From Sediminispirochaeta bajacaliforniensis DSM 16054 (GTDB lineage Bacteria; Spirochaetota; Spirochaetia; DSM-16054; Sediminispirochaetaceae), in contig NZ_KB899417.1 in the NCBI RefSeq assembly GCF_000378205.1, forward strand, positions 1-64,000: 64,000 nt of DNA, written 5' to 3'. Below the pieces are notes generated by a model. It was not told the DNA's origin. It worked only from the letters and a program-made list of their open reading frames with translations, and ran no database searches. The stretch's first letter is position 1. The number at the start of each line of letters is the position of its first letter. The position numbers and the translations under genes were made by a program. Positions 1 through 64,000 of the stretch are shown piece after piece.

Positions 1-286
1 TTTCATCGACTGGTATAATTATCACCATCTGCATTCAGCGCTCGGATACATCACCCCCAATGAGAAAAGAACCGGCAAGGATTCCGAGCTGTTCAAGCGG
101 AGAAACGCCACGATGGAAGCTGCTCGAAACTCTCATGCTGAACGATGGGGAAAGCGATCCGTCAGGAAGTGGACGCCATCTAATGTGGTGGTTCTGAATC
201 CTGGTAAAAACTATGAAGGACAATCCTCTACCGAAGGTAAAAAATCTTCACAAAATATTTCAAAGAGCGCGTAATCTATGTTGACA
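1..286 (+). mobile_element. Right end of an IS3-family insertion sequence
   Basis: The window opens inside an insertion sequence. Its transposase reading frame ends at 274, and the sequence after the stop runs into GTTGACA (280-286), which would be the outer part of the right inverted repeat (left end expected to start TGTCAAC). Just beyond, on the minus strand, the 5' part of an unrelated gene begins, which fixes the junction near 286-287. The left end lies outside the window, so inverted repeats and target duplication cannot be compared. Confidence 0.65.
2..274 (+). CDS. IS3-family transposase OrfB, C-terminal part (partial)
   Basis: The frame is open from the window edge and ends in TAA at 272-274, giving 90 residues of the carboxy end. 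The segment FIDWYNYHHLHSALGYITP is the typical end of the DDE integrase core of IS3-type transposases: the WYN..H..HSALGYxTP block follows the catalytic glutamate, which lies upstream of the window. The later ERW...VVVLNP stretch also matches the usual OrfB tail. The protein would cut and join DNA ends during transposition, normally as an OrfAB fusion made by frameshifting. Whether the element is intact cannot be judged from this end alone. The neighbour it has landed in is a glutamine amidotransferase-like gene on the opposite strand. Confidence 0.85.
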   Translation, partial: FIDWYNYHHLHSALGYITPNEKRTGKDSELFKRRNATMEAARNSHAERWGKRSVRKWTPSNVVVLNPGKNYEGQSSTEGKKSSQNISKSA

Positions 287-382
287 TAAAGCGCTCGTTA
301 CCGGATACCCTTTTTGCTTTGCCCACTCCAACATGACCCCCGGCGTTTCAAAAGAAACATGCTGTAAATAATGTATCCGCAT
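287..382 (-). pseudogene. 5' fragment of a class I glutamine amidotransferase-like gene, cut by the IS
   Basis: Reading leftwards from ATG at 382 (preceded by AAGGACAGAGAA as ribosome site) gives MRIHYLQHVSFETPGVMLEW followed by AKQKGYPVTSAL. This is the characteristic amino end of the type 1 glutamine amidotransferase (GMP-synthase-like) family, which normally runs to about 230 residues. After about 32 residues the frame enters the insertion sequence end and stops at 260. The catalytic Cys-His-Glu triad would lie in the missing part, so the fragment cannot be active. The rest of the gene may survive on the far side of the element, outside the window. Confidence 0.7.
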
Positions 383-472
383 TTCTCTGTCCTTATTCCT
401 ATGGTAACTTCTATTCTAAGCAGCAGTGGAATAAAGAGTTATAACATTTTGTCACCAATATTCCTAACACTA

Positions 473-488
473 TGTACCATGTGTTACA
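473..488 (+). promoter_or_regulatory. Dyad of Crp/Fnr type upstream of the ATPase-GTPase trio
   Basis: TGTAC, six bases, then TTACA forms a near-symmetric dyad with the half-site length and spacing of Crp/Fnr-family operators (TGTGA-N6-TCACA layout). It lies about 60 bases before the start of the gene at 551 and overlaps a possible -10 element. One dyad can arise by chance. Confidence 0.35.
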
Positions 489-550
489 TATCTTTTAACC
501 ATAAAAGCCTACCTTTTCCTGCGAGGACATAACGCCACAGGAGATACGCA

Positions 551-1768
551 ATGAGCAATATAGATACCCGTCACTCTCTTTACGACATTACCAAACGCTA
601 TCCCGAGACGATTACAACCTTTGTACAACATGGTTTCGACGGCATGGATGACCGGCTTCAGCGGGAGGGCTATGGTCGCCTCGTAACCCTTGAGCAGGCG
701 CTTACCATGAAAAGAATCGATGCTGAAACCTTTATCGGACTTCTCGAACAGCGTATCGAAGAAAACGGGACAAGACATGAGAGTGGGAATACCCTTAGCG
801 TTACGGGCTTGTTACCCTGTCCCGTCCGTATGCCCCTTCTCGAGACGTTCGATGCATTTTGCAGTCGATACCAAAACGAACATGGTGTTGCGGTGGCCGC
901 CGACCTTCGAGCAGCAAGCATGGGAACGCAATGGATCGACGAGCATCTGCAGCCGGGGATGAGCAAGGAGAATCTTCCCGATCTCTTTCTTTCCGCAGGA
1001 TTCAGTCTCTTTTTCGACCGTGCTCGTATCGGAGGCTTTCGCGACCAAGGACTCTTTTCCGACCTTTCAGAGTGGAATGAGGAGCATCCACTGTCTCGTA
1101 CTGTCGGGTTTAGGGATCCCAAAGGAATCTATTCTCTCCTCGCACTTGTTCCCGCTGTTTTTCTCATCAAAGAGGAAGAGCTCGGCGGCCGTCGGGCCCC
1201 TGAAACCTGGGAACAGTTGCTTGATCCCCTTTACACTGATTCGGTCTCTCTTCCTGTGGGAGACTTCGACCTCTTCCATGCCATCCTGCTGACCCTTGCC
1301 AGGGTTTATGGAGACACCGCCGTGAATGCTCTTTCTCTGGTGATGCTTGATGCGATGCATCCCTCCCAGATGGTGAAAAGCGATCGCGCGTCGGGTAAGC
1401 ATCCTGCCGTTACCGTTATGCCTTATTTCTTTTCGAAAATGGTCCGACCCGGTAGTACAATGAAACTCATCTGGCCGGCTGATGGAGCAATTATCAGTCC
1501 CATTTTTATGCTGGCAAAGCGCTCGAAAAAGAGGCTCCTCCGCCCCTTGGCCCATTTTTTTGCATCTCGGAGCACCGGTGAAATCTTCAGCCGCCAGGGG
1601 CTTTTCCCCTCATTACATCCCGAGGTGACAAACAGGCTCCCGGATCCGGCCCCCATGATGTGGCTGGGCTGGGACTATATCAATACTCATGATCTTTCCC
1701 TGGAAATAGAACGTTTTGAGACGAGTTTTTTTGCTGCTCAATCCTTAAAGGTCGGGAGGATAGGATGA
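551..1768 (+). CDS. Cytoplasmic solute-binding-like protein with DUF1858-like N-terminal domain
   Basis: The protein has 405 residues and starts at ATG with AGGAG eight bases upstream. Residues 1-65 (DITKRYPET...HGF...LVTLEQAL) resemble the DUF1858-like helical domain. From about residue 85 to the end the fold resembles a type II periplasmic binding protein of the iron/molybdate kind: VRMPLLETFDAFCSRYQ at the start, then TWEQLLDP in the hinge region, and DGAIISPIFMLAK late. There is no signal peptide and no lipobox, so it should stay in the cytoplasm, which is odd for this fold. It overlaps the GTPase gene by ATGA and is followed by an ABC ATPase, with no permease. The ligand is unknown. A metal, cofactor or oxyanion is an inference from the neighbours. 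Confidence 0.75.
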   Translation: MSNIDTRHSLYDITKRYPETITTFVQHGFDGMDDRLQREGYGRLVTLEQALTMKRIDAETFIGLLEQRIEENGTRHESGNTLSVTGLLPCPVRMPLLETFDAFCSRYQNEHGVAVAADLRAASMGTQWIDEHLQPGMSKENLPDLFLSAGFSLFFDRARIGGFRDQGLFSDLSEWNEEHPLSRTVGFRDPKGIYSLLALVPAVFLIKEEELGGRRAPETWEQLLDPLYTDSVSLPVGDFDLFHAILLTLARVYGDTAVNALSLVMLDAMHPSQMVKSDRASGKHPAVTVMPYFFSKMVRPGSTMKLIWPADGAIISPIFMLAKRSKKRLLRPLAHFFASRSTGEIFSRQGLFPSLHPEVTNRLPDPAPMMWLGWDYINTHDLSLEIERFETSFFAAQSLKVGRIG

Positions 1769-2469
1769 AACTGATAACCGTTTCTGGGCCCCCTTCTTCG
1801 GGTAAGACCTCGGTGATTTTGAAGACAATAGAGAGTCTTCATGTAAAAAAACGTTCTGTGGCGGTCGCGAAGTTCGATTGTCTTAGCACCGATGACGACA
1901 AACGCTATGCTGCCGCAAAAATCCCTGTACAAAAAGGGCTTTCCGGAGGTCTGTGCCCAGACCACTACTTTGTCAGCAATATAGAAGAGGTATGCCGCTG
2001 GGGAGATGATGGAGGTTTCGACTTGCTTATCACTGAGTCCGCCGGCCTTTGTAATCGCTGCTCTCCTTATTTCAAAGAGGTTCTGGCCGTATGCGTGGTC
2101 GATAATTTGAGTGGCATCGGCACCCCAAAAAAGATTGGTCCTCTACTCAAACATGCGGATATCGTGGTGATTACCAAGGGGGATATTGTCTCGCAGGCGG
2201 AACGCGAGGTCTTTGCCTCCAGGGTCGGGGTCGTTAATCCATCGGCCTTGGTCCTGCATATCAATGGTCTTACGGGCCAGGGAGCCTTTGAGCTTGCTTC
2301 TCTTATCCTCGACAACGCCCGGCCATTACCATCGGTACAGGAAATGCACTTGCGTTTTCCCATGCCTTCGGCCCTCTGCTCCTATTGTCTCGGGGAGACC
2401 AGGGTAGGGGAGGCGTTTCAGCTTGGGAATGTAAGGAAGATCGTAATAAAGGACAAAAAGGAGGGATAG
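1765..2469 (+). CDS. SIMIBI GTPase of the HypB/UreG/CobW type with two CxxC motifs
   Basis: This 234-residue protein starts at an ATGA overlap with the gene before it. GPPSSGKT (residues 8-15) is the P-loop. LLITESAGLC (88-96) is the switch-II-like stretch, and TKGD (137-140) stands where the NKxD/TKxD guanine motif is expected. Two cysteine pairs, CNRC (96-99) and CSYC (205-208), could hold a metal. Known relatives (HypB, UreG, CooC) use nucleotide hydrolysis to load nickel into enzymes. The family is clear, but the client is not. There are no nickel enzyme genes in the window. The tight coupling to a solute-binding-like protein and an ABC ATPase suggests one cytoplasmic machine that handles a metal or metal cofactor. 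Confidence 0.75.
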   Translation: MKLITVSGPPSSGKTSVILKTIESLHVKKRSVAVAKFDCLSTDDDKRYAAAKIPVQKGLSGGLCPDHYFVSNIEEVCRWGDDGGFDLLITESAGLCNRCSPYFKEVLAVCVVDNLSGIGTPKKIGPLLKHADIVVITKGDIVSQAEREVFASRVGVVNPSALVLHINGLTGQGAFELASLILDNARPLPSVQEMHLRFPMPSALCSYCLGETRVGEAFQLGNVRKIVIKDKKEG

Positions 2470-3513
2470 ATGAATACATCTCTTATGCATAACTCGCCGA
2501 TCTTTCGAGAGCTTCAGGACTCACCCCTCGCGGTCATATTGAAACGCTACCCATTTGCCGCCGAACATCTGGAATCGCTTGGGTTTTCTTTTGATTTTTC
2601 CTCGGTCTTGACACTGGAGCAGGAGCTGCGTTGTATCGACTCCCTTGAGCGGGATGAGCGGGGGCTTTGTATCGAGGAAGTCCTAAAAAAGACCGCACTT
2701 TTTATCGAACAGATGTTGAATTTCCTTGGTTTACAACGGGAAACGCGACTTGAAACGGTAAGCCTTTACCCCGGCTTCGACAAGAATGGGAATCCTGAGG
2801 GCTTTGATGTCCTTACCTTCCGTCCAAGTGAACTCATCTCGATTGTCGGGCCCACCGGGTCGGGAAAAAGTAGACTTCTTGCCGATATTGAGTGGATGGC
2901 CCAGGGGGATACTCCGAGCGGACGAAGGGTGATGATAAACGATAGGGAGCCGGACCGAAGATTCCGTTTTTCCGCAGGTGAAAAACTGGTTGCCCAGCTT
3001 TCCCAGAATATGAACTTCGTAATGGACCTTTCAGTTGGCGAGTTCTTGCGCATTCATGCCGAGAGCCGTTTTGTGGAAAGACAGCAACAGCATGTTGAGG
3101 CAGTCGTCCTAAAGGCAAATGAGCTTGCAGGAGAGCCTTTTTCACCGGAGATTGCCGTCACCTCACTTTCGGGGGGCCAGTCACGGGCTCTTATGATTGC
3201 CGATACTGCAATGTTGAGTGGTTCGCCGATTGTTCTGATAGATGAGATAGAAAATGCCGGGATAGATCGGAGAAAGGCCCTTGATCTTTTGCTCTCGAAG
3301 GAAAAGATTGTTCTCATGGCAACCCATGATCCTCTTCTTGCTCTCACGGCTGACCGCCGACTTGTGATAGGGAACGGCGGAATTCGGGAGATCATCGGGA
3401 CCTCCAGTGAGGAACGGGCGATTCTAAGAAGGCTTGAAGCTCTCGACCGCAGCCTTCAGCGATTGCGGGGAGAGCTTCGCAGGGGGAAAAGGATTAGCAG
3501 ATTCGAAATGTAA
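2470..3513 (+). CDS. ABC-type ATPase with DUF1858-like N-terminal extension, no permease partner
   Basis: The ATG follows the previous stop directly, with AAGGAGGG as ribosome site. The protein has 347 residues. Residues 15-55 (LAVILKRYPFAAEHLESLGF, then LTLEQEL) repeat the N-terminal module of the binding-like protein two genes upstream. The ATPase core is complete: Walker A GPTGSGKS (127-134), Q-loop at Q180, signature LSGGQ (233-237), Walker B IVLIDE (254-259) and switch histidine in MATHDP (H286). There are no membrane segments and no transmembrane partner nearby, so it is likely a soluble mechanochemical ATPase rather than an importer subunit. The gene ends 11 bases before a convergent gene. 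Confidence 0.8.
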   Translation: MNTSLMHNSPIFRELQDSPLAVILKRYPFAAEHLESLGFSFDFSSVLTLEQELRCIDSLERDERGLCIEEVLKKTALFIEQMLNFLGLQRETRLETVSLYPGFDKNGNPEGFDVLTFRPSELISIVGPTGSGKSRLLADIEWMAQGDTPSGRRVMINDREPDRRFRFSAGEKLVAQLSQNMNFVMDLSVGEFLRIHAESRFVERQQQHVEAVVLKANELAGEPFSPEIAVTSLSGGQSRALMIADTAMLSGSPIVLIDEIENAGIDRRKALDLLLSKEKIVLMATHDPLLALTADRRLVIGNGGIREIIGTSSEERAILRRLEALDRSLQRLRGELRRGKRISRFEM

Positions 3514-3524
3514 CCCTCGTTTTG

Positions 3525-3974
3525 CTACCCTTCGAGAGGGAAAAATATTTCTGTTTTCAACGCTTCGGGGGCAACCGTTTCTGGGTCATTAAGGTAGCTT
3601 TCCCACATCCACGGCAAAACCTTGCAGCCTTTCTTTGAGGTGAATCTCTGGAGATGATCGTAGGTTTCTCCCATGGTTGAATAGGGGCCGGTGTGGATGG
3701 TGCTTGCGACTTTGATCGCAGGGATGGTTCCCGCCTGTATCCTTCCGTGTGCTTTTTCCTTCTTGAGAGTCGGAAAACCCGCTTCGATATCAAGCGCCTC
3801 CATATCCATGTTGTGATAGATGGTAAAGGGAACTCCGGCAAAGGAAATGTTGTTTGCCTCCATATAGCTTGCAACCTCCTTGTAGATAAGGCCCAGGGCA
3901 TTCGGTAATTCCTTCACCGATGTTGTCAGACGCACCGCCAAGATATTCTGTTCCTTCAGATCCTTGATTTCCAT
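3525..3974 (-). CDS. GyrI-like / AraC effector-binding domain protein
   Basis: I place the start at 3974 because AAGGAG lies seven bases before it. An in-frame ATG at 4031 has no ribosome site and falls inside an inverted repeat. The 149-residue product is a single GyrI-like (AraC_E_bind) domain: strand-rich ends, VASYMEAN, YHNMDMEALDIEAGFP and STIHTGPYSTMGETYDHLQ are typical. Such stand-alone domains bind small hydrophobic or cationic molecules, and some hydrolyse them. It has no DNA-binding domain. It lies downstream of, and in the same direction as, a WYL-domain regulator and may be its target or partner. Confidence 0.8.
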   Translation of the reverse strand: MEIKDLKEQNILAVRLTTSVKELPNALGLIYKEVASYMEANNISFAGVPFTIYHNMDMEALDIEAGFPTLKKEKAHGRIQAGTIPAIKVASTIHTGPYSTMGETYDHLQRFTSKKGCKVLPWMWESYLNDPETVAPEALKTEIFFPLEG

Positions 3975-4023
3975 AGACACGCTCCTTGTTATATTGTTCT
4001 CATCCCAAGGATGCCACAGGATA

Positions 4024-4043
4024 TACGACAACTGATTGTCGTA
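4024..4043. repeat. Perfect 8-bp inverted repeat between WYL regulator and GyrI-like gene
   Basis: TACGACAA and TTGTCGTA face each other across a four-base centre (CTGA). The repeat starts three bases past the stop of the regulator at 4046 and lies 49 bases upstream of the GyrI-like gene. It could be an operator for the WYL regulator or an RNA stem. It has no T run, so it is not a typical terminator. Confidence 0.55.
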
Positions 4044-4045
4044 CT

Positions 4046-4987
4046 TTAGGTCTCTGAATACAAATTTTTTATGGCATCAGCACTTCGGGCGATACGATTT
4101 CTGATATGAGAGGGGGCAAGGACCTCGACAAAGGGACCGAAGGAGAGTATGTAGCCGTAGACCCAGCCATCTTCGGGCATGGTTGTTTTTACTTCCAGCC
4201 CGCCTCCTGGAAGGGACTTACAATCCCTTTCCGGATAGTAGTCGGCGACAAGAGGGGCCATCTCGTGTGAAAATCGGAGCACCAGTTCAACATTTCGTTC
4301 CGTACCGCCGCCCCTGCTTTCCTCCAGAAAATCGGCATAACGTTTTTCTCTTCTACGGAATCGCTGTTCCTCTATTCTGGCATCTTTTATTTTTGTAATG
4401 CTGAAAAGCCTGTAGTCGTTTCTCAGCCTGCAGTATGCGTAGAGATACCAGGAGCGCCATCTGAACGCGATAGTCATGGGTTCTACACATCTTTTGATCG
4501 TTTCGAGTTTATTACTTGTGTAAACAAAGGTGAGTAACCGTTCCGTTTCCACTGCCTTTTTTATGATTCTGAAGGTATCTCGTTTTCGCGGATCGCCGCC
4601 GAGCATGCTGAAATCGATAGAAAGTTTTTCATTTCGCTCGGAGAAAAAATCAAATTCTCTTTTTGCAACCATGCTTCGTACCTTTTCAAGGGTACCTTGT
4701 ATACTGGAATCGCAAAGGGTTTCGGCGATCCTTTCGAGGGCCGTGACAATATGGTAGAGATCCTCGGCATTCATCAGCTGACGATCCATCTTGTAGGCAT
4801 CCATGATGCCGTAACCGCCTTTCGGGCCTTGGATTGCATAGAGAGGGATGCCTGCCAGCTCAATGGTTTCCATATCCCTCTGGATGGTCCTTCTGGAAAC
4901 ATTGAAGCGATCTGCAAGTTTGCTGGTGCTCACTACATCGTGGCCAAGCAGAAAGATGATGATGGAAAGTAGCCGGTCGGTTTTCAC
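4046..4987 (-). CDS. YafY-type transcription regulator (HTH_11 + WYL domain)
   Basis: This 313-residue protein has an N-terminal winged helix (MKTDRLLSIIIFLLGHDVVS, then SKLADRFNVSRRTIQRDMETI at residues 22-42) and a WYL domain whose motif reads RSWYLYAYCRLRNDYRLF near residue 170. A C-terminal WCX-like part follows (GGGLEVKTTMPEDGWVYGYI...). WYL domains bind ligands or nucleic acid, and members control metabolism, DNA repair and phage defence. It probably forms an operon with the downstream GyrI-like gene, and the 4024-4043 repeat between them is a candidate site of action. Confidence 0.88.
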   Translation of the reverse strand: MKTDRLLSIIIFLLGHDVVSTSKLADRFNVSRRTIQRDMETIELAGIPLYAIQGPKGGYGIMDAYKMDRQLMNAEDLYHIVTALERIAETLCDSSIQGTLEKVRSMVAKREFDFFSERNEKLSIDFSMLGGDPRKRDTFRIIKKAVETERLLTFVYTSNKLETIKRCVEPMTIAFRWRSWYLYAYCRLRNDYRLFSITKIKDARIEEQRFRRREKRYADFLEESRGGGTERNVELVLRFSHEMAPLVADYYPERDCKSLPGGGLEVKTTMPEDGWVYGYILSFGPFVEVLAPSHIRNRIARSADAIKNLYSET

Positions 4988-5033
4988 TGGTTGTGATTAT
5001 ATCCTAAAATAGAGGCGTCGTGAAACGAAAGAG

Positions 5034-5062
5034 TTGACCCACGCCTTTGCCCTCATCATAAT
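5034..5062 (+). promoter_or_regulatory. Sigma-70-type promoter before the UPF0316 gene
   Basis: TTGACC, 17 bases, CATAAT. The -10 ends only eight bases before the ATG at 5071, so transcription would begin at or within a base or two of the start codon. No ribosome site is visible, which fits a leaderless message. Confidence 0.55.
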
Positions 5063-5070
5063 GAGCTTAT

Positions 5071-5643
5071 ATGAGCTTTATACCTGAACCAATCTTTTCC
5101 TGGGTTGTGCTTCCTTTTCTCATTTTTTTTGCGCGAATTGCGGATGTTACCATCGGCACTATGCGCATCGTTTTTGTTGCCCGGGGACAGAAGCTTATTG
5201 CCCCGCTGCTCGGTTTCTTTGAGGTGCTGATATGGCTTATCGCCCTTACAAAGATTATGGAGAACATGGGCAATCCTGTTACGTACTTTGCCTACGGAGC
5301 AGGTTTTGCCATGGGGAATTTTATCGGGATCACCCTTGAGGCGCGCCTTGCCTTTGGCATGTGCGTCATTCGGACCATAACACGCCAGGATGCCCATGAT
5401 GTGGTGGAAAAGTTACGTGACGAGGGCTATGGGGTTACGGTCATTGATGCCAATGGGAATTTCGGTAAGGTATCCGTTTTTTACAGTGTGGTCAAACGTT
5501 CCCACATCGACCACTTCGTCGGTATTATCAAAAGTTACAATCCGAAAGCTTTTTATACCATTGAGGATGTCCGCGTTGTCAACGAAGGATTCTATCCGAA
5601 GCGAAGCGGTTTCCGGCGTAGGCCGCTTCGAAAAGGGAAATAG
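5071..5643 (+). CDS. UPF0316 family membrane protein (DUF5698 + DUF2179)
   Basis: The 190-residue protein has three hydrophobic segments in its first 95 residues (FSWVVLPFLIFFARIADVTI; LLGFFEVLIWLIAL; TYFAYGAGFAMGNFIGI). The soluble C-terminal DUF2179 domain is recognised by KLRDEGYGVTVIDANGNFGK, HIDHFVGIIKSYNPKAFYTI and EDVRVVNEGF. This is the standard architecture of the family, whose function is unknown. DUF2179 also occurs in YitT-type proteins and may sense a ligand. A very basic tail (KRSGFRRRPLRKGK) ends the protein. The acetyltransferase at 5654 starts 10 bases later and is probably co-transcribed. Confidence 0.88.
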   Translation: MSFIPEPIFSWVVLPFLIFFARIADVTIGTMRIVFVARGQKLIAPLLGFFEVLIWLIALTKIMENMGNPVTYFAYGAGFAMGNFIGITLEARLAFGMCVIRTITRQDAHDVVEKLRDEGYGVTVIDANGNFGKVSVFYSVVKRSHIDHFVGIIKSYNPKAFYTIEDVRVVNEGFYPKRSGFRRRPLRKGK

Positions 5644-5653
5644 GGGAGGACCC

Positions 5654-6115
5654 GTGAATAAAGGTGCCGAATATGAGGTGAGACAGGCGGGAATCGATGA
5701 TCTCGCTTCTATTTTTCATCTCGGAGAAAAGGTTTTTACATCGCATGGTTACTCAAATTTGTACCGGACCTGGGATGAATATGAAGTGACCACATTTTTT
5801 AACCAGGAATCAGAGAATGTACTTGTTGCTGAAGACGATGGTAAGGTCGTCGGATTTGCAATGGGGACCACGATCGAGAAGGCCCGGTCGGCCTGGAGCT
5901 ACGGGCACCTCGTTTGGCTGGGCGTGGAACCGGATTATGCCCGATCGGGACTGGGAAGCATGCTCTTCGATCGGTTTAAGCGATTAATGAAAAAACAGGG
6001 TGTGAGAATGCTTATGGTAGATACACAGGCGGATAATAAACCAGCCATCTCTTTTTTCAGAAAAAAGGGGTTTGAAAATCCGACGCGCCATGTTTACCTC
6101 ACCATGCAACTTTAA
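5654..6115 (+). CDS. GNAT family N-acetyltransferase
   Basis: The start is GTG at 5654, with GGGGAGGA five bases upstream. An open frame reaching further left overlaps the UPF0316 gene and does not look like protein. The 153-residue product is a single GNAT domain: YEVRQAGIDDLASIFHLGEK (motif C region), VLVAEDDGKVVGFAMGTT, the acetyl-CoA loop VEPDYARSGLGSMLFDRFK (motif A, R/QxxGxG/A type) and AISFFRKKGFENPTRHVYLT (motif B). It resembles RimI-like or small-molecule acetyltransferases; the substrate is unknown. The downstream peptidase gene begins 10 bases after its stop. Confidence 0.88.
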   Translation: MNKGAEYEVRQAGIDDLASIFHLGEKVFTSHGYSNLYRTWDEYEVTTFFNQESENVLVAEDDGKVVGFAMGTTIEKARSAWSYGHLVWLGVEPDYARSGLGSMLFDRFKRLMKKQGVRMLMVDTQADNKPAISFFRKKGFENPTRHVYLTMQL

Positions 6116-6125
6116 GGTGGATGCA

Positions 6126-7232
6126 TTGAACGGCGGTCTTGTGAATCGGGACAGGCTCTACGCTCTTCTCCGTGATATGGTGGATATCTATTCGCCATCG
6201 GGAAAAGAGGAACACCTTGCCAGATTCCTTGTCGACTATTGTGTGAAGCAGGGAATACCTGTAACCCTTAGGCATGTGGACGAATCCCGCTTTAATCTCG
6301 AAATTTCGGCGGAGGGTGCCACTCCCGAGTTGCTTTTCCTCGGGCATATCGATACCGTTCCCGCTTTCGATATAGAAGAGTATTCATTTTTCGAGGAAAA
6401 CGGACTTTGCAGGGGCTTGGGAACGGCAGACATGAAAGGAGGCTGTGCGGCCTTGATTGAGGCCTTTGTTACAGCCTTTGAAGGAGGATTCCTCCCTTCG
6501 AATCTTCTGCTTTCTCTTGTCGTCGGGGAGGAGGAGAGTGGCGACGGAACGGAAGCTCTCCTCGATGCATACCAATTTCGAGGGGCCCTCGTTGCAGAAC
6601 CTACCGGACTTGTCCCCTGCACAAGTCATTACGGTTACCTGGAGACGATCATAACCATCTTCGGGTATCGCCGCCATGCGGCCATGTCTGATCGTGAATC
6701 CCACGCGATCAGAACCATGCTCAGTCTACTTCTGAGCCTAGAAACGTTCATCGAAGCCTCGCAGAGCGATACAGTTTTGAATATCCGGGATCTGCATAGT
6801 TCGGAATCGGGTTTTGCCTCTCCCGACCGCTGTTCCGCTACTCTTGATCTCCATATTGTTCCGGGCACCGATGCCGCACGCTATGCCCGGGAGCTTGACC
6901 GCTTTCTTAGCGATCAGCTTTCCTCCTTCTCGATAAGCGACTACCAGCTGAGCATGCCCTTCGTTGCCGACGGCTATGTTATGGCCGAGAGCGATCCATT
7001 ATCTCTTCTTTTGAAAGATGTGTTTGATTCTCTATCTTTGCCCTGGATGCCGGGTTCCTTTCGTAGCCATTCTGACGCTAATCTGCTTAGAGACGCAGGA
7101 TGCCCGCCGATTATCTTAGGGCCGGGTACTCTCTCCGAGGCACACACCATGAACGAGTTTGTCGAATTCGATCAGGTATACAGGGCGGCCGACCTGTATA
7201 CCCGTATACTGCACGCGTTGAAACGAGCTTAG
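6126..7232 (+). CDS. M20 family metallopeptidase (ArgE/DapE/CPG2 type)
   Basis: The best start is TTG at 6126, with AAGGTGG five bases before it. GTG at 6141 is an alternative. The product of about 368 residues shows the two-zinc M20 pattern: LFLGHIDTVP (H74 by this start), GLGTADMKGG (bridging Asp), SLVVGEEESGDG (catalytic Glu pair), VAEPT, and a late metal ligand in SEAHTMNEFV. A dimerisation insert lies in the middle. Family members remove acyl groups from amino acids or cleave small peptides. The acetyltransferase just upstream may hint at an acyl-amino-acid substrate, but this is only context. The gene overlaps the convergent beta-mannosidase by four bases. Confidence 0.88.
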   Translation: MNGGLVNRDRLYALLRDMVDIYSPSGKEEHLARFLVDYCVKQGIPVTLRHVDESRFNLEISAEGATPELLFLGHIDTVPAFDIEEYSFFEENGLCRGLGTADMKGGCAALIEAFVTAFEGGFLPSNLLLSLVVGEEESGDGTEALLDAYQFRGALVAEPTGLVPCTSHYGYLETIITIFGYRRHAAMSDRESHAIRTMLSLLLSLETFIEASQSDTVLNIRDLHSSESGFASPDRCSATLDLHIVPGTDAARYARELDRFLSDQLSSFSISDYQLSMPFVADGYVMAESDPLSLLLKDVFDSLSLPWMPGSFRSHSDANLLRDAGCPPIILGPGTLSEAHTMNEFVEFDQVYRAADLYTRILHALKRA

Positions 7233-9706
7233 CGCCCTCCATAATCATCACCAAGCGTTGTAATCCGAAGGTCACAAAGGGAAAAATCCTTTGGAAGCCG
7301 CTCTTTCGAGAGGATGATTCGTTTTTCTTCTCCTTTCATCAGATGAAAGCAGTTATCGGAAAACCTTCCCTTCCAGCCGGGAAGCTCCAGGACGACGTAA
7401 AACGCAGGCAGATCGCTCGACAGTATGATGCTCTGATTTTCCCCGTTCTCTTCTTCAAGACGTACCTCGATATTGGGTTTCTTCAGAGCACAACGTTTGG
7501 GTGCAAGGGGGAGGAGGATGGTTTCAAGCGGGTCCCCTTTGTTCGCTTCTGTTTCCCTGTATGTCTGGAATCTTGCTTTCAGAAAACTCTCCCCTTTTAT
7601 CCATTGCTCATGGTTCCTTACCATTGCTTCAAGGGTAGTTGCGGATCTGGCTTCGATACAGGATTCGACTCGAATGGTTTCAATAAGATTCCCGGCAAAA
7701 TCGACAAACGAAATTTCGAGGCTTCCTGAAAGTGCTTGTTCGGTGTCGTTGATTCCCTTTATGGTGATCTTCCCATCCTCTTCCCGGTAGCTGATGAGGG
7801 CCGTCGGCGCAAAAAAGCGTTTTGCCGCATAATGGAGCGGTTTCCACCTTCCTCCGTATTCGATGGATGACCATGATATGGCCGGCCAGGTGTCGTTAAG
7901 CTGCCAGTAGAGGGCACCCATGCAGATCGGACGCATACCGCGCCAATACTCCACAGCACTTGATATAGCCATGACCTGTTGGACCTGGCTGAGGTAGACA
8001 ATACGTTCGAACCCCTCGGGAAACCTGAAGTACCGGGCAATGGTTGATATGATGATGCTGTTTCCTCGATCGTTCCGTTGCCGGTGTTCAAGAACCGGCG
8101 AGGTGAGATTTAACTGATCGCTATCACAAAAGCTCTCGATCAGAGAGAGGGAAGGAAACGACTGGAAACCAAACTCGGAGCAGAAACGGGGGACCACCTC
8201 TCGGTATGCCTCGAACGGTTTACCTTCATGCCAAACGCTCCAATAGTGCATGTCGCCCTTGCTGTCGTCATGCCAGCAATCGGAATAATCCCCTTCTCCG
8301 GCCGATGGAGAAGAGGGCCACCATGTGCGCTGGGGATCGATTCTTTTGACTGCTTTTCCTATAACCCCTTCGTTGAGTCTGTCGTAGTCGATAATGTATC
8401 GATCACGGTTAGCCTTTGAAACATCGAACCAAGTCAGGGCTCCCACATCCTCATTGTTCCCACACCAAAGCACAAGAGAGGGATGGTCTTTCAGACGTTT
8501 GATCTGGTATTCAACCTCGCTCCTTACATTTTCCAGAAACTCCGGTTGGGAAGGGTAGAGGGCACAGGCGAACATGAAGTCCTGCCAGACCATGATTCCT
8601 TTTTGATCGCAGAGCTGGTAAAAATAATCGCTTTCATATTCGCCGCCACCCCAGACCCTGATCATATTCATGTTTGCCGCCGCTGCCGAATCGAGAAGTT
8701 CCGCTGTCCTCTCGTTGTCGTAACGTCCGGGGAGGGAATCGACGGGAATCCAGCTGGCTCCCTTGCAAAAGATATCGACTCCGTTTACCCGAAAGCGCAT
8801 GGGAATGCCTCGTTCGTCCGGATCGGTAATCACCTCCACGCTTCTAAAGCCTATGAACTTTTCCACCTCATCGTTGTCCGTGGTCACTTTCAAGGAATAG
8901 CGTGCTTGTTTCCCATAACCGGCAGGCCACCACAGCTCGGGGTTTTTAACGCGTATCGTTCTTTTGACGGTTGAACTTCCCCTTTGCACCAGGAGCTTTT
9001 CCCGCAGGCTGGCACCTGCACAGCTGATATCCAGCGCCACGGTACCTTCCGATGGTGCATAGAGTTCGGTCACAACTTCAAGCTCCCAAGCCTCTTTTTT
9101 TCGGAGCATATTCGTGTGTACGGTCTCGATCCTTTCGAAGGTGCTGGCCTTGACGGTAACAGGGGCATAGATCCCGCTGACCATGAGGCAAGGGCCCCAA
9201 TCCCATCCTGCATGACACTGGGCCTTGCGGATGAGATTTCTGCCCATAGCCTGGACAGGGTATATCATGTGAGGGACGGGATAGGGGAGTTTCTCGGCCG
9301 CCTCGGCAGCACGTTTTATCGGAGCATCGAAGAGGAAGGTAATTCGGTTTTTTCCCTCACAAGCCGCTGCCGAGAGGTCGAAACGATATCGTTTGAACAT
9401 ATTATCGCAACAACCGACCTCAACCTCATTGACAAGGACTCGCGCAAAGGTATCTATCCGTTCGATATCCAGAAACAGCTGTGATGCATCGAGAAGGGCC
9501 TGTTCCAGTTGAAAGGAGCCCTCCAGGCTCCACGGCTTTTCACCTATCCATTGAAGCTGTGTCTCATTCTGTCCGTAAAAGGGATCGGGAATTCTCCCCG
9601 CTTCAAAGAGTGCCGTTATATTATCACCCGGAACGGAGGCCTCTACCAAGGTATCGGCGGTATCACTTTTCCAGGTCCAATGGTCGACTATTATGCGTTG
9701 TTTCAT
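7229..9706 (-). CDS. Beta-mannosidase, glycoside hydrolase family 2
   Basis: This 825-residue exo-enzyme removes terminal beta-mannose. It has the GH2 domain order: an N-terminal jelly-roll sugar-binding domain (SLEGSFQLEQAL...LFLDIERIDTFARVLVNE), an immunoglobulin-like domain, the (beta/alpha)8 barrel and C-terminal beta domains. CHAGWDWGPCL and RVWGGGEYESDYFYQLCD are hallmarks of the mannosidase branch. The acid/base is E419 in WCGNNED and the nucleophile is E511 in CSEFGFQSFPS. There is no signal peptide, so it acts in the cytoplasm on imported oligosaccharides. It is transcribed away from the ROK regulator, and both promoters carry the same operator. Man-beta-1,4-GlcNAc or manno-oligosaccharides are plausible substrates. 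Confidence 0.93.
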   Translation of the reverse strand: MKQRIIVDHWTWKSDTADTLVEASVPGDNITALFEAGRIPDPFYGQNETQLQWIGEKPWSLEGSFQLEQALLDASQLFLDIERIDTFARVLVNEVEVGCCDNMFKRYRFDLSAAACEGKNRITFLFDAPIKRAAEAAEKLPYPVPHMIYPVQAMGRNLIRKAQCHAGWDWGPCLMVSGIYAPVTVKASTFERIETVHTNMLRKKEAWELEVVTELYAPSEGTVALDISCAGASLREKLLVQRGSSTVKRTIRVKNPELWWPAGYGKQARYSLKVTTDNDEVEKFIGFRSVEVITDPDERGIPMRFRVNGVDIFCKGASWIPVDSLPGRYDNERTAELLDSAAAANMNMIRVWGGGEYESDYFYQLCDQKGIMVWQDFMFACALYPSQPEFLENVRSEVEYQIKRLKDHPSLVLWCGNNEDVGALTWFDVSKANRDRYIIDYDRLNEGVIGKAVKRIDPQRTWWPSSPSAGEGDYSDCWHDDSKGDMHYWSVWHEGKPFEAYREVVPRFCSEFGFQSFPSLSLIESFCDSDQLNLTSPVLEHRQRNDRGNSIIISTIARYFRFPEGFERIVYLSQVQQVMAISSAVEYWRGMRPICMGALYWQLNDTWPAISWSSIEYGGRWKPLHYAAKRFFAPTALISYREEDGKITIKGINDTEQALSGSLEISFVDFAGNLIETIRVESCIEARSATTLEAMVRNHEQWIKGESFLKARFQTYRETEANKGDPLETILLPLAPKRCALKKPNIEVRLEEENGENQSIILSSDLPAFYVVLELPGWKGRFSDNCFHLMKGEEKRIILSKERLPKDFSLCDLRITTLGDDYGGR

Positions 9707-9715
9707 GGTATATCC

Positions 9716-9740
9716 TTGGTTAGATTAAAAATCAACTAAC
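9716..9740 (+). promoter_or_regulatory. ROK operator copy 1 (beta-mannosidase side)
   Basis: A 25-base site made of TTGGTTAGATT and AATCAACTAAC half-sites matches the site at 9849-9873 in 20 of 25 positions. It lies between the beta-mannosidase promoter and start codon, next to the ribosome site, where a bound repressor would block transcription. Confidence 0.7.
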
Positions 9741-9746
9741 GCCATT

Positions 9747-9776
9747 ATTGTAGCGTGCTTTGTTTAAAGATGACAA
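9747..9776 (-). promoter_or_regulatory. Promoter of the beta-mannosidase gene
   Basis: On the minus strand TTGTCA, 18 bases, TACAAT. The -10 ends seven bases before operator copy 1, so the start point falls at the operator. Confidence 0.55.
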
Positions 9777-9815
9777 GAAAAAACGGGGATAATTTCGAGT
9801 TCTTAACGAAAAAGC

Positions 9816-9844
9816 TTGACAGTTTGGATAAGCAATGGGAGAAT
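9816..9844 (+). promoter_or_regulatory. Promoter of the ROK regulator gene
   Basis: TTGACA, 17 bases, GAGAAT. The expected start point lies inside operator copy 2 (9849-9873), as expected for autoregulation. Confidence 0.55.
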
Positions 9845-9848
9845 TGTG

Positions 9849-9873
9849 TTAGTTGGATGTAAAATCAACCAAC
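9849..9873 (+). promoter_or_regulatory. ROK operator copy 2 (regulator side)
   Basis: A 25-base imperfect dyad with half-sites TTAGTTGGAT and ATCAACCAAC around an AT-rich centre. It has the same orientation and sequence as copy 1 and sits over the predicted start of the ROK message. Confidence 0.7.
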
Positions 9874-9886
9874 CTACAGGAAACAT

Positions 9887-11059
9887 ATGTTGATGAAGCG
9901 AACAAAAATGATCAACCGATCACGGATTATGCGCGAGATCTGGATCAATCGTGAGACCAGCCGTGTGGAAATTGCCCGTTCCCTTGGCCTTGATAAGTCC
10001 ACCATCTCTCACGCGGTAAACGAACTCATTGAAAAGGGTGTTATCATAGAGTCCTCGGAGGGATCTTCAGGGCCTCAAGGTGGTAGAAGACCTGTACATA
10101 TAAAATTGAATAGAGAGTATGGAGCAGTTTTGGGGGTTGAATTCCGCCCCGATTCTTATACGGCTGTAGCGGTGGATCTTGAAGGTGATATTATTTATTC
10201 ACGATTTGAACGGATCGCTATTGCCGGCGAGAAATTTACGTCTGTAGTGATCGAGATTCTTCATATGCTCATTGATGAGCTGGAACGAAAAGAGGTCAAC
10301 CTTCTGGGCATCGGTGTGGGGCTCTCTGGTGTTGTAAATGCCCAAAACGGGACTATTCGTTATTCCGAACCCTTTGGGATCGTCAGCACCTTTGATTTCT
10401 TCACCAATATTGCCTCTCTCTTTGATATTCCTCTATTTGTTGATAACGATGCAAATGCTTGTGTCTGGGGTGAGCTTGCCTTTCATCGAAGGAAAGATCT
10501 GAAAGATTTCATCTTCCTTCTATTAGAGTTTCGGGAGCCTGGAACCAACGAAGACCGGGATTGTACGAAAATCGGAAAAATAGGTGTAGGTATAGGCATT
10601 GTTATCAATGGCAATGTTCACTATGGACACCAGTACGCTGCAGGTGAGTTCCGCAGCCTTTTTCGTACTGAGAATTCTGTCGGTCAATTTTCATTAACCA
10701 GTGATGAACATCGTCGTATTTTTGATGATGATGCGGTTATGAATAAGTTTTTGCATGAGCTTGGCGCACATGTCGGCTTGCTTGTGAATGTTTTTAATAT
10801 GAGTCATATCATTCTCGGGGGAGCCTTTGACGAATTGGGGCCTCGGGTCAAGGACATTTTTGAGCAGGAGATCAAGAAATCCTGGCCTTATCCGTACACC
10901 CCCGACATCAAAAAATCGATTTGGTACTCATCCTTTGCCGATAGGGCAGTGGCCTACGGCGCTGCGGGGATGGTCCTCAACACCCTTTTCAGTGACCTGG
11001 AGGTAATGGAGGGAACCAGTTTGATGCTGAATCTCAGGGAGGGTTTGGTCGTGTTTTAG
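9887..11059 (+). CDS. ROK family transcriptional regulator (NagC/XylR/Mlc type)
   Basis: The start at 9887 has AGGAAA four bases upstream. The 390-residue protein begins with a winged helix (NRETSRVEIARSLGLDKSTI, SHAVNELIEKGVI) and continues as a ROK domain (LGIGVGLSGVVN, FVDNDANACVWGE, GVGIGIVINGNVHYGHQYAA). The usual ROK zinc site is absent: the GH...CxCGxxGC segment is replaced by AAGEFRSLFRTENS with no cysteines, so kinase activity is unlikely and this is a pure sensor. It faces the beta-mannosidase gene and precedes the binding protein-permease-GH9-GH20 genes. Matching operators at both divergent promoters make it the likely repressor of the glycan locus. Confidence 0.9.
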   Translation: MLMKRTKMINRSRIMREIWINRETSRVEIARSLGLDKSTISHAVNELIEKGVIIESSEGSSGPQGGRRPVHIKLNREYGAVLGVEFRPDSYTAVAVDLEGDIIYSRFERIAIAGEKFTSVVIEILHMLIDELERKEVNLLGIGVGLSGVVNAQNGTIRYSEPFGIVSTFDFFTNIASLFDIPLFVDNDANACVWGELAFHRRKDLKDFIFLLLEFREPGTNEDRDCTKIGKIGVGIGIVINGNVHYGHQYAAGEFRSLFRTENSVGQFSLTSDEHRRIFDDDAVMNKFLHELGAHVGLLVNVFNMSHIILGGAFDELGPRVKDIFEQEIKKSWPYPYTPDIKKSIWYSSFADRAVAYGAAGMVLNTLFSDLEVMEGTSLMLNLREGLVVF

Positions 11060-11127
11060 CAGTGTGTGGATAGTCGATTCTCTTGCGGATGAACGTGCAG
11101 TACTAAAGGCTTTTGACCATAAAATCA

Positions 11128-11155
11128 GTCTGCTTTCTTAAGAAAAGGGGCAGAC
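11128..11155 (+). other. Stem-loop between ROK gene and binding protein gene
   Basis: GTCTGC and GCAGAC flank an inner TTTCTTAAGAAA palindrome. There is no following T run, so it is not a normal terminator. It may be an operator or an RNA stem. A weak promoter (TTGACC, 17 bases, TCTTAA, 11114-11142) overlaps it. Confidence 0.35.
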
Positions 11156-11177
11156 AAAAAGTAAGGAGAGTAAGGGT

Positions 11178-12470
11178 ATGAAAAGAGTGTGTCTGATTGT
11201 AATGTTTTCCCTCCTATGTGTCTCGTTTTTGATTGCGGGCGGGAATCAGGAAGCAGAGAGCGGTGCCGCTGAAGGGCAGATTGTGATTAAGACAATGGCT
11301 TACGGCAACAACTCGAACCCTGAAGGGGTAAACTGGGTTCGTATCGTAAAGGCCTTTGAGGAGCAGAATCCCGGCATCAAGATCGATTATGAGCTGTTGT
11401 ACGATGAGGCGTACCATCAGAAGGTTGTCGCCCGGCTTGCCTCCGGTGATATTCCCGATCTTGCCTACATGGGTGCGGATGCCCGTTGGGGAGCCCCCTG
11501 GAAAGAGGCCGGACAACAATTCGATCATCGCGACTACATTGACAGTGATTTTTATGATCTCGGTTTGATTCCTCCCATGGGACCAAAGGGTGAAGTCTTC
11601 GAAATTCCCCTTGGAACCAGCAACATTACCACGGTTCTCTATATGAACGAAAAGTTGGTTGCATCCCTTGGTTTTTCCGCTCCCCAAACCTACGAGGATA
11701 TTGTTGCCATGGTTCCTGCAGCTAAAAAGGCCGGTTTGGATGTGATCAGCATCGATGGTGCCGACGGCTGGGCCTGGAATTCATGCCTGATGTCTATGGT
11801 TGCCGCCCGACTCTCGGGAAATCCACGCTGGGTATCCGAAGCGGTCCAGGGCAAACATCGGTTTAACGACCCGATATTTGTCGATTCCCTTGCCTTTATC
11901 ACCAGGATGATCGATGACGGAGTCCTTTCTTCCAAATCGGTACTGGTAGACTATGGTGCCAATGTATCTAAGTTTAGCAATGAACAAGCCCTTTTCATGA
12001 TTCAGGGCCAGTGGGTCGCAGGAGAAATTCCGCCCGAGGTTGCCGATCATACAAAGCTGCTTGCCTGGCCCAAGCTCCCCGGTGAAAAGTCTGAAACTGC
12101 CGGTTCTGTAGCGGCGGCGATTCAGGTTGGTTACGGGCTGACGAAACAGGGCGGAAGTGACCCTGCCGTTCGTGAGGCTGCCCTCAAGTTCCTGCGTTAC
12201 TTCTACAGCGTCGAAGAGTCGACCCAGCGTCTGCGTGACGGCTTAATTGTCGCTCCAATTCTGAAGAACTATCAGGTTCCCGAAGATCTACCTTCGATCA
12301 TGAAAAGCAAGGTTGCCCTTGCTCAGACCGCAATGAATACCGATGTCATCGACGCCTACGTAAGCGGTAATGCACTTGAGGCCCTGAATTCCGGTATGCA
12401 GCAGATTGCAAGCGGGTCGGCCACTGCTGAAGAGATAGCAGCAAAGGTCGAATCACTTATCCAGCGCTAA
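11178..12470 (+). CDS. Extracellular solute-binding protein, sugar ABC importer
   Basis: A 430-residue family 1 binding protein of the CUT1 class. MKRVCLIVMFSLLCVSFLIA is a signal peptide, probably cleaved near AGG, followed by a charged linker (NQEAESGAAE). The mature part shows the expected GVNWVRIVKAFEEQNPGIKI, HQKVVARLASGDIPDLAYMG and FFD-type hinge features. It should capture a short oligosaccharide outside the membrane and deliver it to the two permeases downstream. No ATPase gene is present in the locus, so it probably shares an MsmK/UgpC-type ATPase encoded elsewhere. The ribosome site is AAGGAGAG. Confidence 0.9.
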   Translation: MKRVCLIVMFSLLCVSFLIAGGNQEAESGAAEGQIVIKTMAYGNNSNPEGVNWVRIVKAFEEQNPGIKIDYELLYDEAYHQKVVARLASGDIPDLAYMGADARWGAPWKEAGQQFDHRDYIDSDFYDLGLIPPMGPKGEVFEIPLGTSNITTVLYMNEKLVASLGFSAPQTYEDIVAMVPAAKKAGLDVISIDGADGWAWNSCLMSMVAARLSGNPRWVSEAVQGKHRFNDPIFVDSLAFITRMIDDGVLSSKSVLVDYGANVSKFSNEQALFMIQGQWVAGEIPPEVADHTKLLAWPKLPGEKSETAGSVAAAIQVGYGLTKQGGSDPAVREAALKFLRYFYSVEESTQRLRDGLIVAPILKNYQVPEDLPSIMKSKVALAQTAMNTDVIDAYVSGNALEALNSGMQQIASGSATAEEIAAKVESLIQR

Positions 12471-12489
12471 GAGGATCTTACCTGTTAGA

Positions 12490-12511
12490 GGAGGGGAGGA
12501 GACTCCCCTCC
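12490..12511 (+). other. Intercistronic stem-loop after binding protein gene
   Basis: A perfect nine-base-pair stem (GGAGGGGAG-type arms, loop GAGA) lies 20 bases after the binding protein stop and before the first permease. Such stems protect the upstream part of the message from decay and let the binding protein be made in excess. Equivalent stems follow the binding protein genes at 28239 and 45763. Confidence 0.65.
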
Positions 12512-12536
12512 CTGTTCTTCGAGGAGTGTTACCTAC

Positions 12537-13439
12537 GTGAAAAAAAGCGAACGACAAATGCTGCCGGCCTTTTTTGCAATGGCCGCTCCGGCGATGTTGA
12601 TCTATCTTTTCATCATTGCCTATCCGATTATCTATTCGGTCTGGCTTAGTTTTACCGATTTCAACCCAAACCGGGGAGGGGCGTGGAATTTTGTCGGACT
12701 GCTTCAATATAAGACGATGTTTTCCGACCCGAATTTCTGGCATGCACTGAAAAACAACCTGATTGTCGTGGCTGTTTCCGTCTTCGGCCAGATTCCCATC
12801 GGATTCATTCTGGCATACCTTCTCTACAGAAAGATGGTCCGCGGCGTGAATTTTTTCCAGACCATCGTGTTTCTTCCCAATTTTCTATCGACCATTGTCA
12901 TCGGTACCATGTGGAAGCGACTTTTCCAAGCCGACGGCCCTGTTTCTGTTCTTATCCAGAAGACGACAGGGGACCCTACGGCCCAATTCGAGATGATGCT
13001 GCACCCGAATACGGTCATGATTCCCATCGGTTTTGCACTGATCTGGATATATACCGGTTTGTATATGATCATCTTTCTCGCCAATCTTCAGAAGATCAAT
13101 GCAAGTCTGATCGAAGTAGCGAAAATAGATGGTGCGACGGAGGGCCAGATATTCCGAAAGGTGATTGTTCCTCTGCTTTCGGGTACCATCTTGGTCTCGA
13201 CCGTACTGGCGATTGCCGGTTCCCTCCGCGGTTTTGATCTGATTTTTTCCATCACCACCCAAGGCTTACAAAGAAACAACGCCATGGTTCTTCCCATTTT
13301 TATGTATCAGACGGCCTTTCAAAACTATGCCAATGAAATGCGATTTGCCTATGGAGCGGCAATATCGAATGCCATCGTCCTGATCAGCCTGGTACTTATT
13401 GCCTTTAGCCGCATGATCAGTCGGAAAACCGATTATTAG
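12537..13439 (+). CDS. Sugar ABC transporter permease, MalF/UgpA type
   Basis: The start is GTG with GAGGAG about ten bases upstream. This 300-residue inner-membrane protein has about six membrane helices and starts with FAMAAPAMLIYLFIIAYPII. The cytoplasmic EAA loop that docks the ATPase reads EVAKIDGATEGQIFRKVIVP. It forms the translocation pore with the product of the next gene, 13 bases downstream. Confidence 0.92.
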   Translation: MKKSERQMLPAFFAMAAPAMLIYLFIIAYPIIYSVWLSFTDFNPNRGGAWNFVGLLQYKTMFSDPNFWHALKNNLIVVAVSVFGQIPIGFILAYLLYRKMVRGVNFFQTIVFLPNFLSTIVIGTMWKRLFQADGPVSVLIQKTTGDPTAQFEMMLHPNTVMIPIGFALIWIYTGLYMIIFLANLQKINASLIEVAKIDGATEGQIFRKVIVPLLSGTILVSTVLAIAGSLRGFDLIFSITTQGLQRNNAMVLPIFMYQTAFQNYANEMRFAYGAAISNAIVLISLVLIAFSRMISRKTDY

Positions 13440-13452
13440 AAAGGACCATCTC

Positions 13453-14571
13453 ATGAACGATACGCTTACACGATCGCGCCAAGGGGAACGGATAAAAGGC
13501 TTCGTTGGAAACCTCATCGCCTATATTATTCTTGGTTCCTGGGCATTGATTACCATCCTGCCGCTTTTTTGGATGACCTACTCTTCCTTCAAATCGAATG
13601 AAGAGCTTACGAGGAGTATCTACGCTTTTCCAAAGGAGCTGTTCGATAATAAGTATGATGAATATGTTGTTATAAAGCCGCAACTGAATGTGGTTCCCGA
13701 TTATGATGTGGAAAAGGATAAACGCCCGAGGCTCATCATTGAGTCGAAAACCATCGCACCTGGGCGCCGCCTGATGGTTCATTTCCTGCTGAAGGAGGAA
13801 CTTCCTGAAAAGCTCGCGAAGCTTCAACCCGGTGACACGTTGAACCTTTCCCAGCTTCCGCTTTCCTTACGAACGAAACTTGGCTGGCGTACCATCTGGT
13901 TTAACTATATTTCGGCAGTCGAACGGGGTGGTTTGGGACGAAAATTCATCAACAGCATTATCTATGCGGGTGTTTCCACCTTTTTGATCAACCTTTTCGG
14001 CCTGATGATGGCCTTTGCCTTGAGCAAGTATCCCTTTAGGCGGCTTGCTATGGTTCTGGGAGGATTGATCGGGCTGGGCTATCTCATTAGTATTAATTCC
14101 GTCATCATTCCGCTTTTTTTAATGCTTACCTCGGTCAATCTGACCGATACCCATTTGGGTATCATCCTCGTGTATACCGCTTTCGGCCTCCCTCTTGCGG
14201 TCATGTTGGATACCCAGTTTATTCATGATTTACCTACGAGTCTGATCGAATCTGCAAGAATCGACGGAGCCACCACGTTTAGATTGTTTCGCTCCATCAT
14301 CGTTCCGATGTCGACTCCGGTCATTGTAACGGTGAGTATCATCAGTGCCTTGGGTATTTGGAATGAATTTTTGCTTGTGCTGGTTCTTGCCAGTTCGGAG
14401 TTTACCAAATCGTTACCGGTAGGGGTCTACTCGTTTTCGAGCCTTACCAGTACGCAGCTGGGGTGGCAGATGGCGGCACTTGTCATTGCAACCCTCCCGG
14501 CTATGATTGTCTATTTCATCTTCCAGCGTCGGCTTGCAGAAGGCGTGGTCGGAGGAGCCATAAAAGGATAA
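13453..14571 (+). CDS. Sugar ABC transporter permease, MalG type with large extracytoplasmic insertion
   Basis: This 372-residue protein is about 90 residues longer than usual MalG-type permeases. The extra part lies between the first membrane helix (residues 24-46) and the second (about 172-190). It is a hydrophilic segment including KPQLNVVPDYDVEKDKRPRL and LKLQ-like strands that must face outside. The remaining helices and the EAA loop (ESARIDGATTFRLFRSIIVP) are normal, and the end GGAIKG is typical. By analogy with the MalF P2 loop, the insert could contact the binding protein. Its sequence is not familiar to me. Confidence 0.9.
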   Translation: MNDTLTRSRQGERIKGFVGNLIAYIILGSWALITILPLFWMTYSSFKSNEELTRSIYAFPKELFDNKYDEYVVIKPQLNVVPDYDVEKDKRPRLIIESKTIAPGRRLMVHFLLKEELPEKLAKLQPGDTLNLSQLPLSLRTKLGWRTIWFNYISAVERGGLGRKFINSIIYAGVSTFLINLFGLMMAFALSKYPFRRLAMVLGGLIGLGYLISINSVIIPLFLMLTSVNLTDTHLGIILVYTAFGLPLAVMLDTQFIHDLPTSLIESARIDGATTFRLFRSIIVPMSTPVIVTVSIISALGIWNEFLLVLVLASSEFTKSLPVGVYSFSSLTSTQLGWQMAALVIATLPAMIVYFIFQRRLAEGVVGGAIKG

Positions 14572-14582
14572 GGATAGAGCAG

Positions 14583-16331
14583 ATGCAAATTCTTACTAAT
14601 CACATTGGATATCACACCGCTTCGGCTAAACGCATGATTCTTCAATGCTCCGAAGTACTTGCGCCGAATTTTCCCGCACCATCGGCTCAATTGATCGATC
14701 AAGATAGCGGTAGCGTGCTGCGTACCCTGCAGGTTACATCGTCCGGTTCCGTTCCCGGCTGGAAGGATCGCCATTTCTACCTCTTTGATTTTTCCGATTT
14801 TACCGGGAAGGGCGTTTTTCGCTTTGAGGTTACGGCGGGGAATGCACAGATCCACGGACTGCCTTTTACCATCGGCGATGAATTGCTGCAGGATAGCTGT
14901 ATTTCGGACATTCTTTTTTATTTCAAGGGGCAGCGTTCTTCCGGTCGATGGGACCTCGCAGACCGATCGGCTTCTTTCTTCGGAGAACGCTCCGATCGGG
15001 TCGATGTTCACGGGGGATGGTATGATGCAGCCGGAGATTACAGTAAATACCTTTCGCATCTTTCCTATGCAAACTATCTCAACCCCCAACAGATTCCCTT
15101 GGTGGTGTGGTCGTTATATTCCCTTGGTGAGATCCTAGCCTCCCGGCCCCGGCATCGGGGAACATTGCTGGTTGAACGGGCCCTTGAGGAGGGGGCCTGG
15201 GGTGCCGACTTCCTGGTACGCATGCTGGATCCGGAAGGCTATTTTTATATGACCCTTTTTGATCAATGGAATAAAAAAAGTGATGCAAGGATGATTTGTG
15301 CTTTCAAAACAAAACAGGGAGAACGGCTTGAGGAATACCAGGCTGGTTTTCGGCAGGGGGGAGGGATGGCTATTGCCGCTCTTGCACGGGCCGCTCGTTT
15401 TCCCAGGACGGAAATTCCTTCCGACGGCTTTGACTGTGATGCATATCGGCAGACGGCGGAAAGGGGCTACGATCATCTTCTGCGTCACAACTGTGAGTAT
15501 CTGGACAATGGGCGCGAGAATATCATCGATTACTATTGCGCCCTTCTGGCAAGCGTGGAGCTTTTTACTACAACGAAGGATGCCTCGTATCTTGAAGGGG
15601 CCCGCAGTTGGGCCTGTAAGCTTTCTTCCCTCTTTTTCGATGAAAAAAAGTGCTGGTTTGCGGAATCAGGCAATAGCCGTCCCTTTTTCCATGCTTCGGA
15701 TTCCGGTATGCCCATTATCTCTCTCCTCCGTTATGCAGAGGTTGAAGATAACCCATCCATGAAGGCCGAGACCCTTGCTCTGGTGGAGCGGGCCTGCCGG
15801 GCGGAGCTTAGCCTCGCCTCGGAGGTTCATAACCCTTTTGGCCTTGCCCGACAGAAGGTTAGGGCCGTCGGCGGGAAAGATCATTCTTCCTTCTTTGTCC
15901 CCCATGAAAACGAGTCAGGTTATTGGTGGCAGGGGGAAAACGCCCGCCTTGCCTCTCTTGCCTGTGCTATGCGGCAGGCTGCAACGGCCCTCGCTCCCGG
16001 TGGAGTAAGTGAAGGGCTCCTAGAACAGATGAAGGCCTTTGCCACGGCCCAACTCGATTGGATCCTCGGCTTCAATCCCTTCGACACCTGTATGCTTGCC
16101 GGCCGGGGGCGCAATAATCCTCGTTTCGAATCCTTTTATCCCAATGCTCCCGGTGGGATCTGCAACGGCATTACCGCCGGCTTTTTTGACGAATCTGATA
16201 TCGATTTTCTTCCCAAAACGGCGATAGAGCAGGGTGATCATCGTTGGCGCTGGAGTGAACAGTGGATTCCCCATGGCGCATGGTTTCTCATGGCCCTCGC
16301 AGCCGAGATGGCCGACGGTGGAGATCAATGA
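14583..16331 (+). CDS. Glycoside hydrolase family 9 protein, cytoplasmic
   Basis: The start at 14583 follows AAGGAT, 12 bases after the permease stop. The product has 582 residues. Residues 1-100 form the immunoglobulin-like CelD_N domain (QILTNHIGYHTASAKRMIL); the rest is the (alpha/alpha)6 GH9 barrel. HGGWYDAAGDYSKYL supplies the catalytic-base aspartates (D148, D152), and E559 in WSEQWIPHG is the likely acid. There is no signal peptide and no carbohydrate module, so it is not a secreted cellulase. Cytoplasmic GH9 enzymes include exo-beta-glucosaminidases in chitobiose pathways. The neighbouring GH20 supports an amino-sugar substrate, but beta-glucan oligosaccharides remain possible. Confidence 0.88.
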   Translation: MQILTNHIGYHTASAKRMILQCSEVLAPNFPAPSAQLIDQDSGSVLRTLQVTSSGSVPGWKDRHFYLFDFSDFTGKGVFRFEVTAGNAQIHGLPFTIGDELLQDSCISDILFYFKGQRSSGRWDLADRSASFFGERSDRVDVHGGWYDAAGDYSKYLSHLSYANYLNPQQIPLVVWSLYSLGEILASRPRHRGTLLVERALEEGAWGADFLVRMLDPEGYFYMTLFDQWNKKSDARMICAFKTKQGERLEEYQAGFRQGGGMAIAALARAARFPRTEIPSDGFDCDAYRQTAERGYDHLLRHNCEYLDNGRENIIDYYCALLASVELFTTTKDASYLEGARSWACKLSSLFFDEKKCWFAESGNSRPFFHASDSGMPIISLLRYAEVEDNPSMKAETLALVERACRAELSLASEVHNPFGLARQKVRAVGGKDHSSFFVPHENESGYWWQGENARLASLACAMRQAATALAPGGVSEGLLEQMKAFATAQLDWILGFNPFDTCMLAGRGRNNPRFESFYPNAPGGICNGITAGFFDESDIDFLPKTAIEQGDHRWRWSEQWIPHGAWFLMALAAEMADGGDQ

Positions 16332-18115
16332 ATCTCTCTTTACTCGTTCCTCAGCCGCAGATGGTCCGCTCCGGTTCCGGGAAATTCAGCTTCGGCCGCG
16401 ATTTTGCGGATCAAGTCCATTCGTATCTTTTTTGTGACACGATTCCTGACGGCATTGTAGAGCTCCCCCTTTCCCGGGAGCTTCAGGCCCTGCCGGAAAG
16501 CTACCGACTGGATATTCGCCCCGATAAAATTCTCCTGGCGACTGAGAGCAAAAGCGGGCGCTTTGCTGCTATGACCACACTCAAGCAGCTTTTGCTTCAA
16601 TGCCCTGATGCCGCACTGCCCTGCATGACCATCGACGACTGGGCCCTTTTCTCGATTCGGGGGGTGATGATCGACATTAGTCGCAGCAGAGTACCCACAA
16701 TGAATACGCTTCAGCATATCATCGATCTCCTTTCTCTCCTGAAATATAACCAGCTTCAGCTTTATATGGAGCACACCTTTGCCTACAAGGGGCATGAGGA
16801 TGTATGGAAGGACTCTTCTCCGCTGACCGAGGCAGAGGTCAGAGGTCTTGATCTCTATTGCCGAAGACGGGGAATCGAGTTAGTGCCCAATCAGAATTCT
16901 CTTGGCCATATGGAGCGATGGCTTGCCCATCCTGCCTATAAACAGTATGCCGAATGCCCCGAGGGCTTTACCGATTCCTGGGGCATTTTTCGTCCCGTCT
17001 CTACAACCCTTGACCCTTCCAGCCGGGAAAGCTTCCTCTTTTTAGAAGGGCTTTACGATCAGCTTCTACCTCTTTTTTCCTCTAAGCTCTGTAATGCAGG
17101 GGGGGATGAACCCTTGGAGTTCGGAATGGGGCGTTCCCGAAAGCTTTGTGAACGTGAGGGGCGTGATAATGTGTATGCGGCTTTCCTCGAGCGACTGAAT
17201 AGTCTCGCTGCTGAGCGGGGAAAACGGCTCATGGTATGGGCCGATATCTTGCAAAAGTATCCTCACTTACTCAAGGATCTTCCTGAAGATATCATGTTCG
17301 TCGATTGGGGCTACCAGGGAGACCATCCCTTCGATCACGAGTGCCGGAACCTTGCCGAATCCGGGCACGATTTTATTGTCTGTTCCGGGACATCTGCCTG
17401 GAACTCCATCGGCGGCAGGTGGGGTAACTGTCGAGAAAATATCCGAAACGCTGCGGCTGCCGCTCTCAAATGGGGTGCCCTCGGGCTCATGATGAGTGAA
17501 TGGGGGGACAACGGCCATATGCAGCAATATCCGATACCCATGCCGGGCTACTTCCTCGGCTCGGCGGCGGCGTGGAATCCCGAGGCTATCGATCTCCTCG
17601 ACATGAGCGGTGCCCTTTCACTCTTGTTGTTCGGTCGGGAACATAACATTCTTGCAAAGGCCTTGATGCTGCTTGAAGAGGCGGGAAGCCCGAAAGGCCT
17701 GAAAATTCATAACGCCTCTCTCCCCGGCATTATGCTATTTGATCACTACCTTCCCCATTACCGCTCCATTTTTCCTCAATATGCCGGATATGATTTTTCT
17801 TTCGAGTATGAACAGCTTGAAAAAGCCGAGTCCCTCCTTGCCTCCGTTGATCCCGGAGAACCGCAAACCCTTTACGACGAAATACTCTTTACCGCTGCCC
17901 TGATGCGTTTTGCCTGCGATCTCGGGCGTTTGCGCCTGCAGGCTCCCCATTTCTCACTATCAGAGATCGATACGGCTGCAAGAGTGAGGCTTGCCGACCG
18001 CCTTGAAGAGCTCATCATCGAATATCGGCGTTTGTGGTTGCTGCGCAATCGCCCCGGCGGTTTGGAAGAAAGCGCCGGAATTCTGGAAGAACTGGTCCGG
18101 CTCCTAAGGCAATAG
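16328..18115 (+). CDS. Glycoside hydrolase family 20 (beta-N-acetylhexosaminidase type), cytoplasmic
   Basis: It begins with an ATGA overlap on the GH9 stop. The protein has 595 residues. The N-terminal beta/alpha domain (YRLDIRPDKILLATESKSGR, FAAMTTLKQLL) precedes a TIM barrel with GVMIDISRSRVPTM, HTFAYKGHEDVW and the catalytic pair D260-E261 in NAGGDEPLEFG. In this family the aspartate orients the substrate acetamido group, which acts as nucleophile. There is no signal peptide. It probably removes terminal GlcNAc or a related hexosamine from imported oligosaccharides, together with the GH9 and GH2 enzymes. The group lacks well-studied members of this exact architecture, so specificity is open. 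Confidence 0.88.
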   Translation: MNLSLLVPQPQMVRSGSGKFSFGRDFADQVHSYLFCDTIPDGIVELPLSRELQALPESYRLDIRPDKILLATESKSGRFAAMTTLKQLLLQCPDAALPCMTIDDWALFSIRGVMIDISRSRVPTMNTLQHIIDLLSLLKYNQLQLYMEHTFAYKGHEDVWKDSSPLTEAEVRGLDLYCRRRGIELVPNQNSLGHMERWLAHPAYKQYAECPEGFTDSWGIFRPVSTTLDPSSRESFLFLEGLYDQLLPLFSSKLCNAGGDEPLEFGMGRSRKLCEREGRDNVYAAFLERLNSLAAERGKRLMVWADILQKYPHLLKDLPEDIMFVDWGYQGDHPFDHECRNLAESGHDFIVCSGTSAWNSIGGRWGNCRENIRNAAAAALKWGALGLMMSEWGDNGHMQQYPIPMPGYFLGSAAAWNPEAIDLLDMSGALSLLLFGREHNILAKALMLLEEAGSPKGLKIHNASLPGIMLFDHYLPHYRSIFPQYAGYDFSFEYEQLEKAESLLASVDPGEPQTLYDEILFTAALMRFACDLGRLRLQAPHFSLSEIDTAARVRLADRLEELIIEYRRLWLLRNRPGGLEESAGILEELVRLLRQ

Positions 18116-18185
18116 GGGTAAAAGACCAAGAACGGCATTGCCGATGCTGGTATTCGCCATTGTTGCCTTTGTTTGCCGGAAAAAA

Positions 18186-19130
18186 TCAAGGTAATTTCTT
18201 TACAGCAGCAAAAAGCTCGTTTACAAAGGTGCTTCGATCTATCCCAAAACAAACCCGCATATTTGGGGTCTTACTGTATAGCTTGTCATAATCAACGATT
18301 GTTGCCCCTCGGGAATATGGTGAATTAGAGGTGTCTATGGTTACAAAGAGTTCTCTACTTGTAAAAATATCAGGACGCAGCAGGTAAGCGATTGTCGTTA
18401 CGTCGTGCAATCGTATTTTGGGACCCTCATCTTCACAGAGAAAATCTTTTCCGGCAGTCTTGGCATAAAAATCTATGAGTTCCTTGAGGACTACTCCCGT
18501 ACGATTTCCGATCCGGGAGAAATCCTCCACCTCCTGTGTTGTTACTGTCGCTTTATGTGTAACATCTAAACCGCACATGACGAGAGGAATACCGGAATTT
18601 GCCACGATTTGGGCCGCCTCAGGGTCGACATAAATATTGAACTCTGCTTTTGGGCTCCAGTTCCCTCCGAAACAGGAGCCTCCCATAAACACTATCTGTT
18701 CTATTTTGTGCTTGAGCTCCGGGCGGGCAAGGATGAATGTTGCAATATTGCTCTGGGGGCCTGTAGCAACTATTGTCACCTTTTGCTCCGATGCTTTGAG
18801 AATATCCGTATATACATCAATGAAGTTCCGATCGAGGGGCCGATAAGGAGAAGATTCTATCAATGGTCCGTCAAGCCCGCTTTTCCCATGGACATTTTCT
18901 GCGATCTCCAATGGACGAACCAGAGGCCCTTTTTGCCCTGCAACCACAGGAATATTGGCCTTCATGAGGTAGAGAAGATCTAAGGCATTCACGGTTGTTT
19001 TTTCGAGAATTTGGTTACCGCCAACCGTAGATATGCAGGAAACTCTAAGTTTTTCGCTATTTCCTATGGCCAACATCATTGCTATGGCATCGTCATGGCC
19101 TGGATCACAATCAAGAATGATCTCTTTCAT
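18186..19130 (-). CDS. Nucleoside hydrolase (inosine-uridine preferring type)
   Basis: The 314-residue protein carries the family signature IILDCDPGHDDAIAMMLAI, which binds the calcium and ribose. VATGPQSNIA, QIVFMGGSCFGG and the ribose-binding NIYVDPEAAQIV follow, and the catalytic-region histidine lies in RLHDVTTIAYLL. It splits ribonucleosides into base and ribose in the cytoplasm. It is the last gene of the operon and overlaps the ECF ATPase gene by ATGA, so the importer and the enzyme are translationally coupled. That makes a nucleoside, or a modified nucleoside such as queuosine, the likely cargo. Confidence 0.92.
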   Translation of the reverse strand: MKEIILDCDPGHDDAIAMMLAIGNSEKLRVSCISTVGGNQILEKTTVNALDLLYLMKANIPVVAGQKGPLVRPLEIAENVHGKSGLDGPLIESSPYRPLDRNFIDVYTDILKASEQKVTIVATGPQSNIATFILARPELKHKIEQIVFMGGSCFGGNWSPKAEFNIYVDPEAAQIVANSGIPLVMCGLDVTHKATVTTQEVEDFSRIGNRTGVVLKELIDFYAKTAGKDFLCEDEGPKIRLHDVTTIAYLLRPDIFTSRELFVTIDTSNSPYSRGATIVDYDKLYSKTPNMRVCFGIDRSTFVNELFAAVKKLP

Positions 19131-19930
19131 TTCAGGCTCCTTTTGTAGCTATCTCGAAACTCTGCCAGAGTCAGCGGGCAATCATCCATCTGCAGATCTT
19201 GACTGACCAAAACAGGAACTGGTGATTCCACAAAACTTTTCCTGATCAGTTCCGACTGACTAAAAACCTCTTTGGTTGTGCCGTCTATCAAGATTTCACC
19301 GTTACAAAAGACGACAACTCGTGAAAAATTGCGGGCCACAAAATTCATGTCATGACTGATTGTGATGAATTTTTTCCCCTGCATTCCCAGCTCTCTTATA
19401 ACAGTTTCAAAATGTTCAATCTCTTTCCAATCCTGACCAGCAGTGGGTTCATCCAGCAAGATCAACTCGGGATCTGTGGTAAGGATTGAGGCTAAAGTAA
19501 TAAGTTTTTGCCGACTGTAGGCCATCTCTAATGGATGATGATCAAGAAACTCTTGTAGCCCGATAAATTCCGCAATCTCTTCGACTCGCTTTTTCTTCTC
19601 TGCTTCTGTATGAACTTTTTTTCTCAACCCAAATTCGATTTCTTTATATACCGTTTCATGAAATAACTGGTCTTTCGGATTCTGAAATACATAGCCGATA
19701 CGTTTTGCCCAGCTGCTGAGAGGCTGTGATTCCACCGGTATACCGTCAATTGTGATACTTCCGCTATTAACTTGATGGGTATTATTGAGCAGTCTCATGA
19801 AGGTCGTTTTTCCCGCCCCATTCTGGCCGATTATTGCGGTCTGCTCTTTCCCTAATGATATCGAAATATTTTTGATGACCGGATGTTCTCCATCATAAGA
19901 AAATGTTGCGTTTTCAACTATGATATTCAT
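19127..19930 (-). CDS. ECF transporter ATPase with degenerate signature motif
   Basis: I choose ATG at 19930, with GGGAT upstream and four bases after the previous stop. A TTG at 19945 is less likely. The 267-residue ATPase has Walker A GQNGAGKTT, Q-loop YVFQNPKDQLFHETV (typical of ECF ATPases), Walker B LILLDEPTAGQD with the catalytic glutamate, and ITISHD. Its signature, normally LSGGQ, reads AYSRQ (Y138-Q141). It should pair with the ATPase encoded just upstream. The pair would have one normal and one degenerate ATP site. Confidence 0.9.
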   Translation of the reverse strand: MNIIVENATFSYDGEHPVIKNISISLGKEQTAIIGQNGAGKTTFMRLLNNTHQVNSGSITIDGIPVESQPLSSWAKRIGYVFQNPKDQLFHETVYKEIEFGLRKKVHTEAEKKKRVEEIAEFIGLQEFLDHHPLEMAYSRQKLITLASILTTDPELILLDEPTAGQDWKEIEHFETVIRELGMQGKKFITISHDMNFVARNFSRVVVFCNGEILIDGTTKEVFSQSELIRKSFVESPVPVLVSQDLQMDDCPLTLAEFRDSYKRSLK

Positions 19931-19934
19931 ACAC

Positions 19935-20780
19935 TTATCCCGCAATCCCTTGTTTTAGGTCGTGATAGGTTAGGCACCCTTTTGCGTTCTTTATTCCATT
20001 TTCGTAGAGGATTTTTGCTATCTCATAGCTGTCGTGTGTCTTGAGACCATATTCACGCATCGATGGGTCCGACAAAACATCTCGTGGTGTTCCATATGCT
20101 TTGAGTTCTCCCTTGCTCAGTAAGAGAATTTTATCGGCATAGGTACAAACCCGCTCAATGTCATGGTCGACACAGATGATCGTCATCCCTCTGCTACGAA
20201 GCCGTTCAATGACCTTGAAAATTTCTTGGGACCCCAAAGGGTCAAGTTGCGAGGTACAATCGTCAAGCATGATAATATTCGGTTTCATAACAATGACCGA
20301 AGCGATGGCTATTCGCTGCAGTTGACCACCGGAGAGAGCGAGAGGAGATCGATCGAGAAGGTGAGTGATACCAACAAGCTCGGCAGTTTCTTCAACCTGC
20401 TTTTCTATGACAGACGGCTTGATGTTGAGATTACACAAACCAAAAGCGATTTCATGTCGAACTGTTTCCGTGGTGTAGGAAATTTGGTTGAAAGGGTTAT
20501 CGAATACAAAACCAATACTTCTGGATAGTTCTGCGACTGTGTGTTCTTTTGTATCCAAGCCGGCAACCGTCACTCGTCCTTTCATCCGCGATTTATAGAA
20601 ATGAGGAATGAGTCCGTTAAGAGCGGATAGGAGTGAAGTCTTTCCGCTTCCGTTTAAGCCGCATACGCTGATGAATTCTCCTTCATCGACGGAGAAACTT
20701 ATTTCTTTCACCGCATCGATATGGGAATCTCTGCGATAGTGACGTATCTTCAGCCCTTCGACTTTAATCATCTGTTTCAT
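19935..20780 (-). CDS. ECF transporter ATPase with Asp replacing the catalytic Glu
   Basis: The start is ATG at 20780, overlapping the EcfT stop as ATGA, with AGGAG upstream. The product has 281 residues. Walker A is CGLNGSGKTS, the ECF-type Q-loop is FVFDNPFNQISYTTETV, and the signature LSGGQLQR is intact. The Walker B region reads IIMLDDCTSQLD, where D174 stands in place of the usual glutamate of LDEPTSQLD. The switch histidine (CVDHD) is present. Together with the partner at 19127 this gives complementary defects. Confidence 0.9.
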   Translation of the reverse strand: MKQMIKVEGLKIRHYRRDSHIDAVKEISFSVDEGEFISVCGLNGSGKTSLLSALNGLIPHFYKSRMKGRVTVAGLDTKEHTVAELSRSIGFVFDNPFNQISYTTETVRHEIAFGLCNLNIKPSVIEKQVEETAELVGITHLLDRSPLALSGGQLQRIAIASVIVMKPNIIMLDDCTSQLDPLGSQEIFKVIERLRSRGMTIICVDHDIERVCTYADKILLLSKGELKAYGTPRDVLSDPSMREYGLKTHDSYEIAKILYENGIKNAKGCLTYHDLKQGIAG

Positions 20781-21580
20781 CTTAACACTCCTATCTTGAA
20801 GAGCAGCCACAACACAAAAAGAAGTGCTCCGCTCATTATGAAACATAGCTGTAGTATCTTATCAACAGGTTTCTCAGCTAAGTCGTAAAGGCTTGAGACC
20901 GTTTTACTGACACCAAAAGATCTTACTTCCAAGGTCACGCTGCGAGACTGAATATCCGTGAGAGAAGAAAGTATCAGGGGCATAAGAAGGGGAAGAAAGG
21001 CCCTGATACGTGTTGGGAGGTTCCCCTCCATTGATATTCCACGGCTTTCTTGGGCAATTTTGATGGTGTCCATTTTGCTCCGCATATACGGTAAGACGTT
21101 CAACGTTGCCAAAAAAAGGTAGCTCACCGACGGTGAAACTCCCTTTTTTATAAGGTTCGGCATCAGCCTTTCTTGGCTTGTCGTTTTTACAAAAAGAAAG
21201 ACAGAGGGCAGAATTAAACAAAGTTTACTAACAAGTTTATAGGTTACCATCAACCCTTCTTTTCCAAGCTTTGCGGTAATACCGAGAACTGAAAAAGAAT
21301 ATAGAATTGTTTCGTTTTTTGGGTTCAAAAATCCGTGAATAACTGACAAAAAAAGAAATATTGGAATAATAATTGCCGCTACAAGCCGAAATGTCTGCCG
21401 AAACGAATGTGCCAGCGCCGAGAAAACAATAATAACGGCCAGGACCACAAGTGTCGTATATATACTGGAACAGATAAAAGATAGTAGCAAAAGCCACAGT
21501 AATCCATATAGCTTTGTTATTGGATTGAGCTTGTGGACTGGTGTTGCTTTCCGTTCGTAAAATATGCTTTTCTCAGCCAT
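20777..21580 (-). CDS. ECF transporter transmembrane component (EcfT)
   Basis: This 267-residue membrane protein has the EcfT pattern. A short N-terminal amphipathic stretch (RKATPVHKLNPITKLYGLLW) is followed by several hydrophobic helices and a long cytoplasmic coupling region with TIKIAQESRGISMEG (the ARG-type motif: A-x-E-S-R-G) and DIQSRSVTLEVRSFGVS (second Arg-containing motif). These motifs grip the two ATPases. It couples ATP hydrolysis to tumbling of the S component encoded 9 bases upstream. Confidence 0.9.
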   Translation of the reverse strand: MAEKSIFYERKATPVHKLNPITKLYGLLWLLLLSFICSSIYTTLVVLAVIIVFSALAHSFRQTFRLVAAIIIPIFLFLSVIHGFLNPKNETILYSFSVLGITAKLGKEGLMVTYKLVSKLCLILPSVFLFVKTTSQERLMPNLIKKGVSPSVSYLFLATLNVLPYMRSKMDTIKIAQESRGISMEGNLPTRIRAFLPLLMPLILSSLTDIQSRSVTLEVRSFGVSKTVSSLYDLAEKPVDKILQLCFIMSGALLFVLWLLFKIGVLR

Positions 21581-21589
21581 GATTACTAC

Positions 21590-22180
21590 TTAAAAGTCCT
21601 CTTCGGTGTGTTGTTTTTGATTCAGCATACTTGCCGGAATTTTCTTTAACACAATGGCAGATATGAAAACGGCAATACCCTTATCAAGTGATTCGACAAT
21701 AATTGTGGATGAGACTACCGATTTTACAATGTTTTTAGTCGCTGCCATAAAGGTTGCGGTCAACACTGATGAACCGGTTGCGCCTGTGACACCCCCGAAT
21801 ACAACAATGGACACGAATGAAGAAACGATTGTAGAGACAATTACGATGGAGATCCAGGGAATAATGGCTAATTTTAATGATCGAAAGAAGCCTCTTTTTG
21901 CACAGTATCCGATAACCAATGCATTTACGACACTGACAATCATGAAGGGGAAATAGATCGGATTGATGAACAAACCCTGAAATAATGATGAAAAAACTGC
22001 AACTGCAACTGCGATTGCACCGCCTCCGATGGCTCCTGCTATGGTCGTACCGATCAGGTCTAGGTAGACAGGCAGTTTGAGCGTGCTGGCAATAAAGTTC
22101 CCCAGAAGATTAATCCCGACGGCTATTGGGATCAACACAAGTGATGAAGTTGTAAATTGATCTTTGATTTTTTTTAGCAT
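21590..22180 (-). CDS. ECF transporter substrate-capture (S) component, probably for a nucleoside
   Basis: The 196-residue protein has GGAGG as ribosome site and is almost wholly hydrophobic, with about six helices. NLLGNFIASTLKLPVYLDLI followed by GTTIAGAIGGGAIA is the kind of first-helix and loop pattern seen in S components. It is the first gene of the operon S-T-ATPase-ATPase-nucleoside hydrolase, so its ligand is most simply a nucleoside. I do not recognise it as one of the named vitamin or queuosine S families. The tail SMLNQKQHTEEDF is soluble. Confidence 0.8.
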   Translation of the reverse strand: MLKKIKDQFTTSSLVLIPIAVGINLLGNFIASTLKLPVYLDLIGTTIAGAIGGGAIAVAVAVFSSLFQGLFINPIYFPFMIVSVVNALVIGYCAKRGFFRSLKLAIIPWISIVIVSTIVSSFVSIVVFGGVTGATGSSVLTATFMAATKNIVKSVVSSTIIVESLDKGIAVFISAIVLKKIPASMLNQKQHTEEDF

Positions 22181-22209
22181 AAAATCCTCCGTGTTGAAAT
22201 GGTTAAGTG

Positions 22210-22238
22210 ATTATAGGGCTGGTTTAATTATATGTCAA
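22210..22238 (-). promoter_or_regulatory. Consensus promoter of the ECF-nucleoside hydrolase operon
   Basis: On the minus strand TTGACA, 17 bases, TATAAT: a perfect sigma-70 match. The -35 box overlaps the edge of the operator at 22237-22272, so repression by steric block is likely. Confidence 0.8.
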
Positions 22239-22272
22239 ACTTAATTTAATAAAAGTTGACTAAATTAAGTTT
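22237..22272. promoter_or_regulatory. Perfect 12-bp inverted repeat, probable LacI-family operator
   Basis: AAACTTAATTTA (22237-22248) and TAAATTAAGTTT (22261-22272) are exact inverted copies around a 12-base spacer. The repeat covers the -35 regions of both divergent promoters, so one regulator could close the whole intergenic region. Confidence 0.75.
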
Positions 22273-22284
22273 AAAGGGTTTAAT
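22256..22284 (+). promoter_or_regulatory. Promoter of the LacI-family regulator
   Basis: TTGACT, 17 bases, TTTAAT. The -10 ends five bases before the start codon at 22290, so the message would start at about the A of the ATG (leaderless), unless a second promoter exists. Confidence 0.6.
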
Positions 22285-22289
22285 AGCGT

Positions 22290-23345
22290 ATGGAGAAAAA
22301 AGCTACACTACAGGATGTCGCTCAGTTGGCTGGATGTTCCAAATCGACTGTTTCATTTGTCTTGAATGGAAGACCCGGAATTAGTGAGACAACTCGGAAC
22401 AAGGTTCTTGCTGCCTGTTCAAAGCTTGGATATGGAAGGTTTGATATCCCCACTGGTGATGCAACAACGAGAATTTGCTGTATTGATGTTGTGCGAGATT
22501 CCTTCATTTCAGAACCTAAGCTTTTTGAGTTTAAGAGTTTTTATTTAAGAGGAATACAGAAACGATGTGGAGAACTCAACATCCTTCTTGAAACCATATC
22601 GTTGTACGATCTCGACAAAGAAAAGCTAAAGATGGCTTTGGCAGGCTTCACCGATGTATCGGGAATTATTGTCATGGGCTCCGATCTTCAATCAGAGGCA
22701 GACTTTGGTATCTTTGAAATCATTAACATACCAATTGTCTTTATCGATACTTTTTATCCCTCGTTGAAATACAGTTTCATCAATGTTGATAATCGATCGG
22801 GGATGGCACTTCTTCTCAGCTATCTTAAGCAACTTAGGCATCAGCAGGTCGGTCTGATTAGTATCAATACGATTAACTATAATATTCGGGATAGGGAAGA
22901 GGCCTTTATCGACACAATGAGGCATAGTGCGCTTTCATTTCAGGAAGAGTGGTTTTTCAAATTTAGCATGGCAAATGAAAATGATCTCTATTCCTACATC
23001 GAGAGGTTGAAAGAAGCTAATCGGCTTCCCTCAGCCTTTATTTGTACGACAGATCTGATTCCTATCCAGCTTTTTCCTATTTTTTCCAAATTAGCGATTC
23101 ACGTTCCCCAGGATATTTCGGTGGTTAGCTATGGCGACCTCAGCCTGGGGCAGATAATACGGCCTCAGCTCACTTCAATTGATCCTCCTAAAAACCAGAT
23201 AGGACGGGCGGCTGTTGAACTTATTGTAAATCAGCTGGATGTGTCCAATAGACCAGAGAATCTGGGATATCACCTCAATCCGGAACGTGTGCTTGTTTCC
23301 AATAATCTCATTGTTCGCGAAAGTGCGGCTGAATGGGAAAACTAA
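22290..23345 (+). CDS. LacI-family transcriptional regulator
   Basis: This 351-residue protein has a LacI helix-turn-helix and hinge helix at residues 4-50 (TLQDVAQLAGCSKSTVSFVL, then NGRPGISETTRNKVLAACSK). A periplasmic-binding-type effector domain follows (GIIVMGSDLQ, VFIDTFYPSLKYSFINVDNR, LISINTINYNIRDREEAF, ISVVSYGDLSLGQIIRPQLT). Divergent placement and the large inverted repeat between the genes make it the likely repressor of the ECF-nucleoside hydrolase operon and of itself. The effector is presumably a nucleoside, base or ribose product. Confidence 0.92.
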   Translation: MEKKATLQDVAQLAGCSKSTVSFVLNGRPGISETTRNKVLAACSKLGYGRFDIPTGDATTRICCIDVVRDSFISEPKLFEFKSFYLRGIQKRCGELNILLETISLYDLDKEKLKMALAGFTDVSGIIVMGSDLQSEADFGIFEIINIPIVFIDTFYPSLKYSFINVDNRSGMALLLSYLKQLRHQQVGLISINTINYNIRDREEAFIDTMRHSALSFQEEWFFKFSMANENDLYSYIERLKEANRLPSAFICTTDLIPIQLFPIFSKLAIHVPQDISVVSYGDLSLGQIIRPQLTSIDPPKNQIGRAAVELIVNQLDVSNRPENLGYHLNPERVLVSNNLIVRESAAEWEN

Positions 23346-23583
23346 GCTATCCCTTTTGGTCAACACGTGTGCCGATGTAATCGATCTTTTGATTGTGAAT
23401 TGAAAAGAGCTCTAAAGAAAACGATGATATTCTTATTCTGTAGACTTAAGCTTGATACGGAATCCTGAAAAGTTATCTACATTATATTCTACAGAGGACG
23501 GAGTCTCTTTGGGATAGCTTGGTTACATTGTTCTCTTCAATAAAAAGAGATACCTATTAGTGAATGCCGATTTGGCCAAGAGG

Positions 23584-26160
23584 TTATTTGGTTATAATCC
23601 CCTGGATACCTCCGGAGATGAGTGAGGCGATTTGAATAAAGATGAGGTAGTGGCCGACACGAGGCGGCAGGGCGATATATCGGGACTCCCAATACGGGTG
23701 AAATTTTTCTTTGTACTGACGCACTCCCTGGAAATTATAGAAAGCCTCTCCATGTTGATAGATTAGAGCTCCCAATTTATTCCATCCCGGAGCGAGGGCC
23801 CTGTTTTCGAGGCCGGAAAGGGGCGCCATGCCCAGATTAAAACGGGAAAAAAGCTGCTCCTTTCCCCATGCAAAAAGATTTAGAAAGAGATAATCCATGA
23901 TATTATCCGAAACAGATGGTAGGTAGCGCATAAGATCCACGGAGAGCTCATGGCCCGTCCCGTCTCGCCAGATATTGGCAAAGGCCACAAGCTCATCGTT
24001 TTTGAAGACCAGGGCACAGGGAGTCTGCCTGAGATATGCTTCGTCAAAAAAGCCCATAGAGAATCCTTTCTCCTTGGCTTGTTTCGATTCGAGCCATGCA
24101 TCGGAAACCTGCTTCAGCTGCTGCAGATGGTCGTTTACCTCCCCGGAGGGCAGCACCGTGAACCGGTACCCTTCGGAGCCAAGTTTGTTGAGGGTATACC
24201 GATATTTCTTGGCTTCTTTGCCCTCCAAAGAGAAGTTTTTCAGATCGACCAGTGCCTCTTCTCCGATCTTGAAAAAACTATACCCCATTTCGGCATAGGT
24301 GGAGAGGTTTGCGGTTCCCACCTCATAGAGCACCGGCCATCCCATATAGCGGTCACTGAGATCCTTCAACCGCCATAGGAGTTCCCGTCCCTCTTGCTTA
24401 TCGCCAACAGGATCTCCCATGACCGTCCAGGTCCTTCCCGATATTCCATACATGAGAAAGCTCTTACCGCTGGGAGAGAACAGCAACTCTTTATCTCCCA
24501 ATAGTGCCAGCATGCCACCTGTCCCCTCAACTTCGGCAAGGATCTGCCGTACCTGTTCCATCTCCTTCTTGCCGGGCAAGGCAATTGAGGGTTTGGGAGA
24601 TCGAATAAGCATGACAATGCCGCCCCCCAAAAGGACCAGCATGATCCCCACCGTTGCCCGCAGAGAACGTGGGGCGTAACCGTGAAGACTCACCTGCCAG
24701 AATAAGTCACTGGAGTATTCCACGTGCTTATGGGAAAAGAAGCCGAGCCACACTACCGTGATAATGGTCATTGCTATGGCTACGATCCATTCGGTACTAA
24801 AGAATTGACTTGTCAGGGATGTCTCCCGGTAGAAATACTTGCGACAGGGCAACAGGAGCAGGAACATTACGAAGAGGGTGATTGCCTCTTCGTAATCGAG
24901 GGCCTTTGTCAGGGAAAAGAGTGAACCCAACAAGAGCATCACCAGGGAGAGATAGTAAGCGGCATTTTTCCGTTTCAGCAGCCCATACGCAAGTGGCAGG
25001 AGCATCGCTCCGGCACAGCTGGCGAAGAAGTGGGTCATTTCTATTACCGGCAGGGGAATGACCTCTATCAGCAGATTCATGCGCTGGTTAATCTCCGGTG
25101 TCACACCGGAAAAAAGAAGTACAATTCCCCCCGTGAAGACAAGAGCTGCAAAAATCGGAGGAATCAGTGTTGTTATTCCCCGAAAGAAAAAGCGTGGGAC
25201 CCGTTCGAAGATTTCGGCCCTGGCTCTTATTTCATGGATGACCAGCATGATCAGCGCGACCAGAAAGGGAAGAAGATAGTAAAAGAGACGATAGGCAAAT
25301 ACATAGGCCGCACTTTGCTGCGGGCCGATGAGAGGCGAAAGATAGAGTATCAGAACCGAATCGAGAACACCGAGACCGCCGGGGACATTGGAGATGATGC
25401 CGAACACCTGAGCGGCCATAAAGACTCCGGTGACCGTAAAAAACGATATTCCCTCTACCGAATGGGGCAAAAGCACATAAAAGACTCCGACTGCCAGGAG
25501 CCAGTCGGCGCTGCTGACTGCAAACTGCAGCAGGGCAAGCGGAAGCTTGGGCAGCGGGAACTGCAGCTTAGCTATTTTTATCGGACGGCCTGATACGACC
25601 AGGACAAGATAGGCGACCACCAAGAGAAACATGATCACCCCGACGATGCGGACACCCCATGGTGTCAAAGGAATCCAGCCAGGCAGCTGAACATTCCCCA
25701 GAGCGAATATTCCCGAACCGATGAGAAGAAATCCCAACCAAAAGGTGAGCGAACAAAGCGGGATAATTCTGCCTACATCGATAGGAAGCAACCCGTAGCG
25801 TGAATAGAGCCGAAACCGAAGAGAACCGGAAGAAAGCAGGGTCATTCCCACGTTATAGGAAATAGCGGTACTGATAAATGAGACCTGTGCCGTTTGGGAA
25901 TATTTCAGCCTTTTGCCGATAACATGTAGTGATAGAACATCATAAAGGGTAAGTACGATATATCCGACCAGGGTCAGCAGTAGGGCCAAGAGTATTCGAT
26001 CGAAGGAAATAGAGGCAATTTGTCGTTTGATTTCTTCGATATGGACCTGATGAAGTACCTTGCTTATTACTACCAGTGAAAAAAGGAAAAACAGAAGGGG
26101 AATAACGGAAAATATGAACTTACGGAGATTTTTCCCCGCGAAAATAGTTGTTATCTGCAT
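23584..26160 (-). CDS. mprF: MprF-like phosphatidylglycerol aminoacyltransferase / flippase
   Basis: I start at ATG 26160, 9-10 bases after the predicted transcript start. The 858-residue integral membrane protein has the two MprF halves. The N-terminal half (about residues 1-520) has 12-14 helices of the UPF0104/flippase type, including SSADWLLAVGVFYVL and the QVFGIISNVPGGLGVLDSVL motif. The C-terminal half (about 530-858) is the DUF2156 synthase domain, with LLGDKELLFSPSGKSFLMYG, WTVMGDPVG, LDLMRY-like VDLMRYLPSVSDNIMDYLFL and RFNLGMAPLSGL. MprF moves Lys, Ala or another residue from aminoacyl-tRNA to phosphatidylglycerol and flips the lipid outward, lowering the surface negative charge. 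The amino acid used is not evident. Confidence 0.9.
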   Translation of the reverse strand: MQITTIFAGKNLRKFIFSVIPLLFFLFSLVVISKVLHQVHIEEIKRQIASISFDRILLALLLTLVGYIVLTLYDVLSLHVIGKRLKYSQTAQVSFISTAISYNVGMTLLSSGSLRFRLYSRYGLLPIDVGRIIPLCSLTFWLGFLLIGSGIFALGNVQLPGWIPLTPWGVRIVGVIMFLLVVAYLVLVVSGRPIKIAKLQFPLPKLPLALLQFAVSSADWLLAVGVFYVLLPHSVEGISFFTVTGVFMAAQVFGIISNVPGGLGVLDSVLILYLSPLIGPQQSAAYVFAYRLFYYLLPFLVALIMLVIHEIRARAEIFERVPRFFFRGITTLIPPIFAALVFTGGIVLLFSGVTPEINQRMNLLIEVIPLPVIEMTHFFASCAGAMLLPLAYGLLKRKNAAYYLSLVMLLLGSLFSLTKALDYEEAITLFVMFLLLLPCRKYFYRETSLTSQFFSTEWIVAIAMTIITVVWLGFFSHKHVEYSSDLFWQVSLHGYAPRSLRATVGIMLVLLGGGIVMLIRSPKPSIALPGKKEMEQVRQILAEVEGTGGMLALLGDKELLFSPSGKSFLMYGISGRTWTVMGDPVGDKQEGRELLWRLKDLSDRYMGWPVLYEVGTANLSTYAEMGYSFFKIGEEALVDLKNFSLEGKEAKKYRYTLNKLGSEGYRFTVLPSGEVNDHLQQLKQVSDAWLESKQAKEKGFSMGFFDEAYLRQTPCALVFKNDELVAFANIWRDGTGHELSVDLMRYLPSVSDNIMDYLFLNLFAWGKEQLFSRFNLGMAPLSGLENRALAPGWNKLGALIYQHGEAFYNFQGVRQYKEKFHPYWESRYIALPPRVGHYLIFIQIASLISGGIQGIITK

Positions 26161-26175
26161 GATATCTGTTTCTTG

Positions 26176-26204
26176 AGTATATGAATAAACCGGATGAATA
26201 GCAA
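26176..26204 (-). promoter_or_regulatory. Promoter of the mprF-like gene
   Basis: On the minus strand TTGCTA, 17 bases, TATACT. The start point would be about 9 bases before the ATG at 26160, which supports that start over codons further upstream. Confidence 0.5.
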
Positions 26205-26293
26205 TCAAAGATCAGCTGTCTCTTTTTCGGCTTCTTGCATACATCGCCGCTGGCGGATACACTCTTCCCATCTTCTATGCGAGAGGCAGAAAC

Positions 26294-26749
26294 ATGATAC
26301 CGGAAAAAGTGCGTTCAGTTCTTGATGCTCACCAGCTCACGGCCCTGGAATTTGAACCGGGCAGCACCCCGACTGCCCAAATGGCAGCCGACCGAATTGG
26401 TGTCTCAGTCGGGCAGATTGCGAAATCGATTCTTCTAAAAGGAAAAGATGACCGTTATTTTCTTGTGGTTTGCGCAGGAGATCGAAAAATCGCTTCCGGA
26501 AAAATGAAGCGTTTGACCGGGGTCAAGTGTTCCATGGCCACAGGGGATGATACCCTTCGAGTTACCGGTTATTCTCCCGGTGGTGTTACGCCTTTCGGCG
26601 TTGATGGGGTTGAGATTTTTCTTGATGAGAGCCTCCTTGCCTGGGACACGATCTATCCTGCAGCCGGCACCGATGCAACCGGTGTGCCTGTTACCTTCAA
26701 GGTCCTTCAGGAAATTACCGGTGCCGAGACGGTAGATGTTACGGCGTAG
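26294..26749 (+). CDS. YbaK/EbsC-family aminoacyl-tRNA deacylase
   Basis: A 151-residue single-domain protein. EFEPGSTPTAQMAADRIGVS, VGQIAKSILLKGKDDRYFLV (the lysine of this segment is the conserved YbaK catalytic-region lysine), GDRKIASGKMKRLTG and GYSPGGVTPFG are family hallmarks. Relatives hydrolyse mischarged Cys- or Ala-tRNA(Pro) in trans. It is transcribed away from the mprF-like gene. That partner also consumes aminoacyl-tRNA, but a functional link is only a guess. Confidence 0.9.
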   Translation: MIPEKVRSVLDAHQLTALEFEPGSTPTAQMAADRIGVSVGQIAKSILLKGKDDRYFLVVCAGDRKIASGKMKRLTGVKCSMATGDDTLRVTGYSPGGVTPFGVDGVEIFLDESLLAWDTIYPAAGTDATGVPVTFKVLQEITGAETVDVTA

Positions 26750-26812
26750 TAATTAGCTTCCTGATTACGTTTTTCCATCACCACGATTCATAACACTACT
26801 ATCTGCCTAGGT

Positions 26813-26893
26813 CAAATCACCTATACCAATTCAGGCCTTTTGTCTGCTGAACAAATTCACCCTATCCCTTAGAATCAACTACAGATACATAAT
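26813..26893 (+). promoter_or_regulatory. Direct repeats and weak promoter before the 26927 sugar operon
   Basis: CAAATCACCTATACC (26813-26827) and CAAATTCACCCTATCCC (26852-26868) are similar repeats 39 bases apart. The second touches the poor -35 (TCCCTT) of a promoter with -10 CATAAT (26888-26893). This layout suits an activator, perhaps the NarL-type regulator encoded in the operon. Confidence 0.35.
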
Positions 26894-26926
26894 TTCAATA
26901 TTGTGAAAAATTTGAGGAGGTTCTGC

Positions 26927-28225
26927 ATGAACAGACGTACAAGTATTATGATTTCACTTGTATTGTGCCTTGTTGTTACCGGATCGCTTTTTGCCGGTGG
27001 TGAAAGCGAGAAAAAAGCCGAAAGCGGAAAAACAACCATTACCTGGTGGGCCCTTTCCGGCGGTGGCGGGGCCGATGATGTGCGTGAAACCTATCGCCGC
27101 GATCTTATATCAGAGTATGAAGCGGCACATCCGAACGTAGATATCGAACTGACCATGCTTGAAAACGAGGCCTTTAAACAAAAGGTCCAGGTTGCGATTC
27201 AGGCAGGCAATCCGCCAGACATCTTTCATTCCTGGGGTGGCGGCGTCATGGTTGAGTACGCTCAGGTAGGGGCCCTCAAGGACATAACGGATTTTGCAGA
27301 AAGAGAGCTTTCCTCATCAATTGGGTCCGGTGCTCTGGGTGTGTATGGCTACGACGGGAAATACTATGGATCGCCTTACGACATGGGGGCGGTAGGACTT
27401 TGGTATAACAAGGCCATCTTTGCCAAACTTGGGACCGATGTCCCGAAAACCTGGCCCGAATTACTCGACATCGTAAAGAAGGCAAAGGCTGCGGGATACA
27501 TTCCCATCGCCCTCGGGGGCGGCGACCGCTGGCCTGCCCATTACTGGTGGGTCTATCTTGCCATGAGAATCGGTGGGCAGGAGGCCTTCAACGCCGCCTA
27601 TGGCGGATCGGGTTCTTTTAAGGATGAAACCTTCGTGAAGGCGGGAGAGATGCTTCTCGATCTTGCCGCTTTGGAACCTTTTCAGACCGGTTTCCTCGGT
27701 TCGACCTATGATGATGAGAGCGCCCTTATGGGAAACGGAAAGGCCGCCATGGAACTCATGGGCCAGTGGGCCCCGGCTGTCCAATCTGCCAATTCCGAGA
27801 GCGGAAAGGGAATCGGCGATGACCTCGGCTGGTTTTCGTTTCCTGCGGTCCCCGGCGGTGTCGGCAAAAATAGCGACGTCATGGGAGGTGGCAACGGTTA
27901 TGTGATCGGTGCAAAGGCTCCCGAAGAGACCCTTGACTTCCTGAAATTCTTTCTTTCCAAAAAGAATAACATGGAATTGCATAAGATAGAAGGCATTATT
28001 CCCGTGGTGAAAGGGGCCGAAGAGGTTCTTGCATCGAATCCAAATGCAGTGAAAATTGCCCAGGCGGTTGCCGGTGCAGACTATTATCAGCTGTACTATG
28101 ATCAGTTTCTGCCTCCATCTGTAGGGGAGACAATCAAGGATGCGGTTATGGCCCTACTTGCGGGAAAGGCAAGCCCGGAAGAAGCTGCGACCATGATCGA
28201 CGACTCCTGGCAGGCCGAGAAATAG
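26927..28225 (+). CDS. Extracellular solute-binding protein, sugar ABC importer
   Basis: ATG at 26927 follows a strong GAGGAGG site. The 432-residue protein starts with a signal peptide (MNRRTSIMISLVLCLVVTGS, cleavage near AGG) and a Lys/Glu-rich linker. The mature domain matches family 1 binding proteins: TTITWWALSGGGG, YEAAHPNVDIELTMLENEAF, IQAGNPPDIFHSWGGG and the ligand-region GQWAP. It is the first gene of the operon with two permeases, GH3, sensor kinase, response regulator and deacetylase. A beta-glucoside or beta-xyloside oligosaccharide is plausible from the GH3 neighbour. Confidence 0.9.
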   Translation: MNRRTSIMISLVLCLVVTGSLFAGGESEKKAESGKTTITWWALSGGGGADDVRETYRRDLISEYEAAHPNVDIELTMLENEAFKQKVQVAIQAGNPPDIFHSWGGGVMVEYAQVGALKDITDFAERELSSSIGSGALGVYGYDGKYYGSPYDMGAVGLWYNKAIFAKLGTDVPKTWPELLDIVKKAKAAGYIPIALGGGDRWPAHYWWVYLAMRIGGQEAFNAAYGGSGSFKDETFVKAGEMLLDLAALEPFQTGFLGSTYDDESALMGNGKAAMELMGQWAPAVQSANSESGKGIGDDLGWFSFPAVPGGVGKNSDVMGGGNGYVIGAKAPEETLDFLKFFLSKKNNMELHKIEGIIPVVKGAEEVLASNPNAVKIAQAVAGADYYQLYYDQFLPPSVGETIKDAVMALLAGKASPEEAATMIDDSWQAEK

Positions 28226-28238
28226 CCATGCTGTGAAA

Positions 28239-28266
28239 AAGAGGGCCTCCTTCGAGAGGTCCTCTT
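28239..28266 (+). other. Intercistronic stem-loop after binding protein gene
   Basis: AAGAGG, CCTC, loop, GAGG, CCTCTT form an 11-pair stem with one G-T pair. It lies 13 bases after the binding protein stop and before the permease. It is the same arrangement as at 12490 and 45763, and probably sets a high binding-protein to permease ratio. Confidence 0.65.
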
Positions 28267-28289
28267 GCCCACAAGGAAATACAATCACC

Positions 28290-29192
28290 ATGATGTCTTT
28301 AAACAACAAAACGATATACTCGGTGAAAAAAGCCGGCCTTGTTTTCCTGCTCATCACTCCTGCCTTTCTGCTTTTTTTGCTTTTTGTCGTCGTACCTGTC
28401 ATACAGGCCGGTCATTACTCCGTGTATAGATGGAAGGGACTCGGCCCTCTGGAGCAGTTCGTCGGATTGGGGAACTTTTTTCGAATGTTCGGCGAGGATA
28501 TATTCCTGACCGCTCTTTGGAACAATCTGAAAGTGGTAATCCTGTCCCTGCTTTTGCAGCTCCCGGTCGCCTTCTTTTTTGCACTCTTGATCGGCAGAAA
28601 GCGATTCCCCGGTTCCATGCTTTTTCGTGGTATCTATTTTTTTCCCTATATTTTGGCAGAAATCGCAATCGGTATCATCTGGAAATTTATCTATAATCCG
28701 GAATTCGGACTTCCGACCATGATCGCCTCCTTTGTAAGCGGTGGAGAGACGAAGATTGCCCTGCTTGGAAGTACCGAACACGCCTTTACCGCGATTTTTA
28801 TCGTCATTTTCTGGAAATATATCGGTTTCCACATGATTCTCTACATAGCAGGTCTTCAGAATGTTCCCGATGAGTTGGAGGAGGCTGCGATTATCGATGG
28901 GGCATCGAAATTACAGGTTGTTTTTCATGTCATCATTCCCTGCATGCGCAATACCATAGTCATATCCGTTTTCCTCTCCGTTGTCGGCGCCTTCAATATC
29001 TTTGATGTTGTCTGGGCCATGGGACAGGGCGGGCCGGTTCATTCGACCGAAACCTTGGTGACCTACCTGTATAACTTCGGATTCAAACGTTTTGCCTTTG
29101 GATACGGAAGCGCCGTGGCAATTGTTATCTTCCTGATTTGCCTGGTGTTTAATCTCTTTTATCAAAAATATATCGTTGGAGAGTCGAAGTAA
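28290..29192 (+). CDS. Sugar ABC transporter permease, MalF/UgpA type
   Basis: The likely start is ATG 28290 (or 28293), with AAGGAA upstream; a longer frame back to 28233 runs through the stem-loop. The 300-residue protein has about six helices, beginning with GLVFLLITPAFLLFLLFVVV. The EAA loop is EEAAIIDGASKLQVVFHVII. It is translationally coupled to the next permease (stop and start share a base). Confidence 0.92.
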   Translation: MMSLNNKTIYSVKKAGLVFLLITPAFLLFLLFVVVPVIQAGHYSVYRWKGLGPLEQFVGLGNFFRMFGEDIFLTALWNNLKVVILSLLLQLPVAFFFALLIGRKRFPGSMLFRGIYFFPYILAEIAIGIIWKFIYNPEFGLPTMIASFVSGGETKIALLGSTEHAFTAIFIVIFWKYIGFHMILYIAGLQNVPDELEEAAIIDGASKLQVVFHVIIPCMRNTIVISVFLSVVGAFNIFDVVWAMGQGGPVHSTETLVTYLYNFGFKRFAFGYGSAVAIVIFLICLVFNLFYQKYIVGESK

Positions 29193-30058
29193 TGGCGAAA
29201 AACTTATCCATACAAGTATCACATCATCGACTGTCCGGGAGAAAACGGTCCTCGCTGAAATTCCTGCTTGGGCTTTTCATCGCCGTAGCCATGTTTTTTC
29301 CCATGTATGCCGTCATCATCTGTAGCGTTAAAACAAACGGACAGGTGCTATCCGATCCCTTCGGCATACCGCAGCCCTTTGATCTTACGGCCTTCGGTCT
29401 TGTACTTGGAAAGTCGGGAGAGTTTTGGGGCTTTCTGTACAATTCGGTTGTCATAGCTGTTTCGACAATCATTATTGTCGATCTTTTCTCTATGGCTGCC
29501 GGTATTGCACTTTCGCGGATACCCTTTAAGGGACGGCCCTTGATCTATAATTTTTTCATCATGGGAATGTTGTTTCCCATAACGGTTGCTGTCCTGCCGC
29601 TCTACCTTCAGCTACGGGATTTGGGATTGCTCGGAACGCAAGGGGGTGTGATATTGGCCGAAGCGGCCTTCGGGCTACCCATGGCCATCTTTTTATTTAC
29701 CGGCTTTTTCAAGGATGTTCCCCGGGAATTACAAGATGCCTGCCAGATAGACGGCGGCGGCATACTCACCTTCTTCTTTAAAATCGTTATTCCGATATCC
29801 AAGCCTGTTGTCGCCACCGTTTCGATCATCACCTTTATCCAGAGTTGGAACCAATTTCTTTTTCCTCTGCTTGTTCTGGACAATTCGAGTAAGTTCACGA
29901 TTCCCCTGGGAATCATGCAGTTTCAGGGACAGTTTACCACCGGGTGGAACCAGGTTATGGCGTTTATCACCATTTCGATTATCCCGATGGCTGCCTTCTA
30001 TTTTTCGGCCCAGCGCTATATTGTTGCCGGCCTGACCGCCGGAGCCGTAAAGGGTTAG
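29192..30058 (+). CDS. Sugar ABC transporter permease, MalG/AraQ type
   Basis: The 288-residue inner-membrane protein starts at ATG inside TAATG, with GGAGAG upstream. It has six helices, first FLLGLFIAVAMFFPMYAVII. The EAA loop is QDACQIDGGGILTFFFKIVI, and the end is TAGAVKG as in other CUT1 permeases. It forms the pore with the product of the preceding gene. An ATPase is not encoded in the operon. Confidence 0.92.
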   Translation: MAKNLSIQVSHHRLSGRKRSSLKFLLGLFIAVAMFFPMYAVIICSVKTNGQVLSDPFGIPQPFDLTAFGLVLGKSGEFWGFLYNSVVIAVSTIIIVDLFSMAAGIALSRIPFKGRPLIYNFFIMGMLFPITVAVLPLYLQLRDLGLLGTQGGVILAEAAFGLPMAIFLFTGFFKDVPRELQDACQIDGGGILTFFFKIVIPISKPVVATVSIITFIQSWNQFLFPLLVLDNSSKFTIPLGIMQFQGQFTTGWNQVMAFITISIIPMAAFYFSAQRYIVAGLTAGAVKG

Positions 30059-30078
30059 CATTTTTTAGGAGTACTACC

Positions 30079-32433
30079 TTGCAAGACTATCATGATAAGG
30101 CTTTGACATTATGTAACAAAATGACGATCCATGAAAAGCTGGCCCAGATGTATTCGGTTTGGTTCAACATCAGGCCGGACGGCAGCCTCTGGCTAAAGGA
30201 CCATACGGGTATGGCCGTGACCGAATCACCGGTCCGCTTTGAAGAACTGCTGAAAGAGGGAGTAGGGGAAATAACCCGGCCTCTGGGAAGCCAGCCGATT
30301 GATGCCCGTACCGCCGTGAAGGCGCTCAATTCGATACAGGAGTTTCTCGTTAAAGGGACACGACTCGGTATTCCGGCACTTGCACACGAGGAGTGCCTGG
30401 CCGGACTCATGGCAAAGGGGTCGACCTTTTTTCCGTCGGGCATCAGCCTTGGGGCCCTGTGGAATGAAGGACTGGTGGAAAAAATCGCAAAGGCCATTGG
30501 CGATGAACTCTACTCGGTAGGCAGCAGGCAGGGCTTAGCTCCGGTGCTCGATGTCAGCAGGGATGCCCGTTGGGGACGGACCGAGGAATCCATGGGGGAA
30601 GATCCCTATCTTGTCGGTTCCCTTGCTGCCGCCTATGTTCGGGGCTTCCAAGGGAAAGACGGGAGACTGCTTGCAACATTGAAGCATTATGTTGGCCACT
30701 CCTTTTCCGAGGGGGCGAGGAATCATGCCCCGGTGCGAATGGGTCAGGACGAGTTGAATGATGTTATGCTGCTTCCCTTTGAGATGGCGGTAAAGCTGGC
30801 GCATGCGGCCTCCGTTATGCCGGCATATCATGATATCGACGGCATTCCCATGCACGCCTCTCTCACCTATCTGCGGGAGGTCCTCCGCGAAAAGTGGGGC
30901 TTCGACGGCATTATCGTTTCTGATTATTCGGGAATTGGGCAGCTTTATCACGATCACCGGGTCGCCGAGGATCTTGCCTCCGCCGCTTGTCTCGCAATAG
31001 AAGCCGGGGTTGATGTCGAATTACCCGGGCACGAATGTTATAAAAGCGGGGCCCTTGCTGCGATCGAACGGGGGGATCTCCCCGTTTCCCTTGTCGACGG
31101 GTGTGTGACGAGGGTCCTTGAGCAAAAGTTTAGAGTCGGCCTCTTTGAACACCCCTATGCCGATGTCGATGCAATCTCCCTGCGAAGTGATGAGCATCTT
31201 GAGCTTGCCTACGAGGCTGCGGTGAAATCGATGGTCCTTCTCAAGAATGAAGGAATACTTCCCCTTGATCAAGGGAAGAAGATCGCCTTGATCGGTCCCC
31301 TTGCCGATGATCCGCTCTGTTTTTTCGGCGGCTACTCCTTTCCCGTACACCATATTTTGAGTTCCCTGGATGAGCGGGATGAAGGAGTCAGGACCCTGAA
31401 GGAGATTTTTGAATTGGTTCCGGGATCACTCTTTTCTTATGCAAAGGGCTGCGACATTCTTTCTCAGCGACCGAAGGATGCTCCGGTTTTTCCCGGTGAT
31501 GCGCATCTCGATGGTAGTGTCCAACACTCCTATGTCAGCCATGACAGATCAGGTTTCCCCTCGGCTTTAGCGGCTGCTCGGTCCGCCGATGTCGTTGTCC
31601 TTGCCCTCGGCGATCTTGCCGGGCTCTTTCTTGCAGGAACCGTCGGTGAAGGGTCTGATGCCAGTTCTCTTGTTTTGCCCGGGGTTCAGCAGGAACTTCT
31701 TGAGGAGCTGCTCGGCCTTGGAAAACCGGTGGTACTCGTTTTGCTGAGCGGACGCCCCTATAGCCTGGACCTTGCCTCCGAGCGATGCAGCGCCATCCTT
31801 CAGGCGTGGCTTCCCGGGCAGAAGGGGGCGCAGGCAGTCGTAGATATCCTGTACGGCAGGCAGAATCCGTCCGGAAAACTCCCTGTCTCCATTCCTAAAG
31901 CAGCAGGGGCCATGCCTTTCTTCTACAATCATACAATAAAGTCGGCAGGTACCCCCATTCAGCTCGATTTCGGGGCCACCTATCCCTTCGGCCACGGACT
32001 GAATTACACCAGCTTTTCTTTCGATGATTTCCGGCTTGACGATACAAGGGTGGCCATAGAGGGAGAGATTACCGGAAGCTTTATCCTGCGAAACAGCGGT
32101 GAACGGGAGGGGGAAGAGGTCGTTCAGATATATGTCCGCGATTTGTATGCATCACGAGTACGCCCCGTAGAGGAGCTTAAAGGCTTTAAACGGGTATACC
32201 TCGCAAAAGGTGAGTCGACGCTTGTTCGCTTTGCCGTTCCTGTCGATATGCTGAACTTTACCAAGGGGAATTTCGCCAGGGTTGTCGAGGCGGGGGCCTT
32301 TGAAATCTCCATTGGAAGATCTTCCAGGGATATTCTCTTTACCGATATCGTTCAGGTGACAGGAGAGGAGCGGATCCTCCCTGAGCAGTGGAATATGCAA
32401 TCGTCGATTACGCTATCCCCTTGCGCCTTTTAG
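30079..32433 (+). CDS. Glycoside hydrolase family 3 (beta-glucosidase/xylosidase type)
   Basis: The start is TTG at 30079 with AGGAG nine bases upstream; frames reaching further left lie over the permease gene. The 784-residue cytoplasmic enzyme has the three GH3 domains. The barrel carries GLAPVLDVSRDARWGRTEES, LATLKHYVGHS and the nucleophile D282 in IIVSDYSGIG. The alpha/beta sandwich contains AVKSMVLLKNEGILPL and GEGSDASSLVLPG, where a glutamate acts as acid/base. The fibronectin-like domain (FILRNSGEREGEEVVQIYVR) ends it. It splits beta-linked gluco- or xylo-oligosaccharides brought in by the transporter. SDY replaces the commoner SDW at the nucleophile. Confidence 0.92.
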   Translation: MQDYHDKALTLCNKMTIHEKLAQMYSVWFNIRPDGSLWLKDHTGMAVTESPVRFEELLKEGVGEITRPLGSQPIDARTAVKALNSIQEFLVKGTRLGIPALAHEECLAGLMAKGSTFFPSGISLGALWNEGLVEKIAKAIGDELYSVGSRQGLAPVLDVSRDARWGRTEESMGEDPYLVGSLAAAYVRGFQGKDGRLLATLKHYVGHSFSEGARNHAPVRMGQDELNDVMLLPFEMAVKLAHAASVMPAYHDIDGIPMHASLTYLREVLREKWGFDGIIVSDYSGIGQLYHDHRVAEDLASAACLAIEAGVDVELPGHECYKSGALAAIERGDLPVSLVDGCVTRVLEQKFRVGLFEHPYADVDAISLRSDEHLELAYEAAVKSMVLLKNEGILPLDQGKKIALIGPLADDPLCFFGGYSFPVHHILSSLDERDEGVRTLKEIFELVPGSLFSYAKGCDILSQRPKDAPVFPGDAHLDGSVQHSYVSHDRSGFPSALAAARSADVVVLALGDLAGLFLAGTVGEGSDASSLVLPGVQQELLEELLGLGKPVVLVLLSGRPYSLDLASERCSAILQAWLPGQKGAQAVVDILYGRQNPSGKLPVSIPKAAGAMPFFYNHTIKSAGTPIQLDFGATYPFGHGLNYTSFSFDDFRLDDTRVAIEGEITGSFILRNSGEREGEEVVQIYVRDLYASRVRPVEELKGFKRVYLAKGESTLVRFAVPVDMLNFTKGNFARVVEAGAFEISIGRSSRDILFTDIVQVTGEERILPEQWNMQSSITLSPCAF

Positions 32434-32437
32434 CTGT

Positions 32438-34840
32438 TTGTCCGACTATTGTGGGGTGATTGTACGCCGAAGGTCGAAGAGAAACGTGGATAAAAATATC
32501 GGTGTTTTTACCGCTGAACTGAATGATGCCTACCAGGCGGCCGTTTGGAAGGGTATTGTTTCCCAGGCACAGGCCCTGGAACTGGGTCTGGTCTGTTTCC
32601 TCGGTTCCAGAGTCAAGTCGCCCATTGCAACGGAGCAATGCTCGAACATCGCATATTCCCTTGCGGATAAGGAAAATATCGATGGCTTAATCATCATTTC
32701 ATCGGCGATTTCCACCTACCTCGATTTTCAGGCGGTTACGGAGCTTTTCCGCATACGCAGCGACCTCCCGCAGGTTTCCGTGGGCCTGGGAATACCCGGG
32801 ATTCCAAGCATCATCGTAGACGGCAGGATCGGTATGGTCTCCGTTATTCGACATCTGGTGGAGGTTCACGCCCGGCGCTCCTTTGCGCTTATCTCGGGAC
32901 CTTCCGGTCATCTTGAAGCCGATGCACGTAAGAAAGCGTTTTTCGATACCCTGGCCGATTATACTATCCCTTTCGATCGGCGGCTCATGATCGAGGGGAG
33001 CTTTGAGCAGCGGTCGGGAAGCGAGGGGGTGAGAGCTCTTCTGGCCGAAGGTATACCCTTTGATGCGCTGGTTTGTTTGAATGACAAAATGGCCTTGGGA
33101 GCATTGGACGAGTTGTCGCATCATGGCATTTCCGTTCCCGATGATGTGGCCCTTGTTGGATTCGACGGTATCGAGGAGACCCTTTTTTGCCAGCCCCCGC
33201 TGACGACGGTCCGTCAGCCGCTCTTTGAACTTGGTGCGGCTGCGGTAGAAGAGGTATGTGCACTCATCCATGGAGGCAAGGGACAGAATCGCTATCTCAA
33301 CAGTAGTGTTAGGATCGGCGAATCCTGCGGCTGCCGCCATAGCTGGATTCCCGATGCCTCGAAGTTGGACTCCTGGGTGAAAGGCCTGGACGACTTTGAA
33401 CGTGATACCATGGCCCGGCTGCGTGCCTTCATCTTCGAAGAGAATGAATCGGGGTTTCTCGAGTTTCTGGAAAGGGGGATGATGCCGGATACCTACAATG
33501 GAGAGGGCTTGCGACGCTTTCATACCCTTTTATATGCCATCCAGCAGGAGCTGTTGTCCTGCGGCGAATCCGGCGAGAGAGGCTCCCTGTCCCGGCGTCT
33601 GCGGCTTATATCGACAGGGCTGGGCCGCTTGACGGAGCTAACCACGAGAATACTCTCTTCCAGGCGGCTTAAGGCGATGGAACGTAATTTCCTTGCACGC
33701 TCGATCGGTGCCGCCCTCGCCGAGGCCTTTGAGATGGAAAGTATCGTCAAAACCCTCTCAAAGGGCTTGGTGAGCCTTGGTTTCTCAGAGGCCTACCTTG
33801 TCATTTTTCTCGATTCCCGAGATGGTAAGGAGCTTTCAAGGGTCTTTCCCCTGCCTTTGGCCGAAGGAGACGATCCTATGGCGAAGGGGTATGTTTTCAA
33901 AACCACCTCACTCCTTCCCGATCAAATCGATTTCGGCTGGAAGCGAAAACAGTGGGTGCTAAAACCCCTTGTCTACCAGCATGAGCCCCTGGGCTATATT
34001 CTTCTACCGGTGGCAGTGGATGATCCTGCTCTCTACGATCTCCTGAGTAAACAGATATCCAGTACAGTAAAGGGTGCCAGGCTCCTTGAGCAGGTACGAT
34101 CTCATGAGAAGAGCCTGGAAGAAGAGGTTTCGCGGCGAACTGCGGAATTGACCAAGACCAATGAGTGTTTGCAAACCGAGGTTGACAGGCGCATCAGACT
34201 TGAGCAGGAAGTGATCGACATCTCAAACAATACCATGAATCGCATAGGCCAGGATCTTCATGACGACCTGTGTCAGCACCTTGCCGGGATCTCTATGATC
34301 ACGGAAGTGCTGAAAAATTCACTGGAGCCCGGCAGCCATCCCTACGAGGTATGCACCCAGATAAACGACTTGATCATTAACTCTGTCGATCGGGCGAAGG
34401 GGATAGCACGGGGGCTTGTTCCTGTGGGCTTGAAGGAGAACGGATTCATTGCCGCCGTCGATACCTTGCTTGAGGCCTTGAGGAAGGGCAATACGATTGA
34501 TATGCGTCTCGAGCGCTCCCCTGATTTTTTCCTGAAAAACGACGATCGGGCCCTCCAGCTTTATAGAATTGTGCAGGAAGCTTTATCAAATTCGATAAAG
34601 CATGCAAACTGTTCGCATATTATGGTAAAACTGCATACGCAGCAAAAAGGAAACGGACGACTGATTGAGATCATAGATGACGGTACAGGCTTCTCCGATA
34701 AAGACGAAGGTAATGGAATGGGATTGAAGATTATGCGATATCGTGCCGAGAAGGCTCAGGTACACCTGCTGGTCGAAAAAATGGAACGGGGAACAAAGGT
34801 CTCCTGCCTGATACCGCAGGAGTTATGCTATGAGAAATAA
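32438..34840 (+). CDS. Soluble LacI-type sensor histidine kinase
   Basis: Up to 800 residues. The start is uncertain: TTG 32438 has no ribosome site, and GTG 32486 fits better the usual start of the sensor (DKNIGVFTAELNDAYQAAVW). Residues 20-300 are a LacI/ribose-binding-type sugar sensor (GLIIISSAIS, SFALISGPSGH, DALVCLNDKMALGALDEL, DDVALVGFDGIEET). A SCGC motif ends this part. A GAF-like region (about 405-545) and a coiled coil (EEEVSRRTAELTKTNECLQT) lead to HisKA_3, with the phosphorylated H608 in GQDLHDDLCQHL, and an ATPase domain (EALSNSIKHAN, DDGTGFS, GNGMGLKIM). There is no signal peptide or membrane helix, so it senses a cytoplasmic sugar. It overlaps its response regulator. Confidence 0.9.
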   Translation: MSDYCGVIVRRRSKRNVDKNIGVFTAELNDAYQAAVWKGIVSQAQALELGLVCFLGSRVKSPIATEQCSNIAYSLADKENIDGLIIISSAISTYLDFQAVTELFRIRSDLPQVSVGLGIPGIPSIIVDGRIGMVSVIRHLVEVHARRSFALISGPSGHLEADARKKAFFDTLADYTIPFDRRLMIEGSFEQRSGSEGVRALLAEGIPFDALVCLNDKMALGALDELSHHGISVPDDVALVGFDGIEETLFCQPPLTTVRQPLFELGAAAVEEVCALIHGGKGQNRYLNSSVRIGESCGCRHSWIPDASKLDSWVKGLDDFERDTMARLRAFIFEENESGFLEFLERGMMPDTYNGEGLRRFHTLLYAIQQELLSCGESGERGSLSRRLRLISTGLGRLTELTTRILSSRRLKAMERNFLARSIGAALAEAFEMESIVKTLSKGLVSLGFSEAYLVIFLDSRDGKELSRVFPLPLAEGDDPMAKGYVFKTTSLLPDQIDFGWKRKQWVLKPLVYQHEPLGYILLPVAVDDPALYDLLSKQISSTVKGARLLEQVRSHEKSLEEEVSRRTAELTKTNECLQTEVDRRIRLEQEVIDISNNTMNRIGQDLHDDLCQHLAGISMITEVLKNSLEPGSHPYEVCTQINDLIINSVDRAKGIARGLVPVGLKENGFIAAVDTLLEALRKGNTIDMRLERSPDFFLKNDDRALQLYRIVQEALSNSIKHANCSHIMVKLHTQQKGNGRLIEIIDDGTGFSDKDEGNGMGLKIMRYRAEKAQVHLLVEKMERGTKVSCLIPQELCYEK

Positions 34841-35483
34841 CGTCAGATTTTTGGTTGTTGATGATCATCCGGTCTTTCGCCAGGGGCTTGTTGTCCTCCT
34901 TTCCAGCAATCCCCGTTATGAAATTTGTGGCCAGGCCGGGACAATCGAAGAGGCCCTCGATATCTGCCGGGAGAAGCTCCCGGATATCGCCCTCGTCGAT
35001 ATATCCCTTTCCCATCAGAATGGGCTTGATTTGGTTCGTCGTTTTAAGTCCTTAGACCCCGACATGCCGATTCTCATTATTTCGATGCATGATGAATTGG
35101 TGTATGCCGAACGGGCCCTGAAATCGGGAGCAAACGGGTATGTCATGAAACAAGAAGCCTCGGCCGTAATGCTCGACGCCGTGAAAACGGTCCTTGCGGG
35201 AAAGATTTATGTGTCGCCTGCCATGAACGAACGGCTGCTTGCAACTGTCTTTGGCCAGAGAGAGGAGCGGGACGGCCTGGTCAATCTGCTGAGTGACCGG
35301 GAATTCGAGGTTCTGGAATATATCGGCCAAGGCTATGGGGCTAGTGAGATATCACAAATTCTCAATCTGTCGGTAAAAACCGTAAACACCTATAGAGACC
35401 ACATCAAAGAGAAGATGAATTTCGACACCGCAGCGGCGATACGCAGGTATGCCGTGAAATGGTGGCAGAGTCGCAGGCCATGA
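34830..35483 (+). CDS. NarL/FixJ-type response regulator
   Basis: The gene overlaps the kinase gene by 11 bases. The 217-residue protein has a receiver domain with acidic pocket D11-D12 (FLVVDDHPV), phosphorylation site D57 (IALVDISLSHQNG), and the switch segment LIISMHDE...GANGYVMKQE. A LuxR-type helix-turn-helix (LSDREFEVLEYIGQGYGASE then ISQILNLSVKTVNTYRDHIK) binds DNA. It is the partner of the LacI-sensor kinase and probably activates this sugar operon. The direct repeats at 26813-26868 are candidate sites. Confidence 0.93.
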   Translation: MRNNVRFLVVDDHPVFRQGLVVLLSSNPRYEICGQAGTIEEALDICREKLPDIALVDISLSHQNGLDLVRRFKSLDPDMPILIISMHDELVYAERALKSGANGYVMKQEASAVMLDAVKTVLAGKIYVSPAMNERLLATVFGQREERDGLVNLLSDREFEVLEYIGQGYGASEISQILNLSVKTVNTYRDHIKEKMNFDTAAAIRRYAVKWWQSRRP

Positions 35484-36157
35484 CCGGGAAAAAGCTTTAT
35501 GCACTCACCTTCGACGACGGTCCCGATACCGAAAAGAGTTCGAAGATCCTCGATCGCCTCGAAATCCATGGCGTTCCCGCCTCATTCTTTGTCGTCGGCA
35601 GTCGCATTAGCGACGAGAGTCGGCCGATCCTGCAGCGTGCCCGCTCGCTTTCGTGTGAGATCGAAAATCACGGTTGGAGTTACGACCCCATGGATGGTAT
35701 GAGTAGAGAAGAGATCGTGCGTTCGGTTTCTGCATGCTCGGACGCAATTCAGAAAGCGGTCGGTGAAGAGCCTTGTTTTTTTCGTCCCCCGAATCTCGCT
35801 CTCTCGCCTACCATGCTTGACACCATTGCTTATCCCATGGTCGGTGGAATTGCGGCCATGGATTGGCAAGGGTGTCACACCACGGCCCGGCAGCGGGCGG
35901 ACAAGATCCTTTCTCAGATCTGCGACGGTGCCATCCTTCTTTTGCACGATGTCCAGCCCGACCCGCATCCAACCCCCCAGGCCCTTGATCTGCTGCTTCC
36001 CGCCTTAGAGCGCCTCGGCTATCGCTGCGTGAGCCTTCGAACCCTTTTTTCTCTCAGGGGAGGCATCCCATCCCCGGGAGAAAGGAAATTGTGGGTGAAC
36101 GTCCCGCCTCTATGTCTATCACATAAGCGGGCAGATCCTCCGGGCTGGAATGGGTGA
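35480..36157 (+). CDS. NodB-type polysaccharide deacetylase homologue with altered metal site
   Basis: The start at 35480 is an ATGA overlap with the response regulator stop. The 225-residue product has no signal peptide. It shows NodB motifs: LTFDDGPD (D12, D13), ENHGWSY where H64 is kept but the second histidine of the HxxxH motif is replaced by Y68, FRPPN in place of RPPYG, and LLLHDVQ near the end. In carbohydrate esterase family 4 the Asp-His-His triad holds the metal, so the change may alter or abolish deacetylation. Its position last in a sugar operon suggests an intracellular oligosaccharide role. Confidence 0.85.
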   Translation: MTGKKLYALTFDDGPDTEKSSKILDRLEIHGVPASFFVVGSRISDESRPILQRARSLSCEIENHGWSYDPMDGMSREEIVRSVSACSDAIQKAVGEEPCFFRPPNLALSPTMLDTIAYPMVGGIAAMDWQGCHTTARQRADKILSQICDGAILLLHDVQPDPHPTPQALDLLLPALERLGYRCVSLRTLFSLRGGIPSPGERKLWVNVPPLCLSHKRADPPGWNG

Positions 36158-36168
36158 AGGGCGAGGGC

Positions 36169-37551
36169 TTACGCGTTCCTGATCACCCTGTCGCAGACCC
36201 GTTCGGCCTCTTGCACAACCGTTTTTTCCTCGATACCGGTGAGCCTTCCCTCGGCATAGACAACCCTGCCGTTTACCATGGTGAGCCAGACCGGACCGGT
36301 GACAGCGACCCTTGCAAGGAGGTTCGCCGGATCGTGGATGGCCCCCGCAAGTTCGAGGCTCCGGGCATCGACAAGAAACAGATCCGCCCCTTTTCCCCCC
36401 TCGATGCTTCCGATATCGCCTCTTCCCATCATGGCGGCGCCTTCGACAGTGGCAATTTTCAGCATCTCGTATGCACTTACCGCGCCGCCCCGCTGCTTGC
36501 TGTGGTAGCTCTGCATTAGATAGGCCATGCGCAGGGAATCAAGCAGGTTCGATCCGTCGTTTGTTGCCGAACCATCGCAGCCGAGACTCACCCTCATTCC
36601 CGCTTTCTGCATCGCCTTCATATCGATGATGGGAAAGCCGCCTAGGGTAGCCGGAGCAGGGCAGTGGGACAGGCCCGTTCCGCTTTCCGCCATTACCCTA
36701 TACTCCGCAGGCGCAAGCTCCCAGCCGTGGGCAAACCAGACGTCGGGCCCGAGAAAGCCGAGCTCCCCGCACCAGGCAAGGCTCCTTATTCCCCAGCGGT
36801 CGACCATCATCTCGTTTTCCCCCTCACCCAGATGGGTATGGAGAAAGACCCCCTTGTCCCGGGCAAGGCGCAGGGATTCGGTAAAGGTCTCCTTGCTGCA
36901 ATTGATCGGCTGGCAGGGAGCGACGACGATTTGTCGCATGCTATAGGGGTTCGGATCGTGATAGGTATCGATAAGGCGCTGGCAATCTTCAATAAATTCA
37001 TCGGTGGTTTCGATCATCTCTTCCGGAACATTGCTTCCCTTATTTTGAGGCAGGGTGTTGGCACCCCGTCCTGCATGAAAGCGGATACCGATCTGGGCGG
37101 CAGCCTCCATTTGCCGGTCTATCAGTTTTTTTCCTGCCGATCGAGGAAAGCAGTACTGGTGATCGAAAGCCGTGGTACAGCCGTGTTTTACCAGATCGGC
37201 CATGGCCGTAAGGGATGAGTAGTAGATAACATCGGCATCGACACGCTTGAAGGTCTGATAGATCTTCCCGATCCAGTCGGGAACGGTCATGTTGGGATAA
37301 TCGATGGAGATGAGGTTTCTTACAAAGGTTTGGAAGAAGTGATGATGGGTGTTGACCAGCCCAGGGTAGAGAAATTTCCCCCTTGCGTCAATCCACTGTG
37401 CACCTTCCGCCTCCGGGGAGTTCTCCAGTTCCTTTCTGATGCGGATGATGCGACCTCCCTCTATCAGGATATCGCTGTCACGGTATATGGTATCCTTCTT
37501 ATCGCAGCTTACGATTGCCAGGGCGTCTTTGATGAGCGTTTTCTTTTTCAC
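36169..37551 (-). CDS. Amidohydrolase of the purine/triazine deaminase group (8-oxoguanine deaminase-like)
   Basis: I choose GTG 37551, with GGAGGA seven bases upstream; a TTG at 37566 overlaps that site. The protein has 460 residues. The barrel has the metal-binding HxH in LVNTHHHFFQTFVR, the later histidine in VFLHTHLGEGE and in VWFAHGWEL, and the catalytic aspartate in LGCDGSATNDGSNLLD. That last motif is close to those of 8-oxoguanine deaminases and hydroxyatrazine-type hydrolases. The enzyme would hydrolytically deaminate a purine-like ring in the cytoplasm. It stands alone between two sugar operons. Guanine or S-adenosylhomocysteine deaminase activity is less likely but not excluded. 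Confidence 0.8.
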   Translation of the reverse strand: MKKKTLIKDALAIVSCDKKDTIYRDSDILIEGGRIIRIRKELENSPEAEGAQWIDARGKFLYPGLVNTHHHFFQTFVRNLISIDYPNMTVPDWIGKIYQTFKRVDADVIYYSSLTAMADLVKHGCTTAFDHQYCFPRSAGKKLIDRQMEAAAQIGIRFHAGRGANTLPQNKGSNVPEEMIETTDEFIEDCQRLIDTYHDPNPYSMRQIVVAPCQPINCSKETFTESLRLARDKGVFLHTHLGEGENEMMVDRWGIRSLAWCGELGFLGPDVWFAHGWELAPAEYRVMAESGTGLSHCPAPATLGGFPIIDMKAMQKAGMRVSLGCDGSATNDGSNLLDSLRMAYLMQSYHSKQRGGAVSAYEMLKIATVEGAAMMGRGDIGSIEGGKGADLFLVDARSLELAGAIHDPANLLARVAVTGPVWLTMVNGRVVYAEGRLTGIEEKTVVQEAERVCDRVIRNA

Positions 37552-37778
37552 GAAGCTTTCCTCCAATAGATCCTTTGACTTGCAGGCGGCAGGCAGACGA
37601 AAGGGGAGGAGTCTTGTTTGAGGCTATGCCAAAAGGGGGAAAGCTGTCAAGGTGTCGCCAAAACTGTTCGGTTTTTCCGCGACAATATCACAAAATGTAT
37701 ATTTTCCCACTAAAAAATGGAATGAAATTGCTGCATTGCCCATGCTATTTTTGTTCAAGCGGCAGAAAGGAGGATGAG

Positions 37779-38666
37779 ATGGGGAGAGGAGTGCGACAGA
37801 ACAGCATGTGGGAACATCTGTTTTTTCTCGGTCCGGCGACGCTTCTGTTTTTTATCATCGTTTTTGTTCCCTTTGTGACGGGTTTTATTCATTCATTTAG
37901 CGATTGGAACGGCATAACAAAAGAACTATCATTTATCGGCCTTGAAAATTACAAGAATATCTTTACACGGCAGTCTGATTTTCTGCACACCTTTTGGTTT
38001 ACCTTACGCTTTGCCATTGTACAGGTTGTCCTGGTCATGGTTATCGGCGTGGCCCTGGCCGTAGTCCTTGTCATGCCTCTTAGATTTCGTGATGCACTGA
38101 GGGCCTCTTTTTATCTTCCCCAAACGATCGGGGGCCTAGTCCTCGGCTTTATCTGGCAGTTTATCTTCATCAATGGTTTCCCCGCTTTCGGGACCCTTTT
38201 CCATCTTGATTTTATGCAGCTTCCCTGGCTCGGGACCGAAGAGACCGCCTTTACCGCCTTGATCATTGTCAGTACCTGGCAAAATGTGGGGTATGTCATG
38301 GTCATCATGACCGCCGCTCTCATGGGCATTTCGCGGGATGTTCTGGAATCCGCCGAGATTGACGGTGCCGGTACCTTTCGTACCCTTTTCAGGATCAAAC
38401 TTCCCATCTGCATGCCTTTCATCACGGTGGCGCTGTTCTGGAGTACCGCAAATGTTTTCAAGATGTTCGAGCTCAATCTATCCCTGACAAAGGGAGGGCC
38501 GTATGGTTCAACGGTATCCATGGCCCTGGGGATCTACAACGATGCCTTCGTCAAGAATCGCTACGGCCTGGCGTCCGCAGAATCCGTCATATTTTTCCTC
38601 ATCATATTGATCATTACCTCGATTCAGTTGTTTTTGAGCAGAAAGAAAGAGGAGGCCTACTCATGA
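37779..38666 (+). CDS. Sugar ABC transporter permease, MalF/UgpA type
   Basis: ATG 37779 follows AAGGAGG; a longer frame to the left is non-coding in character. The 295-residue protein has six helices (first LFFLGPATLLFFIIVFVPFV) and the EAA loop ESAEIDGAGTFRTLFRIKLP. It is the first gene of an operon ordered permease, permease, binding protein, GH3, which differs from the binding-protein-first order of the other importers here. Confidence 0.92.
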   Translation: MGRGVRQNSMWEHLFFLGPATLLFFIIVFVPFVTGFIHSFSDWNGITKELSFIGLENYKNIFTRQSDFLHTFWFTLRFAIVQVVLVMVIGVALAVVLVMPLRFRDALRASFYLPQTIGGLVLGFIWQFIFINGFPAFGTLFHLDFMQLPWLGTEETAFTALIIVSTWQNVGYVMVIMTAALMGISRDVLESAEIDGAGTFRTLFRIKLPICMPFITVALFWSTANVFKMFELNLSLTKGGPYGSTVSMALGIYNDAFVKNRYGLASAESVIFFLIILIITSIQLFLSRKKEEAYS

Positions 38667-39502
38667 ACGGCATAAACGGGAGGCAGACCATTTCGTCGAC
38701 GATCCTTTATGTGATTATGTGTATAGCGGCCTTTCTTTTTCTTTTCCCGCTTCTGTTCGTCTTTCTCAACTCCCTAAAACCATTGCAGGATATTATTTCA
38801 CATCCACTTTCCCTTCCAAAACAGTTTTTGTGGAGCAATTATACGAACGCATGGAAGATCGTAAATTTCCCTCTTCTGATCAGGAATACCTTTATCGTCA
38901 CCCTTTTTTCCCTTTTGGGAATCATCCTTTTTGCCACGATGGTGGCCTGGTGGCATATCAGGCATCCATCTCGCTATTCGAAGATTTTGACGACGGCCAT
39001 CATCATGTCGATCCTGATTCCCTTTGCATCCATCATGATTCCCCTTGTGCAGGTCCTCGGCCGTATTGGTATAAACAATACCCTCTTTGGGGCTGTGCTT
39101 ACCTATTGGGGAATCGGACTGGCCTTTGCCTATTTCCTGATGAGGGGAGCTGTCATGGCTCTTCCCGCTGAACTTGAAGAGGCCGCAAAGATCGACGGAT
39201 ACGGGACCATCCCTATCTTCTTTACCATCGTCCTGCCGCTTTTGGCTCCCACGATGATGAGTGTCCTTGTGATGGATGGGTTCTGGATCTGGAATGATGT
39301 CATGGTGCCCCTGATCGTTATCAATAACCATGCCCTGAGTACGATCCAGCTTGGTATCAATAGATTATTCGGCATGTACAACAGTAGATGGGAGGTCGCA
39401 TTACCCGCTTTGGTCTTGAGTATGATTCCCATCCTGGTGGTTTTCATTGCCGCTCAGAAGAGGATTATGGCGGGAATCCTTTCTGGTGCGGTGAAAGGAT
39501 AG
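38663..39502 (+). CDS. Sugar ABC transporter permease, MalG/AraQ type
   Basis: This 279-residue protein starts at an ATGA overlap with the previous gene. It has six helices, first SSTILYVIMCIAAFLFLFPL, the EAA loop EEAAKIDGYGTIPIFFTIVL and the usual LSGAVKG end. It pairs with the permease before it to form the membrane channel; the ATPase is not in the window. Confidence 0.92.
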   Translation: MNGINGRQTISSTILYVIMCIAAFLFLFPLLFVFLNSLKPLQDIISHPLSLPKQFLWSNYTNAWKIVNFPLLIRNTFIVTLFSLLGIILFATMVAWWHIRHPSRYSKILTTAIIMSILIPFASIMIPLVQVLGRIGINNTLFGAVLTYWGIGLAFAYFLMRGAVMALPAELEEAAKIDGYGTIPIFFTIVLPLLAPTMMSVLVMDGFWIWNDVMVPLIVINNHALSTIQLGINRLFGMYNSRWEVALPALVLSMIPILVVFIAAQKRIMAGILSGAVKG

Positions 39503-39533
39503 TGTTGGGAATGCTATTTCAAAGGAGGAATAT

Positions 39534-40799
39534 ATGAAAATAGCTAAGGGTCTATGCCTAGTATGCTTTGCAGCGGTGTCGCTTTTGCCGCTCATGGCCG
39601 GAGGTCAGGCCGATTCGGCGCAGGCTTCAGGTGGGAAGACGACGATCTTTCTCTCTCAGAGCAAAATCGAGATTGATCAGGCCCTTCGTGATGTAACTGC
39701 TCGCTACAGCGAGTTGCATCCGGATGTGGAATTTGTCATCGAGTCTTTGAGTGACAATTATACGACCAGCCTTCGTACCAAATTCGCCGGAGGCGAGGCC
39801 CCGGATATCTTTATGATATTGGGTGGTTCGGAACTCGACCTCTGGCAGTCGCGTCTTGAAGATCTCAGCGATCAGCCCTGGGTTTCCGACATGGTGCCGC
39901 TGGCAAAAGAGGGCATAAGTACCGCTGACGGTATGGTGTACGGCTTTCCCGTATCGGTAGAGGGCTACGGCTATGTCTACAACAAACGGCTCTTTGCCGA
40001 GGCTGGCATCACCTCGGTCCCGAAGACCTTCACCGAATTACAGCGTGCCGTTGAAAAACTGAAGCAGGCGGGAATACAGCCCCTTGCAGGTACCTATATG
40101 GATTGGTATCAGGCGGGAATGTTTCTGGTGAATATGGGAATTGCCAGGCAGCCCGATCCCCTTGCCTTCATACAGGGCCTGAACGATGGAAGCGAAACTT
40201 TTGTCGGAAACGAAATCTTCGAGGAGGTTGCCAATTTCATCCTCTACGATTTCTCTCAGTGCGAATCTCCCCTGAACACCGGCTTTAACCAGCAGACTGC
40301 CCTCCTGTACAGCGAATCTATCGCCATGACCCTTGGCGGAAACTGGCTTCAACCCTCCATTGATAGTGCAAACCCCGATATGCAGGTCGGTTTGATTCCG
40401 ATGCCGATCAGCGACGATGTCGCAAGCAACGACAAGCTCTATGCCGGTGTTACGGGATACTGGGTCATTAATAAAGAGTCTCCGGCGAAAGAAGAGGCGA
40501 AGGCCTTTCTTACCTGGCTCGCAACGAGCGAAGAGGGACGGAAAGCGATGACGGACCAGCTCCTTTTTATCCCGGCCTTCACAAGCTTCGAAGCAAATCC
40601 CGACAAGGTTGGGGCCCTGAGTTCGGATCTCTCCCGCTATGCAAGCCAGGGGAAGGTCTACGGCATCTACAATTCCATGTACCCGGCCGGTGGGGCGGAA
40701 TACTTCGGAAATGCGGTCCAGAAGCTTGTGGCGGGAAAGCTCGATGTCCCCGGCTTTCTCGAAGAGCTGCAAACACGCTGGGATCAGTTAAAGAGATAG
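39534..40799 (+). CDS. Extracellular solute-binding protein, sugar ABC importer
   Basis: ATG 39534 follows AAAGGAGG. The 421-residue protein has a signal peptide (MKIAKGLCLVCFAAVSLLPL, cleavage near MAGG). Its body is a family 1 binding protein: YSELHPDVEFVIESLSDNY, LRTKFAGGEAPDIFMILGGS, VYGFPVSVEGYGYVYNKRLF and LGGNWLQP. No stem-loop follows it, unlike the three binding protein genes that head their operons. Its partner is the GH3 downstream, so a beta-linked gluco-oligosaccharide is the likely load. Confidence 0.9.
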   Translation: MKIAKGLCLVCFAAVSLLPLMAGGQADSAQASGGKTTIFLSQSKIEIDQALRDVTARYSELHPDVEFVIESLSDNYTTSLRTKFAGGEAPDIFMILGGSELDLWQSRLEDLSDQPWVSDMVPLAKEGISTADGMVYGFPVSVEGYGYVYNKRLFAEAGITSVPKTFTELQRAVEKLKQAGIQPLAGTYMDWYQAGMFLVNMGIARQPDPLAFIQGLNDGSETFVGNEIFEEVANFILYDFSQCESPLNTGFNQQTALLYSESIAMTLGGNWLQPSIDSANPDMQVGLIPMPISDDVASNDKLYAGVTGYWVINKESPAKEEAKAFLTWLATSEEGRKAMTDQLLFIPAFTSFEANPDKVGALSSDLSRYASQGKVYGIYNSMYPAGGAEYFGNAVQKLVAGKLDVPGFLEELQTRWDQLKR

Positions 40800-40822
40800 G
40801 ATAAAGAAATAGGAATAGAGGA

Positions 40823-43192
40823 ATGACGGGAACAAGAGCAATCGAAACGATCCTTGGGCAGATGAGCCTTGATGAAAAACTTCGCTTATGCACCGGTGAC
40901 GGGCTATGGCATACGGCGGCATTCCCGCATCTCGGGATTCCCGCTGTGCTGATGAGCGACGGGACCAGCGGAGTACGGCTGCAAAAAGAGTCTAAAGAGC
41001 CTGATGATGCCAATTTCGCCTATAATGCGATCAACAGCAGCTTCGACAGCGATGAGGCTCTGACCTGTACCTATGTCGCAACCTGCTTTCCCTCCGGATC
41101 GACGATCTCTTGTTCCTGGGATACCGGGCTTATACAGGAGGTGGGCCGGGCCATTGCCGAGGAGTGCAGGGCCCTGGGCATCCACCTTCTGCTGGGGCCC
41201 GGAATTAATATCCGCCGGCATCCCCTCACCGCGCGTAATTTCGAATACTATTCCGAGGACCCCTTTCTGACCGGCCGCATGGGTGCGGCCATGGTGAAGG
41301 GGCTTGAGGAAAGGGGGGTGGGTGCGGTCGTCAAACACTTTGCCTGCCATCACAGCGACAGTAACAGAACCAGGGTTGATGAAATCTGTGACCGTCGTAC
41401 ACTCCACGAGATATACCTTGCCGCCTTTGAGCATATTGTCACGACGGCCCACCCTGTCGGGGTGATGAGCTCTTACAACAAGATAAACGGGGTCTATGCC
41501 TCTGCAAACCATTGGCTTTTGACTGAGCTCCTGCGGGAGCGTTGGGGCTTCGACGGGTTCGTCATCAGCGACTGGGGAGGGGTGACGGATCCTGTGGCCG
41601 CTTCAAAGGCGGGGTTGGATCTGCAGATGCCGGAGTCCCTCGGCTCTAAAGCGTATCTGCGTGAGCGTATCCTTGCAGGCGAACTCGATGAGTTGCACAT
41701 CGACAGGCGGGTGCGTAACATTCTTCGGATGGTATTTCGTCTTGAGGGTATGCGGCAGGAAGGCGGTCAGGTCGACGCCCGTATGCAGCATGATCTTGCC
41801 AGAAGGGCCGCCGCAGAGTCTATCGTGCTTTTGCGAAATGAGAACCATGTGCTGCCGCTTTCGGCCTCCTGCGGCACGATTGCCGTTATCGGTGAGCTTG
41901 CCCTCTCTCCCCTTTACCAGGGGACGGGCTGCGCGATCGTGAACAGCAGGCGGGTGGATAGCCCCCTCGACTGCATCAAGGAGCAAGCTCCGGCTGAGAC
42001 AAAGGTACTCTTTAGCCGGGGGTACCTCGGCGCCGGAGCGGGCGACGGCGAGGGCGATGCATCCATGGTGGAGGAGGCGAGGGCCTGTGCCGCCTCCGCC
42101 GATATCGTCGTGTGCTTTCTCGGAAGCTTTTTACCTCCTGAATCCGATCATTACAATCGTGAGCATATGCGTGTTGAAGCGGGACATGAGCGAGTGCTGG
42201 AGGCCGTGCTTTCCACGGGCAAGCCGGTGGTCGCCGTCCTGCAATCAGGCGATGCGGTTGAGATGGCCTGGAGCGACCGGGTCGATGCACTGCTGATGAC
42301 GGGATTCGGCGGTGAAGGTGTGGGAGATGCGCTTGCCAGGGTACTCTTCGGATCGGTCAATCCCAGCGGCAGGCTGCCGGTAACGATTCCCAAAAGTCTC
42401 CGGCAAACCCCCGCCTTTACCAGTTTTCCCGGTGACGGTTTCAACCTTGTCATCGGTGAAGGCATATTTACCGGTTACCGTTACTATGATTACCGGGGAC
42501 TGGACCCCCTTTTTCCCTTCGGCTACGGTCTCTCCTACACCAGCTTTACCTATGCTGATGTGAAGCTCTCTTCCGAAACCATCAGGCTGCCTGGATCTCT
42601 TGAAGTAGCGGTGGAGGTGGAAAACAGCGGTGAGTTCTTCGGAAAAGAGGTTGTTCAACTCTATCTTTCGCAAGGCTCTCCATGCATACCCCGCCCGGTA
42701 CGGGAATTGAAGGGCTTTGCAAAGCTCTCCCTTGCCCCGGGAGAGAAAAAACGTGCCTGCTTTACCCTGTGTGAACGTGATTTTTCCTATTTCGATGAAA
42801 GCCGAAATAGTTGGGTCATCGACAGCGATACCTTTCGTATCGAGATCGGTTCTTCAAGCCGGGATATCAAGGCCTCTGCCCCGGTCCGGATTATCGCCCC
42901 TCCGAAGCCCTCACGGATGCTGACTGCGGAAAGTGGCTTTTCCGAGATCCTCGAGAATGCGATAAGCCGGGATATGCTTTTCGATTTTCTCGTCGACCAG
43001 GGAATCATCACCAGATCCGATGTAACAGAAGCCCTCGAACATGCCTTACGCAAAAGTTTCTGGGGACTTTACTCGTATCTCGATATGAATACGGATGGCA
43101 GGGTCTCGCCCCCCATGGTCAGGGCCTTGACCGGGGCCATGAACCGCGCCATCGAAGCGGCCGCACAAGGCGTTGCTAATAGAGGCCGATAA
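40823..43192 (+). CDS. Glycoside hydrolase family 3 with C-terminal helical extension
   Basis: The 789-residue cytoplasmic enzyme has the barrel (GIPAVLMSDGTSGVRLQ, LGPGINIRRHPLTARNFEYY, AVVKHFACHHSD), nucleophile D250 in FVISDWGG, the alpha/beta domain and a fibronectin-like domain (VEVENSGEFFGKEVVQLYLS). About 85 residues follow the last domain. They are mostly helical and contain YLDMNTDGRVSP, which looks like a single EF-hand or dockerin-like loop but lacks its closing glutamate. It is a beta-glucosidase-type enzyme for the sugar delivered by the transporter. Its end overlaps the convergent AraC gene by 17 bases. Confidence 0.92.
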   Translation: MTGTRAIETILGQMSLDEKLRLCTGDGLWHTAAFPHLGIPAVLMSDGTSGVRLQKESKEPDDANFAYNAINSSFDSDEALTCTYVATCFPSGSTISCSWDTGLIQEVGRAIAEECRALGIHLLLGPGINIRRHPLTARNFEYYSEDPFLTGRMGAAMVKGLEERGVGAVVKHFACHHSDSNRTRVDEICDRRTLHEIYLAAFEHIVTTAHPVGVMSSYNKINGVYASANHWLLTELLRERWGFDGFVISDWGGVTDPVAASKAGLDLQMPESLGSKAYLRERILAGELDELHIDRRVRNILRMVFRLEGMRQEGGQVDARMQHDLARRAAAESIVLLRNENHVLPLSASCGTIAVIGELALSPLYQGTGCAIVNSRRVDSPLDCIKEQAPAETKVLFSRGYLGAGAGDGEGDASMVEEARACAASADIVVCFLGSFLPPESDHYNREHMRVEAGHERVLEAVLSTGKPVVAVLQSGDAVEMAWSDRVDALLMTGFGGEGVGDALARVLFGSVNPSGRLPVTIPKSLRQTPAFTSFPGDGFNLVIGEGIFTGYRYYDYRGLDPLFPFGYGLSYTSFTYADVKLSSETIRLPGSLEVAVEVENSGEFFGKEVVQLYLSQGSPCIPRPVRELKGFAKLSLAPGEKKRACFTLCERDFSYFDESRNSWVIDSDTFRIEIGSSSRDIKASAPVRIIAPPKPSRMLTAESGFSEILENAISRDMLFDFLVDQGIITRSDVTEALEHALRKSFWGLYSYLDMNTDGRVSPPMVRALTGAMNRAIEAAAQGVANRGR

Positions 43193-44057
43193 CGAATTTC
43201 TTGTGATCAAGATTGCTCACATGCTCGTGATTCTTACGGTATTGGAGTGGAGTAATGCCATACAGCTCTTTGAAGCTTTTGATAAATGCCCTGGTGTCGG
43301 GAAACCCCTGTTCCAAGGCAATATCGATGATCGGCATGTCTGTAGTGATAAGTTCGATGTAGGCGTAGTACATGCGAATGCTGGTGAGATAGTGTTTGAA
43401 GGTCGTTCCCATGTTGTTTTTGAATATACGTGAAAGATGCTCCCTGCTGATGCCCATATGCTGTGCAAGCAACTCAAGGGTGATGGGCTCCTGATACTGT
43501 TTGTCGATAAATCTGATGATCCTTTCACACTGCTGCAGATTACGTTGCGATAGAACATTGCAGTGGGGATAGCTGCTATCGCTGTAGTAGTTTATCAGTA
43601 AAAAAATAATCCGGTACACAATGCTGTTGAGCATGAGCTGATAATTGGGAATTTCCTCTCTGCGGACGAATATGGCATACATTTCATCCATGGCCTCTTT
43701 CAGCTCGCGATACGTTTCTTTCGTTCCCCGATCCAGAGAGAAGGTGAGGAAATCTATGTTTTCACACGCCTTCTTGAGGAATTCATGAGGGAAAATGATG
43801 GAAAGGGCATCGCTGCGCTGGGGCTCACTGGTCTCGCAGGCATGCACATTCCCCGAGTTGATAAGCAAAATGTCACCGGGCTTCACCGTGAAAAGACGAT
43901 TGTTGATCCTGTATCGGTAGGAGCCCTTGAGGACCATGGTGATTTCCAAGCTGAGATGCCAGTGATCGTACACGTGATACACTTGATTTTCCGAGAGAAG
44001 ATATACCCAAGCTAAAAGCGCTTTCGGGGTCTTGATTATCTCATGCTCTGTAGCCAT
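43176..44057 (-). CDS. AraC-family regulator with cupin sensor
   Basis: I place the start at 44057 (AGAGGGG upstream); an in-frame codon at 44111 would lie before the predicted transcript start. The 293-residue protein has an N-terminal cupin (DHWHLSLEITMVLKGSYRYR, FTVKPGDILLINSGNVHACE) that binds a sugar and a C-terminal double helix-turn-helix (ITLELLAQHMGISREHLSRI, FKNNMGTTFKHYLTSIRM, DIALEQGFPDTRAFIKSFKE). It lies tail to tail with the GH3 operon and head to head with the LplABC-like operon at 44344, so either could be its target. Confidence 0.92.
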   Translation of the reverse strand: MATEHEIIKTPKALLAWVYLLSENQVYHVYDHWHLSLEITMVLKGSYRYRINNRLFTVKPGDILLINSGNVHACETSEPQRSDALSIIFPHEFLKKACENIDFLTFSLDRGTKETYRELKEAMDEMYAIFVRREEIPNYQLMLNSIVYRIIFLLINYYSDSSYPHCNVLSQRNLQQCERIIRFIDKQYQEPITLELLAQHMGISREHLSRIFKNNMGTTFKHYLTSIRMYYAYIELITTDMPIIDIALEQGFPDTRAFIKSFKELYGITPLQYRKNHEHVSNLDHKKFVIGLY

Positions 44058-44076
44058 ATAGCATGCACCCCTCTTT

Positions 44077-44105
44077 ACTATAGCAAAGAAGCGTTGTTGT
44101 AACAA
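44077..44105 (-). promoter_or_regulatory. Promoter of the AraC-family gene
   Basis: On the minus strand TTGTTA, 17 bases, TATAGT. The predicted start point is about 13 bases before the ATG at 44057. Confidence 0.55.
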
Positions 44106-44164
44106 GTTCACGAGTTTGGGGGATTGGGGTAAATCAAGATGCCGGACTAAACAGAATCTGCATC

Positions 44165-44292
44165 GAAATGTAACCGTATATTTACATAAAATATAAAAAA
44201 GTAATAAATTTAATAATAAATATAATCTATAGTCTTAATATATTTTTGTTATACAAGCAATTATTTTATAACATAAAAAGTATAATAATAAT
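44165..44292. other. Very AT-rich tract upstream of the LplABC-like operon
   Basis: About 130 bases consist almost only of A and T, with repeated AATAA and TATAA runs, directly upstream of a consensus -35 box. It resembles an extended UP element or a bent region. It contains no reading frame or obvious dyad. Confidence 0.6.
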
Positions 44293-44321
44293 TTGACAAT
44301 AATATAAAACGGTCTGATAAT
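44293..44321 (+). promoter_or_regulatory. Strong promoter of the LplABC-like operon
   Basis: TTGACA, 17 bases, GATAAT, preceded by the AT-rich tract. The start point would be about 15 bases before the ribosome site AAGGAGAGG of the gene at 44344. Confidence 0.75.
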
Positions 44322-44343
44322 ACGAGACCTAAGGAGAGGTGAC

Positions 44344-45729
44344 ATGAAAAAACAGCTATTTTTACGTAAGGGCTACGTGTTGGTGCTGCTGCTTGCGGCA
44401 TGTGCCCTTAATCTTTGGGCGCAAGGAGAGAAAGAAGAAGAGAAGGTGATTTGGGTTACCTCCGTTCAGGGCGGCCGGGAGCCTGAGGAAAATGTTCTAT
44501 TTGAGAATGAGGTCAAGCGTCTGTCAGGGGTCGAGGTATCCATGATCAAACCGCCTTCCAGCGAGTACAGCACAAAGCTGACCGCGATGTTGGCAACGGG
44601 AGAGCCCCTTGATATTGTCTACATCGATTCTTCCCTGATGGTAAGCCTGAAAGACCAGGATCTCTTTGAACCACTTACCGATAGGATCGAAGCATCGAAA
44701 GTCTTGCATGATCCTTCGGTTATCGATCCGGCGGAATGGGAGCGCATCCGTGATAAGGACGGAGAAATCTACGGGGTATTTAATAAATTTGAGCAGGGAA
44801 CCTTACCGATTATCCGCTACGATTGGCTTGAAAACCTGGGGCTGGAAGCGCCGACCACCTTGGATGAATACTACAGGGTACTAAAGGCGTTTACCTTTGG
44901 TGATCCCGACGGCAACGGAGAAGACGATACCTATGGCCTCGTCGTCGGTTATAGCCTTTACGACCTCTCGAGCCTCTTCGGTGCCTACGGCCTTGCCCGG
45001 GGGTTTGTAAAAGATGAGACGGGAAAACTTTACTCCCCGTATGCGACGGAAGCAGCAATTCCTGTTTATGAATTCCTGGCCAGATTATATCGAGAGGGAA
45101 TCCTCGAACCGAATTTCATTACGAATAAATCTTCCAATTTTCGCGACATGTTCATGACCGGCAAAGCCGGTATGACCTTCTACTGGGCCGCATGGGTGGG
45201 CCTGTTTAATCAGACGATAAAGGCTGAACGGCCTGATTCTCCGTTCAAGGCCAGAGGCATTACCCCTCCCAAGGGGCCTGACGGAACCATCATGTGCCGT
45301 GCGGGAAACGACGGCCTTATGGCCATTCCACGGGTATCCAAACATAAAGATGCGGCATTCAAGGTGGTTGAGTTCTGGCATACTTACGATGGAAATATCC
45401 TCTCGACTTTGGGCATAAAAGACCATGACTACACCTTTGAGAACGGGACCTATGAGCTGACGGAGGTCGGCAAGGCCCATGCTATGGACCACGGAGCTCC
45501 GCAGCCGAAATCGCTTGCCTGGGTAAATCCTTTTGGCGAGTTGGAAGGATTTGAGGAGGCGGCCGAAATTGTCAGAACATATGGAAAGCCTCAGTACGTT
45601 ACCGCATACGACAAGCAGTGGGAAGAGATCTCGCGGGCGGAAGCCGCTAAAATCATTCTGGGAAAGATTTCTCCTGAAGAGGGAATCGCAAACATGAATA
45701 AGCGCTTTGAACAAGAAGGCATATTCTAA
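44344..45729 (+). CDS. Solute-binding protein, LplA-like
   Basis: The 461-residue protein starts at ATG with TAAGGAGAGG upstream. The N-terminus MKKQLFLRKGYVLVLLLAAC contains a possible lipobox (LAAC), or cleavage may follow LWA before QGEKEEEK. The mature domain belongs to the LplA-like oligosaccharide-binding group: VKRLSGVEVSMIKPPSSEYS, LATGEPLDIVYIDSS, FGDPDGNGEDDTYGLVVGYS. The last is a calcium-loop-like motif usual in this group. It feeds the LplB and LplC-like permeases. The mannosidase-type genes downstream suggest a mannoside substrate. Confidence 0.88.
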   Translation: MKKQLFLRKGYVLVLLLAACALNLWAQGEKEEEKVIWVTSVQGGREPEENVLFENEVKRLSGVEVSMIKPPSSEYSTKLTAMLATGEPLDIVYIDSSLMVSLKDQDLFEPLTDRIEASKVLHDPSVIDPAEWERIRDKDGEIYGVFNKFEQGTLPIIRYDWLENLGLEAPTTLDEYYRVLKAFTFGDPDGNGEDDTYGLVVGYSLYDLSSLFGAYGLARGFVKDETGKLYSPYATEAAIPVYEFLARLYREGILEPNFITNKSSNFRDMFMTGKAGMTFYWAAWVGLFNQTIKAERPDSPFKARGITPPKGPDGTIMCRAGNDGLMAIPRVSKHKDAAFKVVEFWHTYDGNILSTLGIKDHDYTFENGTYELTEVGKAHAMDHGAPQPKSLAWVNPFGELEGFEEAAEIVRTYGKPQYVTAYDKQWEEISRAEAAKIILGKISPEEGIANMNKRFEQEGIF

Positions 45730-45762
45730 ATATCAAAATCTCACGTACCACCTTACTGTAAC

Positions 45763-45792
45763 GCAGTGTGCTTGTTTTTTTGAGCACACTGC
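45763..45792 (+). other. Intercistronic stem-loop after the LplA-like gene
   Basis: GCAGTGTGCT and AGCACACTGC form a perfect ten-pair stem around a T-rich ten-base loop, 33 bases after the binding protein stop. There is no T run after the stem. It probably stabilises or attenuates the message, as at 12490 and 28239. Confidence 0.7.
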
Positions 45793-45814
45793 ATTGCACT
45801 ATAAAGGAGAGGAT

Positions 45815-46702
45815 ATGAAGAGGCGGAGTGCATTACAGCAGCAGTTCAATCGATATAGGGTACTTTACCTCATGATTCTTCCGACGTTGCTTTATTTTAT
45901 TCTTTTTTCAATATTTCCGCTTGCCGACGGAATCAAGATGAGCTTTCAGGATTTTCGTTTCGTCGGAGCAAGCTCCTTCGTCGGCATAAAAAACTACCAG
46001 AAAATGTTTTCAACCCCGGGCTTTTGGAACGTCTTCGGTAATACGCTTATCCTCGGCTTAAGCAATGTTGTTCTAACGGCCTTTGTTCCCATGGTTATTG
46101 CCTTGTCTCTGAATGAGGTGGTGCATTTGCCGCTCAAACGGGGCTTTCAGTCTATTCTCTATTTGCCCCACATTCTTTCGTGGGTTGTGGTCGGAGGAAT
46201 TTGGACCTTCATTCTTGCGCCCGGCGGATTGGTAAATAGCATCGGTGCGATCTTCGGAAAAGAATCGGTATACTTTTTGGCTATTAGTTCCTATGCCAGA
46301 GGGCTTTTTATCGGCATTAATCTTTGGAAGCAGGCCGGCTATGTCTGTATCCTCTACCTGGCGGCGATTGCCGGCATCAATCCCGCTGTTTATGAGGCCG
46401 CCCTGATAGACGGTGCCAACGGATTCCAGCGGGCCTGGTTCATTACGATTCCCGAACTGGTCAACACCTTGAAGGTCGTTCTGCTGCTGAACGTTATGGG
46501 GGCCTTACGGATCTTCGATCAGGTGTATGTCCTGCGAAATGAGGTTATAGCCGAAAAGGTAGATGTTCTTATGTACTATGTTTATATCCATGGTTTGGAG
46601 AAATTCAATATCGGATATGCATCCGCAGTCTCTATCTTTATCTTTTCAGCTACCTTTGTTATTACCCTGCTTGTGAGGAAGGTTTCGAAATACCATGTCT
46701 AA
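45815..46702 (+). CDS. Sugar ABC transporter permease, LplB-like
   Basis: ATG 45815 follows AAAGGAGAGG; a longer frame upstream runs through the stem-loop and is rejected. The 295-residue protein has six helices (first VLYLMILPTLLYFILFSIFP). Its EAA loop is YEAALIDGANGFQRAWFITI, close to the LplB/YtcP group. It overlaps the next permease by eight bases. Confidence 0.9.
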   Translation: MKRRSALQQQFNRYRVLYLMILPTLLYFILFSIFPLADGIKMSFQDFRFVGASSFVGIKNYQKMFSTPGFWNVFGNTLILGLSNVVLTAFVPMVIALSLNEVVHLPLKRGFQSILYLPHILSWVVVGGIWTFILAPGGLVNSIGAIFGKESVYFLAISSYARGLFIGINLWKQAGYVCILYLAAIAGINPAVYEAALIDGANGFQRAWFITIPELVNTLKVVLLLNVMGALRIFDQVYVLRNEVIAEKVDVLMYYVYIHGLEKFNIGYASAVSIFIFSATFVITLLVRKVSKYHV

Positions 46703-47558
46703 CTACCATATGTTCCGATCAAGAAATATATTTCTTTTTTGCAATGTGCTGTTTCTCACGCTGCTCGCCATGACCATGATCGTTCCCTTTTTGAATGTTC
46801 TGGCGGTTTCATTTTCGACGGATCTCGAATCATATGAAAATACGGTTAAGCTGTTTCCCAAGACCCTGAGCCTCAGCGGATATGCGAACCTCTTTCGGCG
46901 TGTCGCCATCCTTACGCCCTTATTGAATAATGCCTTTGTAACGGTAATCGGTACCCTCTCCCATGTACTCCTATGCGCCATGGCCGGTTTTGTTCTGATC
47001 CGCAACACCTTTCCCGGCAAGGGCCTTGTGGTGCTTCTTGTCACGATTCCGATGATGATTCCCTTTCAAATGATCATCATTCCGGTCTATGTGACCATGA
47101 AAAAGATCGGTCTTATCGATACCCTTTGGTCTCTGATCCTCATTGATATTGTTTCGACCTTCAGTATCTTTCTGATGAAAAACTATTTCGAGGGAATCCC
47201 ACGCTCCTTGGAGGAGTCCGCAATTATAGAGGGAGCAAACGAATGGATTGTTTTTTCCAAGGTATATCTGCCCCTGGCAAACCCGGGAATAGCAACGATA
47301 GCCATCTTTCAGTTCGTCAGCAGATGGAACCATTTCCTTCCTGCAGTTTTGTTCATCAACTCAACGAAAAAATATACGCTTCAGATAGCTCTGAAAAGCC
47401 TGGTTGTCTCTTCCGAGCTTACCAGTACGACGCAATCCGTTGCCAATAATGCAAGGATGGCCGGTATCGTTGTCTCTGTCATCCCTTTGCTCATTGTGTA
47501 CATCTTTGCGCAGCGCTATTTTACAACGGGTATTATGGTCGGCTCGGTAAAGGAATAG
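46695..47558 (+). CDS. Sugar ABC transporter permease, LplC-like
   Basis: This 287-residue permease has the YtcP/LplC pattern: VPFLNVLAVSFSTDLESYEN after the first helix, EAA loop EESAIIEGANEWIVFSKVYL, and end TGIMVGSVKE. It forms the channel with the preceding LplB-like protein. It is followed directly by a regulator gene whose ATG is the first codon after its stop. Confidence 0.9.
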   Translation: MSNYHMFRSRNIFLFCNVLFLTLLAMTMIVPFLNVLAVSFSTDLESYENTVKLFPKTLSLSGYANLFRRVAILTPLLNNAFVTVIGTLSHVLLCAMAGFVLIRNTFPGKGLVVLLVTIPMMIPFQMIIIPVYVTMKKIGLIDTLWSLILIDIVSTFSIFLMKNYFEGIPRSLEESAIIEGANEWIVFSKVYLPLANPGIATIAIFQFVSRWNHFLPAVLFINSTKKYTLQIALKSLVVSSELTSTTQSVANNARMAGIVVSVIPLLIVYIFAQRYFTTGIMVGSVKE

Positions 47559-48632
47559 ATGATGAAGAAATATGAACAGGTTGAACACTATATTCTCGAG
47601 AAGATCGAAAGCGGTACGTTTCCGGTCGGAAGCAAGATTCCTTCCGAAGATGAGCTCATTGAACGGCTCCAAGTCAGTAGAAATCCTGTACGCCGTGCCC
47701 TTGAAAATCTGATGAAGGATGGGGTTGTCTATAAGATTCAGGGAAGCGGAAGTTTCGTCAAGGATGTTTCCATACCTCAGGCGATAGACCTTTATGCCAT
47801 TCTCCCATCCGAAAGTTTCAATCTCGAGTCAGCTATCATCGAGGGTATGAGAAAGGCTCTTGACGATAATCACCATAAGCATGTCCATCTGATCCTTCAG
47901 CGTCCGGGAAAGAACACCATGGAACAGATCGACATTCTCAATCTCATCCCGAAGGATCGTAAGGGGGGGATTATTTTTCTACCCGCCGTTTCCGTCAATC
48001 GCGCCGCCAATCGTCTTCTTGCCGCGCATATCAGAAAATTCGAAAAGGCGCAATTTCCGGTTATTCAGGTGGACAACTACATTCCGGAGTATGAGGGCAA
48101 CTACATCATCACAGATCATCGCAAAGCGTCCTGTCAGATGACGGAATATCTTTTATCCATGGGGCATAAGCATATTGCGGTCCTCTATCAGAATCAGCAT
48201 AAGCCGTCGGTGAAACTTCGGCTGCAGGGAATCAAACAGGCGTATGAGCAGCAGGAGATAGCTCCGACCATGCTGCACCGCTTTGATCTTTCAGGAAAAC
48301 CCATTACCAGGGAGTTCGTCGAAGAGCTGCTTGAGAGCGGCTGCAGTGCGGTTTTTGGACTTGAGTGCGGTTTTATCTACGATCTGTATCGACAGTGCCT
48401 CTCTATGGGACTGGAGATTCCCAAGGACCTTTCTCTCTGTTCATTCGACAACCATAGCTATCCCCCTTCAGAGCGGGATTTTTTTGCCGCCGTCATTCAG
48501 AAGCTCAATACCATCGGATACTATTCCGTGCAAATACTGCTTGATTTAATCAACAAGAAAACCCAGGGCAATATCGAATTGCTGATCAATGCACAGCTAC
48601 ATCAAGGACGAAGCATTGGAAAAATTACTTAG
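47559..48632 (+). CDS. GntR-type regulator with LacI-like sensor domain (AraR type)
   Basis: The 357-residue protein begins right after the permease stop, with AAAGGAA upstream. Residues 3-70 are a GntR winged helix (GTFPVGSKIPSEDELIERLQ, VSRNPVRRALENLMKDGVVY, KIQGSGSFV). The rest is a LacI-type periplasmic-binding sensor (ESAIIEGMRKAL, VIQVDNYIPEYEGNYIITDH, MTEYLLSMGHKHIAVLYQ, DLSLCSFDNHSYPPSERD). This is the AraR architecture. It probably controls the whole LplABC-PHP-GH38 operon in response to a mannoside. Confidence 0.9.
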   Translation: MMKKYEQVEHYILEKIESGTFPVGSKIPSEDELIERLQVSRNPVRRALENLMKDGVVYKIQGSGSFVKDVSIPQAIDLYAILPSESFNLESAIIEGMRKALDDNHHKHVHLILQRPGKNTMEQIDILNLIPKDRKGGIIFLPAVSVNRAANRLLAAHIRKFEKAQFPVIQVDNYIPEYEGNYIITDHRKASCQMTEYLLSMGHKHIAVLYQNQHKPSVKLRLQGIKQAYEQQEIAPTMLHRFDLSGKPITREFVEELLESGCSAVFGLECGFIYDLYRQCLSMGLEIPKDLSLCSFDNHSYPPSERDFFAAVIQKLNTIGYYSVQILLDLINKKTQGNIELLINAQLHQGRSIGKIT

Positions 48633-50082
48633 ATATGCCGACTACCATTTCCATACTGCGTATTCGGATAACAGGGACCGTGCCACGATACGGCAGATGG
48701 TTGATGCTGGATTGGCCCGCGGCATTACGGCATTCGGGACAGGTGATCACAACCATAATCTCAGCCTCGAAAGCTGGACGCGCCAGCAGGCCGAAACGAG
48801 AAAGCTGAGAAGCCTGATTCCTGATGTCTCCATTGTAAATAATTGTGAGATCACCTTTCGAATCGGCCATGCCCTCGTTATTGAGCCCTCCCGTATCGAA
48901 GGTTCCGCACGAGAGGGGTTTTTCTATCTCCTATCCGGCCAGAAGCGACATCTCGTTATTGTAAACCATCCATATCTTCCTTCGGATAGGTTCAGGGGCA
49001 CCTTTCTTCCCCGTGTGGCAGGTATCGAGGCCATAAACGGCTCTACACTCAGGAGCTTGTTACGGGAAGGGGTACTCGATGCCTGGATCGAAGATGAGTC
49101 ACCTGATTCTCTTATCTCATACCCTCATGTCGCCTGCTATGCCGCGTATCTCGATCGGGGCTTTCCTGTGAGTGTTCTTGGAAACAGCGATGCCCATACC
49201 GTCGATGAGATCGGCCTTGGGGTTACCGGTTTCATCGACGAGAGCTGCAGCACGAGTATCCGCAATTGGAACACCTTTGCGGCGACGGATACCGGGATCG
49301 CACTCCATTGGCGTTTCGACAAAGAAGGGGGGAGGGTGGACTACAAGGCACTTTGCGACGGTGGACCGGTCCCTGTCCAGTGGTATCGGGGCTCCCAGCC
49401 TCTCGGTTTCTTTCCTGCTACCGGTTCCCTGACCCTTACTACGCCGGGACTATATTGGTTTGGATTTCACCGCTATACCCGCTTTGCGCTCTCCTCGCCC
49501 ATTGCCGTTGGTGAGCCTCCCTCTCTTTCTGGAGAAGGAGGTTACCATCACCTGTGGGCCCTCTATTATAACTGTGTGAACGAGGAAAAGGTCTCCCACC
49601 CCACCTGGTTCTACGGTTCCGAAAAGACCCGGTTCACAAACCGTGAAGGTGCAGAGGTCTCTGTGACATTTACTTTTGTCGAACATGATGTGGTCATTGA
49701 TAAATCCGGGCCATTATCCATTCTGGATGAGCTTTATCTTTGGCTTGATCGTAATGAGATTCATGAATATCGATTTCTCGATCTGCAATACCGACTTGAG
49801 CGGGAGACCTTATCGGTAAAGGCCCACCTGATACCCAGCCTCCTGATCGAAGATAGACAGGCCGCCCATTGGTACCAGGAAGCGAGCGATGCCATCCGCA
49901 CGATGCGGGAGCAGGCAAGAAGCGCCGCAATCTATATAGATGTGCTTCCGCTCTTCCGGCTTGAAACAGCAGCGTCTGATTTGGTGGCTGAAGATCCTGT
50001 CTATCATGTAACCAGCCATATCGTGTCGGATGCAGGAACCGGCAGCCTTACTCAGAAATTCTTTGATGATATACAGGAATAA
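48616..50082 (+). CDS. PHP-domain phosphoesterase-like protein with unknown C-terminal half
   Basis: I favour TTG at 48616 because AAGGACG lies five bases before it; ATG 48589 is the alternative and adds nine residues. The product has about 488 residues. The first 220 form a PHP metal-binding domain: DYHFHTAYSD, GTGDHNHN, NNCEITF, IVNHPYLP and LGNSDAHT supply the usual His, Asp and Glu ligands. The other 270 residues, with beta-rich segments (WYRGSQPLGFFPATGSLTLT, GLYWFGFHRYTRFALSS), are not familiar. PHP proteins hydrolyse phosphate esters. Its place between transporter and mannosidase genes suggests action on a phosphorylated sugar, but this is inference. Confidence 0.8.
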   Translation: MEKLLRYADYHFHTAYSDNRDRATIRQMVDAGLARGITAFGTGDHNHNLSLESWTRQQAETRKLRSLIPDVSIVNNCEITFRIGHALVIEPSRIEGSAREGFFYLLSGQKRHLVIVNHPYLPSDRFRGTFLPRVAGIEAINGSTLRSLLREGVLDAWIEDESPDSLISYPHVACYAAYLDRGFPVSVLGNSDAHTVDEIGLGVTGFIDESCSTSIRNWNTFAATDTGIALHWRFDKEGGRVDYKALCDGGPVPVQWYRGSQPLGFFPATGSLTLTTPGLYWFGFHRYTRFALSSPIAVGEPPSLSGEGGYHHLWALYYNCVNEEKVSHPTWFYGSEKTRFTNREGAEVSVTFTFVEHDVVIDKSGPLSILDELYLWLDRNEIHEYRFLDLQYRLERETLSVKAHLIPSLLIEDRQAAHWYQEASDAIRTMREQARSAAIYIDVLPLFRLETAASDLVAEDPVYHVTSHIVSDAGTGSLTQKFFDDIQE

Positions 50083-50083
50083 C

Positions 50084-52171
50084 ATGGACACCACGAAGCA
50101 AACTCACGTTCACATCGTTTTTAAATCGCATCTTGATATTGGATTTACCGATCTGGCTCGACAGGTCGTTGATCAATACCTCCATTCGTATATACCGGCG
50201 GCCCTCGAATTGATTGAGATGCTGGAAGATATTCCCGATGTCGATTTTTCCTGGACCACCGGATCCTGGTTGATCGAGCGCTTTTATGCATCTGCCACAG
50301 CTTCCTGGAAATCTCGACTTGAGAAGGCGATAGCCGCACATAAGATTCACTGGCATGCGCTTCCCTTTACCATGCATAGCGAACTTGCCACGGTGGATTT
50401 GTATAAGGAGGGGCTTGAAATCTCAAAAGAGTTGGACAGGCGTTTTGATAGGCACACCATTGCTGCGAAATGTACGGATGTACCCGGCCATACGAAGGCG
50501 ATTGTTCCTTTACTCAAGGCGTATGGGATCGAATACCTGCATATCGGTATCAATGCGGCCTGCTCTCCCGCGGAGGTCCCGGAACTTTTTCGCTGGCACG
50601 CTGCCGGAAAGGAGATCATTGTCAATTACCAATCGGGGTACGGAAATATCACCGAATTTGATCCTGCGCATACAGTCTTGTATTTTTCACATCAGCACGA
50701 CAATGAGCGGCCTCCTTCGATTGGGGATCTGAAAAAGTTGTATGAAACAATCCGTTTGCGATATCCCGATGCCCGTATCACCGCTTCGGATCTTTCAAGC
50801 TTTGCAGAAACGATTCTTCCCTTTGCCGGGGAGCTTCCCGTAGTAAAGGGCGAAATCGGTGATACCTGGATTCACGGCGCCGCTTCCGATCCCTTAAAAA
50901 TGGCGAGGTACCGTGCCCTGGCACGTTCTATTCCACAAATAAGAGAAACGGGCGATCCTGGAGAACAGGATTTCTCAAGGACCCTGCTGCTTGTCCCTGA
51001 ACATACCTGGGGTATGGACCAGAAGCGATTTCTTCCCGATTTCGTTTCCTGGAGCAAACCGGCGTTTCAAGCCGCCAGGAAGCGTGATCTCATACCGCAA
51101 GATACACTGCAAGAGGGTGTGCTAAGCTATACAAAGATTCCGCTTTCCTTTTATGACGAGCTCAAAGGCCGGCTGAGTTATCGCCTTTTCGAGCGCTCAT
51201 GGAAGGAGCAGCGAGACTATCTTGAGCAGGCGGTGGCGGCCTTGCAAACCGATCGTGCCCGGGATATAGCCTTAAAGGCCCTGAGAGAAACGGAGCCGAA
51301 GTGGCCGGACAACAGGGGCTTCACCCATTCGGAGGAGAAAAGAAGTTTTTCTTCGGGGAAGTGGCAGATTGAGGTCGACGCTGCAACGGGGGCCCTGCTT
51401 CGCTGTTATCATGGCGGCTCACGGCTTGAGCTTGCATCCCCCGGGGAACCCTTTTGCCGATACCGATACCATGTCCACGATCACAGGGAGTTTTCCCGGT
51501 TCTTCTCCTCCTATCTTCTGCCCGACGAGAGCCATCATGAGTGGTCTCTGCCCGATTATACAAAGCCGGGCCTCTCCCGGGTCGTCGACCTACGATCTCT
51601 TCACTTCCTTCCTATTCGGGCCACCATATGGTATCGCGAGGGTGAAGAGTGGTTCACGCTTCATGTATGTACGCAGATGCCCGGGGAGGCGGTAGAGAAG
51701 TACGGGGCGCCGGCGGAGGTGGCTCTCTCTTATCAGTTTAGCCACAGAAAACCGACCTGCCTGGTGACGCTTCACTGGAGGAAGAAAGAGGCATCCAGAA
51801 TTCCTGAATCCTCATGGCTTGAATTCCATCTGCCTATCTGCTTTCAGTCACTCAAACTCTCGAAAATGGGAATGCAGATCGACCCTGCCGAGGTCGTTCG
51901 GCAGGGAAATCGAGCTTTGCATGCCATAGACGACCACCTCGATATCACGCTGCGCGACAGGCAGGACCTCTTGCGGGTTTGCTCTCTCGATGCTCCGGTC
52001 GTTTCCCTCGGTCGGCCGAGAATCCTGGAATTCGATCGTATGCTTCCCGATCTCCGGCAGGGAATCTTTTTTAATCTGCACAATAATCTTTGGGGAACCA
52101 ATTTCCCGATGTGGTATGATGATGATGCACTATTCCGTTTCTCCTTTTCGCTGACAGAGGAGCAGACATGA
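50084..52171 (+). CDS. GH38-like protein of the DUF5054 type
   Basis: ATG 50084 follows the PHP stop by one base, with AGGAA upstream. The product has 695 residues. The N-terminus HIVFKSHLDIGFTDLA places H16 and D18 where GH38 enzymes bind zinc. KCTDVPGHT puts D132 where the GH38 nucleophile (PDVFGYS) lies, and HTWGMDQKRFLPDF follows. A beta-rich C-terminal part (about 420-690) resembles GH38 tail domains. There is no signal peptide. I read it as an alpha-mannosidase-like hydrolase of the DUF5054 group, whose activity is not established as far as I know. It overlaps the true GH38 gene by ATGA. Confidence 0.75.
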   Translation: MDTTKQTHVHIVFKSHLDIGFTDLARQVVDQYLHSYIPAALELIEMLEDIPDVDFSWTTGSWLIERFYASATASWKSRLEKAIAAHKIHWHALPFTMHSELATVDLYKEGLEISKELDRRFDRHTIAAKCTDVPGHTKAIVPLLKAYGIEYLHIGINAACSPAEVPELFRWHAAGKEIIVNYQSGYGNITEFDPAHTVLYFSHQHDNERPPSIGDLKKLYETIRLRYPDARITASDLSSFAETILPFAGELPVVKGEIGDTWIHGAASDPLKMARYRALARSIPQIRETGDPGEQDFSRTLLLVPEHTWGMDQKRFLPDFVSWSKPAFQAARKRDLIPQDTLQEGVLSYTKIPLSFYDELKGRLSYRLFERSWKEQRDYLEQAVAALQTDRARDIALKALRETEPKWPDNRGFTHSEEKRSFSSGKWQIEVDAATGALLRCYHGGSRLELASPGEPFCRYRYHVHDHREFSRFFSSYLLPDESHHEWSLPDYTKPGLSRVVDLRSLHFLPIRATIWYREGEEWFTLHVCTQMPGEAVEKYGAPAEVALSYQFSHRKPTCLVTLHWRKKEASRIPESSWLEFHLPICFQSLKLSKMGMQIDPAEVVRQGNRALHAIDDHLDITLRDRQDLLRVCSLDAPVVSLGRPRILEFDRMLPDLRQGIFFNLHNNLWGTNFPMWYDDDALFRFSFSLTEEQT

Positions 52172-55100
52172 AAAAGACAAACCATACGATCTTTCCTCAG
52201 CTTATCGGGGAGCGTATTTCGGCATATGCAAGACGTGCGGCGGAGAAAATGTGGATATTGCTTGAAGAGCCGCAATTCTCGATTCAAATAGGGGCGGCCG
52301 AAAGTGAAAAACCGGCGACTCTTCGGTATCGTCCCCTGAGACAGGGAGAAATTTATGCCGAATGGGGCTGGGGCGGCTTGTGGGGATATCTTACACTTCC
52401 GAAGGCCCTTGACGAAGATGCCCGCTATCTTTTCCTTCGAATACAGGGAGAGTGTACCATATATCATCGGGGCGTTGCATACGCCGGTATCGATACGGCT
52501 CATCCCTATGCGCGGATCCCGGAAGATGCGAGCGAACTCTACATTTGGTGCGGAACCTATCAGACGGGGCTGTGGATGAGAGAGGGGGAAAATCAATTTC
52601 CCTCTCCGATCGGAAGATCGCTGGTGTACGGCGGAGTCTCTCTTGTCAAAAAAGATCCCCTGTACTGGGAACTTTACCACAGATTCTCGTTTCTGGACGA
52701 TCAGGTAGCCACGCTTCTGGCTGAGTATGGAATCAGAAATAAAACGAACGAATACCATACAACGCTTCACCGCATACCGCCGGGCCTTAGAAGCGTGCTG
52801 CAAGCCGCTGCAAGGGCCCTTGATATCTATGATCGCTGCGGAGCATCCGAGGCCTTGGAAGCGCTTCGCTCCACGGCTGCCTTTTTTCAAAGCGACTTTT
52901 TTCCCGGTCGTATTGCCGCCGTGGGAAATTCGCATCTCGATTTGGTATGGCTCTGGCCAAGGTCGATCACACATAAAAAGAATATTCATACCGCAAGCAC
53001 GCTGATCCGGCTTCTTGAGACCTACCCGAAGATGCGTTTCACCTTCAGTCAGCCCTATCTAATCGAGCAGCTAAAAAGAGAAAGCCCGGCACTCTATTGC
53101 CAGATGAGGCGCTTTATAGAGAATGGCAGGCTCGAGCTTACCGGTGGGATGTATGTGGAGTCGGATACCCTGCTGCCCTGCGGGGAGGCTCTTGCCCGTT
53201 CGTTTGTGCTCGGTCAACAATTCTTCCTTAAGGAGACAGGCGCTTACTCCACCATTCTTTGGCTTCCCGATGTGTTCGGATATAGCCAGTCGATTCCCCA
53301 GATTGCCGTCGCTGCAGGCTGCCGTTATTTTTACACAACAAAACTCTCCTGGTCTGCCCTTCATCGCTTCCCCTATACCAGCTTTATCTGGAGCTCCCCG
53401 GATGGATCACAACTGATAGCCCACCTATCACAGGTCGGCTATGAATCGCGGGCAAACTGTGGGGAACTTCTACAGTGCAGCTATACCAATCAACAGGCGG
53501 GAATCTGGGACACCTCCTTGCTTACCTATGGCTTTGGGGATGGTGGCGGAGGTGTTACCGAGGAGCAATGTGAACGGATTGCCCTTGCTGAATCCGCCCC
53601 CGGCATTCCTGTAACGTATCCTTCACGAGCCGATGATTTTTTCCGGGAGCTTTCTGCGCATGTGGATGATCTTCCCGTCTATAAAGGTGAACTCTATCTC
53701 GAATATCACCGTGGCTGTTATACCACTGCCCGCACGATGAAATCTGCATATCGGAGTGTGGAGAGGGGCTTGCAAACCCTTGAGGCCGCCGCCTGTGCGG
53801 CTGAGGGCCGTTATGATACCGCAGCTTTTTGGAAACGACTTGTTTTTATGCAGTTTCATGATGCGCTTCCGGGAAGCAGCATATCTGAGGTCTACAAAGA
53901 ACTGATTCCTGAGCTCCTTTCGACGGCCGAGGAGCTTTCGCATGAGGCAGGAACCTTACTCGAAGGTGAGGGACAATTCCTATCCTGCTTCAATCCTCAT
54001 GCCATCGATACGATCCATCCGATTTCCTTGTCGCAAGAAGAGCTTGGGAAAATTCAGAAAAGGGATGGGGGAGCTCCCTGGCAGCTGCTTTCTGACGGCT
54101 CTTCGGTCTCGCTGCTGCATTTGGAGGCTTTGGAGGGCAAGCGGATAATCCTCGATTCGAAACCTCTCGATTCCACATTGCCGGAGAACGCACTGCAGAC
54201 CGATCCCTATTCGGTCGCGTTGGACCAGGTGCACGTGGAATTTTCCCGGGAAACCGGAATGCTTGCGGCTCTTGAAATAGAGGGTATACCGCTTCTGGTT
54301 CATGAAGGCTTTTTCTCGTTGCACGCAGACCGTCCAAGCGATTTTGAGGCATGGGAGGTCGACTATCATAGCTCCTGCGGACAGAGGGTCGACGCTTTTT
54401 GCTCCCTTACCGTAACTGAATCGGGGCCGCTGATGGTTCAGATTACATCCTCAATGGCGATCGGTGCGGAAAGCAGCATGGATCTTCATTACACACTGTA
54501 CAAGAATCTGCCCTATCTGTTTATTTCCCTTGACATCGATTGGCGTGAGCGTTATTCCCTCCTTTCGTATATCATTCGAACCGGATATAAGGGGCAATGG
54601 GGACGATTCGGAACGCCTTTCGGCAGTATCGATCGCTCGGCCCAGAGCGGTCCGACGGAACACGAGGCCCATTGGGAGGACCCGGCAAGCCGCTGGGCGG
54701 CAATTACCGATGGCATGGGGCGAGGACTTGCCGTGATATCAGAATCTACCTATGGGTGGCGGATCAGCGATGGCGATCTTCGCCTTTCTCTGATTAGGTC
54801 TGTTCACTCTTTCGACGATAAGAATCCCGGCGTTCCGGCCGACTTTCCCGATATCGGCCGTCATACAATTCGTTTTGCCATCGGTACATATCGAGGCCGC
54901 TGTTCGAACGGCCGTCCGAACAGTGCGCAGGCCGCCGATCTTTTGTATACTCCTGCATTGATCTTTACCGGCGGCGGGATATCAAGCTTCCTGCACTGGG
55001 TCGACACTGGATCCCTAGTTGTAGGATGGATAAAAGAGTGTGAAGAGGCTAACGGGATCATCATACGGTGTCATGAATGTGCGGGCGTGGGAGGGGTCGC

Positions 55101-55251
55101 AAAACTTTCCTTTTCTTTGCCATACGGGCTTGCAGAGTTTGTCGACCTGCTCGAACGTCCACAGAACGAATTACCGATTGTCCGAAACCAGGTGTCGGTA
55201 CCCTATAAGCCCTATCAACTGATTTCACTTCGTCTTTCTTACGGGATGTGA
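52168..55251 (+). CDS. Alpha-mannosidase, glycoside hydrolase family 38
   Basis: This 1027-residue cytoplasmic protein starts at an ATGA overlap. An N-terminal beta domain (residues 1-240: WGWGGLWGYLTLPKALDEDA, SELYIWCGTYQTGLW) precedes the catalytic domain with zinc ligands in GNSHLDLVWLWP (H256, D258) and the nucleophile D368 in WLPDVFGYSQSIPQIA. QPYLIEQLKRESPALYCQMR and GGMYVESDTLLPCGEALARS are typical. A three-helix bundle (MQFHDALPGSSISEVYKEL) and beta sandwiches complete the GH38 layout. It removes alpha-linked mannose from imported oligosaccharides. It ends the operon that began at 44344. Confidence 0.92.
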   Translation: MKKTNHTIFPQLIGERISAYARRAAEKMWILLEEPQFSIQIGAAESEKPATLRYRPLRQGEIYAEWGWGGLWGYLTLPKALDEDARYLFLRIQGECTIYHRGVAYAGIDTAHPYARIPEDASELYIWCGTYQTGLWMREGENQFPSPIGRSLVYGGVSLVKKDPLYWELYHRFSFLDDQVATLLAEYGIRNKTNEYHTTLHRIPPGLRSVLQAAARALDIYDRCGASEALEALRSTAAFFQSDFFPGRIAAVGNSHLDLVWLWPRSITHKKNIHTASTLIRLLETYPKMRFTFSQPYLIEQLKRESPALYCQMRRFIENGRLELTGGMYVESDTLLPCGEALARSFVLGQQFFLKETGAYSTILWLPDVFGYSQSIPQIAVAAGCRYFYTTKLSWSALHRFPYTSFIWSSPDGSQLIAHLSQVGYESRANCGELLQCSYTNQQAGIWDTSLLTYGFGDGGGGVTEEQCERIALAESAPGIPVTYPSRADDFFRELSAHVDDLPVYKGELYLEYHRGCYTTARTMKSAYRSVERGLQTLEAAACAAEGRYDTAAFWKRLVFMQFHDALPGSSISEVYKELIPELLSTAEELSHEAGTLLEGEGQFLSCFNPHAIDTIHPISLSQEELGKIQKRDGGAPWQLLSDGSSVSLLHLEALEGKRIILDSKPLDSTLPENALQTDPYSVALDQVHVEFSRETGMLAALEIEGIPLLVHEGFFSLHADRPSDFEAWEVDYHSSCGQRVDAFCSLTVTESGPLMVQITSSMAIGAESSMDLHYTLYKNLPYLFISLDIDWRERYSLLSYIIRTGYKGQWGRFGTPFGSIDRSAQSGPTEHEAHWEDPASRWAAITDGMGRGLAVISESTYGWRISDGDLRLSLIRSVHSFDDKNPGVPADFPDIGRHTIRFAIGTYRGRCSNGRPNSAQAADLLYTPALIFTGGGISSFLHWVDTGSLVVGWIKECEEANGIIIRCHECAGVGGVAKLSFSLPYGLAEFVDLLERPQNELPIVRNQVSVPYKPYQLISLRLSYGM

Positions 55252-55270
55252 GAGTGGGCTCTGAAGCTAC

Positions 55271-55299
55271 TTGTAAATACGATATATGGGTGATAAAAT
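55271..55299 (+). promoter_or_regulatory. Promoter of the flavin reductase gene
   Basis: TTGTAA, 17 bases, TAAAAT. The start point falls at the left edge of the 32-base palindrome, so a bound repressor would block initiation. Confidence 0.55.
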
Positions 55300-55304
55300 A
55301 TCGA

Positions 55305-55336
55305 TACATAGTGAATGAACGTTCACTCACTATGTA
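55305..55336. promoter_or_regulatory. 32-base palindrome, probable TetR operator
   Basis: TACATAGTGAATGAAC faces GTTCACTCACTATGTA with 15 of 16 pairs matching and no spacer. It lies at the start of transcription of the flavin reductase gene, and a TetR-family gene follows that gene. TetR dimers bind such palindromes. Confidence 0.8.
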
Positions 55337-55369
55337 CCAATCTTTATAATGAGGGAGTGGAGAAACAGA

Positions 55370-57706
55370 ATGAGAAAGATAATCTCTTACATCCTGGCGG
55401 CTGTATTACTGCTGGCGTTTGCGGGGTGCGGCGGAGGTTCTACAGCGACTGCCAAAGATGGCACCTATACGCCGGGTACCTACACCGCGACTGCAAGTGG
55501 GATGGGCACGGTGACCGTCACAGCTACTGTTGATGCAAGCGGCATAACGGAGGTGGTTCTCGACCTCTCCGGCGAGACCGAGAGTATCGGGCAAGTTGCT
55601 GGTGATACACTGAAGCAGCAGATCCTTGATACCCAAAGCGAGGCAATAGATGGAGTGACCGGTGCCACCGTCACCTCTTCAGCCGTAAAGTCGGCTCTTG
55701 GAGATTGCCTTAAGCAGGCAAGGGGAGACACATCCATAGCTACGGCTAAGATGGCTCCGGGCAGCTATTCCGCCGAAGCCTATGGTTTCAACATAGGCTG
55801 GACAGACAAAGTGGCGGTTACCGTCAGCGACAATGCGATCCTTTCCATTGCCTATGGTGACGATTGCGGAGACACACCACCTATGCTGGATACCGTGGAA
55901 AAGAGGCTTTTCCCACGTATCATTGAGGCCCAGTCGGTGGGCGTTGATGCTGTTACCGGTGCTACTGCCACCAGCAGTGCTGTCAAAGCGGCGGTAAAAG
56001 CGTGCCTGATCCAGGCGTTGGCTGCCGGCGGCTCAGATGAAAGCGCCATCGCAAAATTTTCGGCTGTCCCTGAAAAGAACGGCGGCAACGAGACGCTCAA
56101 CACACAGGTGCTTGTCATCGGAATGGGCGGATCAGGTACATATGTCGGCCTGCGTGCTGAAGAAGAAGGCGCGGATGTACTTACCATTGAAAAGCAGGGA
56201 CACTACGGTGGCACCACCGCTTTGACCTCTGAAATCATGTCTATCAATCCTAATCGTATCAAAGCGGCGTACAACAACGGCAAAGACTTCTGTGATGAGG
56301 ACGCCATGTATAAGGCCTGGCTTGCCTATGTGGATGGAGACGCCAAGGTGGACATGATCGATCTGTTCTTCGCCAATTCCGGAGATGCTCTCGACTGGCT
56401 CGCCCTGGATCACGACATCCTCTTCGACTTTGATCCAAAAGTCGGTTTTACGCCCGCAGACGTTTACAAGGTGAAGTTCCAGTGGTACCCCAACACAAAC
56501 CCCGATGTCCCAGGCGTTTTTGGTGCAAATAAAGCTGAAATTGCCGCCGACTTTGACAAACTGGTTTCGGACTTCACCGCCCTGGGCGGGAAGTATATGC
56601 TGGAAACCGAAGCGTATGAGCTGATCTATGACGGAAATGGCAGGGTCACAGGTGCGAAAGCCAAAAACCTGATTGATGGTACCGTGTATACCATCAACGC
56701 TGATGCCGTGGTTCTCGCTACCGGTGGTTTTCTGGGCAGCAGTGAGATGACCCAAAAGTATCTCTCCGACAACTATTATCCCCTTAAGGGGGCATGGAAT
56801 ATGTACGGTAGCTATGGCAACGACGGTAAGATGATAGAACATGCCATAGAAAAGGGTGCAGCTACCTATAACATCGGTATGCCGCCTGAAGTGCATATGT
56901 CGGGGTCTGCTAAATTTATTCCTGCAAGCTACGGCTATGAAATACATGAAATCGAAGGTGCGATTGGCAGATTCTCCGGCGTGCAGCGCGTCTGGTCGGT
57001 TGCCGATTTGCCCATGTACCTGGGTATTTCCGGCAACAGTCTGGCAGTCGGAAAGGACGGCAAGCGTTTTACCGCGGAAACAGGCGTGGCCATGCTCGAT
57101 CCGTGGATTGCGGGGCCGAACTATTACAGCATATGGAGTACCGACCAGATCAACGATATTAGGGATAATGGCTTTTCGTATGATATGGATGGCGTGGCGG
57201 CCGCGTTCTTAGGCTACCTGGGCGCTATTCCACAGGGAACACCTCTTCCTGAAGCCTACGATGTTTTGGATACTGCCATAAAGCTTGGATATGTATATAA
57301 GGCCGATACGATTGAGGAACTGGCCAAAAAGATCGGTGTTGATCCCGCCGCTCTGACCGCCACCGTGGGTACCTATAACGGCTATTGTACAGCGGGTAAA
57401 GATAAGGATTTCGGCAAAGCCCCCGACTATTTGGAAGCCATCGGCGACGGCCCCTATTATGCGGTCAAGATGGCCAGCTATAGCTACTGTACCTGCGCAG
57501 CCCTGGACGTGAATAGCGACCTGCAGGTGCTTGATACCAATGGGAAACCCATCGGCGGACTCTTTGCCGTTGGTGGCGACAGCATGGGAGTGCTTTTCAG
57601 CGACAGGAAGCCCTATGTTACATTTGGCGGTGCAAATAACGGCTGGGCGCTTACTTCGGCGTATATCTGCGGTAAGACGGTCGCAGACTATGTGGAAAGC
57701 AAGTAA
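55370..57706 (+). CDS. Lipoprotein flavin reductase: two FMN-binding domains + fumarate reductase-type FAD domain
   Basis: ATG 55370 follows a GGAG site. The 778-residue protein has a lipoprotein signal (MRKIISYILAAVLLLAFAGC, Cys20), so it is anchored outside the inner membrane. Two FMN_bind domains follow, each with an ApbE flavinylation motif: TGATVTSS (T102) and TGATATSS (T201), 99 residues apart. From residue about 245 the FAD domain of the fumarate/urocanate reductase family begins (TQVLVIGMGGSGTYVGLRAE, GGTTALTSEIMS, DAVVLATGGFLGSSEMTQKY, GLFAVGGDSMGVLFSDRKPY). Such proteins pass electrons through covalent FMN to reduce an external acceptor in anaerobic respiration. There are no haem motifs. 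The acceptor is unknown. Confidence 0.9.
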   Translation: MRKIISYILAAVLLLAFAGCGGGSTATAKDGTYTPGTYTATASGMGTVTVTATVDASGITEVVLDLSGETESIGQVAGDTLKQQILDTQSEAIDGVTGATVTSSAVKSALGDCLKQARGDTSIATAKMAPGSYSAEAYGFNIGWTDKVAVTVSDNAILSIAYGDDCGDTPPMLDTVEKRLFPRIIEAQSVGVDAVTGATATSSAVKAAVKACLIQALAAGGSDESAIAKFSAVPEKNGGNETLNTQVLVIGMGGSGTYVGLRAEEEGADVLTIEKQGHYGGTTALTSEIMSINPNRIKAAYNNGKDFCDEDAMYKAWLAYVDGDAKVDMIDLFFANSGDALDWLALDHDILFDFDPKVGFTPADVYKVKFQWYPNTNPDVPGVFGANKAEIAADFDKLVSDFTALGGKYMLETEAYELIYDGNGRVTGAKAKNLIDGTVYTINADAVVLATGGFLGSSEMTQKYLSDNYYPLKGAWNMYGSYGNDGKMIEHAIEKGAATYNIGMPPEVHMSGSAKFIPASYGYEIHEIEGAIGRFSGVQRVWSVADLPMYLGISGNSLAVGKDGKRFTAETGVAMLDPWIAGPNYYSIWSTDQINDIRDNGFSYDMDGVAAAFLGYLGAIPQGTPLPEAYDVLDTAIKLGYVYKADTIEELAKKIGVDPAALTATVGTYNGYCTAGKDKDFGKAPDYLEAIGDGPYYAVKMASYSYCTCAALDVNSDLQVLDTNGKPIGGLFAVGGDSMGVLFSDRKPYVTFGGANNGWALTSAYICGKTVADYVESK

Positions 57707-57741
57707 TATGAAATAAATCCTTAGGTACGGGAGATAACATC

Positions 57742-58329
57742 ATGCTAATAATGCCCACGGATGATACAAAGACCCGCATTATGAAGAGTACTATCCTTCT
57801 TTTTAACGAGTTTGGCCCCATGGCACCTATGTCCAAAATCAGTGAAAGGGCGGGAGTCGCCGGGGGAACGCCATACAAGTATTTTAAAACCAAGGAAATG
57901 TTGCTTCTTGAGACCTATTACTATGCTCGTAACAGCGTAGAAAAAATAGGCCGGAACGATCCGCTGGCACAAACATCTGCCGAAGGCATTATCAAAGTCA
58001 TTATCTTGGACATACTTCGCTGGTCCGCTCTTTATCCGGATGAGCACCAGTACGTGGAAAAGTACGAAGATTCGGTATGCTATAATTATTTCTCTGAGGA
58101 ATTTGCGAAACTTTATGTGGGCGTAATCAGGGAACTGCATCTTTGGGATCGTATTAGAAATGATGTGCGAGAAGATATCCCCGAAGTAATTATCAGCAGG
58201 ATTATCTCTGTTCATTGTAGCGTATTCAGCCGCTACATGAGCAATTTTACTATGGACTTGGATGCGCCCGAAACGAAAGCGTTGATGAACGCTTCAGCCG
58301 ATTCCATTTGGAGCAGTATAAAAAAATAA
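57742..58329 (+). CDS. TetR-family regulator
   Basis: The 195-residue protein starts at ATG 57742, with GGGAG nine bases upstream. Its N-terminal helix-turn-helix reads TRIMKSTILLFNEFGPMAPM followed by SKISERAGVAGGTPYKYFKT, which is the TetR pattern. The helical C-terminal part is a ligand-binding and dimer domain. It lies 35 bases after the flavin reductase gene and probably represses it through the palindrome at 55305, releasing it when the electron acceptor is present. Confidence 0.92.
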   Translation: MLIMPTDDTKTRIMKSTILLFNEFGPMAPMSKISERAGVAGGTPYKYFKTKEMLLLETYYYARNSVEKIGRNDPLAQTSAEGIIKVIILDILRWSALYPDEHQYVEKYEDSVCYNYFSEEFAKLYVGVIRELHLWDRIRNDVREDIPEVIISRIISVHCSVFSRYMSNFTMDLDAPETKALMNASADSIWSSIKK

Positions 58330-58381
58330 ACCGACGAATCGCCGTGCGCGCTAACCATTTACTCAATCAGAAGATATATAA

Positions 58382-58414
58382 CCCTACTGATGAAAACGTT
58401 TTTCATCAGTAGGG
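58382..58414 (+). terminator. Rho-independent terminator after the TetR gene
   Basis: A 15-pair stem (CCCTACTGATGAAAA against its exact complement, loop of three) is followed by TTTGTTTGTC. It lies between converging genes and may also stop transcription from the GH4 side, although the T run there is poor. Confidence 0.85.
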
Positions 58415-58423
58415 TTTGTTTGT

Positions 58424-59698
58424 CTATTTTAAATATCCAAGATACTCTTTTTGCTGAGATATCACTTCATCAAGCAGCCTTTCGGTTTGAAGAATACTAT
58501 TGTTGGTGGTATCGACCAGTAAGGCCTGTAGCGCAAGTTCTCTGGACTTTTGAATAGCAGCTTCGGCACAGACCCTGAGAACACCGATTCTGTTGCAAAG
58601 TAGTGAAGAAAAGCCCAGGGGCATGACATCATTTACATCGGTACCTTGTATCCCCTTGCCATCTACTGTGCCAGGAACTTCGACGATGGTATCCTCTGGA
58701 AGTGCTGATATATATCCTTTGTTGAGAATATTGACTGCAAGCTCTTCGTGACCGTCGTTGGTAAGTATCCCCTCGATAATAGGTACCACCCGCCAGTATT
58801 CCTCGGGGAGGGTGCCGGATTTGACTCTGTTGTACATGTCGACTTGGTGTCCAAGGCATTCTTTTTTATAGTTTGTGTAAAAATCCATTACCCCGACATG
58901 GTCTGCGACTTCTTGGGCCCAGTGTATATATTCGCTAAAGTGACTGTCTGTTGTAATCGGTATTTTTCCGAAATACTTGATAATGTACATGAACAGTCCT
59001 CGTTCCAACGTTCCCTCAAAATAGGGAATTCCTTTCTCCAGAATTTCCGGCATTGCATTACTGCCGTCTTTTCTATAGGTGGCGTCAAGAAGGCAGCTGA
59101 AATGATTAAGCCCGCCGGCCCTGATATGAAGTTCTTCAAAGGGAATACCAAGAATCTTTGGCAGATGGATAACAAGGGATGAGACCTCGTGACAAAGACC
59201 TACAATGTTTATGTCCGGATACTTTCTTACAACAGCAGTCATTATATTCGTCATGGGATTGCTTAGGTTCATTACCAGAGCATCGGGGCATATATCCATG
59301 ACATCGCTGCAAATATCCAAAATGGGGGGGATAATTCTAAGTGAATGGAAAATTCCGCCGGGCCCTCCGTTTTCTCCATAGACCTGCTTAATTCCGAACT
59401 GCTGTGGAAGGTGCCAGTCCATTTCCCATAATTCATACCTGTCGCCAATCTCGATTGAAATCAATACAAAATCAGCGCCTTTAAGAGCCTCTTTCCTCTC
59501 GGTTGTTGCCGATATGGTGTATTGTAACCCGTTGTCACTGATGTACGCCTTGGCGACCTTTTCGACTTCTCCAAGGGCAACATGGTTGATATCGACTAAC
59601 GCCACTTCACAGCCTTCAAGTACCTTGCTTTTAAAAATATCGCCAAGTGCTCCCAGTCCAAACATGGCGCTTCCCGCACCTATTAATACAATTTTCAT
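58424..59698 (-). CDS. Glycoside hydrolase family 4, CHEV type (alpha-glucosidase-like)
   Basis: The 424-residue protein has an NAD-binding N-terminus (MKIVLIGAGSAMFGLGALGD) and the GH4 metal site: C169-H170-E171-V172 in GLCHEVSS, and GGLNHFSCLL. GH4 enzymes work by NAD-dependent oxidation at C3 with a divalent metal, not by classical hydrolysis. The CHEV motif is associated with alpha-glucosidases acting on unphosphorylated sugars, while CHSV marks alpha-galactosidases. Its start overlaps the stop of the second GH4 gene by ATGA, so the two are coupled. It is the last gene of the minus-strand operon. Confidence 0.9.
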   Translation of the reverse strand: MKIVLIGAGSAMFGLGALGDIFKSKVLEGCEVALVDINHVALGEVEKVAKAYISDNGLQYTISATTERKEALKGADFVLISIEIGDRYELWEMDWHLPQQFGIKQVYGENGGPGGIFHSLRIIPPILDICSDVMDICPDALVMNLSNPMTNIMTAVVRKYPDINIVGLCHEVSSLVIHLPKILGIPFEELHIRAGGLNHFSCLLDATYRKDGSNAMPEILEKGIPYFEGTLERGLFMYIIKYFGKIPITTDSHFSEYIHWAQEVADHVGVMDFYTNYKKECLGHQVDMYNRVKSGTLPEEYWRVVPIIEGILTNDGHEELAVNILNKGYISALPEDTIVEVPGTVDGKGIQGTDVNDVMPLGFSSLLCNRIGVLRVCAEAAIQKSRELALQALLVDTTNNSILQTERLLDEVISQQKEYLGYLK

Positions 59699-61089
59699 AC
59701 GTTGCCTCGCTTCATGAAATAAGGAATCATTTTGCCGTGGGCCTCAAACATTTCATCTACCATCGGTTTCATATCATCCAGGCGCACCATTGATACCGTT
59801 AGCGGATCGAGCATAACGGCATGATATATATGTTGCTTATCATTTTCTAAAACGGCATCGACGGTGAGCATTTGTACGCTGATATTTGTCCTGTTGTAGG
59901 CCGCAAGCTGTTCCGGAAGCTCACCGATATAGGTCGGTTGCACTCCGTTCCTGTCCACGAGACAGGGGACCTCGACGCAACAGGATGTGGGGAGATTTGT
60001 AATAAGCCCAGTGTTTAAAACGTTTCCGTTTATCGTACTTTTTTCTCCGGAGACCATGGAATGAATGATAAAACCTGCATATTCTTGGGACGTATCAACA
60101 TGGAGTTCCTCTCCGGATTTGATGGTTTTTTTTACTTCCTCGAACTCTTTAAGGATTAACCGGCACCTCCTTATATATTCATTGACAGGAATCTTGTACC
60201 TGTCGATAAGCTTTTGGTCTTTTAGAAAATAGGGACAATATTCGGCATTATGCTCGCTGGATTCCGTTACGTAATAGCCTAACCGGGCAAGCATTTCAAA
60301 GCGAACTTTATCCGTTTCAAAGGTTTCTGCCGCACTCTCTTTGAAATTTTCCCGAAACCATGAATCATTTCCTTTGTATTCATACAAATGTTCAGGAACA
60401 AAAGACGGGTCCTCATCAATTTTTTGTTTCAGTTCGTTGAGCCGGGGGTACAGGTCTTCACCATTTTGCTTTAATTCCAGGAACCATGCCTGATGATTAA
60501 TACCAGCAACCTTATACTGCAATTCGTCATACGGAATATTCAGGTATAAGGCCAGCTGCTTGGAGGTCGTCTGAACACTGTGACAAAGCCCCACATAGTT
60601 GACCTCGGGGTATTTCTTCCGAACATAAAGGGAGAGCATTGCCATGGGGTTTGTATAATTCAAAAGGACTGCATGCGGGCTGTATGTTAAGATTGCCTGA
60701 CACAGCTGGTCCAGCACAGGCATTGTCCTCAGTGCTCTGAAAATCCCACCGACACTCATTGAATCAGCTATGGTTTGCTCCATCCCGTACTTCTCGGGAA
60801 TCTCGAAGTCAATACGTGTAGATGCGAATCCACCTACCTGGACCATGTTTATAATAAAATCGGCCCCTTTTACTGCCTCGTCGATACTATGTGTCGTTTC
60901 AATGGAAGCCCTTCCATTTCGCTGTTTGATAAACATCCTTGCGACTTTTTCCGTAAGAGCAAGCCTTTCAGGATCTATATCTTCAAGACAAAAACAGCAG
61001 TCCGACAATTCCGGAAACCCGAGAATATCCACCATGAGCTGTTTGGAAAACACCACACTTCCAGCTCCAATTAATGAAATTTTTACCAT
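59695..61089 (-). CDS. Glycoside hydrolase family 4, CHSV type (alpha-galactosidase-like)
   Basis: This 464-residue protein has the NAD-binding start MVKISLIGAGSVVFSKQLMV and the GH4 metal motif GLCHSVQTTS (C169, H170). VAGINHQAWFLEL supplies the second histidine. CHSV is the motif of MelA-type alpha-galactosidases. With the CHEV-type neighbour it would handle alpha-galactosides and alpha-glucosides such as the parts of raffinose- or melibiose-like sugars. The importer upstream is of the RbsC type, so monosaccharide or disaccharide uptake is likely. Confidence 0.9.
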   Translation of the reverse strand: MVKISLIGAGSVVFSKQLMVDILGFPELSDCCFCLEDIDPERLALTEKVARMFIKQRNGRASIETTHSIDEAVKGADFIINMVQVGGFASTRIDFEIPEKYGMEQTIADSMSVGGIFRALRTMPVLDQLCQAILTYSPHAVLLNYTNPMAMLSLYVRKKYPEVNYVGLCHSVQTTSKQLALYLNIPYDELQYKVAGINHQAWFLELKQNGEDLYPRLNELKQKIDEDPSFVPEHLYEYKGNDSWFRENFKESAAETFETDKVRFEMLARLGYYVTESSEHNAEYCPYFLKDQKLIDRYKIPVNEYIRRCRLILKEFEEVKKTIKSGEELHVDTSQEYAGFIIHSMVSGEKSTINGNVLNTGLITNLPTSCCVEVPCLVDRNGVQPTYIGELPEQLAAYNRTNISVQMLTVDAVLENDKQHIYHAVMLDPLTVSMVRLDDMKPMVDEMFEAHGKMIPYFMKRGNV

Positions 61090-61104
61090 TGTGCCTCCTG
61101 ACTC

Positions 61105-62079
61105 TTAATAAAACTCGAAACCAAAAGAGACGGTCCCTTCTCTCTCTTCTCCGGGGGGGACTGTTAAAAGATGGGCCGCTTCTCTAAAGCCTTTGTTATC
61201 CAAATTCACGGCATCTGTAGAACATGTTTGTTTCTCAACACAGAAAAATGGTTTGCCTTTTGGGGTGAAGACCTGCATATGGGTAAAATCCTCGCTAGAG
61301 TCCATGTAAATCCTCAAGCCTATAGCCGGATAGTCGATGTACACCCGCTCTCCCGGGATCATACCGGTATAGCAATTATCCAGATCGAGTTTGCTGGGCG
61401 GTACCGGATTTCTTAAATCGAAATTCTCCCCCTCTACATTAAGGAGCCTTCCTGTCGGAAGCAGATCGTCCGTAAGATCCATCATATATGTGGCAGGGAC
61501 CCTGATGAAGGAATCGTTGTCACCGCATAGTTTCTTAAAGAAGGTATGATAGGAAATACCATACGGCATCTCTTCTTTTCCATGATTTTTTACTTCGTAG
61601 GTAATGGTACATCCCTTTCGTGTCACCTCGAAGATTACACAGAGGGTGTGGGGAAAAGGAAAGCCTTCAAAAATCGGATGATTTGTGTTGATATCAATCC
61701 ATGTCGTAAGGCTTACCCCCGTTTCTGTAACACGAGGTTCATCACATTCCCATTTCTCATCGTACACAAGTGAATGAAGAAATACAGGAATTCCGTGTTT
61801 TTGGTGCCAGTATTGCTTTCCCCGAAATTCGTAAAAGCAGTTTCTCAATCTGTTGGGAAAGGGGTACAAAATCGGGTTCCCCGTGTAATATGAGCGTAAT
61901 GAGAAATATGTGTCATAGTGCACTACTTCATACTCATCCACTCTGAAGCAATAAAGATTGTTGCCCAGAGCAGGCGATACCTTAATTAGTACATTGTGTT
62001 CGTTTTCTGATTCTTTTGTATAACCAAGAAGATACGATGTTTCTTCTTCGATTTTTTCAGTGTCATAGTAAAAAGCCAT
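61105..62079 (-). CDS. Aldose 1-epimerase-like protein (galactose mutarotase fold)
   Basis: The 324-residue protein has the mutarotase beta-sandwich signs. NRLRNCFYEFRGKQYWHQKH carries the conserved Asn-Arg pair near the first histidine. GISYHTFFKKL carries the second histidine (catalytic acid), and FFCVEKQTCSTDAVN carries the catalytic glutamate. It would interconvert anomers of galactose or a related sugar in the cytoplasm. It lies between the RbsC-like permease and the GH4 genes, which fits the release of one anomer by GH4 action. Confidence 0.85.
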   Translation of the reverse strand: MAFYYDTEKIEEETSYLLGYTKESENEHNVLIKVSPALGNNLYCFRVDEYEVVHYDTYFSLRSYYTGNPILYPFPNRLRNCFYEFRGKQYWHQKHGIPVFLHSLVYDEKWECDEPRVTETGVSLTTWIDINTNHPIFEGFPFPHTLCVIFEVTRKGCTITYEVKNHGKEEMPYGISYHTFFKKLCGDNDSFIRVPATYMMDLTDDLLPTGRLLNVEGENFDLRNPVPPSKLDLDNCYTGMIPGERVYIDYPAIGLRIYMDSSEDFTHMQVFTPKGKPFFCVEKQTCSTDAVNLDNKGFREAAHLLTVPPGEEREGTVSFGFEFY

Positions 62080-62089
62080 TGCAGTTCCT

Positions 62090-63115
62090 CTATTGTCTCT
62101 TTACGTATTTCTGAGCATCAACGGCGACCGCCAAGATGACGATTGCCCCCTTAATGATGTAGAGCATATAAGGGCTCACGCTTATATAGACCAGGCCATA
62201 GTTGATAACCTGGAAAATAATTACTCCAATCACAATACCTAGGATATTTCCAACTCCTCCGAGTAACGACACTCCGCCGACGACACAAGCTGCTATGGCG
62301 TCAAGCTCGTAGCCGTTTCCGAGATTGTTGGTTGCACTTCCGGTTCTTCCTACTTCGAGCGCGCCGGCAAAGCCATAGAGAAAACCGGCGATTAAATAGA
62401 TAATCAAGATTGTTTTATGGATGTTAACACCGGACACCTTTGCCGCTTCTTCGTTATTCCCTATTGCAAAAAGGTGCCTGCCAAGTTTTGTCTTGGTCCA
62501 TATGAACCACATCAGCACGGCGATGATGGTGGCGTAGATGATCAGGTACGGGATACCGAGTACTTCGCCCTGAGCAAAGTTGGTAAATGAATCCTTGAGA
62601 GATCCCACTGGCGAGGCGCCGCATACCTGCTCATAGTAGGTTGAAGTGAGCCCGTAAAGGATCATTTGCATTCCCAAAGTTGCAATAAATGCCGTTACAG
62701 ATAGTTTTGTCACAACGAGCCCGTTCACCAGGGAGATAAGTCCGCAGATCAGAGTCACAAGAAGCACGGGCACAATCACTGGTATATCAAGCCCGGGGAA
62801 GACAATATTGGGATTATCCAGTACCTGCATCATGGATGCGGAAATTACGGCCGACAGGCCTACAAACCGACCTATCGCAAGATCACATCCTGCCAGGACG
62901 ATTATTCCGGCTACCCCCAATGCCAGAATCATTCTTGTTGAAGCCTGGGTAAAAATAAATTTGAAGTTTTTGAATGATAAAAAGGTTGGATCAATTGCAG
63001 TAATAATTATTATAAGGCTGGCCAAAACAATGTAGATGGCATTATCCATAAGCTTTGCCCGTATCTTTCTTCTTCGTTTGATTTTTTCTATCTGTTCATT
63101 TGCCATTCCATCCAT
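62090..63115 (-). CDS. Sugar ABC transporter permease, RbsC/MglC type
   Basis: The 341-residue CUT2 permease has 8-10 helices. GVAGIIVLAGCDLAIGRFVG and RHLFAIGNNEEAAKVSGVNI are family hallmarks, as is GSATNNLGNGYELDAIAACV. The ribosome site AGGAGG lies 11 bases before ATG 63115; a second ATG three codons later is possible. It pairs with itself and with the RbsA-like ATPase encoded just upstream. The binding protein is presumably beyond the window. Confidence 0.92.
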   Translation of the reverse strand: MDGMANEQIEKIKRRRKIRAKLMDNAIYIVLASLIIIITAIDPTFLSFKNFKFIFTQASTRMILALGVAGIIVLAGCDLAIGRFVGLSAVISASMMQVLDNPNIVFPGLDIPVIVPVLLVTLICGLISLVNGLVVTKLSVTAFIATLGMQMILYGLTSTYYEQVCGASPVGSLKDSFTNFAQGEVLGIPYLIIYATIIAVLMWFIWTKTKLGRHLFAIGNNEEAAKVSGVNIHKTILIIYLIAGFLYGFAGALEVGRTGSATNNLGNGYELDAIAACVVGGVSLLGGVGNILGIVIGVIIFQVINYGLVYISVSPYMLYIIKGAIVILAVAVDAQKYVKRQ

Positions 63116-63130
63116 GATGACAACAACCTC

Positions 63131-64000
63131 CTATAAATATTTTGCCGCTAACTTGAGGATTTCTTCCTGGTTGGTTTCTTTTGTATTCACTATTCCCGCC
63201 ACATTCCCGTTGCTCATAACCAGTATTTTGTCGGTAACGCCAAGCAACTCCGGCATCTCGGATGAAATCATGACCACCCCCTTGCCTTCGTTTGCTAATT
63301 CAATGATAAGTTGGTAAATTTCGTACTTCGCCCCGACATCTATCCCTCTTGTCGGTTCATCAAGCAGCAGAATATCCGGAGACGTGAGCATCCACCTGCC
63401 GAAGAGTACCTTCTGCTGGTTGCCACCGGACAGGTCCATCATATGGGTTTCTGCAGACGGTGTTTTTACCTTTAATGCAGTAATCACTTTCTCGACATCA
63501 TTCTTGATTTTTCCCTTGTGCAAGACGCCATGCCTGCGGTATCCGTCCATATTTGCTATTGTTATGTTGTCTTTCACACTCAGCCCTGGAAAAATACCGT
63601 TGTACTTTCGTTCCTCGGTAAGCAAAGCAAAACCGTTTTTTATTGAATCCGCAGGAGACTGGTTGTTGCAGAGGCTTCCTCTGAGCTTTATTTCTCCGGT
63701 TTCTCGTTTTCGATAGCCAAAGAGGCCTTCCACAACCTCGGTCCGCATCGACCCTTCAAGTCCTGCAATTCCGAGAATTTCCCCTGCCCTTAGGGAAAAG
63801 GAAACATCTTTTACCAATGGTGAATAGGTTAAACTGAGGTGCGATACCTCCATGAGGACACTGCCTGGTTTATTTATCTTCTTTGGAAAACGATTATTGA
63901 GTTTGCGGCCTACCATAAGCGTGATGATGTTGCCAATATCAACTTCGGTGATAGGTTCAGTTGCAATCCATTTCCCGTCTCGCATTACCGAAACTTCATC
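63131..64000 (-). CDS. Sugar ABC transporter ATP-binding protein, RbsA/MglA type (partial, 5' end outside window)
   Basis: The frame is open to the window edge, so the ribosome site and the first ATPase domain are missing; 289 residues of the carboxy part are seen. It starts in DEVSVMRDGKWIATEPITEV, the end of the first ABC domain of the tandem RbsA protein. The second domain has the usual degenerate P-loop (GLEGSMRTEV replaces GxxGxGKS), LSGGNQQKVLFGRWM as signature, and LLLDEPTRGIDVG as Walker B. It powers the permease encoded 15 bases downstream. Confidence 0.93.
   Translation of the reverse strand, partial: DEVSVMRDGKWIATEPITEVDIGNIITLMVGRKLNNRFPKKINKPGSVLMEVSHLSLTYSPLVKDVSFSLRAGEILGIAGLEGSMRTEVVEGLFGYRKRETGEIKLRGSLCNNQSPADSIKNGFALLTEERKYNGIFPGLSVKDNITIANMDGYRRHGVLHKGKIKNDVEKVITALKVKTPSAETHMMDLSGGNQQKVLFGRWMLTSPDILLLDEPTRGIDVGAKYEIYQLIIELANEGKGVVMISSEMPELLGVTDKILVMSNGNVAGIVNTKETNQEEILKLAAKYL

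Follow-up and report, generated by a model that had tools for sequence, protein, structure and literature searches.

Within the window, the 64,000-nucleotide stretch of Sediminispirochaeta bajacaliforniensis DSM 16054 contig NZ_KB899417.1 that we analysed, a compact operon encodes a CUT1 ABC transporter, a GH3 glycosidase, a soluble sensor histidine kinase, a NarL/LuxR-type response regulator and a CE4 deacetylase, and is preceded by a palindrome that we consider a candidate operator (Table 1).

Table 1. Features of the kinase locus, with positions counted from the first letter of the window
Feature	Position	Strand	Basis and remarks
Candidate operator GCCTAGGTCAAATCACCTATAC, core TAGGT-N6-ACCTA at 26808-26823	26805..26826	.	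79 bp ahead of the start codon of the SBP gene
CUT1 ABC transporter solute-binding protein (SBP), predicted xylo-oligosaccharide-binding	26903..28225	+	Closest solved chains
MalF-type permease	28233..29192	+	ORF; homologues adjoin the kinase in relatives
MalG-type permease	29192..30058	+	ORF; homologues adjoin the kinase in relatives
GH3 glycosidase, beta-xylosidase-like	30076..32433	+	Pfam GH3; start probably near 30076 (the longest ORF begins at 29944)
Soluble sensor histidine kinase	32438..34840	+	ORF, Pfam; TTG start, GTG at 32486 likelier
LacI/ribose-binding-type sensor domain, residues 20-300; contacts R164, N215, D243	32495..33337	+	Pfam, Foldseek, conservation
SCGC motif, residues 296-299	33323..33334	+	Both cysteines invariant in 16/16 kinases
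Helical linker, residues 301-430	33338..33727	+	Model; dN/dS 0.25
GAF-like domain, residues 431-530	33728..34027	+	Foldseek of separate model
Long helix / coiled coil into kinase, residues 531-600	34028..34237	+	Model helix 531-627
HisKA_3 dimerisation and phosphoacceptor domain; His608 at 34259-34261	34238..34426	+	Pfam; H608, D609 invariant
HATPase_c domain, residues 705-795; E714, N718, DxGxG 747-751	34550..34822	+	Pfam; invariant residues
NarL/LuxR-type response regulator, phosphoacceptor Asp57	34830..35483	+	Pfam Response_reg and GerE
CE4 polysaccharide deacetylase, acetylxylan-esterase-like	35480..36157	+	Closest solved chains; overlaps the regulator gene end

Counted from a TTG codon that lies 4 bases after the end of the GH3 gene, the kinase open reading frame encodes 800 amino acids. 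Its true start is probably the GTG at 32486 rather than this TTG, since codons 1-18 show a dN/dS of about 1, a value drawn from few codons. The preliminary description had taken the protein to be a soluble LacI-type sensor kinase and had named a membrane segment hidden by a wrong start as what might undo this reading. This is not the case: a stop codon stands in frame 26 codons 5' of the TTG. An overlooked membrane segment is also ruled out by the peak 19-residue hydropathy (1.45, versus 3.08 in the neighbouring permease used as a control) and by the N-termini of relatives, which likewise start shortly ahead of the LacI domain. The same stop leaves no room for an overlooked upstream DNA-binding head, and Pfam found no helix-turn-helix in the kinase. 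Comparison of its nucleotide sequence with that of the congener shows purifying selection on the gene, with a dN/dS of 0.056 in the LacI domain, 0.029 in the GAF-like domain, 0.039 in HisKA_3 and 0.25 in the helical linker, which rules out a pseudogene or a chance open reading frame.

The kinase is built, in order, of a LacI sensor, the SCGC motif, helices, a GAF-like domain, a coiled coil, HisKA_3 and HATPase_c, so that every part named in the preliminary description was recovered. Pfam matched Peripla_BP_3 at residues 138-297 (3.8e-25), Peripla_BP_1 at 20-282 (6.5e-19), HisKA_3 at 601-663 (1.6e-06) and HATPase_c at 705-795 (2.6e-13), all four exceeding the gathering cut-off. A full-length model (pLDDT 82) shows the LacI domain, the helical linker, a GAF-like fold, a single long helix running into the kinase, and the ATPase domain. 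The top Foldseek matches of the LacI part of this model were LacI-family domains, several of them sugar-bound, with TM(target) values of 0.83-0.88 among the best ten. Alignment to LacI-family chains placed R164, N215 and D243, invariant in 16 of 16 aligned kinases, at the positions of R197, N246 and D274 (LacI numbering), the classic sugar contacts of LacI. From this conserved pocket and the lack of a membrane or signal segment, we infer that the sensor reads an intracellular sugar.

At the end of the LacI core, the S-C-x-C pattern of the SCGC motif is invariant or nearly so across LacI fusions, whatever their output, and is missing from ten LacI transcription factors of the S. bajacaliforniensis genome; a role in fold, metal binding or redox chemistry may be considered for it. 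The helical linker that follows is the least conserved part of the kinase. No Pfam model matched the GAF-like region, and a sequence search with the middle region retrieved coiled-coil look-alikes only; AlphaFold, applied separately to residues 303-556, gave a model (pLDDT 86) whose best PDB matches were GAF domains (E 1.9e-4, prob 1.0), including those of KdpD and PDE5A. This domain could carry a second signal.

In the kinase core, H608, D609, E714, N718 and the G-box are kept in the 16 aligned kinases, one of which lacks the ATPase end at a contig edge. The regulator gene (217 codons) overlaps the end of the kinase gene; D11, D12, D57 and K107 of its product are kept in at least 95% of 45 aligned regulators, and the DNA-binding domain is well conserved among relatives. 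With a phosphoacceptor His, the N and G boxes of HATPase_c and a Response_reg and GerE partner bearing its Asp, the kinase and the regulator are ordinary HisKA_3/NarL parts, and the new variant is the input. The earlier statement that a LacI fold had exchanged its DNA-binding head for a kinase holds in that a head was lost and a kinase gained; the exchange is not like for like, the kinase being C-terminal and the head N-terminal.

A search for the same architecture, as the preliminary description had proposed, retrieved full-length relatives with about 40-46% identity in scattered spirochaetes. In an alignment scan of 84,980 species, full-length relatives came only from spirochaetes among the matches listed, Sphaerochaeta halotolerans being one source, and outside spirochaetes the matches listed covered the kinase half alone; no record in a plasmid collection covered 80% of the protein. 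Full-length relatives are therefore likely to be absent outside spirochaetes. The pairing with the regulator is constant, as the two genes adjoin in all 45 loci that have downstream sequence (48 loci in total). Among the 32 loci with at least 7 kb downstream, CUT1 permeases were found in 29, GH3 in 21 and either in 31, and in most of the relatives' genomes the closest orthologues of the SBP and of the GH3 enzyme sit near the kinase.

The products of the neighbouring genes point to xylan. The SBP has XylC (8xba, 2.9e-93) and the xylo-oligosaccharide-binding protein 3zkk (1.5e-61) as its closest solved chains, followed by 4g68 and 3vxb, and is identical to XylC at all four of the residues reported as essential in that protein, Trp91, Trp191, Trp271 and Asp382 (PMC12125979). 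The closest solved chain of the GH3 enzyme is the beta-xylosidase 7zb3 (1.3e-195), and its top NCBIfam model, under the cut-off, is beta-xylosidase/arabinosidase. For the CE4 protein the closest is 2c71, the polysaccharide-deacetylase chain of a clostridial GH11 cellulosome enzyme (1.8e-58), with a further match to 7ax7, annotated as an endo-1,4-beta-xylanase (7.6e-38). Since these three neighbours are of xylan type and D-xylose supports growth of the congener S. smaragdinae (PMC3035371), xylose or short xylo-oligosaccharides appear to be the best guess for the ligand of the kinase. The neighbours thus strengthen the earlier suggestion of a xylo-oligosaccharide ligand class. Among LacI-type sensors, the XylRA activator of a Vibrio xylan locus responds to xylose and not to beta-1,3-xylo-oligosaccharides (PMC12125979).

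The same two-component system might instead respond to something other than a xylan product, for example glucose or cellobiose, arabinose, or a catabolite signal. GH3 specificity is hard to call from sequence, this enzyme falling below every NCBIfam cut-off, and the SBPs that adjoin the relatives' kinases differ, with 25-74% identity or none recognised. Xylose cannot be the ligand in every kinase relative, as several of the more distant ones adjoin other transporters. We nevertheless regard a non-xylan ligand at this locus as unlikely, given that the SBP, GH3 and CE4 proteins each indicate xylan independently and that the four essential residues for binding xylo-oligosaccharides are kept in the SBP.

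Comparison of the regions 5' of the SBP orthologues revealed the palindrome TAGGT-N6-ACCTA, which occurs with no more than one mismatch in 11 of 18 such regions, 60-112 bp from the start codon, at a level matched by at most 1.5% of dinucleotide shuffles in each of the 11. The exact core appears once in the 4.57-Mb S. bajacaliforniensis genome, ahead of the operon, and once in that of S. smaragdinae. Under a scoring matrix built without the Sediminispirochaeta sites, the window site scored 25.2, the next best in the window 13.7, and the maximum over 100 shuffled windows was 19.3. The palindrome is linked to the kinase pair: it was found 5' of the SBP orthologue in 11 of 17 genomes with the pair and in none of 12 without it (Fisher p = 0.0004, in a test that ignores kinship, with group membership assigned from the searches and with SBPs that are mostly more distant in the genomes without the pair, at 44-55% identity and one at 66%). 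Exact palindromes occur at 1.36 per 100 kb in kinase loci and at 0 in control loci. Some genomes with the pair (G002, G078 and G453) have no good site 5' of the SBP gene; in G078 a site was found 5' of the GH3 gene in the kinase operon. Genome-wide there are about 38 sites with one mismatch, fewer than the 148 of a reversed control pattern, and we therefore claim no targets beyond the kinase operon.

Because the palindrome recurs in diverged spirochaetes and is linked to the pair, is present 5' of the SBP gene in G332 although SBP and kinase pair lie there on separate contigs, and stands just 3' of the regulator gene in four loci (L073, L085, L086 and L119), it is a probable binding site of the GerE regulator. 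It might belong to a different regulator, with the kinase and its partner acting elsewhere, and the shared inheritance of an operon could link site and pair. This is quite unlikely in our view: in those four loci the site keeps its place beside the regulator gene despite differing downstream genes, it is missing at the SBP orthologues of genomes without the pair, and the DNA-binding domain of these regulators is well conserved. The candidate operator and the link of the kinase pair to a xylan operon are new here.

The reading that we favour, with a probability of about two in three, is that a soluble two-component system reads cytoplasmic xylose or xylo-oligosaccharide and switches the xylan operon through a regulator acting on the palindrome. 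The CUT1 transporter would import (acetyl)xylo-oligosaccharides, which the cytoplasmic GH3 and CE4 enzymes would cleave, and xylose or a short xylo-oligosaccharide would close the LacI domain of a kinase dimer. Closure would be passed through the SCGC junction, the helical linker, the GAF-like domain and the coiled coil to set the phosphorylation of His608, from which the phosphate would move to Asp57 of the adjacent regulator. The phosphorylated regulator would then bind the TAGGT-N6-ACCTA site that precedes the SBP gene by 79 bp, and would probably activate the operon that encodes the transporter, the kinase and the regulator itself, in a positive feedback. That the LacI domain senses the transporter or another protein, or serves as a structural dimerisation module, all without binding free sugar, is very unlikely: soluble kinases may dock on transporters and the GAF-like domain and coiled coil could take other inputs, but all 16 aligned kinases keep R164, N215 and D243, the LacI dN/dS is 0.056, and a purely structural domain would be expected to lose pocket residues.

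The proposed system, a single soluble chain with a separate regulator, shares features with several known ones. XylR (XylRA; E. coli and Vibrio) likewise has an intracellular LacI-type sensor that lacks the LacI head and carries another output at its C-terminus; XylRA binds xylose (Kd 5.1 uM) and is the regulator of a xylan locus (PMC12125979). XylR, however, is a one-component protein with the AraC helix-turn-helix on the same chain, whereas the window system has a histidine kinase and a separate regulator, and Pfam found no C-terminal AraC helix-turn-helix in the kinase. The BT1754-type hybrid two-component systems of Bacteroides also fuse a sugar-binding sensor to a kinase and control an adjacent glycan locus (PMC3404733), but they span the membrane, with a periplasmic sensor and a fused regulator of AraC output, while the window kinase is soluble, of HisKA_3 type and served by a separate LuxR-type regulator. 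XylFII-LytS of Clostridium similarly feeds a xylose signal into a histidine kinase by way of a sugar-binding protein (PMC6321045); there, xylose in the environment is sensed by a distinct binding protein, which docks onto the kinase at its ligand-binding domain. LacI/GalR transcription factors share the sensor fold and the sugar-contact residues with the window kinase, which in turn lacks their N-terminal helix-turn-helix and has additional SCGC, GAF-like and kinase parts. The NarL/NarX, UhpB and MctS-type systems share HisKA_3, HATPase_c and the Response_reg and GerE partner; their kinases match in the kinase half only, all NCBIfam matches being far below the cut-offs.

In a review of hemicellulase regulation, the two-component sensing described runs through membrane proteins (PMC10766802), and a review of cyclic-di-GMP sensing counts the LacI PBP-like domain as a putative sensory domain whose function is unknown (PMC8846402). 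We found no study of a soluble LacI-type histidine kinase in the open-access literature searched, and this agrees with the preliminary description, whose author knew of no characterised member. The familiar two-component systems for carbohydrates detect sugar on the outer side of the membrane, and LacI domains usually belong to repressors of the one-component type. With a soluble LacI-kinase, the cytoplasmic sugar pool would be read and the signal amplified through phosphorylation; such a protein could also reveal how the allostery of a LacI domain is redirected from a head at the N-terminus to a kinase at the C-terminus. As S. smaragdinae can be cultivated and the operon is compact, with a single candidate operator, the ligand, phosphorylation and DNA binding are all open to direct tests.

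The window kinase fits a wider module, composed of a short N-terminal tail, the LacI core, S-C-x-C, a helical/GAF-like middle region (a fold modelled for the kinase branch only) and an exchangeable C-terminal output. In other proteins the LacI core, SCGC and middle region are fused to HisKA, methyl-accepting chemotaxis (MCP) signalling, GGDEF, HD-GYP, LuxR and AraC outputs, some members carrying HTH_18. In a quick tree, the LacI-SCGC sensors split from the sampled LacI transcription factors with a support of 96, and output types were interleaved, with 22 output changes (minimum possible 9; 44 with shuffled labels); the tree, which has many long branches, suggests repeated exchange of outputs. 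It is an evenly balanced possibility that spirochaetes possess a general module for sensing carbohydrates inside the cell, a LacI fold stripped of its DNA-binding head, equipped with an SCGC/GAF-like connector and coupled to many bacterial outputs (histidine kinases of two kinds, cyclic-di-GMP enzymes, chemoreceptor domains, SpoIIE-type domains, and LuxR and AraC heads), of which the present branch would be one that switches a xylan operon through a conserved operator of its own.

The S. bajacaliforniensis genome has a single LacI-SCGC fusion; a second candidate, a 726-aa open frame on contig C18, was rejected as a GntR-LacI regulator with a spurious extension. The genome of one 6.8-Mb spirochaete (G461) has 30 such fusions (L240-L269), all with SC-x-C, with HisKA, HisKA_3, GGDEF, EAL, HD, SpoIIE, LuxR and AraC outputs. 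The wider module, so abundant in one genome, suggests that much of the sugar sensing inside spirochaete cells belongs to an extensive layer that is still uncharacterised. Five soluble LacI-SCGC proteins (L032, L053, L062, L063 and L065, the last assigned by similarity to L063) end in a methyl-accepting chemotaxis signalling domain and are candidate cytoplasmic sugar chemoreceptors. Outside spirochaetes, a LacI-type sensor was seen in an annotated EAL-domain protein on plasmid pDEIPE01 of Deinococcus peraridilitoris (L180, 3447-6488).

Elsewhere in the window, a second operon of a CUT1 transporter and a GH3 enzyme lies directly downstream (37575-43192); this GH3 is arabinopyranosidase-like by NCBIfam, below the cut-off, and the operon has no TAGGT-N6-ACCTA site at one mismatch or fewer. 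Its GH3 protein has a C-terminal extension (42900-43192) in which a calcium-loop-like LDMNTDGRV was noticed by eye, possibly the remnant of a dockerin or EF-hand. Also by eye, the region 55349-58329 was seen to encode a flavin-type reductase with two N-terminal repeats, probably FMN-binding, that adjoins a TetR-like regulator.
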